The notes beneath the pieces were generated by a model. It searched no databases and was not told the origin of the DNA. It saw nothing but the letters and a program-made list of their open reading frames with translations. From NCBI GenBank assembly GCA_018057705.1, contig JAGPDF010000040.1, positions 1 through 43,549 of the forward strand: a stretch of 43,549 nucleotides of DNA, written 5' to 3'. A program made the position numbers and the translations under genes. Numbering within the stretch: position 1 is the first letter of the stretch; the number at the start of each line of letters is the position of its first letter. This document shows positions 1 to 43,549 of the stretch, one piece after another. Source of the DNA: Thermoanaerobaculia bacterium. Lineage in GTDB: Bacteria; Acidobacteriota; Thermoanaerobaculia; Multivoradales; JAGPDF01.

Positions 1-2
1 CC

Positions 3-62
3 TCAGGCCCCAGCCTGGCCGAGTACGTCGCCCGCAACCTAACCGTTGCCGGCGCGTACTAG
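3..62 (+). CDS. C-terminal end of an upstream gene (partial)
   Basis: An open frame enters the window at its left edge and stops at TAG 60-62. The visible tail reads about 19 residues ending in EYVARNLTVAGAY. The product cannot be identified from so little. Support is limited to an open frame on the same strand as phoD, ending 33 bases before the phoD start, which would fit an operon. It may equally be chance. Confidence 0.35.
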   Translation, partial: SGPSLAEYVARNLTVAGAY

Positions 63-95
63 CCGTATCGACCGCAGCCCGAACGGAGTGAGACG

Positions 96-2180
96 ATGAG
101 CATCAGCCGCCGGTCCTTTCTCAAGGCAGCAGCCGCCATCGGAGCTTCGTTCGCGTGGGCCGGTACGGCCTGCAGCTCGCGGGTCCGCTGGCAGGAGCGA
201 CGCGATCTCTATCCGCAAGGGGTCGCCTCGGGCGATCCCGACCCGGGGAGCGTCATCCTGTGGACGAGGCGTCCGTATGCCCAGGGCACGCGCGAGCTCC
301 TCACCGTCGAGGTCGCCGAGGACGAGGCCTTTCGCCGCGTCGTGGCGCACGCCGAGGCCCCGGTCTCCCTCGCCGCGGACTGGACGGCGCGCGTGCTCGT
401 CGGCGGGCTCGAGCCGGCGCGCACCTACTGGTATCGGTTCACCGACAGCGAAGGCAACGGCAGCCGGGTCGGCCGCACGATCACCGCGCCGTTGGCCGAA
501 GATCCCCGCACGGTGAACTTCGCCTTCGTGAGCTGTCAGGACATCAACGAGGGCAAGCTCAACGGCTATCGCCGGATGATCTACGAAGACGAACGCGCTG
601 CCGAAGCCTCCCAGCTCGGCTTCGTGCTGCACCTGGGCGACTTCATCTACGAGGTCGTCCAGTATCCCGACGAAGTGAAGACCCGCTACGACCGCACGAT
701 CTATGAGGTCGCGCGCATCCCCGAAGGCCACAAGGTCGGCAACTTCCACATCCCGCTGACCCTCGAAGGCTACCGGGTCATCTACAAGGGCTATCTCGCC
801 GATCCCGACCTCCAGGACGCCCGCGCGCGCTGGCCGTTCGTCTGCATCTGGGACAACCACGAGTTCTCCTGGCAGGGTTGGCAGAGCACCCTCAAGGCAG
901 GGAGGTTCGAGCAGCCCGCCCCGAGCATCAAGATCGCAGCGAATCAGGCCTGGTTCGAATACCTCCCCGCGCGCGTCGCGCCGCCCAGCGGGTCGCTCGA
1001 CGAGTTCGGTCCGCCCGCCGTGAAGGACGGTGTTCCCATCACGGAGTTCGACGGCAACGGTCTGGGGATGGAGCCGAACAACCTGACGGCGATCCACAGC
1101 CTCAAGGCCTACCGGACGCTGCGCTATGGCCGGAACCTGGATCTGATCGTCACCGACCAGCACAGCTACCGCAGCGCGAACTGCTTCAGCGATCCGTCGC
1201 TGGGGAATCTCGGCGGCGAGGAGTTCATCGCCATGTTCCCCGAGGCTCTGATGCGGGTTCTGGACGGCGGGCGCGCCGCGAACGGCGGCCATCCCCCGGC
1301 GGAGATCCGCTTCAACGACGCGCATGTCCCCAACCCGCGACGCAGCGCGCCGCCGCAGACGATCCTCGGGGCGGAGCAGAAGGCGTGGTTCAAAGAGCAG
1401 CTCCGGAGCTCGACGGCGGCGTGGAAGACCTGGGCCAACTCGCAGGGCACGCTCGACCAGCGCGCCGACCCGCAGAACCTCCCCCCGGGTCTCACCAAGG
1501 AGGCCTGGCCTGCGGACGGCGGGTACGCGGCCATGAGCGCCGGTGACTACGGCACCGCGTTCCTGGAGCGCGCCGAGATCTACCAGCTCGTGCGCGATTC
1601 CAAGGTGTCGGGCTTCGCCATCGTCTCGGGCGACCTCCACAGCTTCTGGGCCGGCTATGCGGCCGCCGAGCTTCCACCCGGCAAATTCGACCCCGTCGGC
1701 CTGAGCTTCGTCGGCGCCTCGCTCATCAGCCCGGGCGCCATGGAAGCGCAGGAGCACAATCTCCCGAAGGACGCTGTGCTCCGCCCGCTGTTTCTCGCCG
1801 ACCGCCCGGAGGGGGCGGCGGGGGCGGCGGGGCCGCCGGACTGGACCCACAACATGCTGCTCCGGCACGGCGTCCGCGCGTGTCTCGAGTACGCGAAGAG
1901 CTTCGACCTCGCCCGCGCTCGCGCGCTCTCCAACCCGGATCTCGCGCCGCACTTGGAGTTCGTGGATCTCGGAGGGCATGGCTACGGCAAGGTCCAGTTG
2001 TCGGCCAGCGAGATGCGCACCGAGTTCGTCTGCATTCCGCGGCCGATCACGCGCAGCGAAAGACCGGACGGCGGGCCGCTCCGCTATCGGGTCGTGCACA
2101 CCGCCGCGCTGTGGAAGAGCGGCGAGCGCCCCCGGCTCGAGACCACGGTGCTCGAGGGCGACCCCGGGCTGTCGATCTGA
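96..2180 (+). CDS. phoD: PhoD-type alkaline phosphatase / phosphodiesterase, Tat-exported
   Basis: This 694-residue protein matches the PhoD family: an N-terminal beta domain followed by a metallophosphatase-like domain that cleaves phosphate mono- or diesters outside the cytoplasm. The N-terminus reads SRRSFLKAAAA, a clear twin-arginine signal, which fits a metal-loaded enzyme exported folded; a Cys at about residue 27 could make it a lipoprotein. Metal-site motifs are visible: GDFIYE near 188, WDNHE near 253 and SGDLHS near 513. The start is set by a GGAG box just upstream (ggagtgagacg then ATG). PhoD enzymes usually use Ca2+ and Fe3+ (family knowledge). No Pho box was recognised. Length and motifs look complete. 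Confidence 0.9.
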   Translation: MSISRRSFLKAAAAIGASFAWAGTACSSRVRWQERRDLYPQGVASGDPDPGSVILWTRRPYAQGTRELLTVEVAEDEAFRRVVAHAEAPVSLAADWTARVLVGGLEPARTYWYRFTDSEGNGSRVGRTITAPLAEDPRTVNFAFVSCQDINEGKLNGYRRMIYEDERAAEASQLGFVLHLGDFIYEVVQYPDEVKTRYDRTIYEVARIPEGHKVGNFHIPLTLEGYRVIYKGYLADPDLQDARARWPFVCIWDNHEFSWQGWQSTLKAGRFEQPAPSIKIAANQAWFEYLPARVAPPSGSLDEFGPPAVKDGVPITEFDGNGLGMEPNNLTAIHSLKAYRTLRYGRNLDLIVTDQHSYRSANCFSDPSLGNLGGEEFIAMFPEALMRVLDGGRAANGGHPPAEIRFNDAHVPNPRRSAPPQTILGAEQKAWFKEQLRSSTAAWKTWANSQGTLDQRADPQNLPPGLTKEAWPADGGYAAMSAGDYGTAFLERAEIYQLVRDSKVSGFAIVSGDLHSFWAGYAAAELPPGKFDPVGLSFVGASLISPGAMEAQEHNLPKDAVLRPLFLADRPEGAAGAAGPPDWTHNMLLRHGVRACLEYAKSFDLARARALSNPDLAPHLEFVDLGGHGYGKVQLSASEMRTEFVCIPRPITRSERPDGGPLRYRVVHTAALWKSGERPRLETTVLEGDPGLSI

Positions 2181-2205
2181 CGGACGAGCGGCGCTCGGTC
2201 CGTAG

Positions 2206-2303
2206 CGGCCGAAAAGGCCGTTGCGGGCTCGCCGCCATCGCTCCACTTCCAGGGCCGGCTGCGGATTCGTCGGGCCCGGAACGGCCGGCGGCCCGTCGGG
2301 CCG
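2206..2303. terminator. Two hairpins between convergent genes, probable bidirectional terminator
   Basis: The gap between phoD and the convergent propeller gene holds two inverted repeats. CGGCC-GAAAA-GGCCG lies at 2206-2220, and CGGCCCG-T-CGGGCCG at 2289-2303, the latter 11 bases past the stop of the minus-strand gene. Neither has a long T run, so the call rests on stem strength and position. Confidence 0.4.
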
Positions 2304-2313
2304 GCGGACGTTG

Positions 2314-3909
2314 TCAGCAGGTCGGTGCGCCGACGCTCGACGACCAGTTGCAGTGCGCCTGGGTCTCGAAGCCGTCGCGGAAGAGCGCCTCCGAGTAGAC
2401 GACGTTCCAGGCGCCAGCGGCGACCTCGCTCGACACCGTCTCTCCCGGCGCTCCGATCGCGAGGTCCTGGCCGGAGTGGCCGGCGAAACGCCCGGCGGCG
2501 AGCGCGAAACCGAAGCCGTCGCCGACTTCGGACGGATCGATCGTCTGCAGCCAGTTGCTGGCGGTCGCGAGCGAGAGCCCGACTCCCGCGGCGCCGTGAA
2601 TGACGTGGACGATGCCGGTCGTGGTGACCGGTCCCAGGTCCTCGAACGGCACGCCGAGCGCGAGGTCATCTGCGCCGTCGGCGTCGAAGTCCCCAGCCAC
2701 GAGCACCGACCCGAACTCGTCGGCTTCGCTCGGCTCCTCGAACGGGAAATCGCTTTGCAGGAGCAGGAAGTGCAGCCCGGCGTCGATGTCGAGCACGGTC
2801 ACGGCGCCGGCGTTCGCCACCGCTTCTCCCTCGAGATTCTCGCCCGGCGAACCGACGGCGATCTCGTCGAAGCCGTCGCCGTCGAAGTCCCCGGCGGCGA
2901 GCGTCAGACCGAAGAAGTCGAACGGTTCCGAGTTTCCGGGCACACCGGGCGAAGACTGCGTGAACTGGCCGACCACCAGGCCGGCGCCGACGTCCCGATA
3001 GACGAAGACGAGGCCCTCCGCTTCGACATCATTGTCGAAGCCGTTCGAGCCCGGCGCGCCGATCGCGAGGTCCTGGCCTGGGAGGCTGCCTCCGAACTGC
3101 CCCGCAGCGAGCGCCGCGCCGAGGCGTTCGCCCTCCCGCGGCGTGCCCGGCAGTTCGCTGCCGCGATAGAGCAACAGCTCACTGGGGCCGGAGAGCCCGG
3201 CGGCGGAACCGAACAGGATGTGTACGGCTCCGGCCTCGGTGACAGCTCCGATGCTCTCGCCGGCGACGCCGATCGCCAGATCGTCGAATCCGTCGTCGTC
3301 GAAGTCGCCGATCGCGAGGCTCGCCGCGAAGCGGTCCGCCGCCTCCGGCGCGCCGCTCACGCCGCCCGTCCCCTGCCGAAAGAAGGCGTTGCCGTCCGTC
3401 ACCAGCCCGAGCGAACTGCCGTAGACGATCTGCAGGCCGCCGGCGTCGGTCTCGGTGCCGATGTCCTCGTCCGGCGAGCCGATCGCGAGGTCGTCGCAGC
3501 CGTCGTCGTCGAAGTCGCCGGCGGCGAGCGCGGCGCCGAAGCGGTCGTCGGCCTCTTCGACCTCCTGCGCGAGGCTCTGCTGGTCCCAGACCTGATGGTC
3601 CGCCGCGACGAGCCCGGAAGCGGAGCCGTACACCACCAGGACGAATCCGGTATCGGCGAGCGCGCCGTTGTTGTCGTCGTCGTCGGGGATGCCGACCGCG
3701 AGGTCGTCGAAGCCGTCGCAGTCGAAGTCCCCCGCGGCCAGAGCGGAGCCGAGGAGCGCGAGCGCCTGCGGCGAGGTGACGAGGTCGGGCGAGCCGGCGC
3801 TCCAGAACTGCGTGGACACCGGGCCGAGTTGCCCTGCGAGCGGTGGCAGGGGCACGAGGGCGAGCAGCAGGGGAGCGACGAGGGCAAGGCGCCGGCGGAG
3901 GGTCGTCAT
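2314..3909 (-). CDS. Secreted seven-bladed FG-GAP (integrin-alpha-like) propeller protein 1
   Basis: 531 residues from the ATG at 3909, chosen because AAGGAG sits 7 bases before it; an in-frame ATG at 3927 lacks such a site. A signal peptide (TTLRRRLALVAPLLLALVP) leads into seven FG-GAP repeats of the form AAGDFDxDGxDDLAxGxP. In FG-GAP proteins the DxDxDG loop binds Ca2+ and seven repeats fold as one beta-propeller. Repeats 4 (GQFGGSLPGQDLAIG) and 7 (GRFAGHSGQDLAIG) have lost the calcium loop. The C-terminus is LFRDGFETQAHCNWSS, the motif shared by other secreted proteins here. It is divergent from the VCBS protein at 4073. The role is unknown; the fold suggests extracellular adhesion or a structural function. 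Confidence 0.85.
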   Translation of the reverse strand: MTTLRRRLALVAPLLLALVPLPPLAGQLGPVSTQFWSAGSPDLVTSPQALALLGSALAAGDFDCDGFDDLAVGIPDDDDNNGALADTGFVLVVYGSASGLVAADHQVWDQQSLAQEVEEADDRFGAALAAGDFDDDGCDDLAIGSPDEDIGTETDAGGLQIVYGSSLGLVTDGNAFFRQGTGGVSGAPEAADRFAASLAIGDFDDDGFDDLAIGVAGESIGAVTEAGAVHILFGSAAGLSGPSELLLYRGSELPGTPREGERLGAALAAGQFGGSLPGQDLAIGAPGSNGFDNDVEAEGLVFVYRDVGAGLVVGQFTQSSPGVPGNSEPFDFFGLTLAAGDFDGDGFDEIAVGSPGENLEGEAVANAGAVTVLDIDAGLHFLLLQSDFPFEEPSEADEFGSVLVAGDFDADGADDLALGVPFEDLGPVTTTGIVHVIHGAAGVGLSLATASNWLQTIDPSEVGDGFGFALAAGRFAGHSGQDLAIGAPGETVSSEVAAGAWNVVYSEALFRDGFETQAHCNWSSSVGAPTC

Positions 3910-4072
3910 CGGGTTCTCCTTGTGCAAGGGCGAAGATTGCCCCGCAACGGCGGGCCGAGTCGTTACGGAACCGTAACCCGAGCCTCACGGTTCCCTCCCG
4001 GTCTTCCGTCGCAGGGGCACGCTTCACGCAGAGCCGGGCGCCGAGGCGCTAGGATCGCGAGCCGGAGGTGCG

Positions 4073-5779
4073 ATGCGCGCCCGCGAGATGCGGTACTTCC
4101 TGTTCTGCCTGATTCCGGCGCTGCTGGCGCCGGCGCTCGGCGGCCAGACGGCCCCCGACTCGTTGACGCCGGTCTGCGCGCCCGTGGCGGGCGGCGGCTC
4201 GACGTCGAGCGCGCCACCGACGCTCCTCGTCACCCTGTTCGATCGCTGGCACGAGGCCTGGCTCGGCTCCCCCGCGGTCGCGGACCTCTCCGGCGACGGC
4301 TCGCGGGAGATTCTCGCGGCGCGGGACCAGAAGCTCCTCGGCTGGAGCGCTGCGGGGGCGATCGTCTTCGAAGAGACGGCGCCGGCGGGCAGGATCTGGA
4401 GCTCACCGGTGGTCGGCGAGCTCGTGCCGGCGAGCCCCGGGCTCGAGGTCGCGGCGGCCTCGCGCGCGACGCTCCACCTCTGGAGCGCCGCCGGGAATCC
4501 GATCGCTCCGTTTCCGGTCACCTGGCGGGACGAGCTGCGTTCGCTCGCCGCCGGCGAGATCGACGGCGACGCGGCGCTCGAGCTCGTGGTGGCGACGACC
4601 TCGCGGCTCGAAGCCGGAGGCCAGCGCGACCTGCTGATGGCGTACGAGCTGAACGGCGCCGTGGTCACCGGCTTTCCGCCGAACACCAGCGGCGCCTCGG
4701 GCTGTGTCGCCGACTGCAACATCACCGGCGGCTTCGACCAGAACCTGGCGCTCGGCGATCTCGACGGCGACGGCGTCGGCGACATCGCGGCGCCGCACGA
4801 CAACGCCTACCTCTCGATTCACGACCAGGACGGCTGGATGCACGACGCCGCGGCCGTTTACCCGGCCGACGACAAGGTCGCCGGCATCCGCTTCCTGCAC
4901 GACCTGGCGCTCGCGCAGCAGGGCTGGCCGAGCAATCCGCCCGTCGACAACCAGGCGCACTTCACCAACAGCGCCCCGGCGATCGCCGATCTCGACGGCG
5001 ACGGCGCGAACGAGCTCGTCGTCCTGGGCTCCGTGCAGAACGCCGCGCAGACCGACCGCCTGCGCGGCGTCGGCCTGTGGCTTCTCGGGGAGGACGGCGC
5101 GCGTCGCCCGGGCTGGGAGACACCGCTCCATCTGTCCACCTATCTCGGCGGGTTGTGGGATTTGGGCGGCAACATCGTCGGCATCACCAACCAGGTTTCG
5201 ATCGCCGACCTCGATCCGCCGAGCTCGGGCCTCGAGATCGTCTTCGCCGGATTCGACGGCAGGATCTACGCCGTGCGCCGCGATCGTTCGATCGCCTGGA
5301 GCTACGCGTACACGAATGATGCCGCGGTCTTCACCGGCGGCGTGGCGCTCGCGGATCTTTCGGGTGACGGCCGGCCCGAGGTGATCTTCAACTCCTACTC
5401 GAGCGACATCGGCAAGGGGAAGCTGTTCGTGCTCGGCCCGGACGGCGCGCTGCAGCACCAGATTCCGCTCCCCGATCGCGGCGCGATGCCGGTGCCGACG
5501 GTGGCCGACGTCGACGGCGGCGGCGCCGGGACGCTCGAGATCGTGGTCAGCCTCAAGGACGGCGTCGACCATGTGCGGCAGCTCCTCGTCTTCACGGTGC
5601 CCGGTTCGGCGGAGAACTGCCTCCCCTGGCCGACCGGCCGCGGCAACTATCTCCGCAACGGCTCCTCGGCGTTTCTGCCGGCCGAAGCGCTCTTCGCCGA
5701 CGGTTTCGAGAGCGGCAACACCGCAGCCTGGGGCGCCCTGGTGCCGGAACCCCGGCTTCCCGTCCCCGGCGCAGGTTAG
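4073..5779 (+). CDS. Secreted VCBS/FG-GAP-like propeller protein with DGFES C-terminus
   Basis: 568 residues with an N-terminal signal (MRYFLFCLIPALLAPALGG) and about eight irregular repeats such as [40 protein letters not shown] and ADLSGDGRPEVIF. These are the VCBS/FG-GAP type seen in extracellular propeller proteins, but more divergent than the six seven-bladed paralogues elsewhere in the window. GGAGG lies 4 bases before the ATG. An alternative ATG six codons in would place the signal peptide closer to the start. The tail is LFADGFESGNTAAW plus a short proline-rich extension. No enzymatic motif was seen. Confidence 0.8.
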   Translation: MRAREMRYFLFCLIPALLAPALGGQTAPDSLTPVCAPVAGGGSTSSAPPTLLVTLFDRWHEAWLGSPAVADLSGDGSREILAARDQKLLGWSAAGAIVFEETAPAGRIWSSPVVGELVPASPGLEVAAASRATLHLWSAAGNPIAPFPVTWRDELRSLAAGEIDGDAALELVVATTSRLEAGGQRDLLMAYELNGAVVTGFPPNTSGASGCVADCNITGGFDQNLALGDLDGDGVGDIAAPHDNAYLSIHDQDGWMHDAAAVYPADDKVAGIRFLHDLALAQQGWPSNPPVDNQAHFTNSAPAIADLDGDGANELVVLGSVQNAAQTDRLRGVGLWLLGEDGARRPGWETPLHLSTYLGGLWDLGGNIVGITNQVSIADLDPPSSGLEIVFAGFDGRIYAVRRDRSIAWSYAYTNDAAVFTGGVALADLSGDGRPEVIFNSYSSDIGKGKLFVLGPDGALQHQIPLPDRGAMPVPTVADVDGGGAGTLEIVVSLKDGVDHVRQLLVFTVPGSAENCLPWPTGRGNYLRNGSSAFLPAEALFADGFESGNTAAWGALVPEPRLPVPGAG

Positions 5780-5848
5780 CCAGTTCGTACAACGAACCCA
5801 GCGGCTCCGTTCAATCTCCGCGGGGGGCCGGGATGCGATCGTTCTCCT

Positions 5849-5868
5849 CGTTGACAACGACGTCAACG
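5849..5868. promoter_or_regulatory. Perfect 7-6-7 inverted repeat upstream of the metallothionein-like gene
   Basis: CGTTGAC-AACGAC-GTCAACG forms two perfect 7-base arms around a 6-base spacer, 20 bases upstream of the ATG at 5889. A TTGACA at 5851-5856 lies inside it and could act as a -35 element, though no good -10 follows. It looks like an operator for a dimeric repressor; the regulator is unknown. Confidence 0.4.
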
Positions 5869-5888
5869 CCACCTACGAGGAGCCGACC

Positions 5889-6041
5889 ATGAAGAGCGCC
5901 ACGAAGACCTGCACCTGCGGTACCTGCGCCGGCAAGACCTGCACCTGCGGCTGCCAGGCCGCCCACTCCGATCGCCGCGCCGGCTGCCGCTGCGGCGACA
6001 CCTGCAACTGCGGCTCGACCTGCAGCTGCGCGAAGTCGTAA
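5889..6041 (+). CDS. Small cysteine-rich metallothionein-like protein
   Basis: 50 residues with 12 cysteines (positions 8, 10, 13, 18, 20, 22, 33, 35, 39, 41, 45, 47), one histidine (26), and no Trp, Phe, Tyr, Leu, Ile or Val. Most cysteines fall in C-x-C pairs; the first half repeats a KTCTCG unit twice, and residues 33-47 form a second cluster. This composition is diagnostic of metal-thiolate cluster proteins that sequester Zn, Cd or Cu in the cytoplasm. It does not look like cyanobacterial SmtA, which has a zinc-finger-like fold and several histidines, so the family is uncertain. GAGGAG 6 bases before the ATG fixes the start. A palindrome lies upstream and a very strong hairpin follows. 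Confidence 0.75.
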   Translation: MKSATKTCTCGTCAGKTCTCGCQAAHSDRRAGCRCGDTCNCGSTCSCAKS

Positions 6042-6055
6042 GCGATGGCGGGGTG

Positions 6056-6114
6056 TGCCGCGCACCGGTGCCGGAACCTCCCTCGCGTCGGAGGAACGGC
6101 ACCGCTGCGCGGCA
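6056..6114. terminator. 59-base near-perfect hairpin between convergent genes
   Basis: Three nested complementary pairs form one stem: TGCCGCGC (6056-6063) with GCGCGGCA (6107-6114), CGGTGCCG (6066-6073) with CGGCACCG (6097-6104), and CCTCC (6077-6081) with GGAGG (6090-6094) around an 8-base loop. It starts 14 bases after the metallothionein-like gene and ends 23 bases before the stop of the opposing AraC gene. It probably terminates both transcripts; there is no T tract. Confidence 0.6.
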
Positions 6115-6137
6115 TCGTCGTCTCGCCCGGGCGCGGC

Positions 6138-6959
6138 TCAGGCTTCGAAGGGTGACGCGATCTCGAAGAACTCGCCGCTCATCAGGACCGACGGGGCGAT
6201 GCCCACCATCCGATGGAAGGTGTGCGTCAAGTGCGCGGCATCGGCGAAATCGGCCTCGTGGGCCGCGGTGGCGGTCGTGCGACCGCGGCCGATCATCAGC
6301 ATGGCGCGCGTCAGCTTGCGCCACAGCAGGTAGCGACGGAACGGCAACCCCACCTGCTGCTTCCACAGATGCGCGAAACGGCTGGGCGAGAGGAAGGCCA
6401 TCGCCGCTGCGGCGTCGACCGACATCCGGAGGTCGTCCGACGCGCGTATGGCCGCGAGCACGCGCGTCACGCGCGGGTCGAGACGGCGACTGGGGGGCGC
6501 GCCGGTGCAGAAGGCGTGCACGCACTTCCTCACCAGGTCGGGAATGCGCAGGCTCTCGAACGGCTGCTCGAGGAACCGCCGGAGCTCCGCGGCGCAGTCG
6601 GCCAGCCGTTCCTCCGGTACGAGGGTGATGTCGTTGCGCAACGGCGCGACCAGACCGAGGCCTTCGGTCGATTCCGGGTCGACGAACAGCATCGCGTTGA
6701 GCGCTCCGCCGGGGTCGTAGGAGTGGACGGCGTCCGGTCGCACGATCGCGCCCTGGGCCCGCCGCCAGTCGCCGTGTGCGCCGCGGATGGCGAAGCTCCC
6801 CTCGAGGGCGACCACGAGCTGGATCGCGTGGTGGGTGTGCGGCGGCACGATCCCCACACCCCGACCGGTCAGGAGGAAGCCCCCTTCCCACAAGTACCAG
6901 TGCGGCGTTGTTGACCACCGGTTGCCGGCGACGGCAGCGGCGGGTCGTTTCGAGGTCAT
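6138..6959 (-). CDS. AraC-family transcriptional regulator
   Basis: 273 residues. The N-terminal half looks like a cupin effector domain (PPHTHHAIQLVVALEGSFAIRG near 40-60). The last 100 residues form the double helix-turn-helix of AraC regulators: MSVDAAAAMAFLSPSRFAHLWKQ (first helix pair, given here as a landmark near 180-200), then ADFADAAHLTHTFHRMVGIA, the usual second helix and signature. It lies 58 bases downstream of the FAD monooxygenase on the same strand, so it may share a transcript or control that gene. No effector can be named. There is no clear Shine-Dalgarno at the chosen ATG. Confidence 0.85.
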   Translation of the reverse strand: MTSKRPAAAVAGNRWSTTPHWYLWEGGFLLTGRGVGIVPPHTHHAIQLVVALEGSFAIRGAHGDWRRAQGAIVRPDAVHSYDPGGALNAMLFVDPESTEGLGLVAPLRNDITLVPEERLADCAAELRRFLEQPFESLRIPDLVRKCVHAFCTGAPPSRRLDPRVTRVLAAIRASDDLRMSVDAAAAMAFLSPSRFAHLWKQQVGLPFRRYLLWRKLTRAMLMIGRGRTTATAAHEADFADAAHLTHTFHRMVGIAPSVLMSGEFFEIASPFEA

Positions 6960-7017
6960 CAGCCGGCTCGCGAGAGCACCCCCACGACGTCGATAGAGAT
7001 CCAGGAGCTTCGACGGT

Positions 7018-8178
7018 CTAGCCTACCGGAATCGCCAGCAGCGTCTCGCGAGGCTCCTGGAGCAGGCGGGCGAGGTCGCCCGGGCGCGCGAGACGGGAGG
7101 CGAGCGGCATCAGGGCGCGATCGCGCACGCGGCGTGCGAGCGGGTGCGTCCACTCGGCGAGGGCTCCGAGGCGGGCCGCAGCCGTCGCCACCCGGCGGAC
7201 TGCGGGGCGACGGCGCGCCTCGTAGGCAGCCAGTCCCGCCGTCAGGGTCTCTCTGCGGCGCAGCTCGTCGAGCAGCACGGCGGCATCGACCAGCGCGCTG
7301 TTCGCACCCTGGCCGAGGTTCGGTGCCATCGCATGCGCGGCGTCGCCCACCAGCACGAGCCGGCCGTCGTGCCAGGGCGCGCAGTCGACCCGCTGCACCG
7401 GATGAATCAAGAGATCCTCGAAGCGTTCGACACCGGCGAGCAGAGGGGCCGACGGGGGATAGGCCGCCGCCCAGGCGGCGGCGAGCGCTCCGAGATCGCG
7501 CGCCGCGATGGCCTGGCGCGTGCGTCGCGAGCCGGCGGAAGCGTAAATGTAGACGCCGTCCGCGACCGCGAAGCTCCCGAAGAGACCGGCCGCGGTCCAC
7601 GCCTCCTCCCCCAACGCGGGGGCGGAAGAGACCACGGCGCGCAGGTAGGGAATTCCGGGGGCGGCAAGGCGCGCGCCGAAACGGCCCCCGTCGCGGACGC
7701 GGGAGCCGACGCCGTCCGCGCCGATCACGAGGTCGGCGGCGAGCTCCTGCTCGCGACCCGCGGCGCGAAAGCCCACCCGCCCGTCCGGTGCCGCGCGGAC
7801 GACCTCGGCACCGCAGAGCAGCTCGATCCGAGTCTCGGCGCCCACGGCATCGAGCAGCAGGCTCTGCAGGTCGGCGCGCCGCACCATCGAGACGCGGGGT
7901 GGCGGCCCGGGCGGCGCGAAGATCGTGCGGCCGGCGCCGTCGACGATGCGCGGCGCGCCGACCGGGCGAGCGACGGCCGCGAGGGCAGCGCCGAACCCGA
8001 GCGACTCGAGCACGGCGAGCCCATTGTCGGCGAGACCGATGCCGGCTCCGACGGCGCGCGGCGACTCCACCCGCTCGAGGACCGTCACCCGGGCCCCGGC
8101 GCGCGCCAGCAGGAGCGCCGCCGCCGCGCCGCCCGAAGCAGCCCCGACCACCACGATCTTCATCGAAGCGAGGTCCAT
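7018..8178 (-). CDS. FAD-dependent monooxygenase (UbiH / aromatic hydroxylase type)
   Basis: 386 residues if started at the ATG at 8178, which has GGGAGG 6 bases upstream; the ATG at 8184 would touch that box. The protein has the three classic flavin hydroxylase landmarks: an N-terminal dinucleotide fold (KIVVVGAASGGAAAALLLARAG, ending in a VLER acidic cap), LVIGADGVGSRVR in the middle, and LVGDAAHAMAPNLGQGAN near the C-terminus, the FAD-binding GD motif. The first glycine motif reads GAASGG rather than the usual GAGIGG. Such enzymes use NAD(P)H and O2 to hydroxylate aromatic or isoprenoid substrates; the substrate here is unknown. An AraC regulator follows on the same strand. Confidence 0.85.
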   Translation of the reverse strand: MDLASMKIVVVGAASGGAAAALLLARAGARVTVLERVESPRAVGAGIGLADNGLAVLESLGFGAALAAVARPVGAPRIVDGAGRTIFAPPGPPPRVSMVRRADLQSLLLDAVGAETRIELLCGAEVVRAAPDGRVGFRAAGREQELAADLVIGADGVGSRVRDGGRFGARLAAPGIPYLRAVVSSAPALGEEAWTAAGLFGSFAVADGVYIYASAGSRRTRQAIAARDLGALAAAWAAAYPPSAPLLAGVERFEDLLIHPVQRVDCAPWHDGRLVLVGDAAHAMAPNLGQGANSALVDAAVLLDELRRRETLTAGLAAYEARRRPAVRRVATAAARLGALAEWTHPLARRVRDRALMPLASRLARPGDLARLLQEPRETLLAIPVG

Positions 8179-8240
8179 CGCCATCCTCCCGCGGAGAGCC
8201 CGGAACGGGACCTTTCCCGCCGGCGGGAGAATACGGCACC

Positions 8241-8265
8241 GTGCGGCGGGGTGCGGCGGGGTGCG
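8241..8265 (+). repeat. Short 10-bp tandem repeat
   Basis: GTGCGGCGGG occurs twice in a row followed by GTGCG, in the divergent promoter region between the FAD monooxygenase and the gene at 8304. No function is evident. Confidence 0.6.
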
Positions 8266-8303
8266 AGATGATCCGCGGCTCGCACGGATTCCGCGAAGTG
8301 GAC

Positions 8304-9266
8304 ATGAGCTACCCCTTCGCCTCCACCCCGACCCCGAGAATGCGAAGCCTGCCGAGGCCTGCGATCGCCTGCCTGCTCGGAGCCCTCTCCGGGTGGCTAA
8401 CGCCTCCCGCAGTGGGACAGAACCTGCTCGTCAATCCCGAGTTCGACGGCTCGGTGGCGAGCTGGTCCGGTCTGTCGAAGGCAGAGTGGATCGCGGACGA
8501 CGATGTCGACGGATGCGGCGCCGCCGCGCCCTTCTCGGGAAGCGCCGAGACGGGCTCGGTTGTGCCCGACGTCGCGTCGTACTCCGGCTTGCAGCCGGAC
8601 CTCTGTCTGAATGTCTCGCCGGGCGAGACCGTCTGGACGGAGATGGCTGCGATCTCGCCTCACCCGTGGGCGCCCTTCCCCGCCTACTACGAAGGAGACG
8701 ACTGCGCGGGCACCCCTTCCCCACTCCAGAGCGAAGTCGTCTTTCCGGCCAGCGCCGCCTGGGCACGCCGCTCCGCCTCGCTCACGGTGCCCAGCGGAGC
8801 CCACTCGATGAGAGTTCTCTGGGCGGCGGTCGACGAGGCCGGGAGTGCCTTCCTCACCCGCTGGGATCGGGCCTATCTCGGCGCGGCGGAGCGCATCTTC
8901 ACCGACGGCTTCGAAGTGGGAAGGGTGTGCCGCTGGTCTGCGAGCCTCGGAGCGGACATCTCGCCGCCGACGACACCCGGACCGATCTCTTCGCCCTCAC
9001 ACGACGGCGGTCCGGCAGCCTCGCCGCTCCACGTCTCCTGGGTCGGCTCGGTGGACACCGGCGGCTCCGGCCTGGCGGGATATCGCCACCGCTTCAGCAC
9101 TTCTGCGGATCCCGGCAGCTGCAACGACACGATCCCTGTCGTTTACGGTGGGGCAGGGGCCATCTCGGCCGTCTTTGCCGGAACATGGTACGTCTTCGTC
9201 TGCGCCCAGGACCACGCCGGCAATCAGAGTGAGATCGCGGTCGGCGGGCCATGGGTCGTGCAGTAG
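8304..9266 (+). CDS. Secreted protein: beta-sandwich-like N-domain, internal DGFE motif, FN3-like C-domain
   Basis: 320 residues; an in-frame ATG at 8340 gives a tidier signal peptide (MRSLPRPAIACLLGALSGWL). After cleavage the mature part begins QNLLVNPEFDGSVASWSG, the typical opening of a jelly-roll carbohydrate-binding-like domain. A WDRAYLGAAERIFTDGFE stretch then carries the motif shared with the propeller proteins. Here the motif is internal: about 110 residues follow, including a proline/serine linker and a fibronectin-III-like module (AGYRHRFSTS, GTWYVFVCAQDHAGNQS). It is paralogous to the next gene, which stops right after the motif. Binding function is inferred from the fold, and the ligand is unknown. 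Confidence 0.7.
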   Translation: MSYPFASTPTPRMRSLPRPAIACLLGALSGWLTPPAVGQNLLVNPEFDGSVASWSGLSKAEWIADDDVDGCGAAAPFSGSAETGSVVPDVASYSGLQPDLCLNVSPGETVWTEMAAISPHPWAPFPAYYEGDDCAGTPSPLQSEVVFPASAAWARRSASLTVPSGAHSMRVLWAAVDEAGSAFLTRWDRAYLGAAERIFTDGFEVGRVCRWSASLGADISPPTTPGPISSPSHDGGPAASPLHVSWVGSVDTGGSGLAGYRHRFSTSADPGSCNDTIPVVYGGAGAISAVFAGTWYVFVCAQDHAGNQSEIAVGGPWVVQ

Positions 9267-9375
9267 GTCGGAGAGAAAGCGGCCGTCGCAAGAGCGTGGT
9301 GGCGGGGTGGGTTCAGGATCGCGAATACCGTGGTGGCGCGTGATCCGGGTCGAGCGCCCGTCACGCGTAGTGGTC

Positions 9376-10044
9376 ATGGACACGATTTCTCCTGCAGGTG
9401 TCTCGCGTGGCGCCGCGGCAATAGCTCTCTGGACCATCCTGGCGCTCGCACCCTCGGCCGGGGTCCGCGCAGAGAGCGCCGTCCCGAACCCCGAGCTCGA
9501 CGACGACGCCTCGGGCTGGGCGCTTCCGATCGGGGTACTGGGCGAGTGGAGCGTCGAAGATCTGGACGGGTGCGCGGTCGACAATGCGCCGACATCCGGC
9601 AGCTATCGATCGGTGTCGGCATTCATCGCGATGCTTCAGTTCAGTCTCTCGGGAGCGGGAAGTTCCGGTTGCATGCCCGTGGAGCCGGGAGCGACGGTCT
9701 TCTTCGAGATCTCCTATCGCTCGACGCTCGCGGCGGTCACCGCAGCTCCGTTCGTCTACGAGACGGTGGACTGCAGCGGCGAGGGCGCATCCGTGACGAC
9801 GGGCTCGCCCTCGCCGCCTTCGGACTCCTGGGCGCTCGCGCGTCACAGTCTCGTGATCCCGGTGGGCGCGCAGTCGATTCGCGCCGAGTGGCTAGCGATG
9901 TCGACAGGTCCCACCACGCACGTGGTGCACTGGGACCGGGCCTTCATGGGTGGGGTCGAACGCGTCTTCGCCGACGATTTCGAGGCACGATCCACCTGTC
10001 GCTGGCAGACCGCGGACCTGCCTCTTCAAGACAGCTCGAGGTAG
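9376..10044 (+). CDS. Secreted beta-sandwich-like protein ending in a DDFE motif
   Basis: 222 residues, signal peptide (ALWTILALAPSAGVRAES), then NPELDDDASGWALP, EDLDGCAVDN, a Cys-containing sandwich-like region, HWDRAFMGGVERVFADDFEARSTCRW and a short tail. It aligns along its length with the N-terminal two thirds of the preceding gene (NPEFDGSVASW, DDVDGCG, RWDRAYLGAAERIFTDGFE), so the two are tandem duplicates. The second copy either lost the FN3-like domain or never had it. The start is the only good ATG before the signal peptide; the Shine-Dalgarno is weak. The gene converges on an FG-GAP gene. Confidence 0.7.
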   Translation: MDTISPAGVSRGAAAIALWTILALAPSAGVRAESAVPNPELDDDASGWALPIGVLGEWSVEDLDGCAVDNAPTSGSYRSVSAFIAMLQFSLSGAGSSGCMPVEPGATVFFEISYRSTLAAVTAAPFVYETVDCSGEGASVTTGSPSPPSDSWALARHSLVIPVGAQSIRAEWLAMSTGPTTHVVHWDRAFMGGVERVFADDFEARSTCRWQTADLPLQDSSR

Positions 10045-10065
10045 GTCGGCCCGGGCGGAGCCCTG

Positions 10066-10095
10066 CCTCCTTGCTCTCGCCGGAGTGCGAGGAGG
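10066..10095. terminator. Hairpin between convergent genes
   Basis: CCTCCTTGC (10066-10074) pairs with GCGAGGAGG (10087-10095) across a 12-base loop, with one G-U pair in nine. It lies 22 bases after the stop of the gene at 9376 and before the stop of the opposing FG-GAP gene. Confidence 0.45.
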
Positions 10096-10163
10096 TCTGG
10101 TCGCACAAGGCGCGCCTCGCGCGATGGCGCGACGGCGCGCGGCGGGAAACACGAGAACCGACC

Positions 10164-11828
10164 TCAGGGTAGGTGACTGCTCCAGGCGTCGAGGTTCTGG
10201 GTCCCGAAGCCGTCGGAAAAGAGCGAGCCGTAGAGGATCGTCTGGGCGCCTGCATCGCCGAGGCCGTCCGCGGTCTCGAACGGCGCGCCGATCGCGAGGT
10301 CGTCGTGGCCGTCGCCGTCGAAGTCGCCGGCGGCGACCGTCCAGCCAAAGTTCTTGTGGTGCTCGTTGACGTTGCCGGGGAAGCCCTGCGAGCCGGCGAT
10401 GATCCCGCGAGCCGTCCCTGACGCGAAACCGCCGGTACAGTTCGCCATCAGCAGCGTTACATGGCCGTCCTTCCCGTCGGCGGTGGCGATCCCCTCTTCC
10501 GGCGCGCCGATCGCGAGGTCGTCGCAACCGTCGCGGTTGAAGTCGCCGGCGGCGAGCGACGCGCCGAAATGGTCGCCTTCCTGCGAGGTCTCACCCGCCG
10601 AAGGGAGCGTGCTCTGCGTGAATCGCCGCGCACGGGCCAGATCGAAACCGCCGGCGGCGCCGAAGGCGACTTTCACCTCGCCGGAGTTGACGTCGTTGCC
10701 GGATGTGCCGGCCTCCTCCTTCGGGACGCCGATCGCGAGGTCGTCGTACCCGTCGCCGTCGAAGTCGCCGGCAACGAGCACCTCTCCGAAGTCGTCGTAG
10801 GTTTCCCTCGTCCCACCGAGGTCATCGTCGTAAAAGAACAGATCGCGCGCGCCGTTCAGGCCGGTGGCGCTGCCGAAGAGGATCTGCACCGCGCCGACCT
10901 CGTCCTCCCCGACCACACCGATCGCGATGTCGGCATAGGCGTCGCCGTCGAAGTTCCCCACCGCGAGGCTGTAGCCGAACTGGTCTTGGTCTTCGCTCCC
11001 GCCGTCGACTCCGGAGGTGTCCTGGTCGATCGAGTACGCGAAATCCGAGGCGAGCCCGCCAGACCAGCCGGGCAGGATCTCGATCATGCCGGCATTGTGA
11101 CTGAAGCTGCCAAAGTCTTCGAATGCAACGCCAATGACGAGGTCGTCGAAGCCGTCGCCGTCGAAGTCGCCGCACGCGAGTGCTTCGCCGAAGCTGTCGG
11201 ATGCCTCGACATCTCCTGGAATTCCCGAAGTGTTCTGGGTGAAGAACTCGGAGCCGAATCCCGGAAAACTGCCGGCGCGGCCGTAGTGGACCTGGACCGC
11301 GCCGGCCGAACCTGTGGCGCCAAAGTCCTCTTCGGGGATCCCCACCGCGAGATCCTCGAAGCCGTCACTGTTGAAATCGCACGAGGCGAGCTGCTTGGCG
11401 CGGGGGTAGACTTCGTTGAAGTCCCCCCCACCAAACCTGTCTCCCGCCTCCGGCGCGTCGAGCCCGGCCGACTGGCGCACCAGCTTCACCGGGTCGAGGC
11501 CGATGGTTGAAAAGTACTGGCTGACGATAAACGCGCCGCCATCGGTCACGGGAGCCGTCGTCGGGCCGTCGTCGTCCGGAACTCCAGTCGCGAGATCGTC
11601 GCGGCCGTCGCCGTTGAAGTCGCCCACGGCGAAGGTCGCCCCGAAGTGATCGTTCTCCTGCACCGGGAAGGCGCCGATCGTCTGATTGCCAATCTTCTGC
11701 GCGCGGACCGGCGACAGGGATCCGGAGACCTGCGCTCCTGCCCCGGTGGCGAGCATCGCAGTCATCACCACCGAAGCGACCATGACAGACAACCCCTCGG
11801 ATCGGACATTCTGATGGTTCGTTCGCAT
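10164..11828 (-). CDS. Secreted seven-bladed FG-GAP propeller protein 2
   Basis: 554 residues; the start at 11828 has GGGAGG just upstream. The N-terminus carries a signal peptide (VMVASVVMTAMLATGAGAQ), then the paralogue-typical LSPVRAQKIGNQTIG. Seven FG-GAP repeats follow ([48 protein letters not shown] and so on), each with a Ca2+-binding DxDxDG-type loop, consistent with one propeller. The tail is LFSDGFGTQNLDAWSSHLP. It is divergent from kinase A with 170 bases between the starts, so this is the first candidate output gene of the kinase-sigma cassette. Function beyond an extracellular propeller is unknown. Confidence 0.85.
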   Translation of the reverse strand: MRTNHQNVRSEGLSVMVASVVMTAMLATGAGAQVSGSLSPVRAQKIGNQTIGAFPVQENDHFGATFAVGDFNGDGRDDLATGVPDDDGPTTAPVTDGGAFIVSQYFSTIGLDPVKLVRQSAGLDAPEAGDRFGGGDFNEVYPRAKQLASCDFNSDGFEDLAVGIPEEDFGATGSAGAVQVHYGRAGSFPGFGSEFFTQNTSGIPGDVEASDSFGEALACGDFDGDGFDDLVIGVAFEDFGSFSHNAGMIEILPGWSGGLASDFAYSIDQDTSGVDGGSEDQDQFGYSLAVGNFDGDAYADIAIGVVGEDEVGAVQILFGSATGLNGARDLFFYDDDLGGTRETYDDFGEVLVAGDFDGDGYDDLAIGVPKEEAGTSGNDVNSGEVKVAFGAAGGFDLARARRFTQSTLPSAGETSQEGDHFGASLAAGDFNRDGCDDLAIGAPEEGIATADGKDGHVTLLMANCTGGFASGTARGIIAGSQGFPGNVNEHHKNFGWTVAAGDFDGDGHDDLAIGAPFETADGLGDAGAQTILYGSLFSDGFGTQNLDAWSSHLP

Positions 11829-11983
11829 CGATCCTCCCTCGCTGGCACCGAGCCCGGTACGCCGATTCCGCCGGCCTGGAAAAGGTGCGGCTTCTGCATG
11901 GATCGAGAACGAGAGGGAGAAGGCGACAGGAGGGAGCGAAATGCCTCGGAGCTAGGTCACCGCGTCGGGATCCGCGCTTCGAC

Positions 11984-11989
11984 TACGAT
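11984..11989 (+). promoter_or_regulatory. Putative -10 box for a leaderless kinase A transcript
   Basis: TACGAT lies 9 bases before the GTG start at 11999. The same TACGAT within GAtTACGATcc occurs before the paralogous kinase at 22890. No Shine-Dalgarno is present. No convincing -35 element was seen. Confidence 0.4.
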
Positions 11990-11998
11990 TCCCAGACC

Positions 11999-14779
11999 GT
12001 GGCCTTCGTCGACGAGTCGTTTTGGAGTCGGCTGTCGCCCCTTCTCGATCAGGCGCTCGAGCTCGAGGGGGAGCCGCGCGACCAGTTCGTAGGGTCGCTG
12101 CGAGAGCGCGACCCCGCGCTCGCCGAGGCGCTCGAACGGCAGCTCGCGGAGCACGATCACGCCCTGCGCACGGGGTTCCTGGATCTGCCGGCGGGGGCGA
12201 CGCCGGTTTCGCTCGAGGGCCGGACCTTCGGCGCCTACGAGCTCGTCGAGCGCATCGGCGCCGGCGGCATGGGCACGGTCTGGCGGGCGCGACGCAACGA
12301 CGGCCGTTTCGAAGGCGACGTCGCGGTGAAGCTCCTCCACCCGTCGCTCGTCGAGGAGCGCGGATCCGAACGCTTCCGCAGCGAGGGTTCGATCCTGTCG
12401 CGACTCTCCCACGCCGGCATCGCGCGTCTCTACGACGCCGGCCTGTCGGCGGCCGGACAGCCGTTCCTCGTCCTCGAGCTCGTCGAAGGCCTCCGGATCG
12501 ACCGCTTCGCCGACGCGCATCGGCTGCCGGTGCGCGCCCGGCTGGAGCTGTTTCTCCAGATCGCCGACGCGGTCGCCTACGCCCACTCGAACCTCGTCGT
12601 GCACCGCGATCTCAAGCCCTCGAACATCCTCGTCGATCGGGCCGGACAGGCCAAACTGCTCGACTTCGGAATCGCGACTCTCGTCGATCAGGTTTCCGGC
12701 CTGGCGGTCGGCCGCACCGTCACGACCGGGCGTGCGCTCACCCCGGAGTACGCCGCGCCGGAACAGCTCGAAGGTGGCGCGATCACCACCGCCACCGATG
12801 TCTACGCGCTCGGCGTGCTGCTCTATGAGCTCCTGACTGGCGAACATCCGGTGGCTCGCGCCGACACTTCGCCAGCCGACCTCGTGCGCGCCATCACCAC
12901 CGGCGCGACGATACGGATGAGCGAGCGTGTGCGACGGAGCCCCACGGAGCCCCGCGCCGCAAACGCCCACGCTGAAGACGAGGGCGATGCCGAGCCTTCG
13001 CGTTTCGAGGCACGATCGACGACGCCGGATCGGCTCGCGCGCGCGCTCGCGGGCGACCTCGACACGATCGTCGCCAAGGCGCTCAAGCGAGCGGTCGCCG
13101 AGCGCTACCCCACCGTCACGGAGCTCGCCGACGACCTGCGGCGTCATCTGCGCAATCTTCCGGTGCGGGCGCGACCCGACAGCCTCGGCTACCGCGTGCG
13201 CAAGCTCGTCGCGCGCCACCGCGTCGAGGTCGGCGCGGCGGGCCTGGTCGTCGTCGCCCTCCTCGCAGCCACGGGGATCAGCTGGCGGCAGGCGCGGGCC
13301 TCGGCCGCCGAGCGCGACCGCGCGCTCGAGGAGCTGCGCCGGGCTGAAATCACCAACGATCTTTCCGGCTTCCTGATCTCCGAGGCCAACCCCGAAGGAC
13401 TCCCCATTTCGAAGACGGATCTCCTGGCGCGGGCCGAGGCGATGATCGAGGGGCGCTTCGCCGACAATCCAGCGCTTCAGGCCCACATGCTCGTTCTGCT
13501 CTCGAGCCGGTACTACGAGATCTCCGACTACCCGCCCTGGCGGAAGGTGCTGACACGCGCCTACGAGCTTGCCAGCCGGACTTCCGACCCGCGGTTGCGC
13601 GCCGTGGCGGCTTGCGAGCTCGCGATGGCGGTAACCGACGAGGAGCCCGAGCGGGCGCAGGCACTTCTCGCCCAGGCCAACGTCGCGCTCGCCGCCCAGG
13701 ACCCTGCCGCCGCCGCCGCCGAGCTCGCCCGTTGCCGGCTCGACGAGGCGATCGTCGCCAGCTGGGGCGGCCAGTTCGAGCGCGCGGTCGCCGCCGCCGA
13801 GGAGTCGCTGCGCTACGAGGCCTCGCGTCCGGGCCCTTCCGGCCGCGGCGCCGAAGCGCTCAACACCCTCGGGCTCGCCCAGGGACAGCTGGGCCGATTC
13901 GAGGCGGCCAACGCGACGTTCGAGAGACTGCTTTCCGTCCTCGCCGCGGAGCGGCGAACCCGCACGCGGTTCGCCGCGACCGCCCGTCACAACTGGACGC
14001 TCGCCCTCGTCAATGCCGGCCAGGTAAAGCGCGCGCTCGCCGAGTCCGACACGCTTGTCGCCATCACCCGGGAGCTCGGCGGCGGGCCGGTCTCGCCGTA
14101 CAAGCTCTCGTCCCGCGCGAGCCTGCTGTCGTACGCCGGGCGACACGAAGAGGCGATCGCCGCCGCCACCGAGGCGATCCGCAACCTCTCCCGAACGACG
14201 GGATCGCAGGTCCCGTTCTGGATCCACTGCATCGCCGCTCGCGTCCAGGCCCAGGCGGGACGGTTCGACGACGCCGACCTCGCGCTCGCCGAGATGGACC
14301 GCGCTTTCGCGGCGATCCCTTCCCCGCCCGCCGGGCTCGCCGGCATGCGCGAGCTCTACCGCGCCCGGGCGATGGTGGACCGCGACGCCGGCGCCGCACT
14401 CGCCCTCGCCCGGCGCGCGTTCGAGCTCCTCGAGCGCGAGAAGCAGCCGGCTCGCGATCTGCTGCAGGCGCTGCTGATCGCGGCGCGCGCCGAGAACGAC
14501 CTCGGGAATGGAGCCGCGGCCCGAGCCGACGCCGCGCGCGCCCTCGAGATGGCACGGGCTGGCCTCGGCGGCTTCGCCCATTCGCGCGAGCTCGGCCTCG
14601 CCGAGCTCGAAGCCGCGCGGGCCGCCGCTCTCGCCGGAGACCTCACCGCCGCGCGGGCCGGATTCGAGCGCGCCGTCGACAACCTGCGGGATGCCGTCGG
14701 CACCGACGCGCCCGAGACGCTCCGCGCCGAGCGCCAGGCAGCGGCGTTCGCAGGCGGATCCCCTTCGCCCGCGGGCTAG
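11999..14779 (+). CDS. Transmembrane Ser/Thr protein kinase (PknB type) with TPR C-terminal region (kinase A)
   Basis: 926 residues from the GTG at 11999, chosen because it makes the first 230 residues align without gaps to kinase B. Residues 1-75 are a helical N-domain common in such kinases. The kinase domain (about 80-350) shows GAGGMGTV (87-94), VAVK (Lys111), HRDLKPSN (Asp204), DFG (222-224) and APEQ. A single transmembrane helix (VGAAGLVVVALLAATGI) sits near 409-428, and the rest is a long alanine-rich helical region with TPR-like pairs. The kinase is therefore cytoplasmic and N-terminal. The TPR half follows the only membrane span, so it would be outside unless the helix is only membrane-associated. 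The gene converges on the ECF sigma gene, sharing CTAG. Confidence 0.9.
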   Translation: MAFVDESFWSRLSPLLDQALELEGEPRDQFVGSLRERDPALAEALERQLAEHDHALRTGFLDLPAGATPVSLEGRTFGAYELVERIGAGGMGTVWRARRNDGRFEGDVAVKLLHPSLVEERGSERFRSEGSILSRLSHAGIARLYDAGLSAAGQPFLVLELVEGLRIDRFADAHRLPVRARLELFLQIADAVAYAHSNLVVHRDLKPSNILVDRAGQAKLLDFGIATLVDQVSGLAVGRTVTTGRALTPEYAAPEQLEGGAITTATDVYALGVLLYELLTGEHPVARADTSPADLVRAITTGATIRMSERVRRSPTEPRAANAHAEDEGDAEPSRFEARSTTPDRLARALAGDLDTIVAKALKRAVAERYPTVTELADDLRRHLRNLPVRARPDSLGYRVRKLVARHRVEVGAAGLVVVALLAATGISWRQARASAAERDRALEELRRAEITNDLSGFLISEANPEGLPISKTDLLARAEAMIEGRFADNPALQAHMLVLLSSRYYEISDYPPWRKVLTRAYELASRTSDPRLRAVAACELAMAVTDEEPERAQALLAQANVALAAQDPAAAAAELARCRLDEAIVASWGGQFERAVAAAEESLRYEASRPGPSGRGAEALNTLGLAQGQLGRFEAANATFERLLSVLAAERRTRTRFAATARHNWTLALVNAGQVKRALAESDTLVAITRELGGGPVSPYKLSSRASLLSYAGRHEEAIAAATEAIRNLSRTTGSQVPFWIHCIAARVQAQAGRFDDADLALAEMDRAFAAIPSPPAGLAGMRELYRARAMVDRDAGAALALARRAFELLEREKQPARDLLQALLIAARAENDLGNGAAARADAARALEMARAGLGGFAHSRELGLAELEAARAAALAGDLTAARAGFERAVDNLRDAVGTDAPETLRAERQAAAFAGGSPSPAG

Positions 14780-15345
14780 GTTCTGTCGAGGGCGCCGTGC
14801 AGGAGCAGGCGCGCCTTCGCCCAGTCGCGCTGCACGGTCCGCTCGGTGACGCCGCGCATTGCCGCCACTTCCGCGAAGGTGAAACCGCAGAAGAAGGCGA
14901 GGTCGACGAGCTCGGCGAGCGCCGGCTCGAGCCGCGCGAGATCCGCGAGGGCGTCGTTCAGCTGTTCGACCTCTTCGGGCGAGCCCACCGACGCCAGCAT
15001 CGCCTCCGCGACCGGAACGAACGTCTGGTCGATGCCGCGCTTCTCCGTGTACCGCGAGCGGATCGCATCGATGACGAGCCCGCGCATGGCGCGCGCAGCG
15101 TAGCCCAGGAATCGGCTCTCGTCCGGAAACTGCAGCCCCTCCCGGTGCGCGAAGCCGAGGTAGGCCTCGTGCAGGAGCGTCGTCGTGTTCCAGGTCATCG
15201 CGCCGCGGGCGCGCGCGACGTGAGTGTGAGCGAGACGGTGAAGCTCGTCATAGAGCAGCGCAAAGAGCTCCTCGCGCGCGGAGGCGTCGCCGCGCTCGGC
15301 GCGCTGGAAGACCACTTGCACCGAGGCGGACGATTCCTGGCCCAT
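14776..15345 (-). CDS. ECF RNA polymerase sigma factor, Sig-70_X6/TIGR02999 type, kinase-linked (sigma A)
   Basis: 189 residues with regions 2 and 4 of an ECF sigma factor. Region 2 includes LLYDELHRLAH and TWNTTTLLHEAYLG, and region 4 ends in GVTERTVQRDWAKARLLLH, the -35-recognition helix. The acidic DxED residues usual in region 2.2 are absent and the run Asn53-Thr54-Thr55-Thr56 stands there instead. In kinase-dependent ECF groups (for example EcfP with PknT in Vibrio) a threonine in this region is phosphorylated to allow core binding. Here the adjacent convergent gene encodes such a kinase. No anti-sigma factor is visible. The ATG has no Shine-Dalgarno, and TAGCAT lies 8 bases before it. 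Confidence 0.9.
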   Translation of the reverse strand: MGQESSASVQVVFQRAERGDASAREELFALLYDELHRLAHTHVARARGAMTWNTTTLLHEAYLGFAHREGLQFPDESRFLGYAARAMRGLVIDAIRSRYTEKRGIDQTFVPVAEAMLASVGSPEEVEQLNDALADLARLEPALAELVDLAFFCGFTFAEVAAMRGVTERTVQRDWAKARLLLHGALDRT

Positions 15346-15353
15346 GCGGCGGC

Positions 15354-15359
15354 ATGCTA
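15354..15359 (-). promoter_or_regulatory. Putative -10 box of sigma A
   Basis: On the minus strand GGCTAGCAT precedes the ATG by 8 bases. Sigma B has GGTTAGCAT at exactly the same distance, so the element is conserved between the paralogues although the surrounding bases differ. Confidence 0.45.
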
Positions 15360-15437
15360 GCCGAAACCGCGGCCCGTGAGGTCGCCCGCGACGGCCGCGT
15401 CGCGCCTGCGCCCCGATTCTGGGTTAGGGTGACTCGC

Positions 15438-15887
15438 GTGAAGATCCGAACCGTCGAACTGTCCGTTCCGGCCGCGGCGGCGGCGATCCTGGCGACGGCG
15501 GCGACGATGCTCGTCCTCGACCTGGCGTGGCTGGGGATCGTCGCCCGGGGTCTCTACGCGTCCGCGCTCGGCCATCTGATGCGGCCCGAGGCCTGGTGGC
15601 CTGCGGCCCTCCTCTTCTACCTCTTCTACGTTTCGGTGATCGCGGCCTGGGCGGTCTTCGGCACCGGGGCCCCTTCGGCCGCCGCCCGGCGCGGCGCCGG
15701 GCTCGGCTTCGTGGCCTACACGACCTACGAACTGACGAACTGGGCCGTCCTCAGGGACTGGCCGGCGTGGATCGTCCCGATCGACATCGCCTGGGGAATC
15801 GCCTTGACCGCCGTCTCCGCCCTGGCCGGAAAGCTGGCCGAGCGCGCCGTCGGAGGCCGGCCGGCCCGGAGGGAGGCCCCGCGGTGA
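15438..15887 (+). CDS. DUF2177-family integral membrane protein
   Basis: 149 residues from the GTG at 15438. Four hydrophobic segments are visible (AAAAILATAATMLVLDLAWL, WWPAALLFYLFYVSVIAAW, GAGLGFVAYTTYELTNWAVL, WIVPIDIAWGIALTAVSAL). The patterns LDLAWLGIVARGLYA, AYTTYELTNWAVLRDWP and IDIAWG match DUF2177, a small bacterial inner-membrane family of unknown function. TAGGGT at 15425-15430 lies 7 bases before the start, resembling the leaderless -10 boxes of neighbouring genes, and no Shine-Dalgarno is evident. It is divergent from sigma A, with 92 bases between the starts, so the two may share control. Confidence 0.8.
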   Translation: MKIRTVELSVPAAAAAILATAATMLVLDLAWLGIVARGLYASALGHLMRPEAWWPAALLFYLFYVSVIAAWAVFGTGAPSAAARRGAGLGFVAYTTYELTNWAVLRDWPAWIVPIDIAWGIALTAVSALAGKLAERAVGGRPARREAPR

Positions 15888-15933
15888 GGAGCCCGCCGCT
15901 GCGCCACGGACCGGCCCGGTCTCGGGGCTCGGC

Positions 15934-17583
15934 TCAAGGGAGGGCCGAGCTCCAGCGCAGCGTGCTGCCGGCGTCGAAGCCGTCGCAGAGCAGGCAGGCG
16001 TCGCCGGCGTAGAGCTCCCTTTTGTTGTCGACCTCCTGATCGGCGATATAGAAAACCCGGTAGGGCGCCGACGGCGAGAAGACCGGATCGATCGCGACTT
16101 CGCACTCCCCGGTGCAGGAGTCGACGGTCGTCCAGCCGGGACGGTCGAAGCGCGCCATGCGGAGGCGGGTCGAGATTCCGCCGCCGGGGACGAACGACTC
16201 CAGCTCCTGCACCATGGCGACCCACTCGCCGTCCGGCGAGATCTCGAAGTCGAGGATGCGGCTGCCGCCCAGCGAGCCGGCGCCGCCCACCGGGACCGAT
16301 GGGCCGCCGCCGATCGGAACGACATAGAGGTTCTCGTAGCCTGCCGTCGCCTGGTCGGCGACGTAGACGACCCGCGTGCCGTCGGAGGTGATCCGCGGCG
16401 CCACCTCCCAATCGATGGCGACGTCCCCGCCAGCGACGAGTGGCGGATGGAGCTTCACCGGCGTGCCGCCCGCGATCGGAACGGAGTAGAGCTCGAAGCG
16501 GTTCCAGACCTCCTTGTCCGCGAGGAAGACCAGGCGGTCGGAATCGAAGGCATAGCGCTTCACGGCTCCATCGCTCACCATCGGGCCGACGAGCGCGACC
16601 CGGTCCGTAGCGTCGGGCCGTACCGACCAGATCTGTCGCGTGTCGACGTCGAACTCGCTGTAGAGGATCCGCGTGCCGTCCGGCAAGAAACGCGGCTCCA
16701 GAATGTCCCAGTTGCCGCTCAGGGCGTGACTCAGCTTGACGACGTTTCCCCCGGCGGCGGGCACGATATAGAGCTCGATGCGCCCTTCGACCTGCTGGTC
16801 GGCGAGGTAGGCGACCGCATCGTCGATCGGCGACGGTACGAAGCCCTGAACGTCGCCGCCGGCGACCAACGCCCCGTTGAGCTTGGTCGGTGCACCGCCC
16901 GCGACGGGAACCGACCAGAGGTCGAGCCGACCGTCGACCGCAGCGTCGGCGCGGTAGATCAAGCGCGAGAAATCATGCGTCGCCCGTCCGCCGGGATCGA
17001 AGCCGAAGTGCCCCTCGAGCGGCAGCGACACGAGCAGGTTGCGCTCGCCGCCGTCGACGTCCGCGATCCAGAGCTCCGAGGCGACCGTGTCGCTCGGCGG
17101 GCTCGCGTTGGTCTGGTAGACGAGGCGCAGGGAGTCGGGCGAGAAGGCCAGCGGTCCTTGGACCGACAGGCCGGTCGGAAGGGGGGCATTGACCTGCACG
17201 AAGCTCCCCGGAGCGCCACCGACCTCCGCCGAAAAGAGCTCGACCTGGCCGAGCTCGTCCTGGGGCGAGCGGAACAGGATCCGCGCGCCGTCGGGAGTCA
17301 CCGCATGATCCTCGACCGCAGCATTGGCCGGCAGCAGCCCCGAGATCCGCTCGGGAGTCCCGCCCGCGGTCGCAACTCGCCAGAGCTCGTGCGCCTGATC
17401 GACTTCGGCGTCGTGGACGTAGAAGATCCAGCGGCCGTCGTGCGAGACCGAGTCCGGAGCGAGGTTCCAGACGTCGCTCGCCGGGTGTCCCTCCGACAGG
17501 CGGTAGTTCGCGCCCGGCGCCGCCGACGGCGCGGAGAACATCGCGAGCAGGGCGAGCAGGACGAGCGGAACGAATCGGCGCAT
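15934..17583 (-). CDS. Secreted TolB/PD40-type beta-propeller protein with DGFD C-terminus
   Basis: 549 residues from the ATG at 17583 (GGAGGAG upstream). A signal peptide (RRFVPLVLLALLAMFSAP) is followed by about nine WD40-like PD40 repeats with the TolB flavour: SHDGRWIFYVHD, TPDGARILFRSP, SPDSLRLVYQTN, LPDGTRILYSE, TSDGTRVVYVAD, SPDGEWVAM and so on, each followed by a 'YSVPIAGGTPVKL'-like strand. The C-terminus LLCDGFDAGSTLRWSSALP is a variant of the window's DGFE motif. Such propellers are protein- or ligand-binding modules; no peptidase domain is attached. It is divergent from FG-GAP protein 3. Confidence 0.8.
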   Translation of the reverse strand: MRRFVPLVLLALLAMFSAPSAAPGANYRLSEGHPASDVWNLAPDSVSHDGRWIFYVHDAEVDQAHELWRVATAGGTPERISGLLPANAAVEDHAVTPDGARILFRSPQDELGQVELFSAEVGGAPGSFVQVNAPLPTGLSVQGPLAFSPDSLRLVYQTNASPPSDTVASELWIADVDGGERNLLVSLPLEGHFGFDPGGRATHDFSRLIYRADAAVDGRLDLWSVPVAGGAPTKLNGALVAGGDVQGFVPSPIDDAVAYLADQQVEGRIELYIVPAAGGNVVKLSHALSGNWDILEPRFLPDGTRILYSEFDVDTRQIWSVRPDATDRVALVGPMVSDGAVKRYAFDSDRLVFLADKEVWNRFELYSVPIAGGTPVKLHPPLVAGGDVAIDWEVAPRITSDGTRVVYVADQATAGYENLYVVPIGGGPSVPVGGAGSLGGSRILDFEISPDGEWVAMVQELESFVPGGGISTRLRMARFDRPGWTTVDSCTGECEVAIDPVFSPSAPYRVFYIADQEVDNKRELYAGDACLLCDGFDAGSTLRWSSALP

Positions 17584-17807
17584 GACGGTCTCCTCCGGGG
17601 CCATCGCGGGCCCTCCCATCGAAGAACGTCGTACCCCCGGGCAGGGGGCCAGCCGAAGGGCCGCTGCGCCGCAGGGCGACGCCCGGACTCCCTTCGGGGC
17701 GTGCCCATTTCGGTCCGTCCGGGTCTCACCGGACTGCCGGGCTCCGGCCTGGCCGGGGTCGGTGCCGCCGATGATCCTCCAGCCCGCCCTCCTGCGCGTA
17801 GTGGGAT

Positions 17808-19457
17808 ATGCGCAAATCTCCCCAACGTCCCGCATCCCGTTTCGCCCTGGCCGGGATGCTGGCCCTGCTCGCCTGCCTCTGGAGCGCCGGGCGCGCCAAC
17901 GCCGCGGCCTCGGTCGGGCTCTCGACCGTGCAGAGCCGCCTCCTCGCCAACCCCTCGATCGCCCAGTGGACGGCCGAAGCCGGCGACTCCTTCGCCGACG
18001 TGCTCGCCACCGGCGACTTCAACGGTGATGGCGCCGACGACCTCGCGGTGGGCATCCCCAACGACAACGGCCTGCACGGCGCGACCGCCAACAGCGGACT
18101 CGTCGTCGTCTGGTATGGCACTCCCGGAGAAGGACTGCAATCAGTGGTCTGGAACGTCCTGCGGATTGCGATCCCGCAGGAGAACGCCCGCTTCGGCGCT
18201 GCGCTCGCCGCCGGCGACTTCGATGGCGACGGCTTCGACGACCTCGCGGTAGGGGCGCCAGGCTTCGACTTCACCACCGGCAATCAAGACACCGCAAACT
18301 ACGGGATGGTCAGGATTCACCGCGGCAGCGCCACCGGGCTCGAGGAGATCAGCCCCGAGACGCTGGATTCGCGCGGCTACGGCGGAGCGCAACAGCACTT
18401 CGGTCAGAGCCTCGCGGTCGGCGACTTCAACGGCGACTTCCTCGACGACCTCGCGGTCGGAGCGCCGCAGGCGAACTGGGCGATCGACGGCACGACCGTC
18501 CCCGGCGGAGTTGTCTACGTCCAGCACGGCCCGGATCTCATCTCCACGCAGTGGTACCGCTTCTCGCAGTACATGGACGAGATCCCCGACATTTTCGAAG
18601 CGAACGATCTCTTCGGCTTCTCCCTCGCCGTGGGCAACTTCAACCGCGACGGCATCTGCTCGCCGGCCTGCGCCAACTACGACGATCTCGCCATCGGGGT
18701 TCCGGGAGAGGATGGACAGGGCAAAGTCCTCGTGCTCTTCGGCAGCGAGTGGAGTCTGCTCGCCGGCAGCGCGCACTGGTTCGGCGAAGGGGAGCTCGGC
18801 GGAACCGCTGGCCCGGGGCAGTTCGGACGCACGCTCGCGACCGGCGACTTCGACGGCGATCTGGCCGACGATCTGGCGGTCGGCGCGCCGTTCAAGTCGG
18901 TGAGTGGGGCAGCGGCCGCAGGGCAGGTCACCACCCTCTTCGGCAGCGTGATCGCCATCAACGGCTCCTGGTTCGACGTCGCCGCCACCCGCTGGCTGAC
19001 GCAGACGACGTTCTACGGCGCGGGCGCGAACGCCGCCAGCGATCAATTCGGCTGGAGCCTCGCCAGCGGCGACTTCGATCGCGACGGCGTCGATGACCTC
19101 GCGGTCGGGCATATCGGCGAGGACGTGGTCCCCGGCGGCAGCAACCTCGGCGCCTTCACGATTCTCACCGGGAGTGGCGCGAACCCTCGGGGGCCTGGCC
19201 GCACCTTTCGCCTCTTCGGCGCCGGCTATGCCGGCATGCCGATCCCGTGGGCCGATTGGGACAACTTCGGCTGGTCTCTCGCGACGGGCGACTTCGACGG
19301 CAACCTTCACGACGACCTCGTCGTGGGAGTCCCATTTCACGATGTCGCGAGCGTCGGCACCGAAGTCGGCGCCGCGGTGGTGCTGCGAGGGGCGCTCTTC
19401 GCCGACAGCCTCGACTGGGACGGCAGCCTCCTCTTCTGGTCCGAAGTGGCGCCCTGA
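17808..19457 (+). CDS. Secreted seven-bladed FG-GAP propeller protein 3
   Basis: 549 residues. A signal peptide (FALAGMLALLACLWSAGRANA) is followed by VGLSTVQSRLLANPSIAQW and seven FG-GAP repeats. Repeat 4 is interrupted: the calcium loop reads NFNRDGICSPACANYDDLAIG, with an inserted segment holding two cysteines that could form a disulfide. The tail LFADSLDWDGSLLFWSEVAP is the most divergent version of the DGFE motif (DSLD). The start has no obvious Shine-Dalgarno; the ATG follows GTAGTGGGAT directly. It stands alone on the plus strand, and the VOC gene downstream converges on it. Confidence 0.85.
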   Translation: MRKSPQRPASRFALAGMLALLACLWSAGRANAAASVGLSTVQSRLLANPSIAQWTAEAGDSFADVLATGDFNGDGADDLAVGIPNDNGLHGATANSGLVVVWYGTPGEGLQSVVWNVLRIAIPQENARFGAALAAGDFDGDGFDDLAVGAPGFDFTTGNQDTANYGMVRIHRGSATGLEEISPETLDSRGYGGAQQHFGQSLAVGDFNGDFLDDLAVGAPQANWAIDGTTVPGGVVYVQHGPDLISTQWYRFSQYMDEIPDIFEANDLFGFSLAVGNFNRDGICSPACANYDDLAIGVPGEDGQGKVLVLFGSEWSLLAGSAHWFGEGELGGTAGPGQFGRTLATGDFDGDLADDLAVGAPFKSVSGAAAAGQVTTLFGSVIAINGSWFDVAATRWLTQTTFYGAGANAASDQFGWSLASGDFDRDGVDDLAVGHIGEDVVPGGSNLGAFTILTGSGANPRGPGRTFRLFGAGYAGMPIPWADWDNFGWSLATGDFDGNLHDDLVVGVPFHDVASVGTEVGAAVVLRGALFADSLDWDGSLLFWSEVAP

Positions 19458-19640
19458 ACGGTCACGAGCCCGACTGCACGTCCGCGACCCCTTCTGTGCC
19501 GGCCGCCGGGGCAGAGACCCTTCGGCAGAGCCTGCCCTCCCGGCACTCCGCGGGGCGCCCGGCGCCCGGCTCGCCGCACCCGGCTCAGGCTACGGCTCGA
19601 GGCCACGCCGGGTTCGCACTCGCCTGCGAGGAGAGTTCGC

Positions 19641-20012
19641 TCAGCGGTGCTGATCGACCAGGATCGGGTTGCCGTCGGGGTCGGCGACGACGAAGCTCGC
19701 CGGGCCGCTGGTCGTCTCGTCCGCCTCCTGCACGAGCGGCACCCCGGCCGCCTTCAGCCGGCGCTGCAGCTCGCGGACGTCGGTGAACGCCGCCAGCGGC
19801 TGCGCGTTCTGGTCCCAGCCCGGATTGAAGGTCAGGATGTTCTTCTCGAACATCCCCTGGAAGAGCCCGATGACATGGTCGCCGTTCTTCAGGATCAACC
19901 AGTTCTGCGCGGCATCGCCGTGGAACTTCACGAAGCCGAGCTGCTCGTAGAACTTCCGCGAAGCCTCGAGGTCCTTGACTGCCAGGCTGATCGAAAAAGC
20001 TCCCAGGTCCAT
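19641..20012 (-). CDS. VOC-superfamily (glyoxalase/bleomycin-resistance-like) protein
   Basis: 123 residues from the ATG at 20012 (GGAG 7 bases upstream). The sequence opens [22 protein letters not shown] and ends [16 protein letters not shown], the two hallmarks of the vicinal-oxygen-chelate fold, one full beta-alpha-beta3 pair per chain. Possible metal ligands are few (His near 31 and 46, Glu/Asp near the end), so enzymatic activity is uncertain. The function of this subgroup is not known. It could be an extradiol-type or glyoxalase-like enzyme, or a binding protein. No operon partner; 218 bases separate it from the upstream FG-GAP gene. Confidence 0.8.
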
Positions 20013-20230
20013 GGTGGTCTCCGATAGGGATGGGTTTGCAGATGGGTTCGAGCCGGCCGCGGGCGGTGCGATGCCGGGAGGAGTCGCGCTCTCGAGGCTC
20101 AGGGTACGCGAAAGACCTGCGGCGAAGCCCCGTACGCTGGGACATGCCCGGGATGTTATCGGCTCCGTCCGCTCAGGTGTTGGCGGGGGGCGGGAGCGTC
20201 GTGAGGCGGCGGTCGTCCCGCGGTCGCGGT

Positions 20231-21880
20231 TCACGGCGCGGGGGTCCAGTAGTCCGCGTTGGCGGACTCGAAGCCGTCGGCGAAGGCAGCGCCCGGCAGG
20301 ACGATCGCCGCGCCTGCGGCGTCGATTCCGGAGACGACCTCGAGAGGCAGCCCGCTGGCGAGGTCGTCGAAACCGTCGCCGTCGAAGTCGCCGGCGACGA
20401 GAGCCGAACCGAAGCCGCCGCGCGAAGTCTGCGGCGGCTGGCCGGGCAGCCCCTCTGCGACCGGGGCGAAGCGCCGGACGCCGCCGCCGAGCCCCCCGGC
20501 GTTGCCGGCGATCACGGTCGTGGCACCGTGGTCGAAGTGCTCCGGCACGGCCGACGGGTTCTCTCCCGGATGCCCAATCGCGAGGTCGTCGAAGCCGTCG
20601 CCGTCGAAATCGCCGGTCGCCAACGCTTGGCCGAAGCGGTCGCCGGTCTCGCTCGCTGGAGGGTCGAGAATCATGTCCTCGGCGAAGTGGGAGACGTGGC
20701 CCGGGGTCGGGATCGTCGGCCCGCCGTAGACGACGACCACCTGGCCCGCCGCATCGACGACGCCGGTCGGAGCATCGAACGTGTCGAAGGGGATGCCGAT
20801 GACCAGGTCGTCGAAGCCGTCGTCATCGAAGTCGCCGAAGGCTAGAGCGAGCGCGAAGCGATCGGCGAGATCGGGGTCGCCTCCCAGCGCCCCATCGGTA
20901 AGGAGCATCGAACCCGCCGCGACGAGTCCGGCGGGCCCACCGAAAACGACGTGCGCGATTCCGGCCGCGATGGCCTCGCCGGGGACGCCGATCGCGAGAT
21001 CGTCGAAGCCATCGCCGTCGAGATCTCCCGCCGCCAGAGCGTAGGCGAACTGATCGAAACCGTCGGGCTCGCCCGGCAGGCCGGTTCCGAGCTGGTCGAA
21101 GGCCTGCGACGCGGCGGGGGCAAGCCCCGTGGCCGAACCGGGGATCGCCACCGCCCAGCCCGCCTTCGCTGCGCCGTTCAGGGCCTCGCCGGGGGCGCCG
21201 ATCGCCAGGTCGGCGAAGCCGTCGGCGTCGAAGTCGCCACAGGCGAGCGCCCCGCCGAAGCGATCCTCGACCTCGGCGCCATCCGGGATACCGATCGTGT
21301 CCTGGGTGTAGAGGCCGGCGCCGCTCGTGACCGGCCCACCGGGCCGACCGCTGTAGGTGAAGACGGCGCCCGCGGCCGACGTCGCGCCGACCGACTCGCC
21401 CGGAGCACCGACCGCGAGGTCGTCGAAGCCGTCACCGTCGAAATCGCAGGCGGCGAGGGCGTAGCCGTGGGAATCGAACGGCTCGAAGCCGCTGCCGGTC
21501 TGGGACAGGAGGCGCGGAGTCGACCCGGCGAGAAGCCCCGTCGCGTGGCCGAAGAAGACGATGACGCTACCGCTGCCCGGCACCGGCGCGCCGATCGGCC
21601 CGGAATCTCCGGGCACGCCGACCGCGAGATCCTCGCGGCCGTCGCCGTCGAAGTCTCCGGTCGCGAAGGCGTGTCCGAAGGCGTCGTCTGCCTGGACGCC
21701 CGTGGCGCCGATCGCCGGATCGGGAAGGTAGATCGCCCCAACGGTGGAGAGCCCGACACTCTCGGCGTCGGCGAACGCGAGAGCGGTAACGAGCAGAAGC
21801 GCGAGCGCTGCGATCGGGACTGTGTCGCGCAGCGCCGTGACGGATCTCCCGCCACGGCGCCTCGGGATGCGCCCGGTCAT
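20231..21880 (-). CDS. Secreted seven-bladed FG-GAP propeller protein 4
   Basis: 549 residues. The start at 21880 overlaps the stop of mddA as ATGA, so translation is probably coupled. A basic N-terminus and signal peptide ([19 protein letters not shown]) lead to [18 protein letters not shown] and seven FG-GAP repeats, all with intact DxDxDG-type loops ([48 protein letters not shown] ...). The tail is [17 protein letters not shown]. It is closest to proteins 5 and 6 (shared CDFDGDGF in repeat 2 and GHPGEN-like text in repeat 6), so these three are recent duplicates. Confidence 0.85.
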
Positions 21881-22653
21881 CCCGGCTCGCTCTCGGCGAT
21901 CCGGCGCGCGCGCGCGCCGCGGCCGGGCCCCTTCCCGAACGGCAGCAGCATCGGCACACGCTCGCGGTAGTCGGCGTAGGCGCGACCGTGTGCCGCGAGC
22001 GTGTCGCGCTCCTCGAAGCGGATGCCGACGAGGATGTAGAGCGTCGTCGCGACACTGAACAGAAGGTGTCCGGCCGTCATCCGCGGCGTGGCCCAGAAGG
22101 CGAGGAGGAATCCCAGCATGATCGGATGCCGGACCATTCGGTAGAGGAACGGGGTGCGGAAACCGACCTCGGTGTAGGGGCGCTGCCGCAGGTGGAGGTA
22201 GACCTGTCGCAGTCCGAAGAGATCGAAGTGCTGAATCAGGAAGGTGCCGACGAGGACCATCGCCCAGCCGAGGACGAAGATGGCCCAGAGAACGGCCTGC
22301 CCGGCGGCGCTCTCGACGCTCCAGATCGTCCCCGGGATCGGCTCCCACTGCCAGAAGAGCAGGATGAGGGCGAGGCTCGCGAGCAGCACGTAGGTGCTGC
22401 GCTCGATCGACTTCGGCACCAGCCGCGTCCACCGGCGCTTGAATCCCGGCCGCGCCATGACGCTGTGCTGGAGCGCGAACACCGCGAGCAGGAGGGCGTC
22501 GATCGCGAGCGCCCGGCCGAGGGGTCCGGCCGCTCCGTCGTTCACCGACTTCGGCACCAGGACGTCGCCGACGAAGCCGATGGCATAGAGAAAGGTGCCG
22601 AGGAAGATCAGATAGCTCACTGCGCCATAGACGAGGGCGAAGACTCGGGTCAT
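21877..22653 (-). CDS. mddA: Methanethiol S-methyltransferase (MddA-like, NnrU/ICMT-type membrane enzyme)
   Basis: 258 residues with about five membrane helices. Its text matches the MddA family: [62 protein letters not shown], then the S-adenosylmethionine-binding end [20 protein letters not shown] and the closing [11 protein letters not shown]. MddA enzymes methylate methanethiol to dimethyl sulfide (family knowledge). AGGAGGAG precedes the ATG at 22653. The gene is divergent from kinase B, with 236 bases between the starts, and overlaps the next FG-GAP gene by four bases. A possible methanethiol oxidase lies at 35858-37189. Confidence 0.8.
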
Positions 22654-22872
22654 GACTCTCTCCTCCTGGATCGAAGCGTGAACGACGCGCGCACGGCGCG
22701 AACCGACGCGGCCGGAGGTCGGATCCGCCGGCTCATCGAGATGTATCGAGATCGGGGTGGGCGAGCCGCCAGTGGAGACTGTCGCGAGCGCTCCGGGCGG
22801 GTCCGACGAAGGTGATGGACCGCAGGCGCCCCTTCGGGGGAGGGGGGGCCGCGGCGGGTTTCGGGTTTGGAT

Positions 22873-22878
22873 TACGAT
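22873..22878 (+). promoter_or_regulatory. Putative -10 box of kinase B
   Basis: TACGAT ends 11 bases before the ATG at 22890. It matches the element before kinase A in sequence and near-position, while the rest of the upstream regions differ. No Shine-Dalgarno is seen. Confidence 0.35.
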
Positions 22879-22889
22879 CCACCCTTCGT

Positions 22890-25616
22890 ATGGGCCTTCT
22901 CGACGACGCGCTCTGGCGGCGGCTCTCGCCGCTGCTCGACCGTGCCCTCGAGCTCTCCTCGCAGGAGCGCTCGGCGCTGGTCGCGACGTTGCTCGACTCG
23001 GAGCCCGACCTCGCGGCCGCCCTGGAAGAGGCGCTGGCAGTCCACGAGCGGGCGGCCGCCTCCGGCTTCCTCGCGTCTGCGGCACGCACGCCGGCGCGAT
23101 CGCTCGCCGGTCAGAACCTCGGCTCCTACCAACTGATCGAGCGCATCGGCGCCGGGGGTATGGGCAGCGTCTGGCGCGCAACGCGGGCCGATGGCCGCTT
23201 CGAAGGTGAGGTCGCGGTGAAGCTCCTCCATCCGTCCCTGATCGAGGGCGAGGGGGCCGAGCGCTTCCGCCGTGAGGGAACGATCCTCTCCCGCCTGACC
23301 CACCCCGGAATCGCGCGGCTTTACGACGCCGGCGTGTCGGAGGCCGGGCAGCCGTACCTCGTCCTCGAGTTGGTCGACGGCGAACCCATCGACCGCTACG
23401 CCGACGCGCGCCGGCTCGACGTCGGCGCGCGCCTGGTCCTCTTCCTGCAGGTCGCCGAGGCGGTGGCTTCCGCCCACTCGAGCCTCGTGGTGCATCGCGA
23501 CCTCAAGCCGTCGAACATTCTGGTCGACCGTGACGGACGGGTGAAGCTGCTCGACTTCGGCATCGCAACGCTGCTCGACGCCGCCTCCGGCGAGGCCAGC
23601 CTCCGCACGCAGACGGCGGCGCGCGCGCTCACGCCGCAGTATGCGGCCCCCGAGCAGCTCGAGGGGGGGCCGATCACCACCGCCGTCGACGTCTACGCCC
23701 TCGGCGTATTGCTCTACGAGTTGCTGACCGGCGAGCATCCGACGACTCGGGCACGGGCCTCGACAGCGGAGCTCGTTCGCGCGATCACGACAGCCGATCC
23801 GCCGCGGATGAGCGAGCGCATCCGCCGCGCCGGGAATCGAGGCGGCGAAGCCGACCGCTTCACGCTGCGCGCACCCACCCGCGAACAGCTGGCTCGCACC
23901 CTGGCGGGCGACCTCGACACCATCGTCACCAAGGCCCTCAAGAGAGACCCGGCGGCGCGCTACCTCACCGTCGCGGCTTTCGCCGACGACCTGCGGCGCC
24001 ACCTTCACGACCAGCCGGTGCGGGCGCGCCGCGACAGCTTCGGCTATCGGGTGCGCAAGCTCGTCGCGCGCCACCGTCTCGAGGTCGCCGCCGCCGTGGT
24101 CGTGACTGCGTCGCTCGTGGCCTCGACCGCCATCGCCGTGCGGCAGGCGCGCCGCTCCGAACACCAGCGGGATCGCGCGCTCGAGGAGCTCTATCGGGCC
24201 GAGATCACCAACGACCTCTCCGCCTTTCTCCTCTCCGAGGCGACCCCTGGAGCCGAGCCCATCCGCAAGAGCGAGGTGCTGCGCCGCGGCGAAGAGATGA
24301 TCGAGGGGCGCTTTGCCGGAGCGCCCGACCTGCAGGCGCACATGCTCCTCGTCCTCTCCGAGCGCTATTACGAGACTTCGGAGTTCGCGAGCTGGCGCCG
24401 AACTCTCGAACGCGCCTACGAGCGCTCCCGGGAGACGAGCGACCCGCGCCTGCGCGCGGTCGCCGGGTGCGAGCTCGCCGTCTCGCTGGTGGACCGCGAC
24501 ATGGACCTTTCCCGGCAGCTGCTCGAGGAGTCCCTGCGGGAGCTCCAAGGCGCCAGCGAGCCGGCGGCAGAGCTTGCCCGTTGCCGGCTCGCCGAGGCGA
24601 TCGTCGCGCGCCGGCTCGGCGAGCTCGACCGGGCGGTCGCGGCCGCAGAGGCTGCGCTCGCCCTCGAGCGCGCACGCCCCGGGCCGCCGGGCCGGGGCGC
24701 CAACGCCTTGAATGCGCTCGCGCTCATCCAGACGGAGCTCGGCCGCTACGACGCGGCGAGCCGAACCTACGAGCAACTCTTCGAGCTCTTCCGGTCGCAG
24801 CGGCGAGAACGGACCCGAACCGCGGCCACCCTCCACCACAACTGGGCCGTCGCTCTGCAGAGCGCGGGTCAGATCCGTCGCGCGCTTCTCGAGTCGGAGC
24901 GCGGCGTGGCCCTGGCGCGCGAGGTCGACCCCGGGACGGGGCCGTCTCCGAATCAGCTCTGGGTCCTGGGAAGTGCGCTCTCTCTGGCCGGGCGCCACGC
25001 CGAAGCGCTCGCCGCCATCGACGAGGCCGTCGAGCGGGCCCGCAGCTCGGAGGGAGCGGCAATCTCGTTCTGGGCGCTCGTCTATGCCGGCCGGTTGTAC
25101 GCGGAAGCCGGAATGCCGGGGGCAGCCGACGAGCGCTTCGCGGAGCTCGATCGGCTCACCGCTGCGAGCCCCGCACTTCCCGCCTGGTTCACTGGCTGGC
25201 GAGAGTGGTACGGCGCCGCGGCCGAGGTCGAGCGCGGGAGTCCGGCGCGAGCGGTCGAGCTCGCGGCCCGCGCGCTCGCGACCTTCGAGGCAGCGAAACG
25301 GCCGCGCGAGATCCCGCCGACGCGGCTGCTGCTGGCGCGCGCTTTCAACGATCTCGGTCGATTCGAGGAGGCGCAAGCCCAGGCCGAACCGGCCCTGGCC
25401 GCGGCTCGTGAGCGGCTGGGAGACTTCTCGCACTCGCGCGGCGTCGGTCTCGCCGAGCTCGAGCTGGCCCGGGCGGCGGCCGGTTCCGGAGATCCGGTCC
25501 GGGCCCGCGCGGCGATCGCACGGGCCCTCGATCACTTGCGAGCCTCGATGGGGGACGACGCCCCGGAGACGCGGCGGGCGCTGGCGCTCCATGCAGCGCT
25601 CACCGCGCCGGGCTAG
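22890..25616 (+). CDS. Transmembrane Ser/Thr protein kinase (PknB type) with TPR C-terminal region (kinase B)
   Basis: 908 residues from the ATG at 22890; residues 1-230 align with kinase A without a gap. Visible are GAGGMGSV (87-94), VAVK (Lys111), HRDLKPSN (Asp204), DFG (222-224), a transmembrane helix near 397-416 ([18 protein letters not shown]) and a TPR-like C-terminal half. It has the residues needed for activity. The juxtamembrane linker is shorter than in kinase A, which has an extra acidic stretch around 320-335. The gene converges on FG-GAP protein 5 with only 8 bases between the stops; sigma B lies just beyond. It is most likely the partner kinase of sigma B. Confidence 0.9.
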
Positions 25617-25624
25617 CGCCGCGC

Positions 25625-27289
25625 CTACGGATCGATCGCCCAGGGGGCGAGGGGCACCTCGTGCTCGAAGCCGTCGGCGAACTGGGCGCCGGGAAGTACG
25701 GTCACCGTACCCGCTCCGGTAACGCCCTCGATCGTCTCGTGCGGAGCGCCGATCGCCAGGTCGGCGTAACCGTCGCCGTCGAAATCCCCGGCGGCCAGCG
25801 CGCGGCCGAGCTCCCGCCCCGGCGAACCCGGCGGCGGCGGTCCCGGGAAGCCGTCAGCCCCGGCGGCGAAGAGTCGACGGCCCGCCGTGGGCGCGGGTCC
25901 GTCGGCGGTGCCGACCATCACCGTAACGGCGCCGTCCTGCGCGAAACCGATCGCCTCTCCGGAGTGGCCGGCGGCGAAGTCTGCGCGGCCGTCGCCGTTG
26001 AAGTCGGCCACCGCGAGCGCCAGTCCGAACCGGTCGTTCCCCTCGCTCGCCCCCGGAAAGTGGATGTTGTTCTCGGCCCAGTAGGAGACCGGTCCGGGGG
26101 GCGTGACCGATCCACGGACGACCGCGACCTGCCCGGTCTCGACGATCGGGCCACCGCTCGAAGCGAACGTCTCGAGCGGAATGCCCACCACCAGATCGTG
26201 GAACCCATCGCCGTCGAGATCGCCGAACGCCAGCGTGAGCCCGAAGTTGTCTCCCGCCTCCGTCAGTCCGCCGAGAGTCGCGTCGGTGAAATCCAGCGAT
26301 TCGAATCCGGTGAGGCCGGCCAACGCGCCGAAGAGCACGTGGACCGCTCCCGCGGAGAGCTCCTCGCCCGGCACCCCGATCGCAAGGTCGGCGAACCCGT
26401 CGCCGTCGAAGTCACCGGCCGCGAGGCTCGCTCCGAACTGGTCGTTCGGCTCCGGATCGTCAGCGACGTCCGGTCCGCCCTGGGTGAAGGTGTGAGTTCC
26501 CGTCGCCGAGAGACCAGCGGCCGACCCACGAAGGACGGCCACCCAGCCGGCGTTCACGGCGGCCCCGACGTCCTCGGACGGCGCGCCGATCGCCAGGTCG
26601 GCGAAGCCGTCGTTGTCGAAGTCGCCGCAGGCGAGCGCAGCGCCGAAGGCGTCGCCCGCCTCCGCGGTATCGGCGATGCCGACGGTGGCCTGCGTGAACA
26701 GCGCAAAGGCCCCCACCACGGGCCCACCGGCGTCACCCGGGTAGACGAAGACGGCGCCCGCCGCGTCGATCGCTCCGAGGCCCTCGCCGGGCGCGCCGAC
26801 GGCGAGGTCGGCGAACCCGTCGCCGTCGAAGTCACAGATCGCCAGCGCGTGGCCGTGCCGATCGTTGACCTCGTATCCGGAGCCCGACTGGGCGATCCGA
26901 CGCGGCGGCGCTCCTGCGATTCCGGTGTCGCCGGCCCCGAAGTAGACCGACACGCCGCCGCTGTTGGCCACCGGCGCCGCCAAGGGACCGTCATCCTGCG
27001 GGATTCCGACCGCCAGGTCGTCGAAACCGTCGCCGTCGAGATCTCCCGCAGCGAGTGCCTGCGCGAATCGGTCGTTCGTCTGCGGACCCAGATCGCCGAT
27101 CGTCACGTTCGCCAGTCGGTGAGAACGCACCGGCGAGAGGCCGACGTTCAGGTCTTGGCCGGAGAGTTCGACGGCGAGCAACGTAGCGCCCAGGACAAGG
27201 CAGCGGCCGGCCGTGCGGACCCCTCGATGCCGCGCGCCGTGCGTTCGCGGGCCCCGCGACGAGGGCTGGCCTCGGAAGTTTCGATGCAT
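25625..27289 (-). CDS. Secreted seven-bladed FG-GAP propeller protein 5
   Basis: 554 residues from the ATG at 27289, preceded by AAGGAG at about 8 bases; longer in-frame starts upstream lack such a site. A basic N-terminus and hydrophobic segment (CLVLGATLLAVELSG) are followed by LNVGLSPVRSHRLANVTIG, then seven FG-GAP repeats. Repeat 6 is degenerate (ADFNGDGRADFAAGHSGE). The tail is FADGFEHEVPLAPWAIDP. The gene lies between kinase B and sigma B, where the first cassette has nothing, and follows sigma B on the same strand with 121 bases between them, so it could be in its transcript or regulon. Confidence 0.85.
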   Translation of the reverse strand: MHRNFRGQPSSRGPRTHGARHRGVRTAGRCLVLGATLLAVELSGQDLNVGLSPVRSHRLANVTIGDLGPQTNDRFAQALAAGDLDGDGFDDLAVGIPQDDGPLAAPVANSGGVSVYFGAGDTGIAGAPPRRIAQSGSGYEVNDRHGHALAICDFDGDGFADLAVGAPGEGLGAIDAAGAVFVYPGDAGGPVVGAFALFTQATVGIADTAEAGDAFGAALACGDFDNDGFADLAIGAPSEDVGAAVNAGWVAVLRGSAAGLSATGTHTFTQGGPDVADDPEPNDQFGASLAAGDFDGDGFADLAIGVPGEELSAGAVHVLFGALAGLTGFESLDFTDATLGGLTEAGDNFGLTLAFGDLDGDGFHDLVVGIPLETFASSGGPIVETGQVAVVRGSVTPPGPVSYWAENNIHFPGASEGNDRFGLALAVADFNGDGRADFAAGHSGEAIGFAQDGAVTVMVGTADGPAPTAGRRLFAAGADGFPGPPPPGSPGRELGRALAAGDFDGDGYADLAIGAPHETIEGVTGAGTVTVLPGAQFADGFEHEVPLAPWAIDP

Positions 27290-27410
27290 CGTCGTGGCTC
27301 CTTCTCGGCTGCGCTGCGCCTCGGGCCATGGCGACCCGGGCGGGCGACCGTCTCGGAGTTGGATCGAGGGCGCGCCCGGAAACACGACAGGGCCAGCCGC
27401 CCGCGCCCGC

Positions 27411-27980
27411 TCAGGTGCGCTCGAGGGCGGTGTGGAGCAGCAGCCGCGCTTTCGCCCAGTCGCGCTGCACGGTGCGTTCGGAGACGCCGCGCAGGTCCGC
27501 GATCTCGGCGAGAGTGAAACCGCAGAAGAAGGAGAGGTCGACGAGCTCGGCGAGCGCCGGCTCGAGATTCGCCAGGTCGGCAAGTGCGTCGCCCAGGCGC
27601 TCCACCTCATCCGGCGAGCCGGCGGCGGCGATCGCCGCCTCGGCGAGCGGGACGAAGGCGACGTCGCCACCATGCCGGCGCGTGCGGCGGGCCCGAATCT
27701 CGTCGATCACCAACCCGCGCATGGCGCGCGCCGCGTAGCCCAGGAAGCGGTTCTCGTCGACGAAGGCCAGCCCCTCGCGACGCGAAATGCCGAGATAGGC
27801 CTCGTGCACGAGCGTCGTCGTGTTCCAGGTCATCGCGCCGCGCGCTCGTGCGACGTTGGCATGGGCGAGGCGATGGAGCTCGTCGTAGAGCAGCGTGAAG
27901 AGCGACTCGCGCGCCGCTGCGTCGCCGCCTTCGGCGCGCTCGAAGATCTGCCGCAGCGACGAGTCGTTTTCCGGGCTCAC
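27411..27980 (-). CDS. ECF RNA polymerase sigma factor, Sig-70_X6/TIGR02999 type, kinase-linked (sigma B)
   Basis: 189 residues from the GTG at 27980, a start that gives exactly the same length as sigma A and gap-free alignment. Region 2 (LLYDELHRLAH, TWNTTTLVHEAYLG, GYAARAMRGLVIDEIR) and region 4 (ADLRGVSERTVQRDWAKARL) are complete. Thr54-Thr56 replace the acidic residues of region 2.2 as in sigma A. The strong identity of the region 4 helix (TVQRDWAKARLLLH in both) suggests the two factors read very similar -35 elements. TAGCAT lies 8 bases before the start with no Shine-Dalgarno. FG-GAP genes flank it on both sides on the same strand. Confidence 0.9.
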   Translation of the reverse strand: MSPENDSSLRQIFERAEGGDAAARESLFTLLYDELHRLAHANVARARGAMTWNTTTLVHEAYLGISRREGLAFVDENRFLGYAARAMRGLVIDEIRARRTRRHGGDVAFVPLAEAAIAAAGSPDEVERLGDALADLANLEPALAELVDLSFFCGFTLAEIADLRGVSERTVQRDWAKARLLLHTALERT

Positions 27981-27988
27981 CGCGACCG

Positions 27989-27994
27989 ATGCTA
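27989..27994 (-). promoter_or_regulatory. Putative -10 box of sigma B
   Basis: GGTTAGCAT on the minus strand ends 8 bases before the GTG at 27980, the same sequence and spacing as for sigma A (GGCTAGCAT). Confidence 0.45.
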
Positions 27995-28044
27995 ACCGAC
28001 CCGCGGAACCACGGCGAACCCGGCCCCTGCCGGCGCGCCGGCCC

Positions 28045-29613
28045 TCAGCGCGAGTCCTGCCAGTACCCCGAGTCCTCGGACTCGAAACCGTCGGCGAACA
28101 GCGCGCCCGGGAGGACCACCGCCGATCCGGCAAATTCGACACCGTCGACGGTCGCATAGGGAGCGCCGACGCCGAGATCGACGAAACCGTCGCCGTCGAA
28201 GTCGCCCGCGGCCAGGGAGAGTGCGAAGCCGTTCGGCGGGCTGCCAGGGACTCCGTCGAAGGCGGAGGCGAAGCGCCGCCGGCGGGAGATGTCGACTCCA
28301 TCCCCCGAGCCGCCGACCACGGTGAACGCCCCGGAGACCGCATTTTCGCCGGGATGGCCGATCACGAGCTCGTCGAAGGCGTCGCCGTCGAAGTCCCCTG
28401 CCGCGAGGGTCGCTCCGAAGAAGTCACTCGCCTCGCTCGCGCCCTGGAGATTGTCCTCCCGCAGGTGCTGGACGAGGCCGATCGCGGGAACTCCGGCATG
28501 GCCATAGGCGATGACGATCTGACCGGCTTCCGCGAGCGTGCCGCCGCCCAGCACCGGGAGGTCTTCGGACGGGACCCCGACGAGGAGCTCGTCGAACGCG
28601 TCGCCGTTCAGGTTGCCGAATGCGACTGCGGCGCCGAACCGGTCGCCGGGCTCCGTGAAGCCACCGAGCAGGAAGTCGTCGAGCACCGCGGAGCCCGACG
28701 GGGTGAGGCCGCTGGCGCCGCCGAACAGCACGTGCAGAACGCCGGCCCCGAGGTCTTCGCCCGGCGCGCCCACCGCCAGCTCGTCGAAGCCATCGCCGTT
28801 CCAGTCGCCGGCGGCGAGCGCGAGACCGAAGCCGTCGGTGGTCTCGGGCTCGCCGGGGAGCTCGAACTGGCTCAAACCGAAGGCGGCGGCGGCCTCCGGT
28901 CCGGAGGCCGAGCCGGGAATCGCCACCACCCACCCCGCAGCCTGCTGACCGTTCAGCGTCTCGCCGGGCGCGCCGATCACGAGGTCGTCGAAGCCGTCGT
29001 GGTCGAAGTCGCCGCTCGTGATCGCGAATCCGAACCGGTCGCCCGCTTCGGCGCCCTCCGGGATGCCGACCGTCTCCTGCGTGAAGAGCAGAAAGTCGTC
29101 GTGGAACGGGCCGGCCGCGGACCCGGGATAGACGAACACGGCCCCGGCGTCGTCCAGCGCTCCGATCGCTTCGCTCGGCGCGCCGACCGCGAGGTCGTCG
29201 AAGCCGTCGCCATCGAAGTCGCCGGCGCAGAGGGCAAGCCCGTGGTGGTCGACCGACTCGAGACCACCGCCGAACTGAGCCAGCCGGCGCGGCGCGGCCG
29301 TTGCGAAGGTTCCCTCGGCGTCACCGAAGTAGACGATGACAGCGCCGCTCTGAAAGACCGGCGCGGCCAGGAGCCCCGAGTCGTAGGGAATCCCGACGGC
29401 GAGGTCGTCGCGACCGTCGCCGTTGAAGTCGCCGGCGGCGAGGGCATGGGCGAAGCCGTCGCCCTCCTGCGGACCCGTGTTGCCGATCGTCGGGTTCTCG
29501 AGGAACCGGGAGCGGACGGGCGAAAGGCCGACTCCGGCAGCCTGAAGGCCGCCCAGCATCGCAATCCATCCCAGACAGCACAGTACTGCAGCTCTCTCCG
29601 AAGTGGGTCGCAT
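28045..29613 (-). CDS. Secreted seven-bladed FG-GAP propeller protein 6
   Basis: 522 residues. A short signal peptide (AAVLCCLGWIAMLGGLQAAG) leads directly into VGLSPVRSRFLENPTIG and seven FG-GAP repeats ([112 protein letters not shown]). The tail is LFADGFESEDSGYWQDSR. GAGGTG precedes the ATG. Sigma B begins 64 bases after its stop on the same strand, so sigma B could also be read from this gene's transcript. Confidence 0.85.
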   Translation of the reverse strand: MRPTSERAAVLCCLGWIAMLGGLQAAGVGLSPVRSRFLENPTIGNTGPQEGDGFAHALAAGDFNGDGRDDLAVGIPYDSGLLAAPVFQSGAVIVYFGDAEGTFATAAPRRLAQFGGGLESVDHHGLALCAGDFDGDGFDDLAVGAPSEAIGALDDAGAVFVYPGSAAGPFHDDFLLFTQETVGIPEGAEAGDRFGFAITSGDFDHDGFDDLVIGAPGETLNGQQAAGWVVAIPGSASGPEAAAAFGLSQFELPGEPETTDGFGLALAAGDWNGDGFDELAVGAPGEDLGAGVLHVLFGGASGLTPSGSAVLDDFLLGGFTEPGDRFGAAVAFGNLNGDAFDELLVGVPSEDLPVLGGGTLAEAGQIVIAYGHAGVPAIGLVQHLREDNLQGASEASDFFGATLAAGDFDGDAFDELVIGHPGENAVSGAFTVVGGSGDGVDISRRRRFASAFDGVPGSPPNGFALSLAAGDFDGDGFVDLGVGAPYATVDGVEFAGSAVVLPGALFADGFESEDSGYWQDSR

Positions 29614-29811
29614 CTCACCTCTTCCGGAGGTCGCTCCGGCACCGGGCGGGTTGCCCGCTGCGGACGCCCTCCTGCAAGCCGTGCCCCCGCCGGGAGCGCT
29701 CGCGCCCCTGACCGGCCCGACAGTGAGATGGATCGAAAATCTGCAGCGGGAGGCGACAGGCGATCGAGGCGTTCGGGGCGCTCGGCACCTCCCGGCCGAC
29801 CGAGCGCTCGC

Positions 29812-30753
29812 TCAGGGAGCGGGCAGAGGCGGCGGCGCTGCAGATCCTGCGGTCGCCGGGGCGAGATGACGCTCGAAAAAGGCGATCGTGCGCTCCCAGG
29901 CGAGCTTCGCCGCGGCCGCGTCGTAGCGCGGGGTGGTGTCGTTGTGAAAGCCGTGCTGGGTGCCGGGATAGAGATGGCGCTCGTAGCGCACCCCGGCGGC
30001 CTGGAGGGCCGCCTCGAACGCCGGCCAGCTCTCGTTGATGCGTGGATCGACCTCGGCGGACTGGATGAGCAGCGGCGCGCGGATCTTCGCGACCTCCGTT
30101 GGGTCGGCCGAGCTGCCGTAGAACGCGACGCCAGCCAGCAGGTCGACGCGCCGCGTGGCCAGCCAGTTGACCATTCCGCCCCCCCAGCAGAAGCCGACCG
30201 CGCCCGTGCGTCCGGTCGTCGATGCACTCTTGTGCAGCCACTCGAACGCGGCGACGAAATCGGCGCGCGACTTCTCCGGGTCGAGCTTCTGGAAGAGGGT
30301 ACGGGCGGCGTCCTCGTTCCCCGGATAGCCGCCGAGCGAGGTCAGCGCGTCGGGGGCCAACGCCGCGAAACCGGCGAGCGCGAGACGCCGCGCGACATCC
30401 TCGATATGGGGATTCAGGCCGCGATTCTCGTGGATGACCAGAACCCCGGGGAGTCTGTCCTTCGCCGCGGCCGGACGCACGAAGTAGGCGCGCACGGGGC
30501 CGTGCCCGGAGGGCGAAGCGATCTCGACCCGTTCGGTCACGAGGCGCGCGTCGTCGGGCGGCAGGACCAGCCCGTGCGCGAAATCGGGGGAGAGCTGGTC
30601 GAGGAGCATCGCGGCGGTGACGCTGCCGACGGCGAACTTCGCGGCGCGCTCGAGGAACTTCCGGCGATCGATGTCGCCGTGAACGTAGGCATCGAAGAGG
30701 GCCAGCAGCTCCTGGTCGTAGTCGTGCGCGGTCTTGCGCGGTCCCTGCGTCAT
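29812..30753 (-). CDS. Dienelactone-hydrolase-family alpha/beta hydrolase
   Basis: 313 residues from the ATG at 30753 (GGAGGTG upstream). The hydrolase core shows VLVIHENRGLNPHIEDVARR, the nucleophile elbow GFCWGG (Cys189), AEVDPR (Asp236) and GTQHGFHND (His267), the Cys-Asp-His triad of dienelactone hydrolases. The N-terminal 60 residues contain DRRKFLERAAKFAVGS, a twin-arginine-like stretch preceded by about 28 residues, as is usual in this exported subgroup. Export is likely but not certain. The substrate is unknown; family members open lactones in aromatic degradation, and many paralogues are general esterases. It is divergent from amt across an AT-rich spacer. Confidence 0.85.
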   Translation of the reverse strand: MTQGPRKTAHDYDQELLALFDAYVHGDIDRRKFLERAAKFAVGSVTAAMLLDQLSPDFAHGLVLPPDDARLVTERVEIASPSGHGPVRAYFVRPAAAKDRLPGVLVIHENRGLNPHIEDVARRLALAGFAALAPDALTSLGGYPGNEDAARTLFQKLDPEKSRADFVAAFEWLHKSASTTGRTGAVGFCWGGGMVNWLATRRVDLLAGVAFYGSSADPTEVAKIRAPLLIQSAEVDPRINESWPAFEAALQAAGVRYERHLYPGTQHGFHNDTTPRYDAAAAKLAWERTIAFFERHLAPATAGSAAPPPLPAP

Positions 30754-30848
30754 CGGCCCACCTCCCGCACGGGAGCCTACCCGACCCGCCGAAGGAGATG
30801 GCCTCGCGGACCGAGGCGCATACATAAGTTAATTTCTTGTTGGGTTAG

Positions 30849-30896
30849 TCTAAAAAGAGCGCGCTTTAGAGTAATTGTGTTGACAAGTACACTAAA
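30849..30896. promoter_or_regulatory. Cluster of three (A/T)CTAAA half-sites overlapping the amt promoter
   Basis: TCTAAA (30849-30854), its reverse complement TTTAGA (30865-30870) and ACTAAA (30891-30896) sit in an AT-rich island. TTTAGAGTA (30865-30873) and TACACTAAA (30888-30896) form an inverted repeat matching at 8 of 9 positions that encloses the -35 box. This looks like an operator for a nitrogen-responsive or other dimeric regulator, which is not identified. Confidence 0.4.
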
Positions 30897-30907
30897 CCGT
30901 GGATAAT
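30880..30907 (+). promoter_or_regulatory. Sigma-70 type promoter of amt-glnK
   Basis: TTGACA (30880-30885), a 16-base spacer and GATAAT (30902-30907) form a near-consensus promoter. Transcription would begin near 30914. AGGAG at 30921-30925 stands 7 bases before the amt ATG. It is the best housekeeping-type promoter in the window. No sigma-54 (GG-N10-GC) element was seen. Confidence 0.75.
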
Positions 30908-30932
30908 TCCTCTCTGCCCAAGGAGCTCACCG

Positions 30933-32267
30933 ATGACTCCCGAAGTTGTCCCGATGGCCCCCGCCGACACCGCCTGGATGCTCGTGGCGACCGCCCTGGT
31001 GCTGCTCATGACCCCCGGGCTCGCCTTCTTCTACGGCGGGCTGGTGCGATCCAAGAACGCGCTCAACACCATGATGATGAGCTTCGCGGCGCTCGCCGGG
31101 GCGGGGTTGGCGTGGGCACTCGCCGGCTACTCGCTCGCCTTCGCCCCGGGTTCGAGCGTTCTCGGCGGCTTCGACTTCGCGCTGCTCGCCGGCATCGGCG
31201 TCGAAGCCAGGGGGACGATCCCCCATCTCCTCTTCTTCGCCTATCAAGGGACCTTCGCGATCATCACCGTGGCGCTGGTCTCCGGCGCGGTGGTCGAGCG
31301 CATGCGCTTCGGGGCGTTCGTCGCCTTCTCCGTCCTCTGGACTCTGGTGGTCTATGCCCCGATCTGCCATTGGGTCTGGGGAGGCGGCTGGCTCGGAACC
31401 CTCGGAGCGCTCGACTTCGCCGGCGGCACGGTGGTGCACGTCAACGCCGGCGCCGCGGCCCTCGTCGCGGCCCGGGTCCTCGGCCCGCGTCGCGACTACG
31501 GGCGCCAGGCGCTCCTGCCGCACAACGTCCCCTTCGTGCTGCTGGGCGCCGCCCTCCTCTGGTTCGGCTGGTTCGGCTTCAACGCCGGGAGCGCCCTTGC
31601 CGCCAACGCCTCGGCGGTCGTCGCCTTCACCAACACGCTGCTCGCCCCCATCGCGACGCTCGCGGTCTGGATGACGCTCGATCGCCTGCGGACCCGGAGG
31701 GTCACCGCGGTCGGCGCCGCCACCGGCGTGGTGGTGGGGCTGGTCGCGATCACTCCGGCGGCCGGCTTCGTCTCGCCCCTCGCGGCGCTCGTGCTCGGAG
31801 CGCTCGCCGCCTTCCCCTCCTACTTCGGCATCCTCTACCGCTCGCGCACACGCCTCGACGACTCGCTCGACGTGGTCGCGGCGCACGGTCTCGGAGGCTT
31901 GACCGGCGCGCTCCTGACCGGCGTCTTCGCGAGCGCCGCCTGGGGGGGAACAGCGGGACTCCTCGAAGGCAACGCGGCGCTCGTCGGCAAGCAGGCGATC
32001 GCGGTCGTCGCCACCTTCCTCTACTCGGGCGCCGCCACCTGGGGGCTGCTGCGGCTCCTCGCGGTCGTCCTGCCGCTCTCCGCCGACAGCCGGCTGCAGG
32101 GGCGCGGGCTGGACGTCGAGCTCCACGGCGAAGAGGCCTACGGCAGCGGCGAAGGGGCGATTCTGGTGCTCGACCCGCCGCGGCGGGCACCCTCAACTCC
32201 CGCCGGCGAGATCTCCAGCGATCTCACTTCTGGGGCGCGCCCAGCCGGTGCTGCGGCGGGAGCCTGA
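30933..32267 (+). CDS. amt: Ammonium transporter, Amt/MEP/Rh family
   Basis: 444 residues and about eleven membrane helices, without the extra signal peptide of E. coli AmtB. Family landmarks are present: FFYGGLVRSKNALNTMMMSF, QGTFAIIT, PICHWVWGGGWL, and the pore histidine pair His169 (GGTVVHVNAG) and His318 (AAHGLGGLTG), with Phe and Trp residues of the outer gate and recruitment site nearby. The channel passes NH3/NH4+ into the cell. The C-terminal cytoplasmic tail (LQGRGLDVELHGEEAYG) is the P-II docking region. glnK follows with a 4-base gap, the classic pairing. The start is fixed by the Shine-Dalgarno and promoter just upstream. Confidence 0.95.
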   Translation: MTPEVVPMAPADTAWMLVATALVLLMTPGLAFFYGGLVRSKNALNTMMMSFAALAGAGLAWALAGYSLAFAPGSSVLGGFDFALLAGIGVEARGTIPHLLFFAYQGTFAIITVALVSGAVVERMRFGAFVAFSVLWTLVVYAPICHWVWGGGWLGTLGALDFAGGTVVHVNAGAAALVAARVLGPRRDYGRQALLPHNVPFVLLGAALLWFGWFGFNAGSALAANASAVVAFTNTLLAPIATLAVWMTLDRLRTRRVTAVGAATGVVVGLVAITPAAGFVSPLAALVLGALAAFPSYFGILYRSRTRLDDSLDVVAAHGLGGLTGALLTGVFASAAWGGTAGLLEGNAALVGKQAIAVVATFLYSGAATWGLLRLLAVVLPLSADSRLQGRGLDVELHGEEAYGSGEGAILVLDPPRRAPSTPAGEISSDLTSGARPAGAAAGA

Positions 32268-32271
32268 TGCG

Positions 32272-32637
32272 ATGAAACTGGTCACCGCGATCGTTCGCCC
32301 GGAGAGGCTCTCCGACGTCCTCGAGGCGCTCTTCCGCGCCGAAGTCACCGGCCTCTCGATCTCGCGCGTGCAGGGGCACGGCGGCGAGACCGAGGCGGTC
32401 GAGACCTACCGCGGCACGACGGTGAAGATGGAGCTGGTCGAGAAGGTGCGCCTGGAGATCGGCGTCTCGGACTCCTTTGTCGATGTCACCGTCGACGCCA
32501 TCCTCACCGCCGCGCGCACCGGCGAGGTCGGCGACGGCAAGATCTTCGTCCTGCCCGTCGAACGCGTCGTCCGCATCCGCACCGGCGAGACCGACATCGA
32601 CGCCGTCACCCCGGTGGCGGCGGCTGCGGACTCTTAG
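32272..32637 (+). CDS. glnK: P-II family nitrogen regulator (GlnK-type)
   Basis: 121 residues from the ATG at 32272, 4 bases after amt, with GGGAG inside the amt end. It aligns to E. coli GlnB without gaps through the T-loop: Tyr46-Arg47-Gly48 are kept, but Tyr51, the uridylylation site, is Val51, and Gln39, which helps bind Mg-2-oxoglutarate, is Glu39. GKIFVLPVERVVRIRTGE, the nucleotide-binding B/C loop region, is intact. It therefore probably still binds ATP/ADP and blocks Amt, but cannot be controlled by uridylylation at 51. The divergent T-loop (GHGGETEAVETYRG) is seen in Amt-linked P-II proteins of several phyla (recollection, not searched). Confidence 0.9.
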   Translation: MKLVTAIVRPERLSDVLEALFRAEVTGLSISRVQGHGGETEAVETYRGTTVKMELVEKVRLEIGVSDSFVDVTVDAILTAARTGEVGDGKIFVLPVERVVRIRTGETDIDAVTPVAAAADS

Positions 32638-32642
32638 CGCGA

Positions 32643-32669
32643 GCGGCTCACCGCGGGGCCGGTAGCCGC
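32643..32669 (+). terminator. Weak hairpin after glnK
   Basis: GCGGCT (32643-32648) pairs with AGCCGC (32664-32669) around a 15-base loop, 5 bases past the glnK stop. There is no T run, so the call rests on position. Confidence 0.25.
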
Positions 32670-32751
32670 GCGAGCAACCAGCGCCGCGACGAGACCGCCG
32701 AGATAACCGCACGCGGCCGGGTGGCCCAGCCGGAAGGTCCGCGGCCGGGTC

Positions 32752-32757
32752 TATACT
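32752..32757 (+). promoter_or_regulatory. Putative -10 box of aqpZ
   Basis: TATACT lies about 55 bases before the aqpZ ATG; transcription would begin near 32764. No clear -35 was found at 16-18 bases upstream. The TTGACA at 32784 is too close to the start codon to serve. Confidence 0.35.
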
Positions 32758-32812
32758 CCCGTGCCATCCGGTCGGACAAGACGTTGACAATTTCATGACC
32801 AAGGGAGTGGTG

Positions 32813-33505
32813 ATGCACAAACTGGGAGCTGAATTCCTCGGAACATTCTGGCTCGTGCTGGGTGGATGCGGCAGCGCTGTCCTGGCTGCGAAGTTTCCCG
32901 ACATCGGAATCGGAATGCTGGGCGTAGCGTTCGCATTCGGACTGACGGTGGTGACCATGGCCTATGCGATCGGCCACGTCTCCGGCTGTCACCTGAATCC
33001 CGCCGTTTCGATCGGCCTGTACGCAGGCGGCCGGTTCCCGGCCGGGCAGCTCCTGCCGTACATCGTTGCGCAGGTGCTGGGGGGCCTCGCCGCCGGAGCG
33101 GTGCTCTACGTGATCGCCTCCGGCAAGGCGGGCTTCGACGCCACGGCCGGCTTTGGCGCCAACGGCTATGGCGAGCACTCGCTGGGTGGCTACTCGCTGA
33201 CGGCGGCCCTCGTCACCGAGGTGGTGATGACGATGTTCTTCCTGTTCATCATCATGGGGGCCACCGACAAGCGCGCGCCGGCTGGTCTCGCGCCGCTCGC
33301 CATCGGCCTCGCGCTGACCCTGATCCACCTGATCAGCATCCCGGTCACGGGCACGTCGGTGAACCCGGCGCGCAGCACGGGCGTGGCGTTCTTCGCCGCC
33401 GACTGGGCCGTCGGTCAGCTCTGGCTGTTCTGGGTCGCGCCGATCGTCGGCGGCGCTCTCGGCGCCGTGCTCTACCGCGCCATCGCCGGCGACGGCAAGG
33501 CCTGA
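32813..33505 (+). CDS. aqpZ: Aquaporin Z (water channel)
   Basis: 230 residues, almost the same length as E. coli AqpZ (231), and similar along its whole length. The start at 32813 is preferred over the ATG at 32795 because AAGGGAG lies 6 bases before it and the protein then begins where AqpZ begins ([20 protein letters not shown]). Six helices and two NPA boxes are present (HLNPAVS, 62-64; SVNPARS, 183-185). The selectivity filter Phe42, His171, Thr180, Arg186 is that of a water-only channel rather than a glycerol facilitator. It sits alone between glnK and a convergent protease gene. The high similarity to proteobacterial AqpZ could reflect transfer, but this was not tested. Confidence 0.95.
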
Positions 33506-33509
33506 GCAG

Positions 33510-33523
33510 CGGGTTCGAACCCG
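33510..33523. terminator. 14-bp perfect palindrome after aqpZ
   Basis: CGGGTTCGAACCCG lies 4 bases past the aqpZ stop in a convergent gap. As RNA it would form only a short hairpin. It may be a weak bidirectional terminator or a protein-binding site. Confidence 0.3.
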
Positions 33524-33582
33524 GGCGGGCGGCGAGCGGCCGGTTCGCCCAGCCCCGAGGTCGGCAATGCCGCGGCAGCGGG

Positions 33583-35574
33583 CTAATAGTAGGCGCGCAG
33601 GCGCAGGGTGCGCTCGCGGCCGTCGGCGAGCGTGAGGCGCGCCAGTGTGCCGTCGGCGGCGTGCATCCAGCCGGCGACGATGCGCCACCAGTCGGGTCCC
33701 ACCGGCTCGCCGTCGAGGGCCCGGACGCGCTCGCCTTCGACCCACCCCGTCTCCTGCGCCGGGCTGCCGGGCGCGACGAAGACGACCACGAGCTCGGTGC
33801 CGTCGATCTCGAACTGCAGCCCGGTGCGGTCGCGCGGCAAGGGCTCGGTGAAGACGGAGGCCGGGCCGGGCTCGAGCCAGAGCCGGGCGTTCTCGTAGTC
33901 GAACAGCACGCGGAACCGGTTGAGGAGGCCGGCGCCGAGATTGCCTGCCTGGCGCCGGGTGTCGAACGCCCCTTTCAGGTTCTCGGTGTGGAACGTGACC
34001 GGCACGTTCGGGATCTCGAAGCCGGCGAGAGTCACGGAACGGAGGGTGCCCGTCTTCGAGATCCGGAAGCCGCCGACGCCGCCGCTCTTCGCCTCGGAGA
34101 GCGGACGCCCGGCGAGGAAGCCGCGCTCTTCCGCATAATGTCCGAAGACCGTGAGCGCGCCGCCCTGGCCGGTGTCGAGGCCGACCACGACCGGCTCACC
34201 GCCTTCCATCTGGAGACGCACACTCTTGTGCCCGTCCTCGCCGGGAAGGAGCTCGGTGGAGCGCCCGGGGCCGGCATAGCGAAACCGCGCCGGATCGTGA
34301 AATCGGATCCTCTTCCCCGGATAGTCGACGTCGACGACGACGGCGTGGAACAGCTCCTTGCCGAGGATCATCGGCATCGTCCGGCCGCTCTTCTGCGCGA
34401 TTTCGGAAAGATCGATCACGGCCGCGGCCATCGGCCCCATCCGGAGCCCCCCGAGGTCGAGCGTGACGCCTTCGACCATTCCCGCCTCGGTGACGCCGCC
34501 GGTACCGCGCGCCGCCACGGCGCCCGCAGCTTCGAGCCCGGCGCTCTGGGCGAAAGCCCGGTCGAGCACGCTCATGCCGGCGCCAGAGTCGAGAAGCAGG
34601 TCGGTCTCGCGGCCGTTGACTCGCCCGCGGAGGTAGATCCAGCGCTCTTTGAAGAGATCGAGCGGCATCCACTCGGTGACCGCCGGGGTATCGGAGCCAG
34701 GGGAGCCAGGGGAGCCAGGGGAGCCAGCGACCCCGCCGGTAATCCGCGCCAGGCGCTCACCCGCGGCCGGCCGTGCGAACAGTTTGGCGGCGAGGCCGAC
34801 GTTGGCGCTCATCTCCCGCCACTCGACGACCTGATTCTCGGCGGCGTGCTCGGCGAAGCTCTCCTGCCGGGCGGCGAAGCGCACACCCTGGAGCACGCGG
34901 AAATCGCCGAGCCGGGTCCACGTCTCGCGTCCGTCGGTGACGGTGCGCGACCAGATGGACTCGCCGCTCCGCGGATCGACGAGGAGCTCGAACCGGTCGC
35001 CGTCGGGGTAGTCGAAGCGCAGGAGTGTCCCGGCGCTCCCCTCCTTCTCGATCGGCCCGGCGAGACTTACGGCGACGCCCTTCCCACGCAGGTGAGCCAG
35101 GAACGCCCGGTCGTTCTCCCGCAGGAGCCGGGAGACCTTGTCCACCGCGAGCGGCTCGATCTGACCGCTGGCGTTGCGCTCCCACCCACCGGCGGCGCCA
35201 CCACCGCTCGCACCGCCCTCACCGATCACCGCTTCGGCGCCCGCGATCACTCCGAGGTCGTACTCGAGCAGCGACTGTCCGGCGCGGCGGGAGCGCATCG
35301 TGAGGCTCCCGGAGAGTCCGGAGACCGCGAGCGTCCCCGAGAGTGCGAAGTCCTGCAGCCCATCGACTGCCGCCCACCCACCGAGCCAAACGACATGAAG
35401 ATCGATCAGCGCCTGCGCGTCGCGCGGGATCGCGAGGCGCTCGGCGACTGGCGGGCTCGCGACCGCGTCCGTGGCGGCGAGCGCCCCTCTGGCCGTGCCG
35501 GAAGCGAACGCTGCCGCAGACGCGACCAGCAGGAACGCGCCCACGGCGGAAGCGGATCGTGGCAATGGGTTCAT
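33583..35574 (-). CDS. Exported aspartyl protease with two retropepsin-like domains and a C-terminal PDZ domain
   Basis: 663 residues; GGGAG lies 5 bases before the ATG. A signal peptide (SASAVGAFLLVASAAAFA) leads to about 270 residues of a lipoprotein-carrier-like beta region (LSGTLAVSGLSGSLTMRSRR, FELLVDPRSGESIWSRT). A GSPGSPGSPGS linker follows, then two pepsin-like half domains: LLLDSGAGMSVLD near 330 and VVGLDTGQGGALTVF near 465. Retroviral-type proteases act as dimers of one such domain, so a tandem pair could make an active site within one chain. The end (LQFEIDGTELVVVFVAPGSPAQETGWVEGERVRALDG) is a PDZ domain that could bind substrate tails. The substrate is unknown. Confidence 0.8.
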   Translation of the reverse strand: MNPLPRSASAVGAFLLVASAAAFASGTARGALAATDAVASPPVAERLAIPRDAQALIDLHVVWLGGWAAVDGLQDFALSGTLAVSGLSGSLTMRSRRAGQSLLEYDLGVIAGAEAVIGEGGASGGGAAGGWERNASGQIEPLAVDKVSRLLRENDRAFLAHLRGKGVAVSLAGPIEKEGSAGTLLRFDYPDGDRFELLVDPRSGESIWSRTVTDGRETWTRLGDFRVLQGVRFAARQESFAEHAAENQVVEWREMSANVGLAAKLFARPAAGERLARITGGVAGSPGSPGSPGSDTPAVTEWMPLDLFKERWIYLRGRVNGRETDLLLDSGAGMSVLDRAFAQSAGLEAAGAVAARGTGGVTEAGMVEGVTLDLGGLRMGPMAAAVIDLSEIAQKSGRTMPMILGKELFHAVVVDVDYPGKRIRFHDPARFRYAGPGRSTELLPGEDGHKSVRLQMEGGEPVVVGLDTGQGGALTVFGHYAEERGFLAGRPLSEAKSGGVGGFRISKTGTLRSVTLAGFEIPNVPVTFHTENLKGAFDTRRQAGNLGAGLLNRFRVLFDYENARLWLEPGPASVFTEPLPRDRTGLQFEIDGTELVVVFVAPGSPAQETGWVEGERVRALDGEPVGPDWWRIVAGWMHAADGTLARLTLADGRERTLRLRAYY
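34693..34727 (+). repeat. 9-bp minisatellite inside the protease gene
   Basis: GGAGCCAGG is repeated about four times in tandem and encodes the Gly-Ser-Pro linker ahead of the protease domains. The repeat keeps the frame, so slippage would only change linker length. Confidence 0.8.
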
Positions 35575-35857
35575 GGCGTCTCCCTCAGCGCTGGCGCGAT
35601 GCGGCAGCTAGAGGAAGTACGCCGGGCTGCCGCCGCGGTTTCGTTCGAGCATCGCACGACGCGACGTGGATCGCACATCTTCCGCTCGCAGCCCTCCAGC
35701 TCGCCGGGCGTTCCCTGCCTGCGACTCCACAACGACGCGGTCACCCCGGTAGCGGCGACCACGCACGGCGAGGGCGGCGAGCTCCGGGTCACGGCGCCGC
35801 CGACGACGGCAAGGCCTGAGTGCCGGGTTCCACTCGACCGGCGCAGACGGGACGCGA

Positions 35858-37189
35858 CTAGCGGGAGAAGACCGCGCCGTGCGGCAGACCGGTGCCTTCC
35901 CAGCCGTGGGGCCACTGCCGTTTCGCGAAACTGAAACCGGTCTTGCCGTCGGTATCGCGGAAGGCCTCGTCCACGGAGAGCGCGCCGGTCTTCGGGTCGA
36001 GCTGCAGCAGGTACATGCGATTGTCTTCGCCCCCGCCCGGCGTCACCACGATGCGGCCGGTTACCGGATCCCATCCCGTCCAGTGCGGGCGGAAGGCATC
36101 GCTGATCGTGAGCCGCGACACTTCGACCGGGCGCGCGGGATCGGCGAGGTCGAGCACGATGAAGCCGTTCACCTCCGGCACGCTCTGAACGAAGTACTGG
36201 CCGACGATCGTCGGCACACCGCAGAAGTTGCCCGGAAAGGTGTGCACCAGCCGGGCCGTGGGCGCGTCGGTCTCGATGCCGGTGATCCGCTCGACGCCGC
36301 AGGCCAGCGTCTGCACGAAGACCGAGCCGTCGGGGCCGACGCGAGGCTCCTCCGGGCTGATGTGGGCATAGAGCCGCTCGCCGGGGTCGAAGTACGCCGT
36401 CCGCAGCAGCCGCAGATCGGACAGCCGCCAGACCTGGTAGGTCGTACCACTGAACAGATCGGGATCGTGCATCGAGGAGTTGGTCGACACCACGCGATCG
36501 ATCTGCGGCAGGACGACCAGGCTGTAAGGCATCAGGAGGTTGTCGGCAAAGGCGAGATCGGCGTTGCCCGACGAGCGCACGACCCGGCCGGAATCGTCGA
36601 TCTCGACCAGGCCGCCACTCTTCCCCATCGCGGCATTCGCGAACGGTGGCGTCCGCGCCTTCGTCGCCGTCTGCGCCGCCTGCGGCCCGGAGGCCATGGC
36701 GGGCATCGACGGCATCGCATCGTGCTGGAAGGAGACCAGCACATGGCCGTTGGGCAACCGGACGTACGAATGCGGATGCGCGAAGCCGGCCATGTCGCCG
36801 AAGGACCCGGCGACCGCCGGATGCAGCGGATCGCGCACGTCCAGGATGAAGGTGCGCCCGGCGTCGTGATCGTTGACGAACAGCATGCCGCTCGCAGGCA
36901 TGGTGTACTCGGTGTGATGCGGCCGCACCGTGCGCTGATCGGTTTCGAGCGCCGCGAGCATCCGCCCGTATTGCGGCGAGCGCGGGTCGGCGTCGATCAC
37001 GAGCAGGAAATCGTTGCCCTTCTTTTCCTTGTCACCCGCCCAGACGAACAGCGCGTGCGGCGGCGCCGGCGGCGAGACGACCGTAGCAGGCACCAACTCC
37101 CGGGCCCGCGACAACGCCGGGGTTGCCGACACCGCCACGAGCGCCGAGGCGAGCGCCAACACCGAGAGGGTGCGCCTTGGGTTCGACAT
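35858..37189 (-). CDS. Exported selenium-binding-protein / methanethiol-oxidase-like propeller
   Basis: 443 residues from the ATG at 37189 (AAGGAG upstream). A signal peptide (TLSVLALASALVAVSATPALS) precedes a beta-propeller rich in conserved histidines: VRPHHTEYTMP, FAHPHSYVRLPNGHVLVSF, MHDPDLF, YAHISPEEPRV, FRPHWTGWDP and WPHGWEGTGLPHGAVFSR. This pattern resembles the SBP56/SELENBP1 family, some members of which are copper-dependent methanethiol oxidases producing formaldehyde, H2S and H2O2. Assignment to the family is moderate; the oxidase activity is an inference. The 283-base gap downstream holds no recognisable gene. Confidence 0.6.
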   Translation of the reverse strand: MSNPRRTLSVLALASALVAVSATPALSRARELVPATVVSPPAPPHALFVWAGDKEKKGNDFLLVIDADPRSPQYGRMLAALETDQRTVRPHHTEYTMPASGMLFVNDHDAGRTFILDVRDPLHPAVAGSFGDMAGFAHPHSYVRLPNGHVLVSFQHDAMPSMPAMASGPQAAQTATKARTPPFANAAMGKSGGLVEIDDSGRVVRSSGNADLAFADNLLMPYSLVVLPQIDRVVSTNSSMHDPDLFSGTTYQVWRLSDLRLLRTAYFDPGERLYAHISPEEPRVGPDGSVFVQTLACGVERITGIETDAPTARLVHTFPGNFCGVPTIVGQYFVQSVPEVNGFIVLDLADPARPVEVSRLTISDAFRPHWTGWDPVTGRIVVTPGGGEDNRMYLLQLDPKTGALSVDEAFRDTDGKTGFSFAKRQWPHGWEGTGLPHGAVFSR

Positions 37190-37441
37190 TCCACGACTCC
37201 TTCGAGGCCGATCACGCAGCCTCAGGCAAGACCGACGCGAGCCCCGAGGATGCACCGTTCGGGCAGTGGCCGTGACTCGTTCCGGGGAGCGTACCAGCGA
37301 CCCCCTGGGCCCGTCGCCGGAGCGCTCGCCCCTTCCCGGGCGCCCAGACGAATCGCATCCAGCCGGGGCCGGGTCGTGGTGGAAGAGTCGAAGCAGGCGG
37401 TCGTGGGCGAGGGAAAGCCCGGTCGCGGATAGGCTGTGCCG

Positions 37442-37474
37442 ATGCGAACGCCCCGCCGCGAGCCCTGCACTTGA
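37442..37474 (+). CDS. Possible 10-codon leader peptide coupled to rnd
   Basis: ATG at 37442 opens a 10-codon frame (MRTPRREPCT) whose TGA (37472-37474) overlaps the TTG start of rnd as TTGA. TAGGCT 6 bases before the ATG resembles the leaderless -10 boxes elsewhere in the window. This would explain how the weak TTG start, which lacks a Shine-Dalgarno, is used. Tentative. Confidence 0.3.
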   Translation: MRTPRREPCT

Positions 37475-38652
37475 CCGAACCGCTCTGGATCGACCGGGCC
37501 GACGAGCTCGCCGCGGGTGTCGAGCGTTGGCGCGCTGCCGGCACCGCGGGAGGCGCTGGCGACATCGCGCTCGACACCGAGTTCGTCTTCGAGCGCACCT
37601 TTCGGCCCCGCCTCGGCTTGATCCAGATCGCCGCCGGCGGCGAGATCGCGCTGGTCGACGCTGTCCGGATCGCCGACCTACAGCCGCTCGCGGCGCTCCT
37701 CGAGGCGCCCGACACGCGCAAGGTCCTGCACTCGGGCTCGGGCGACGTGCCGATCCTGCGGCGCGCGACCGGCGCTGCGCCGCGACCCCTCTTCGACACC
37801 CAGATCGCCGCGGCTTTCGCCGGCCTGGGCCCGTCGCTCTCCTACGCCGCGCTGATCCGCGAGCTCTTCGCGGTCGAGCTGCCCAAGCACGAGACCCGGA
37901 CCGACTGGCTGCGCCGGCCGCTGTCGCCCGCGCAGCTGCGCTACGCCGGGGAAGACGTCCTGCACCTGGGCGCCGCCGCGGCCGAGCTCGAACGCCGCCT
38001 GCTCGCCCTCGGGAGACTGGAGTGGGCGCTCGAGGATTCGGCGGCGCTCGCCGATCTCGAAGCGGACGCCGCCCTGCCGGCCGATGCCTGGCGGCGGGTG
38101 AAGGGGCTCGATCGCCTGCCGCCGCGCGGCCGCGCCGTGGCGCGTGCCCTCGCCGCCTGGCGCGACCGCGAGGCCGACCGGCTCGACCTCGCGCGCTCCT
38201 TCCTGATGCGCGACGAGACGTTGCTGGCGCTCGCCCGCCTCGACGGGAGCGGCGGCCACAGCGGACCCACAGCCCTCACACCACAGGAGATCGCCAAGCT
38301 CCCGGGCTACGAGGCGCGTCGCCATGCGCAGCATGCCGGGCGCTGGGTGGAGGCGATCGCGGAGGCCAACATCGCGGCCCACGCCGGCACGGCGCCCGCG
38401 GAACCGGCTCGTCTCCCCGCTGCGGAACGTGAGCGCCGCCGAGCGTTCGAGGATGCGATCTCCGCGCTCGTCGCTCGACGCAGCGGCGAGGTCGGGCTCT
38501 CCCCCGAGCTCCTCCTCTCGCGGCGTCAGCGCGACCGCGCCATCGACTCCTGGCGCGCTGGCGGAGGAGGTTCGCTCGCCGAGCGCGTGGGCGGCTTTCG
38601 CGGCCGCCTCCTGGGCGCCGAGCTCGACGCGCTCGCCGCGAGCCAAAGCTAG
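37471..38652 (+). CDS. rnd: Ribonuclease D (3'-5' exoribonuclease)
   Basis: 393 residues from TTG 37471; no ATG or GTG lies in frame upstream within the gap. The DEDDy exonuclease motifs are complete: ALDTEF (Asp35, Glu37), HSGSGDVPIL (Asp92) and LRYAGEDVLHL (Tyr158, Asp162). An HRDC-like domain follows near 200-290 (RAVARALAAWRDREADRLDLARSFLMRDETLLALA). RNase D trims the 3' ends of tRNA precursors and other stable RNAs in the cytoplasm. It converges on the metal permease gene with only 16 bases between the stops. Confidence 0.9.
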   Translation: MTEPLWIDRADELAAGVERWRAAGTAGGAGDIALDTEFVFERTFRPRLGLIQIAAGGEIALVDAVRIADLQPLAALLEAPDTRKVLHSGSGDVPILRRATGAAPRPLFDTQIAAAFAGLGPSLSYAALIRELFAVELPKHETRTDWLRRPLSPAQLRYAGEDVLHLGAAAAELERRLLALGRLEWALEDSAALADLEADAALPADAWRRVKGLDRLPPRGRAVARALAAWRDREADRLDLARSFLMRDETLLALARLDGSGGHSGPTALTPQEIAKLPGYEARRHAQHAGRWVEAIAEANIAAHAGTAPAEPARLPAAERERRRAFEDAISALVARRSGEVGLSPELLLSRRQRDRAIDSWRAGGGGSLAERVGGFRGRLLGAELDALAASQS

Positions 38653-38668
38653 GGCGGCGGAGCCTCCG

Positions 38669-39568
38669 TCAGGTCGCGAGCGGCGGCGGCTCGCCGGCGA
38701 GCCGCCGCCGGCGGACGGCGCGCGGCACGAGCCCGTGAGCCGGAGAGAAGAAGAAGGCGAGCGCGAACAGCAGACCGGCCACCGTCGCCATCGAGCCGGC
38801 GATGGAGGCGTCGAGCGACCGCGCCAGGGCGTAGCCGCCCAGGGTCGAGGCGACACCGCAGGCGACCGCGATCGCGATCATCCGGCCGAGTCGATCGGTC
38901 AGAAGATACGCCGTCGAAGGCGGCACGACGAGGAGCGCCACGACCAGAATCGCGCCCACCGATTCGAAGGCTCCGACGACGGTGAACGAAACCGCGCCCA
39001 TGAGGAGGTAGTGCAGGAGGACGGGGGAGAATCCGAGCGTCGCGGCGAGCTCCGGGTCGAAGGTCGAGAGCTTGAGCTCTTTCCACAGGAGCGCCACGAA
39101 CAGGACGATCGCAGCGAGAAGCGCGCCGTTCATCCACAGCGCGCGCGGTCCCATCGAACGCTCGCCCACCAGCCAGAGATCCCAGGGGGCATAGGCGATC
39201 TCGCCGTAGAGCACGCAGTCGAGATCGAGATCGACCTGCCCGGCGTAGCGGCTGATCAGGATCACGCCGACCGAGAACAGCGCCGGGAAGACGACGCCGA
39301 TCGAGGCATCCTCGGCGAGCCGGCGCGAGCGCGCGAGCAGCTCGACGGCGAAAACGGTGAACAGCCCGAGCGCGCCGGCGCCGATCAACATCGGCAGCGG
39401 CGACCGGCTGCCGGTGAGCAGGAAGGCGAGGACGATGCCGGGCAGCACGGCGTGGCTGATCGCGTCGCCGAGGAGCGCCATCTTCCGCAGCACGAGGAAG
39501 CAGCCCAGAATCGCCGTCGAAGCCGCGACGAGCGAACCGACGAGGAGGATGACGACCGTCGGGTTCAT
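38669..39568 (-). CDS. Metal ABC transporter permease (TroD/ZnuB type)
   Basis: 299 residues with eight or nine membrane helices of the ABC-3 family (LGCFLVLRKMALLGDAISHAVLPGIVLAFL, SRRLAEDASIGVVFPALFSVGVILISR, VVGAFESVGAILVVALLVVPPSTAYLL). The first of these contains the family motif LRKMALLGDAISHA. Its ATG overlaps the stop of the preceding permease gene as ATGA, so the two are translationally coupled. It is the last gene of the transporter operon and probably forms a heterodimeric channel with the fused permease. Unlike its partner it has no regulatory domain. Confidence 0.9.
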   Translation of the reverse strand: MNPTVVILLVGSLVAASTAILGCFLVLRKMALLGDAISHAVLPGIVLAFLLTGSRSPLPMLIGAGALGLFTVFAVELLARSRRLAEDASIGVVFPALFSVGVILISRYAGQVDLDLDCVLYGEIAYAPWDLWLVGERSMGPRALWMNGALLAAIVLFVALLWKELKLSTFDPELAATLGFSPVLLHYLLMGAVSFTVVGAFESVGAILVVALLVVPPSTAYLLTDRLGRMIAIAVACGVASTLGGYALARSLDASIAGSMATVAGLLFALAFFFSPAHGLVPRAVRRRRLAGEPPPLAT

Positions 39569-40866
39569 TGGCCGCTCCCGGCGAGCGCGCGAGCCGGGGC
39601 GTGGGTGCGCGGGATCGCCCGACCGTGGGGATCGTGCGACGGATAGCCGAGCTTGGCGTCGAGCTCCTCGAGGGTCTCGTCCGACAGGGCGTGCTCCATG
39701 GTCTCGGCGTCGCGGTGGAGGTGGTCGGCCGGGAGGCGCAGGCGCTCCGCGAGATAGGTCTCCCAGAGGCGATGCTTCCGCACCACGCGCTCGGCCTCGA
39801 TCCGCCCGGCGGCGGTCAGGTCGAGATCGCCGCCGTCGCGGGCCACGAAGCCGCGACGGGCGAGGCCGCGCGCGGTGTGCGCGAGCTCGGCGGCGCGGCT
39901 GCCGCGCTTGCCCATCAGGATCGGCACCGGTACGAGGGCGCCGGGCTTGCCCTCGCGCTCGGCTTCGAGCCAGAGGTCCTTCAGCAGGTTCTCGGCGCGG
40001 ATGCGGCGGCGCAGGCTGCGCTCCCGCCCGAAGGCGCGCAGCAGGCCGCGCTGCGGCGCGAAGAAGAGCGAGACGAGCAACAGGGCGCTCGAAGCGAGGA
40101 CGATCGCCGGGCCGGTGGGCAGCGCATCGACGCTGGCGCTGGCGAGCGCACCGGCCGCGGCCGCGAGCGCGCCGATGCCGGCCGAGAGCACCACCATCGT
40201 CCCGAAACGATCGGTCCATTGCCGCGCGGCGGCGGCCGGCGTCACGAGCGTCGCGATCATCAGCACCACGCCGACGGTCTGGAGGCCGACGACCACCGTC
40301 ACGACCAGGGCCGCCGTGAGCACGATCTCGAGCGGCCCGGTCGGCAGGCCGATCGAGCCGGCGAAGCCGCGGTCGAACGTCACCAGCTTGAGCTCTTTCC
40401 AGAACAGGGCGATGGTGGCGATCACCACGGTGCCGACGATCGCCATGAGGACGATGTCCTTGCGCATGAGCGCGGCGGCCTGCCCGAACAGGAACTTGTC
40501 GAGGCCGCTCTGGTTGCCGGCCGGGAGCTTCTGGATGTGGGTGAGCAGCACGATTCCGAAGCCGAAGAAGACCGAGAGGACGATTCCGATCGCGGCATCC
40601 TCCTTGATGCGCGAGTAGCGCGCGATCCCGAGCACCGCGAGGGCGCCCACGATGCCCGACACGAGCGCTCCGCCAAGGAGTACCAGTGGGCTCTTCGACA
40701 GCGTGAGCAGGAAGGCGAGCCCGACGCCGGGGAGCGCCGCGTGAGCTAGCGCGTCGCCGAGCAGGCTCTGCCGCCGGAGGAGCGCGAAGGCGCCGAGGGT
40801 GCCGCCGATCGCCCCCAGGAGGACGGAGCCGGCGACGACGTTCTGTGCGGAGAAGGAGAGCGACAT
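39565..40866 (-). CDS. Metal ABC transporter permease fused to a DtxR/MntR-type domain (TroC type)
   Basis: 433 residues. Residues 1-285 are an ABC-3 permease (LRRQSLLGDALAHAALPGVGLAFL, RIKEDAAIGIVLSVFFGFGIVLL). Residues about 290-433 match the winged helix and metal-binding/dimerisation domains of DtxR regulators. The metal residues of DtxR are kept with exact spacing: His365, Glu369, His384, Glu388 (Cys102 in DtxR), Glu391, His392, and the closing GYPSHDPHGRAIP. The domain therefore probably binds Mn2+/Fe2+ at the cytoplasmic face and may gate transport or bind DNA. Fusions of this type are known in several phyla (recollection). It starts 10 bases after the ATPase gene and overlaps the next permease by 4. 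Confidence 0.9.
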   Translation of the reverse strand: MSLSFSAQNVVAGSVLLGAIGGTLGAFALLRRQSLLGDALAHAALPGVGLAFLLTLSKSPLVLLGGALVSGIVGALAVLGIARYSRIKEDAAIGIVLSVFFGFGIVLLTHIQKLPAGNQSGLDKFLFGQAAALMRKDIVLMAIVGTVVIATIALFWKELKLVTFDRGFAGSIGLPTGPLEIVLTAALVVTVVVGLQTVGVVLMIATLVTPAAAARQWTDRFGTMVVLSAGIGALAAAAGALASASVDALPTGPAIVLASSALLLVSLFFAPQRGLLRAFGRERSLRRRIRAENLLKDLWLEAEREGKPGALVPVPILMGKRGSRAAELAHTARGLARRGFVARDGGDLDLTAAGRIEAERVVRKHRLWETYLAERLRLPADHLHRDAETMEHALSDETLEELDAKLGYPSHDPHGRAIPRTHAPARALAGSGQ

Positions 40867-40876
40867 GCGTGCCGCC

Positions 40877-41713
40877 TCAGCGTCCCGGACCGGGGCGTTC
40901 GACGCTTCCGGCCGCGGCGCGCGGGCGCTGCTCGAGGTAGGCCGTCGCGGCCTGCTGAAGGAGCGTCAGCCGGCCACCGTAGGTACCGTGGAGGTTCTCC
41001 GGTGTGAAGGTCGTCTCGACCGGACCGGCGGCGACGAGGCGAAGGTTGAGCAGCACCACCCAGTCGAAGTACTCGGGCACCGTCTGCAGATCGTGGTGCA
41101 CAGCGACGACCGTTCGTCCGGCGGCCCGCAGGTCCTTGAGCAGCGACACGATGGCGCGCTCGGTCGTCGCATCGACGCCGGCGAACGGCTCGTCCATGAG
41201 ATAGAGGCGCGCCTCCTGCGCCAGCGCGCGGGCGAGGAAGACGCGCTGCTGCTGGCCGCCGGAGAGCTGCGAGATCTGCCGCCCGGCGAGATCACGGATG
41301 CCGACCTTGTGCAGGCAGTCGAGCGCGCGGGCACGGTCTTTCGCTCCGGGGCGGCGGAACCAGCCGAGTCGGCCGTAGGTTCCCATCGTGACCACGTCGA
41401 GCGCGCTGGTGGGAAAGTCCCAGTCGACGCTCTCGCGCTGCGGCACGTAGCCCACCCAGGAGCGCCGGCTCTCGGCCGGCTCGCCGAAGATGCGCACCCA
41501 TCCCGCAACCGGCTTCACCAGGCCGAGAACGCTCTTGAGCAGAGTCGACTTCCCGGCGCCGTTCGGGCCGACGACCGCGATCAGCTTGCCTTCGGGCAGG
41601 GCGAGATCGACATCCCAGAGCACCGGCTGCGTGCGGTAGGCGACGGTCAGATCGTGAACTTCGATCGCCGGCAGAGGCGGCGCGGCTTGTGCGCCGGCGG
41701 CCAGGGAGCTCAC
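40877..41713 (-). CDS. Metal ABC transporter ATPase (TroB/ZnuC type)
   Basis: 278 residues from a GTG at 41713 that overlaps the stop of the binding-protein gene as GTGA. It has Walker A (GPNGAGKST), Q-loop ([12 protein letters not shown]), signature (LSGGQQQR), Walker B (RLYLMDEPF), and the switch histidine (AVHHDL). The text [25 protein letters not shown] is typical of Mn/Zn/Fe chelate importers. It powers uptake through the two permeases downstream. Confidence 0.95.
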
Positions 41714-42651
41714 AACGTTCCCCCCAGCGAGCGCACGATCGTCTCGACGTTGGCGCGCACCATGCCGGGGTAGTTCCCGGCCGGGGAGTCGGCCGCGCCG
41801 AGCGCGTCGGAGAACAGCTGGCCACCGATCACGACCTCGTGGCCGCGCGAGCGCACCGCCGACTCGACCGCCTCGATCGCCCGTCGCGGCACGCTCGATT
41901 CGACGAAGATCGCCGGAATTCGCTTGGCGACGATCTCGTCGACGACTCGGTCGACGTCCTTCAAGCCCGCCTCGGCGAGCGTCGAGATCCCCTGCAGGCC
42001 GACGACCCGAATACCGTACCGGCGGCCGAAGTAGCCGAAGGCGTCGTGGGCGGTGATGAGCACGCGCTGCTCGACCGGGATGGTCGCAATGAGCTCTTTG
42101 ACCCAGGCGTCGAGCTCCGCGAGCTCAGCCTCGTACGCCTGTCGGTTGGCGGCGAAGGTCGCAGCATGGGCCGGTGCGAGGCGGGCGAGCTCGCGCTCGA
42201 TCGGCGCCAACGTCTTCGCCCAGAGAGCGACGTCGAACCAGACGTGCGGGTCGTACTGACCGGCCATCTCCGGCGGCTCGCGCAGCTCGTCGCGCGGCAG
42301 ATCCTCGCTCACCGCGACCACCGGCCGGGTGCGCGCCATCTTCACCAGCACGTCGCCCATCTTGCCCTCGAGATGGAGCCCGTTGTAGAGGATCAGGTCG
42401 GCGTCGGCGAGGAGGCGGACGTCGCCCTCGCTCGCCTTGTAGAGGTGCGGGTCGACTCCCGGGCCCATCAGCGCTGTGACGGCGACGTGCTCGCCGCCGA
42501 GCCGCCGCGCCGCATCGCCGATCATTCCTGTGGTCGCGACGACGCGCAGCGGACCGGAAGTGGTGTCACGCCCGGCCTCCGGCGGCGCGCAACCCTGCGC
42601 GACCAGGGCGACGACCATGAAGGCCGAAGCCCGAAGTTGTAATTTGGACAT
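41710..42651 (-). CDS. Metal-binding lipoprotein of ABC transporter (TroA/ZnuA type)
   Basis: 313 residues. A lipoprotein-like signal ([15 protein letters not shown], Cys21) precedes a cluster A-I binding protein. The predicted metal ligands are His69 (GVDPHLYK), His136 (YDPHVWFD), His202 ([11 protein letters not shown]) and Asp282 (LFSDALG), the three-histidine-plus-aspartate set of TroA, which binds Zn2+ and Mn2+. The Glu of strict Mn proteins (PsaA) and the His-rich loop of ZnuA are both absent. It is the first gene of the operon. A -10 box ends 7 bases before the ATG and no Shine-Dalgarno is present, so the message is probably leaderless. The metal is most likely Mn2+ given the neighbouring regulator. 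Confidence 0.9.
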
Positions 42652-42657
42652 ATCAAA

Positions 42658-42686
42658 AGTATGCTCTCGACATGACAAGAAGTCAA
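42658..42686 (-). promoter_or_regulatory. Promoter of the metal transporter operon
   Basis: On the minus strand TTGACT, a 17-base spacer and CATACT, followed by 7 bases and the ATG. Transcription would begin at or within a base or two of the start codon. Confidence 0.6.
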
Positions 42687-42688
42687 GT
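42670..42688. promoter_or_regulatory. 19-bp imperfect palindrome over the -35 box, candidate DtxR/MntR operator
   Basis: ACATGAC-AAGAA-GTCAAGT has 7-base arms matching at six positions. It covers the -35 element of the transporter promoter in the 87-base divergent region shared with the DtxR-type regulator. Binding of metal-loaded regulator here would block transcription of the transporter. Confidence 0.5.
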
Positions 42689-42738
42689 TGGTGCCGCATT
42701 TCCTTCCCCCCACTCTCTTTCGGGATAGCCTCCCCGCG

Positions 42739-43416
42739 ATGGCGACGTCGACGGTCGAGGACTACCTGAAGCAGATCCTGCTCGAAGAGCTCGTGGGGGG
42801 AGGAGGGCGTGTGTCCACCGGGCGGATCGCGCAGGCTCTCGCGGTGACGCCGGGCACCGTGACCTCGATGCTGAAGACGCTCGCCGACGGCGATCTCGTC
42901 GACTACGAGGCCTACGGCGGCGTTCGACTCACGGCGGCGGGCCGGCGACTCGCGCTTCACGTCGTCCGGCGCCACCGGCTCATCGAGCTCTTCCTGGTTC
43001 GGGTCATGGGCATCGACTGGAGCGAGGTCCATGCCGAGGCCGAGCGACTGGAGCACGCTGTCTCCGAGCGCCTGATCGAGAGAATGGACGAGATGCTCGG
43101 TCACCCCTCGGTCGATCCGCACGGCGACCCGATCCCCTCGGCGGCCCTCGCCCTGCCCACCGACGCCTCCGACCTCCCGACGCTCGCCGCCGGCAGGATC
43201 GGCGCGCGCTATCGCGTGGCGCGCATCGCCGATCAGTCTCCCGACTTCCTGCGCGTCGTCGAGAAGCTGGGGCTGCGGCCCGGCAAGAAACTCCGCCTTC
43301 TCGCGGTCGACCCCGCGGCCGACACGCTCGAGGTGGAGCTCGACTCGGGAATCCGCTCCCGTCGTGCGAGCCTCGGCCTGCGCGCCGCCGAGAAGATCCA
43401 CGTGGAGAGGGCATAG
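42739..43416 (+). CDS. DtxR/MntR-family metal-dependent transcriptional regulator
   Basis: 225 residues from the ATG at 42739; an earlier in-frame start at 42688 would add 17 residues before the family's usual TVEDYLKQIL beginning. The helix-turn-helix (RIAQALAVTPGTVTSMLKTL) is at 29-48. Metal ligands fall at DtxR positions: His79, Glu83, His98, Glu102, Glu105, His106, with Asp8 at the N-terminus. Glu in place of DtxR Cys102 and Asp8 point to an Mn2+-responsive, MntR-like sensor, though position 11 is Lys rather than Glu. Residues 165-225 form an FeoA/SH3-like domain. It probably represses the divergent transporter. TAGCCT lies 7 bases before the ATG; no Shine-Dalgarno is seen. Confidence 0.9.
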   Translation: MATSTVEDYLKQILLEELVGGGGRVSTGRIAQALAVTPGTVTSMLKTLADGDLVDYEAYGGVRLTAAGRRLALHVVRRHRLIELFLVRVMGIDWSEVHAEAERLEHAVSERLIERMDEMLGHPSVDPHGDPIPSAALALPTDASDLPTLAAGRIGARYRVARIADQSPDFLRVVEKLGLRPGKKLRLLAVDPAADTLEVELDSGIRSRRASLGLRAAEKIHVERA

Positions 43417-43426
43417 GATCCGGCGC

Positions 43427-43549
43427 ATGCGACCTCGCCTCCGGAAGACGTTGTGGCTCTCCGGTTTCGCCGCTGCGCTCTTTCAGACGGGCGTCTTGCT
43501 CGCCGGCACGGTCCTTGTCGACGCCGGTCGCGGCAACGTCCTCGTGCGC
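43427..43549 (+). CDS. Start of a membrane or exported protein (partial)
   Basis: An ATG at 43427, 10 bases after the DtxR stop, opens a frame of 41 codons that runs off the window. It begins MRPRLRKTLWLSGFAAALFQ and continues with a hydrophobic segment (TGVLLAGTVLVDAG), a signal peptide or membrane anchor. TAGGAT (43414-43419), overlapping the DtxR stop, lies 7 bases upstream. The product cannot be identified. Confidence 0.5.
   Translation, partial: MRPRLRKTLWLSGFAAALFQTGVLLAGTVLVDAGRGNVLVR

Follow-up and report, generated by a model that had tools for sequence, protein, structure and literature searches.

A 50-codon gene in the window, by which we mean the whole 43,549-nucleotide Thermoanaerobaculia contig that was analysed, probably encodes a cytosolic metal-buffering metallothionein, of a family that is absent from the libraries searched and that would stand under a dedicated AraC-type regulator (Table 1). 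Members of the family very probably trap metal ions. The gene, its conserved cysteines, the linked regulator, the boxes and the inverted repeat are seen in the sequences; metal binding, the metal itself, what induces the gene and which way the regulation runs are inferred.

Table 1. Positions of the gene, its putative control elements and other features in the window and in related loci
Feature	Sequence	Position	Strand	Remarks
Tandem AraC-type boxes	Window	5777..5815	+	Half-sites 5777–5793 and 5799–5815, 22 bp apart
Inverted repeat GTTGAC-AACGAC-GTCAAC	Window	5850..5867	+	Between boxes and ribosome-binding site; kept in most homologues
Ribosome-binding site GAGGAG	Window	5877..5882	+	6 nt before ATG
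Metallothionein-like gene	Window	5889..6041	+	50 aa, 12 Cys, two six-Cys blocks (C8–C22 and C33–C47); 21 homologues
AraC-family regulator	Window	6138..6959	-	HTH_18 and cupin-like N-terminal half (conserved HxHH, HS); convergent with metallothionein gene
FG-GAP/integrin-like ORFs	Window	4073-5779, 17808-19457	+	
FG-GAP/integrin-like ORFs	Window	2314-3927, 10164-11828, 20231-22432, 25625-27673, 28045-29613	-	
Ser/Thr protein kinase-like ORFs	Window	11885-14779, 22812-25616	+	Closely similar; long C-terminal halves
Probable Mn/Zn-type ABC uptake operon	Window	38669-43428		Read from translations
DtxR/MntR-like regulator gene	Window	42688-43416	+	Read from translation
YtkA-like lipoprotein and di-haem pair	L041	8485-10148	+	
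YtkA-like lipoprotein and di-haem pair	L026	4218-5889	+	
YtkA-like lipoprotein and di-haem pair	L014	1033-2810	+	
Small membrane proteins	L020	529-948 and 941-1369	-	
Small membrane protein	L019	1689-2108	+	
Family metallothionein beside AraC gene	L069 (Cupriavidus sp. P-10 plasmid pMTS1)	1739-2677	+	Unannotated; transposase-like ORF nearby

A cysteine-rich gene under purifying selection

The reading frame translates as MKSATKTCTCGTCAGKTCTCGCQAAHSDRRAGCRCGDTCNCGSTCSCAKS followed by a stop, with cysteines at positions 8, 10, 13, 18, 20 and 22 and then at 33, 35, 39, 41, 45 and 47. Translation confirmed what an earlier note on this DNA had described, a protein whose residues are about one-quarter cysteine (24%), arranged in C-x-C pairs; its remark that hydrophobic residues are nearly lacking was equally accurate, as V, L, I, F, W and Y are all absent, and the sequence has neither a hydrophobic core nor a signal peptide. 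The protein bears the general marks of metallothioneins, being small, Cys-rich with CxC motifs, free of aromatic residues and conserved at its cysteines.

All 12 cysteines are encoded by TGC in a GC-rich window and other frames across the gene are likewise open, as would be expected if the open reading frame were a GC-rich low-complexity artefact and no gene. We give this reading practically no chance: among the 283 window ORFs of at least 40 residues the runner-up has 8 Cys per 40 residues against 12 here, and in simulated windows (n = 60, first-order Markov) the maximum was 5–8, never more than 8. Homologues occur in at least three phyla, the ribosome-binding site and upstream boxes are conserved, and five of the six closely related pairs measured are under purifying selection (dN/dS ~0.07–0.28), the sixth (L059/L060) having a dN/dS above 1 that rests on one synonymous change. 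That the gene is real and belongs to a coherent family is nearly certain.

Twelve conserved cysteines define the family

We found 21 homologues: 18 in the window's phylum and one each in a Gemmatimonadetes assembly, on a Gemmatirosa plasmid and on a Cupriavidus plasmid. A scan of genome contigs yielded the Gemmatimonadetes metagenome homologue (L014, 54% identity), and G004, a genome that shares its family with the window's, holds one more; a profile of these two and the window protein recovered five others among 396 sampled genomes of the phylum, and a search of family f76 added 12. With an improved profile, seven of the 396 genomes matched at E 1.2e-10 or better and none between there and the 1e-4 cut-off. 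The complete set is thus 22 sequences with the window's, and the alignment holds 21, the Cupriavidus protein being left out.

In the 21 aligned sequences all 12 Cys columns reach 90% conservation or more, in the pattern CxCx2Cx4CxCxC(Q)-spacer-CxCx3CxCx3CxC; the two clusters delimited in the earlier note are conserved as six-Cys blocks. Two of its further observations hold for the window protein but are not family traits: KTCTCG is indeed duplicated there (residues 6–11 and 16–21), but only the second TCTCG copy is conserved in the family, and H26, the sole histidine, does lie between the clusters but is not conserved across homologues, so that a role for it finds no support.

Because Cys-rich proteins resemble one another trivially, we used shuffled partner sequences as the control when scoring the window protein. 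Against composition-shuffled partners it gave z-scores of 10–15 for five members, 7.2 for Cupriavidus and 4.8 for Gemmatirosa, and against partners in which the Cys alone were repositioned, 3.8–10.7. Weak matches from the own genome or the same taxonomic family (L002, L003, L005–L013) contained no comparable small ORF in a six-frame Cys scan, L005, L007 and L009 also being read individually and rejected; L024, L025 and L061–L064 were likewise rejected for want of a comparable small ORF. Among plasmid matches the Cupriavidus one (H3) is real, H5 was rejected as it lies inside a gene of opposite orientation, and H4, H6–H9 and H11 fall outside the evaluated set.

The family is very probably distinct from known metallothioneins

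By the sequence tests run, the family is distinct from both SmtA/BmtA and MymT. A Pfam and NCBIfam scan of 21 members gave no metallothionein model above cut-off, PF02069 included, and the PDB gave no meaningful sequence match for the same 21; since no member matches a metallothionein in these libraries, the family is new to them. PF02069 itself was absent from 21 genomes (the window's own, G000, among them), and the Synechococcus control was detected. The claims that the protein is unlike SmtA/BmtA and may found a new bacterial family thus stand, with conserved Cys spacing in at least three phyla.

It could still be argued that this is a divergent SmtA/BmtA, MymT or eukaryotic copper-thionein, too short and too biased in composition for profiles to recognise. 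CxC motifs are common to all metallothioneins, one of the 21 members has a sub-threshold match to the plant PEC metallothionein (PF02068, 11 bits, E 0.57 against a curated cut-off of 31.8), and the CNCGSxCSC stretch of the second block is similar to Neurospora copper-thionein. We nonetheless think such membership very unlikely, as none of the 21 exceeds a model cut-off, hhalign probabilities are 0.3% to SmtA and 2% to MymT, and the window protein does not score significantly against SmtA or MymT sequences (shuffle z 1.3 and 1.7, p 0.066–0.11, the 0.066 being for MymT). In the composition-corrected comparison, similarity holds within the family and does not extend to either protein.

SmtA/BmtA proteins are, like these, small, cytosolic, Cys-rich bacterial proteins with CxC motifs, and metal buffering is a putative common function; smtA is under the control of the ArsR-type SmtB, whereas the present family is AraC-linked, arranges its 12 Cys in two six-Cys blocks, has no conserved His and shows no sequence match. 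Eukaryotic metallothioneins, including the Neurospora-type copper-thioneins, have in common with it CxCG and CxC repeats and a lack of aromatics, but it has no Pfam or PDB match to them and sits in a bacterial operon context. MymT, for which copper detoxification is reported (PMC7387436), is similarly Cys-rich at about 50 residues but differs in Cys spacing.

An AraC-family regulator accompanies the gene

The convergent gene downstream encodes a clear member of the AraC family by its DNA-binding half (HTH_18, PF12833; 50.4 bits, cut-off 33.6). Its N-terminal half matches Pfam AraC_binding weakly (E 0.11) and the single-sequence fold was too poor to use (pLDDT 34); the conserved HxHH motif and later HS are compatible with a cupin site. 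Within the AraC family it represents a subfamily nearly constantly linked to the metallothionein: orthologues 60–69% identical adjoin the metallothionein gene in nearly every locus, and a cupin-like AraC regulator of one and the same kind lies beside it in 20 of the 22 loci. In f76 the regulator is directly upstream in 11 of the 12 new loci, and more distant regulators hold the same position in Gemmatirosa (38% identity) and Cupriavidus (31%, its N-terminal part apparently missing). The neighbouring AraC gene in L014 belongs to another subfamily, and the match to the G204 copy spans one in-frame stop. In the window the regulator gene runs towards the metallothionein gene and does not lie upstream of it, which implies that the linkage outlasted a rearrangement.

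Across the 396 phylum genomes, the regulator is present in nine (E <= 1e-45, counting the window's own) and the metallothionein in seven, all of which also carry the regulator (Fisher p ~1e-13). Of the window's seven family relatives, G004 alone has either gene, and it carries both. This adjacency suggests how the metallothionein is switched on; in the literature searched we found no AraC-linked or AraC-regulated metallothionein.

Putative operator and leader

A 39-bp tandem box, approximately TAGCCGATTCrTyCA and TAGCyGCTTCGTTCAAT, recurs between regulator and metallothionein in the aligned loci; its arrangement of half-sites is typical of AraC-family activators. The motif was built from 19 loci, one of which (L051) preserves the second half-site well but not the first. 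The window's box is the sole match in its 5.08 Mb genome with up to three mismatches, and at 41.7 its score is the second lowest of the 19, the others mostly reaching 52–67. The box begins with the three bases that form the stop codon of the FG-GAP gene upstream; the corresponding TAG ends the AraC gene in several relatives.

The inverted repeat probably forms a leader hairpin, the alternative being an operator. Pairing holds in 94% of cells over 17 sequences, against 3–49% in slid controls; all 11 one-sided changes give G-U pairs, and two cells are altered on both sides. What favours the stem is solely the slid controls and the restriction of one-sided changes to G-U, the pair-shuffle control being uninformative, and RNA-fold z-scores for the whole leader are mostly weak. 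We rejected a reading of TTGACA within the repeat as a sigma-70 -35 element because no -10 fits ahead of the ribosome-binding site. Upstream, an extended -10 (TGnGAAACT) makes a plausible reading in relatives but a poor one in the window. The ribosome-binding site in aligned homologues is mostly AAGGAG or a close variant.

Linked genes in relatives

In two genomes, G369 and G398, the regulator has no metallothionein beside it, which means that the regulon extends beyond this gene; G398 has retained the box and inverted repeat although the metallothionein gene is missing. On the far side of the AraC gene in G381, G347 and G004, weaker related boxes precede a gene for a YtkA-like lipoprotein (truncated in G004) with His/Met-rich motifs, and in G347, G381, G369, Gemmatirosa and L014 a lipoprotein gene of this kind is followed by one for a MauG/MbnH-related di-haem protein, which scores below the NCBIfam cut-offs of those models. 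The YtkA partner was not found in the window's genome, and among the genes linked to the metallothionein in the loci read there is neither a metal exporter nor a known regulator of metal response.

Two families of small membrane proteins (~139 and ~142 aa), neither with a Pfam or NCBIfam match, recur beside the AraC–metallothionein pair; the second has a recurrent HxxxDxxH motif.

Genes linked to the metallothionein or sharing its boxes in relatives also include a quinone-oxidoreductase-like dehydrogenase, DoxX-like and DJ-1/PfpI proteins, and these, with the peroxidase-like di-haem protein, are what one would expect if the protein mainly buffered thiol redox state or scavenged oxidants, electrophiles or nitric oxide, its metal binding being incidental and its AraC regulon answering redox or electrophile stress. 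We consider this unlikely: no reductase is consistently linked, and 12 strictly conserved Cys in CxC-rich spacing are what metal–thiolate clusters require, whereas fewer fixed positions would do for a redox buffer.

Elsewhere in the window

The window also contains seven large ORFs with FG-GAP/integrin-like repeats, several of which end in a similar short motif, F.DGFE......W, perhaps a sorting signal, and two kinase-like ORFs that are apparent paralogues less than 11 kb apart. Judged from their translations, as are the FG-GAP ORFs, the genes near the far end appear to form an uptake operon of a substrate-binding lipoprotein, an ATPase and two permeases, one permease having a DtxR/MntR-like C-terminal extension, with the DtxR/MntR-like regulator gene beside it.

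Discussion

For the metallothionein reading we propose the following mechanism. The regulator would use its cupin-like N-terminal half to sense a stress signal, the likeliest being a soft metal ion or a redox disturbance caused by such an ion, and would then bind the tandem boxes and turn on a short transcript with the small hairpin in its leader. The 50-residue product, presumably unfolded without metal, would wrap its two six-Cys blocks around metal–thiolate clusters that buffer the cytosol; chemically plausible clusters would be of the Cu4S6 type with Cu(I), or would hold about three to four Zn or Cd in total. The His/Met-rich motifs of the lipoprotein and the resemblance of the di-haem protein to MbnH are our sole and weak grounds for slightly favouring copper; Cu(I) seems only a little more likely than Zn or Cd, and a mainly redox or other role for the protein less likely than either.

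A more far-reaching reading, which we regard as doubtful, is that these genes form a mobile and hitherto unrecognised metal-stress regulon in at least three phyla, with the AraC cupin regulator as the direct sensor of a soft metal (probably copper) and as the switch for the metallothionein, the periplasmic YtkA-like lipoprotein and the MauG/MbnH-like di-haem enzyme together. Were this so, the regulator would represent a new class of metal sensor, and this would be, to our knowledge, the first bacterial metallothionein under AraC control.

Only a few types of metallothionein have been characterised in bacteria, with SmtA and MymT as the main examples (PMC7387436), and the family libraries used here for genome annotation miss this AraC-linked family entirely. 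Its fixed Cys pattern, linked regulator and recognisable operator give a handle for finding more members. As Gemmatirosa and Cupriavidus, in which relatives occur, include named, sequenced strains, the family is accessible to experiment, and it offers a way to ask what an AraC-type regulator responds to when it controls metal buffering.

Follow-up and report, generated by a model that had tools for sequence, protein, structure and literature searches.

Sigma A, an ECF sigma factor encoded in the window (the whole stretch of 43,549 nucleotides that was analysed, from a Thermoanaerobaculia bacterium of the Acidobacteriota), is probably an ECF43-like sigma factor dependent on phosphorylation, the kinase encoded tail to tail with it acting on Thr55 in region 2.2. 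Thr55 can be named as the single residue of first interest. The features concerned are:

14776..15345, minus strand: sigma A, an ECF sigma factor of 189 aa (TIGR02999 / PF07638)
15178..15186, minus strand: codons of Thr54-Thr55-Thr56 (ACG ACG ACG), part of region 2.2, where the predicted helix 54-69 begins
15184-15186, minus strand: codon of Thr54 of sigma A (ACG)
15181..15183, minus strand: codon of Thr55 (ACG), equivalent of EcfK T51 and most likely candidate phospho-acceptor
15178..15180, minus strand: codon of Thr56 (ACG), at the position of a near-invariant Asp in ordinary sigma factors; clade-specific possible second acceptor
11885..14779, plus strand: kinase 1, with an N-terminal extension, a Hanks-type kinase domain, one transmembrane segment and a TPR region
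14776..14779: palindromic CTAG overlap of the two tail-to-tail genes, containing the stop codons of sigma A and kinase 1

The matches of sigma A to TIGR02999 (145.9 bits, cut-off 126.15) and PF07638 (121.1 bits), models that are wider than ECF43, agree with the ECF family named in the preliminary description, and the protein is of the two-domain ECF type. The acidic residues of ECF region 2.2 contact the RNA polymerase beta-prime clamp. The motif of sigma A in this region is TWNTTTLLHEAYL, with N53-T54-T55-T56 at the four positions where ordinary sigma factors of the genome read DAED-like; these N-T-T-T positions are free of acid and a later Glu60 is retained. The control consisted of the 30 out of 32 Sigma70_r2 matches of the same genome that had a locus, aligned with sigma A over region 2. 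Of these 30 ordinary sigma factors, 29 carry D or E at the fourth motif position and 18 at the third, so the acids are truly replaced in sigma A. The replacement of the acids by Thr-Thr-Thr had already been proposed in the preliminary description, whose coordinates and Thr54-56 numbering are likewise correct, the codons all being ACG. Its further argument, that a phosphothreonine supplies the missing charge, matches what the available parts of two reports describe for the ECF43 proteins EcfP and EcfK (PMC8999054, PMC13147305).

The register of the motif was established in two ways. A profile of 32 relatives aligned to SigL of M. tuberculosis (6dv9, in complex with the polymerase) places Thr55 on the E of QAED, and the EcfK residues Gln49, Thr51, Glu52 and His55, as given in the available text of PMC13147305, are spaced like Asn53, Thr55, Thr56 and His59 of sigma A. 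Since alignment and spacing agree, Thr55 is the equivalent of EcfK T51; it also corresponds to the second Thr of the STTA motif quoted for EcfP in the accessible part of PMC8999054. In the predicted structure of sigma A (mean pLDDT 79.8), residues 54-69 form a helix of which Asn53 would be the cap and Thr54-56 the first turn. The matches of this model to solved structures cover mainly residues 97-189 and barely the motif-bearing sigma2 part.

The conservation of the motif was studied in relatives drawn from public genomes, the window's genome, its class and 12 further genomes, together with their surroundings; 199 sigma matches above 80 bits gave 186 distinct sequences, 183 of them with a readable motif. 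Among these, 166 carry T at the third position (Thr55), 4 carry S and 13 another residue, and Thr55 belongs to the nine invariant columns of an alignment of 32 sequences and 197 columns, so that a Thr at this place is no matter of chance. The second position (Thr54) varies freely (T 73, P 69, A 32), and the fourth (Thr56) is most often A (A 118, T 14, S 11, acid 17). The preliminary description had put forward Thr54-56 together as acceptors. This is right in kind and too broad: Thr55 stands, as it is conserved and aligns with the phosphorylated residue of the known systems, Thr54 is not interchangeable with it, and Thr56 may be a second acceptor, although as a trait it is confined to the clade of sigma A. 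The exact triplet occurs in only three of the 183 relatives (sigma A, its paralogue sigma B and locus L031) and as such is mostly an accident of lineage. The loss of acid is ordinary for the family, 125 of the 183 having none at any of the four positions.

When the four motif columns are left out of the tree (quick search), sigma A and sigma B fall within a clade of 16 of the 183 relatives (SH-aLRT 99), with members from Acidobacteriota and Pseudomonadota. The third position is T in all 16 and the fourth is T or S in all 16 (14 T, 2 S), so in this clade, where no member has an acid in the motif, hydroxyl residues stand in for the E as well as the D of DAED. Of the 167 sequences outside it, 9 have S at the fourth position and none has T; the Thr56 trait is thus specific to the clade of sigma A. 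At the position of Thr54, 13 of the clade's 16 sequences carry A, P or V. A kinase domain lies within 3 kb of 11 members; as for the others, the kinase of sigma B is 3.6 kb away, L031 and L033 have the C-terminal part of a kinase on a cut contig, L231 has no kinase within 4.9 kb, and L234 is cut by the contig end. One may speculate that these are kinase-dependent sigma factors with two adjacent phospho-acceptors, Thr55 and Thr56, whose activity would be graded or two-step according to whether one or two phosphates stand at the clamp contact, but this is rather unlikely. If the second hydroxyl position were phosphorylated as well, it would make a two-phosphate dial at the polymerase contact of a sigma factor. 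A full-text literature search found no paper on such a double-hydroxyl subgroup, and it is this subgroup, with a second hydroxyl residue beside the first, that is new; the mechanism itself is known from other bacteria.

The kinase encoded tail to tail was taken as the obvious partner in the preliminary description, a choice well supported by the four-base overlap and by genomic comparisons. Counted from its first start codon, kinase 1 is 964 aa long, but it may in fact begin further downstream. It carries the catalytic motifs, including the glycine loop and APEQ, a single hydrophobic segment near residue 447 and a TPR match beyond it. A kinase domain is found within 3 kb of 157 of the 183 sigma factors (12 are without, 14 are cut by contig ends), downstream on the same strand in 121 of the 157 and, as for sigma A, on the 3' side in opposite orientation in 12. 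Of the 26 strong PF07638 matches in this genome, 20 lie within 3 kb of a kinase domain (17 of them within 600 bases), and three of the remaining six lie near contig ends. L031, whose sigma factor is 90% identical to sigma A, retains the tail-to-tail order with a kinase fragment 88% identical. The 157 pairs show correlated sigma and kinase distances (r=0.27; the highest value in 2000 permutations was 0.18), and so do 20 pairs from this genome (r=0.44; 0 of 5000); the pair of sigma B at 3.6 kb was added to this test by hand, and the close kinship of the A and B pairs raises the correlation. Finally, the kinase of L036, encoded beside a betaproteobacterial relative of sigma A, finds kinase 2 (340 bits) and kinase 1 (310 bits) as the first two of its 77 matches in the window's genome, the next reaching 266 bits, a result that is independent of position in the window.

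About 12 kb from sigma A lies the paralogous pair, with its neighbours:

27411..27980, minus strand: sigma B, a sigma A paralogue that shares its NTTT motif (at 27813-27821) and 76% identity in the aligned portion
22812..25616, plus strand: kinase 2, a kinase 1 paralogue whose domain lies 3.6 kb from that of sigma B
25658..27214, minus strand: FG-GAP repeat protein between sigma B and kinase 2, a possible target
28048..29613, minus strand: FG-GAP repeat protein directly upstream of sigma B, a possible target

Sigma B is thus flanked by two FG-GAP repeat genes on its own strand, and more of these genes flank both modules, five proteins in all being encoded around them (10167-11828, 17808-19454, 20234-21766, 25658-27214 and 28048-29613). 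By eye, several of them end in a similar DGFE...W tail. FG-GAP genes related to those of the window were seen in L031 and in none of the 30 other loci of public-genome relatives; their membership of the regulon is therefore only a guess. Elsewhere in the window, at 38669-43428, an ABC transporter set (two permeases, an ATPase and a binding protein) was recognized by eye beside a DtxR-like regulator and is probably a metal uptake locus. The 5.1 Mb genome as a whole has 26 strong matches to PF07638 and 78 to Pkinase (some of them split), a large expansion of this type of signalling.

Around the absent acid, the conserved Thr55 and the linked, co-varying kinase, which are all observed, the phosphorylation, its effect and its signal may be envisaged as follows. 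Sigma A lacks the region 2.2 acids that dock on the beta-prime clamp. Kinase 1, in the membrane, would phosphorylate Thr55 once its TPR-bearing outer part receives a signal. By analogy with EcfP and EcfK, the phosphate would bring charge back to the N-terminal turn of helix 54-69, that is, at the end of the helix where ordinary sigma factors present an acid to the clamp, and sigma A would thereby become able to bind the core polymerase. Thr56, at the near-invariant Asp position, may act as a further acceptor or belong to the helix start, and sigma B with kinase 2 would form a paralogous pair of the same kind.

The relatives that depart from this pattern leave room for other readings. All 17 relatives without Thr at the acceptor position adjoin a kinase, and 13 of them have no Ser there either (L271, L252, L119, L114, L178, L123 and L221, and further L202, L116, L224, L109, L105 and L128). 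A pattern search of 396 genomes gave 106 places with the Thr form and 12 with the form without S/T, for which only codons beginning with G or C were covered; one of the 12 (L315) holds no sigma factor, two repeat earlier rows and nine are new. Nine of these 11 acceptor-less sigma factors (the two repeats included) also adjoin a kinase. Beside sigma factors without the Thr, the kinase must have some other function or act elsewhere. Conversely, all 12 unlinked sigma factors retain the Thr, so linkage is not diagnostic, and kinase linkage was rejected as a predictor of the acceptor. A compensation of the lost acceptor by charge was considered as well. Acid at the other three motif positions is found in 11 of the 13 first-set relatives without an S/T acceptor vs 47 of 170 with one (Fisher p = 7e-5), in 4 of the nine new sequences, and in 15 of 22 vs 47 of 170 when pooled; a tree-aware test could draw on no more than 3 independent pairs with branch support and was not significant. 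These raw counts are suggestive and, lacking support after tree correction or in the new sample, are not taken as a claim.

Acceptor-less sigma factors beside kinases, unlinked ones with Thr and the rarity of Ser give room for a Thr55 that is mainly structural, Asn53 capping helix 54-69 and the contacts to the clamp being uncharged, with the kinase acting elsewhere on sigma A or on another target. The helix predicted in the model and the preference for Thr over Ser (166 vs 4) also fit a role at the helix start, and the T51A variant of EcfK works in vivo according to the available text of PMC13147305. Against this, the phosphosites mapped in the two members that have been studied, EcfP and EcfK, fall on this position, EcfK T51E is described as constitutively active without the kinase (PMC13147305), and the position is acidic in 18 of the 30 control sigma factors; a mainly structural Thr55 is accordingly regarded as unlikely. 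EcfK also has a second site, T106, in the sigma2-sigma4 linker, redundant with T51 in the accessible part of PMC13147305. With T51A functional and T106 as an alternative, an absent phosphate on Thr54-56 alone, which the preliminary description would have taken as refutation, might not silence sigma A. The main switch could then be a linker phosphosite, with Thr55 secondary, and linker column 111 is indeed S or T in 95 of 181 relatives. Yet this S/T-rich column is Pro in sigma A and sigma B alike, the nearby Thr108 of sigma A is Ala in sigma B, and relatives without the region 2.2 acceptor are no richer in S/T at column 111 than those with it (11 of 22 vs 89 of 170), so that a linker switch seems distinctly improbable. 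Only a little less doubtful is a reading in which kinase 1 is a mere neighbour and sigma A is phosphorylated by kinase 2 or by some other kinase of this genome, with its 78 Pkinase matches (some split). The identical motif in sigma A and sigma B makes crosstalk plausible, but the order conserved in L031, the correlated distances and the top ranking of kinases 1 and 2 for the L036 kinase all speak against this reading. Phosphorylation of Thr55 by kinase 1 is thus preferred.

This reading would carry into the Acidobacteriota a mechanism shown in a few Proteobacteria, and the genome studied here alone has 26 strong family matches; a full-text literature search found no paper on this mechanism in Acidobacteria. 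The acceptor-less, kinase-linked relatives offer a natural test of kinase roles beyond the region 2.2 site.

From its family models, motif and kinase neighbour, sigma A would be classed as ECF43-like; no anti-sigma gene lies beside it, the scanned neighbours being the kinase, DUF2177, PD40 and FG-GAP proteins. With ECF43 it shares the replaced DAED acids, a Thr at the acceptor position of the QTTA consensus and a Ser/Thr kinase gene nearby (kinase 1, with the four-base overlap). As far as the groups are described in the available part of PMC8999054, ECF59, ECF61, ECF62, ECF217 and ECF283 likewise have a kinase gene nearby and no anti-sigma factor, but they carry a DAED-like motif that sigma A lacks. 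The closest comparisons are with the two ECF43 systems. In the accessible text on EcfK-PknS of Xanthomonas citri (PMC13147305), PknS has the layout of kinase 1, namely an N-terminal extension, a kinase domain, one transmembrane segment and TPR repeats, the phosphosite T51 corresponds to Thr55, and the acceptor is present in 88% of ECF43. EcfK retains Glu52 (QATE) where sigma A has Thr56, and its linker site T106 would face a Pro in sigma A at column 111, the match of this column to T106 being uncertain. EcfP-PknT of Vibrio parahaemolyticus resembles sigma A in its acid-free region 2.2 and nearby kinase gene, as far as described (PMC8999054). There, the second Thr of STTA is phosphorylated by the kinase encoded nearby, and Thr55 is the equivalent candidate in sigma A; EcfP has Ala at the fourth position, whereas sigma A, with NTTT, has an extra Thr.
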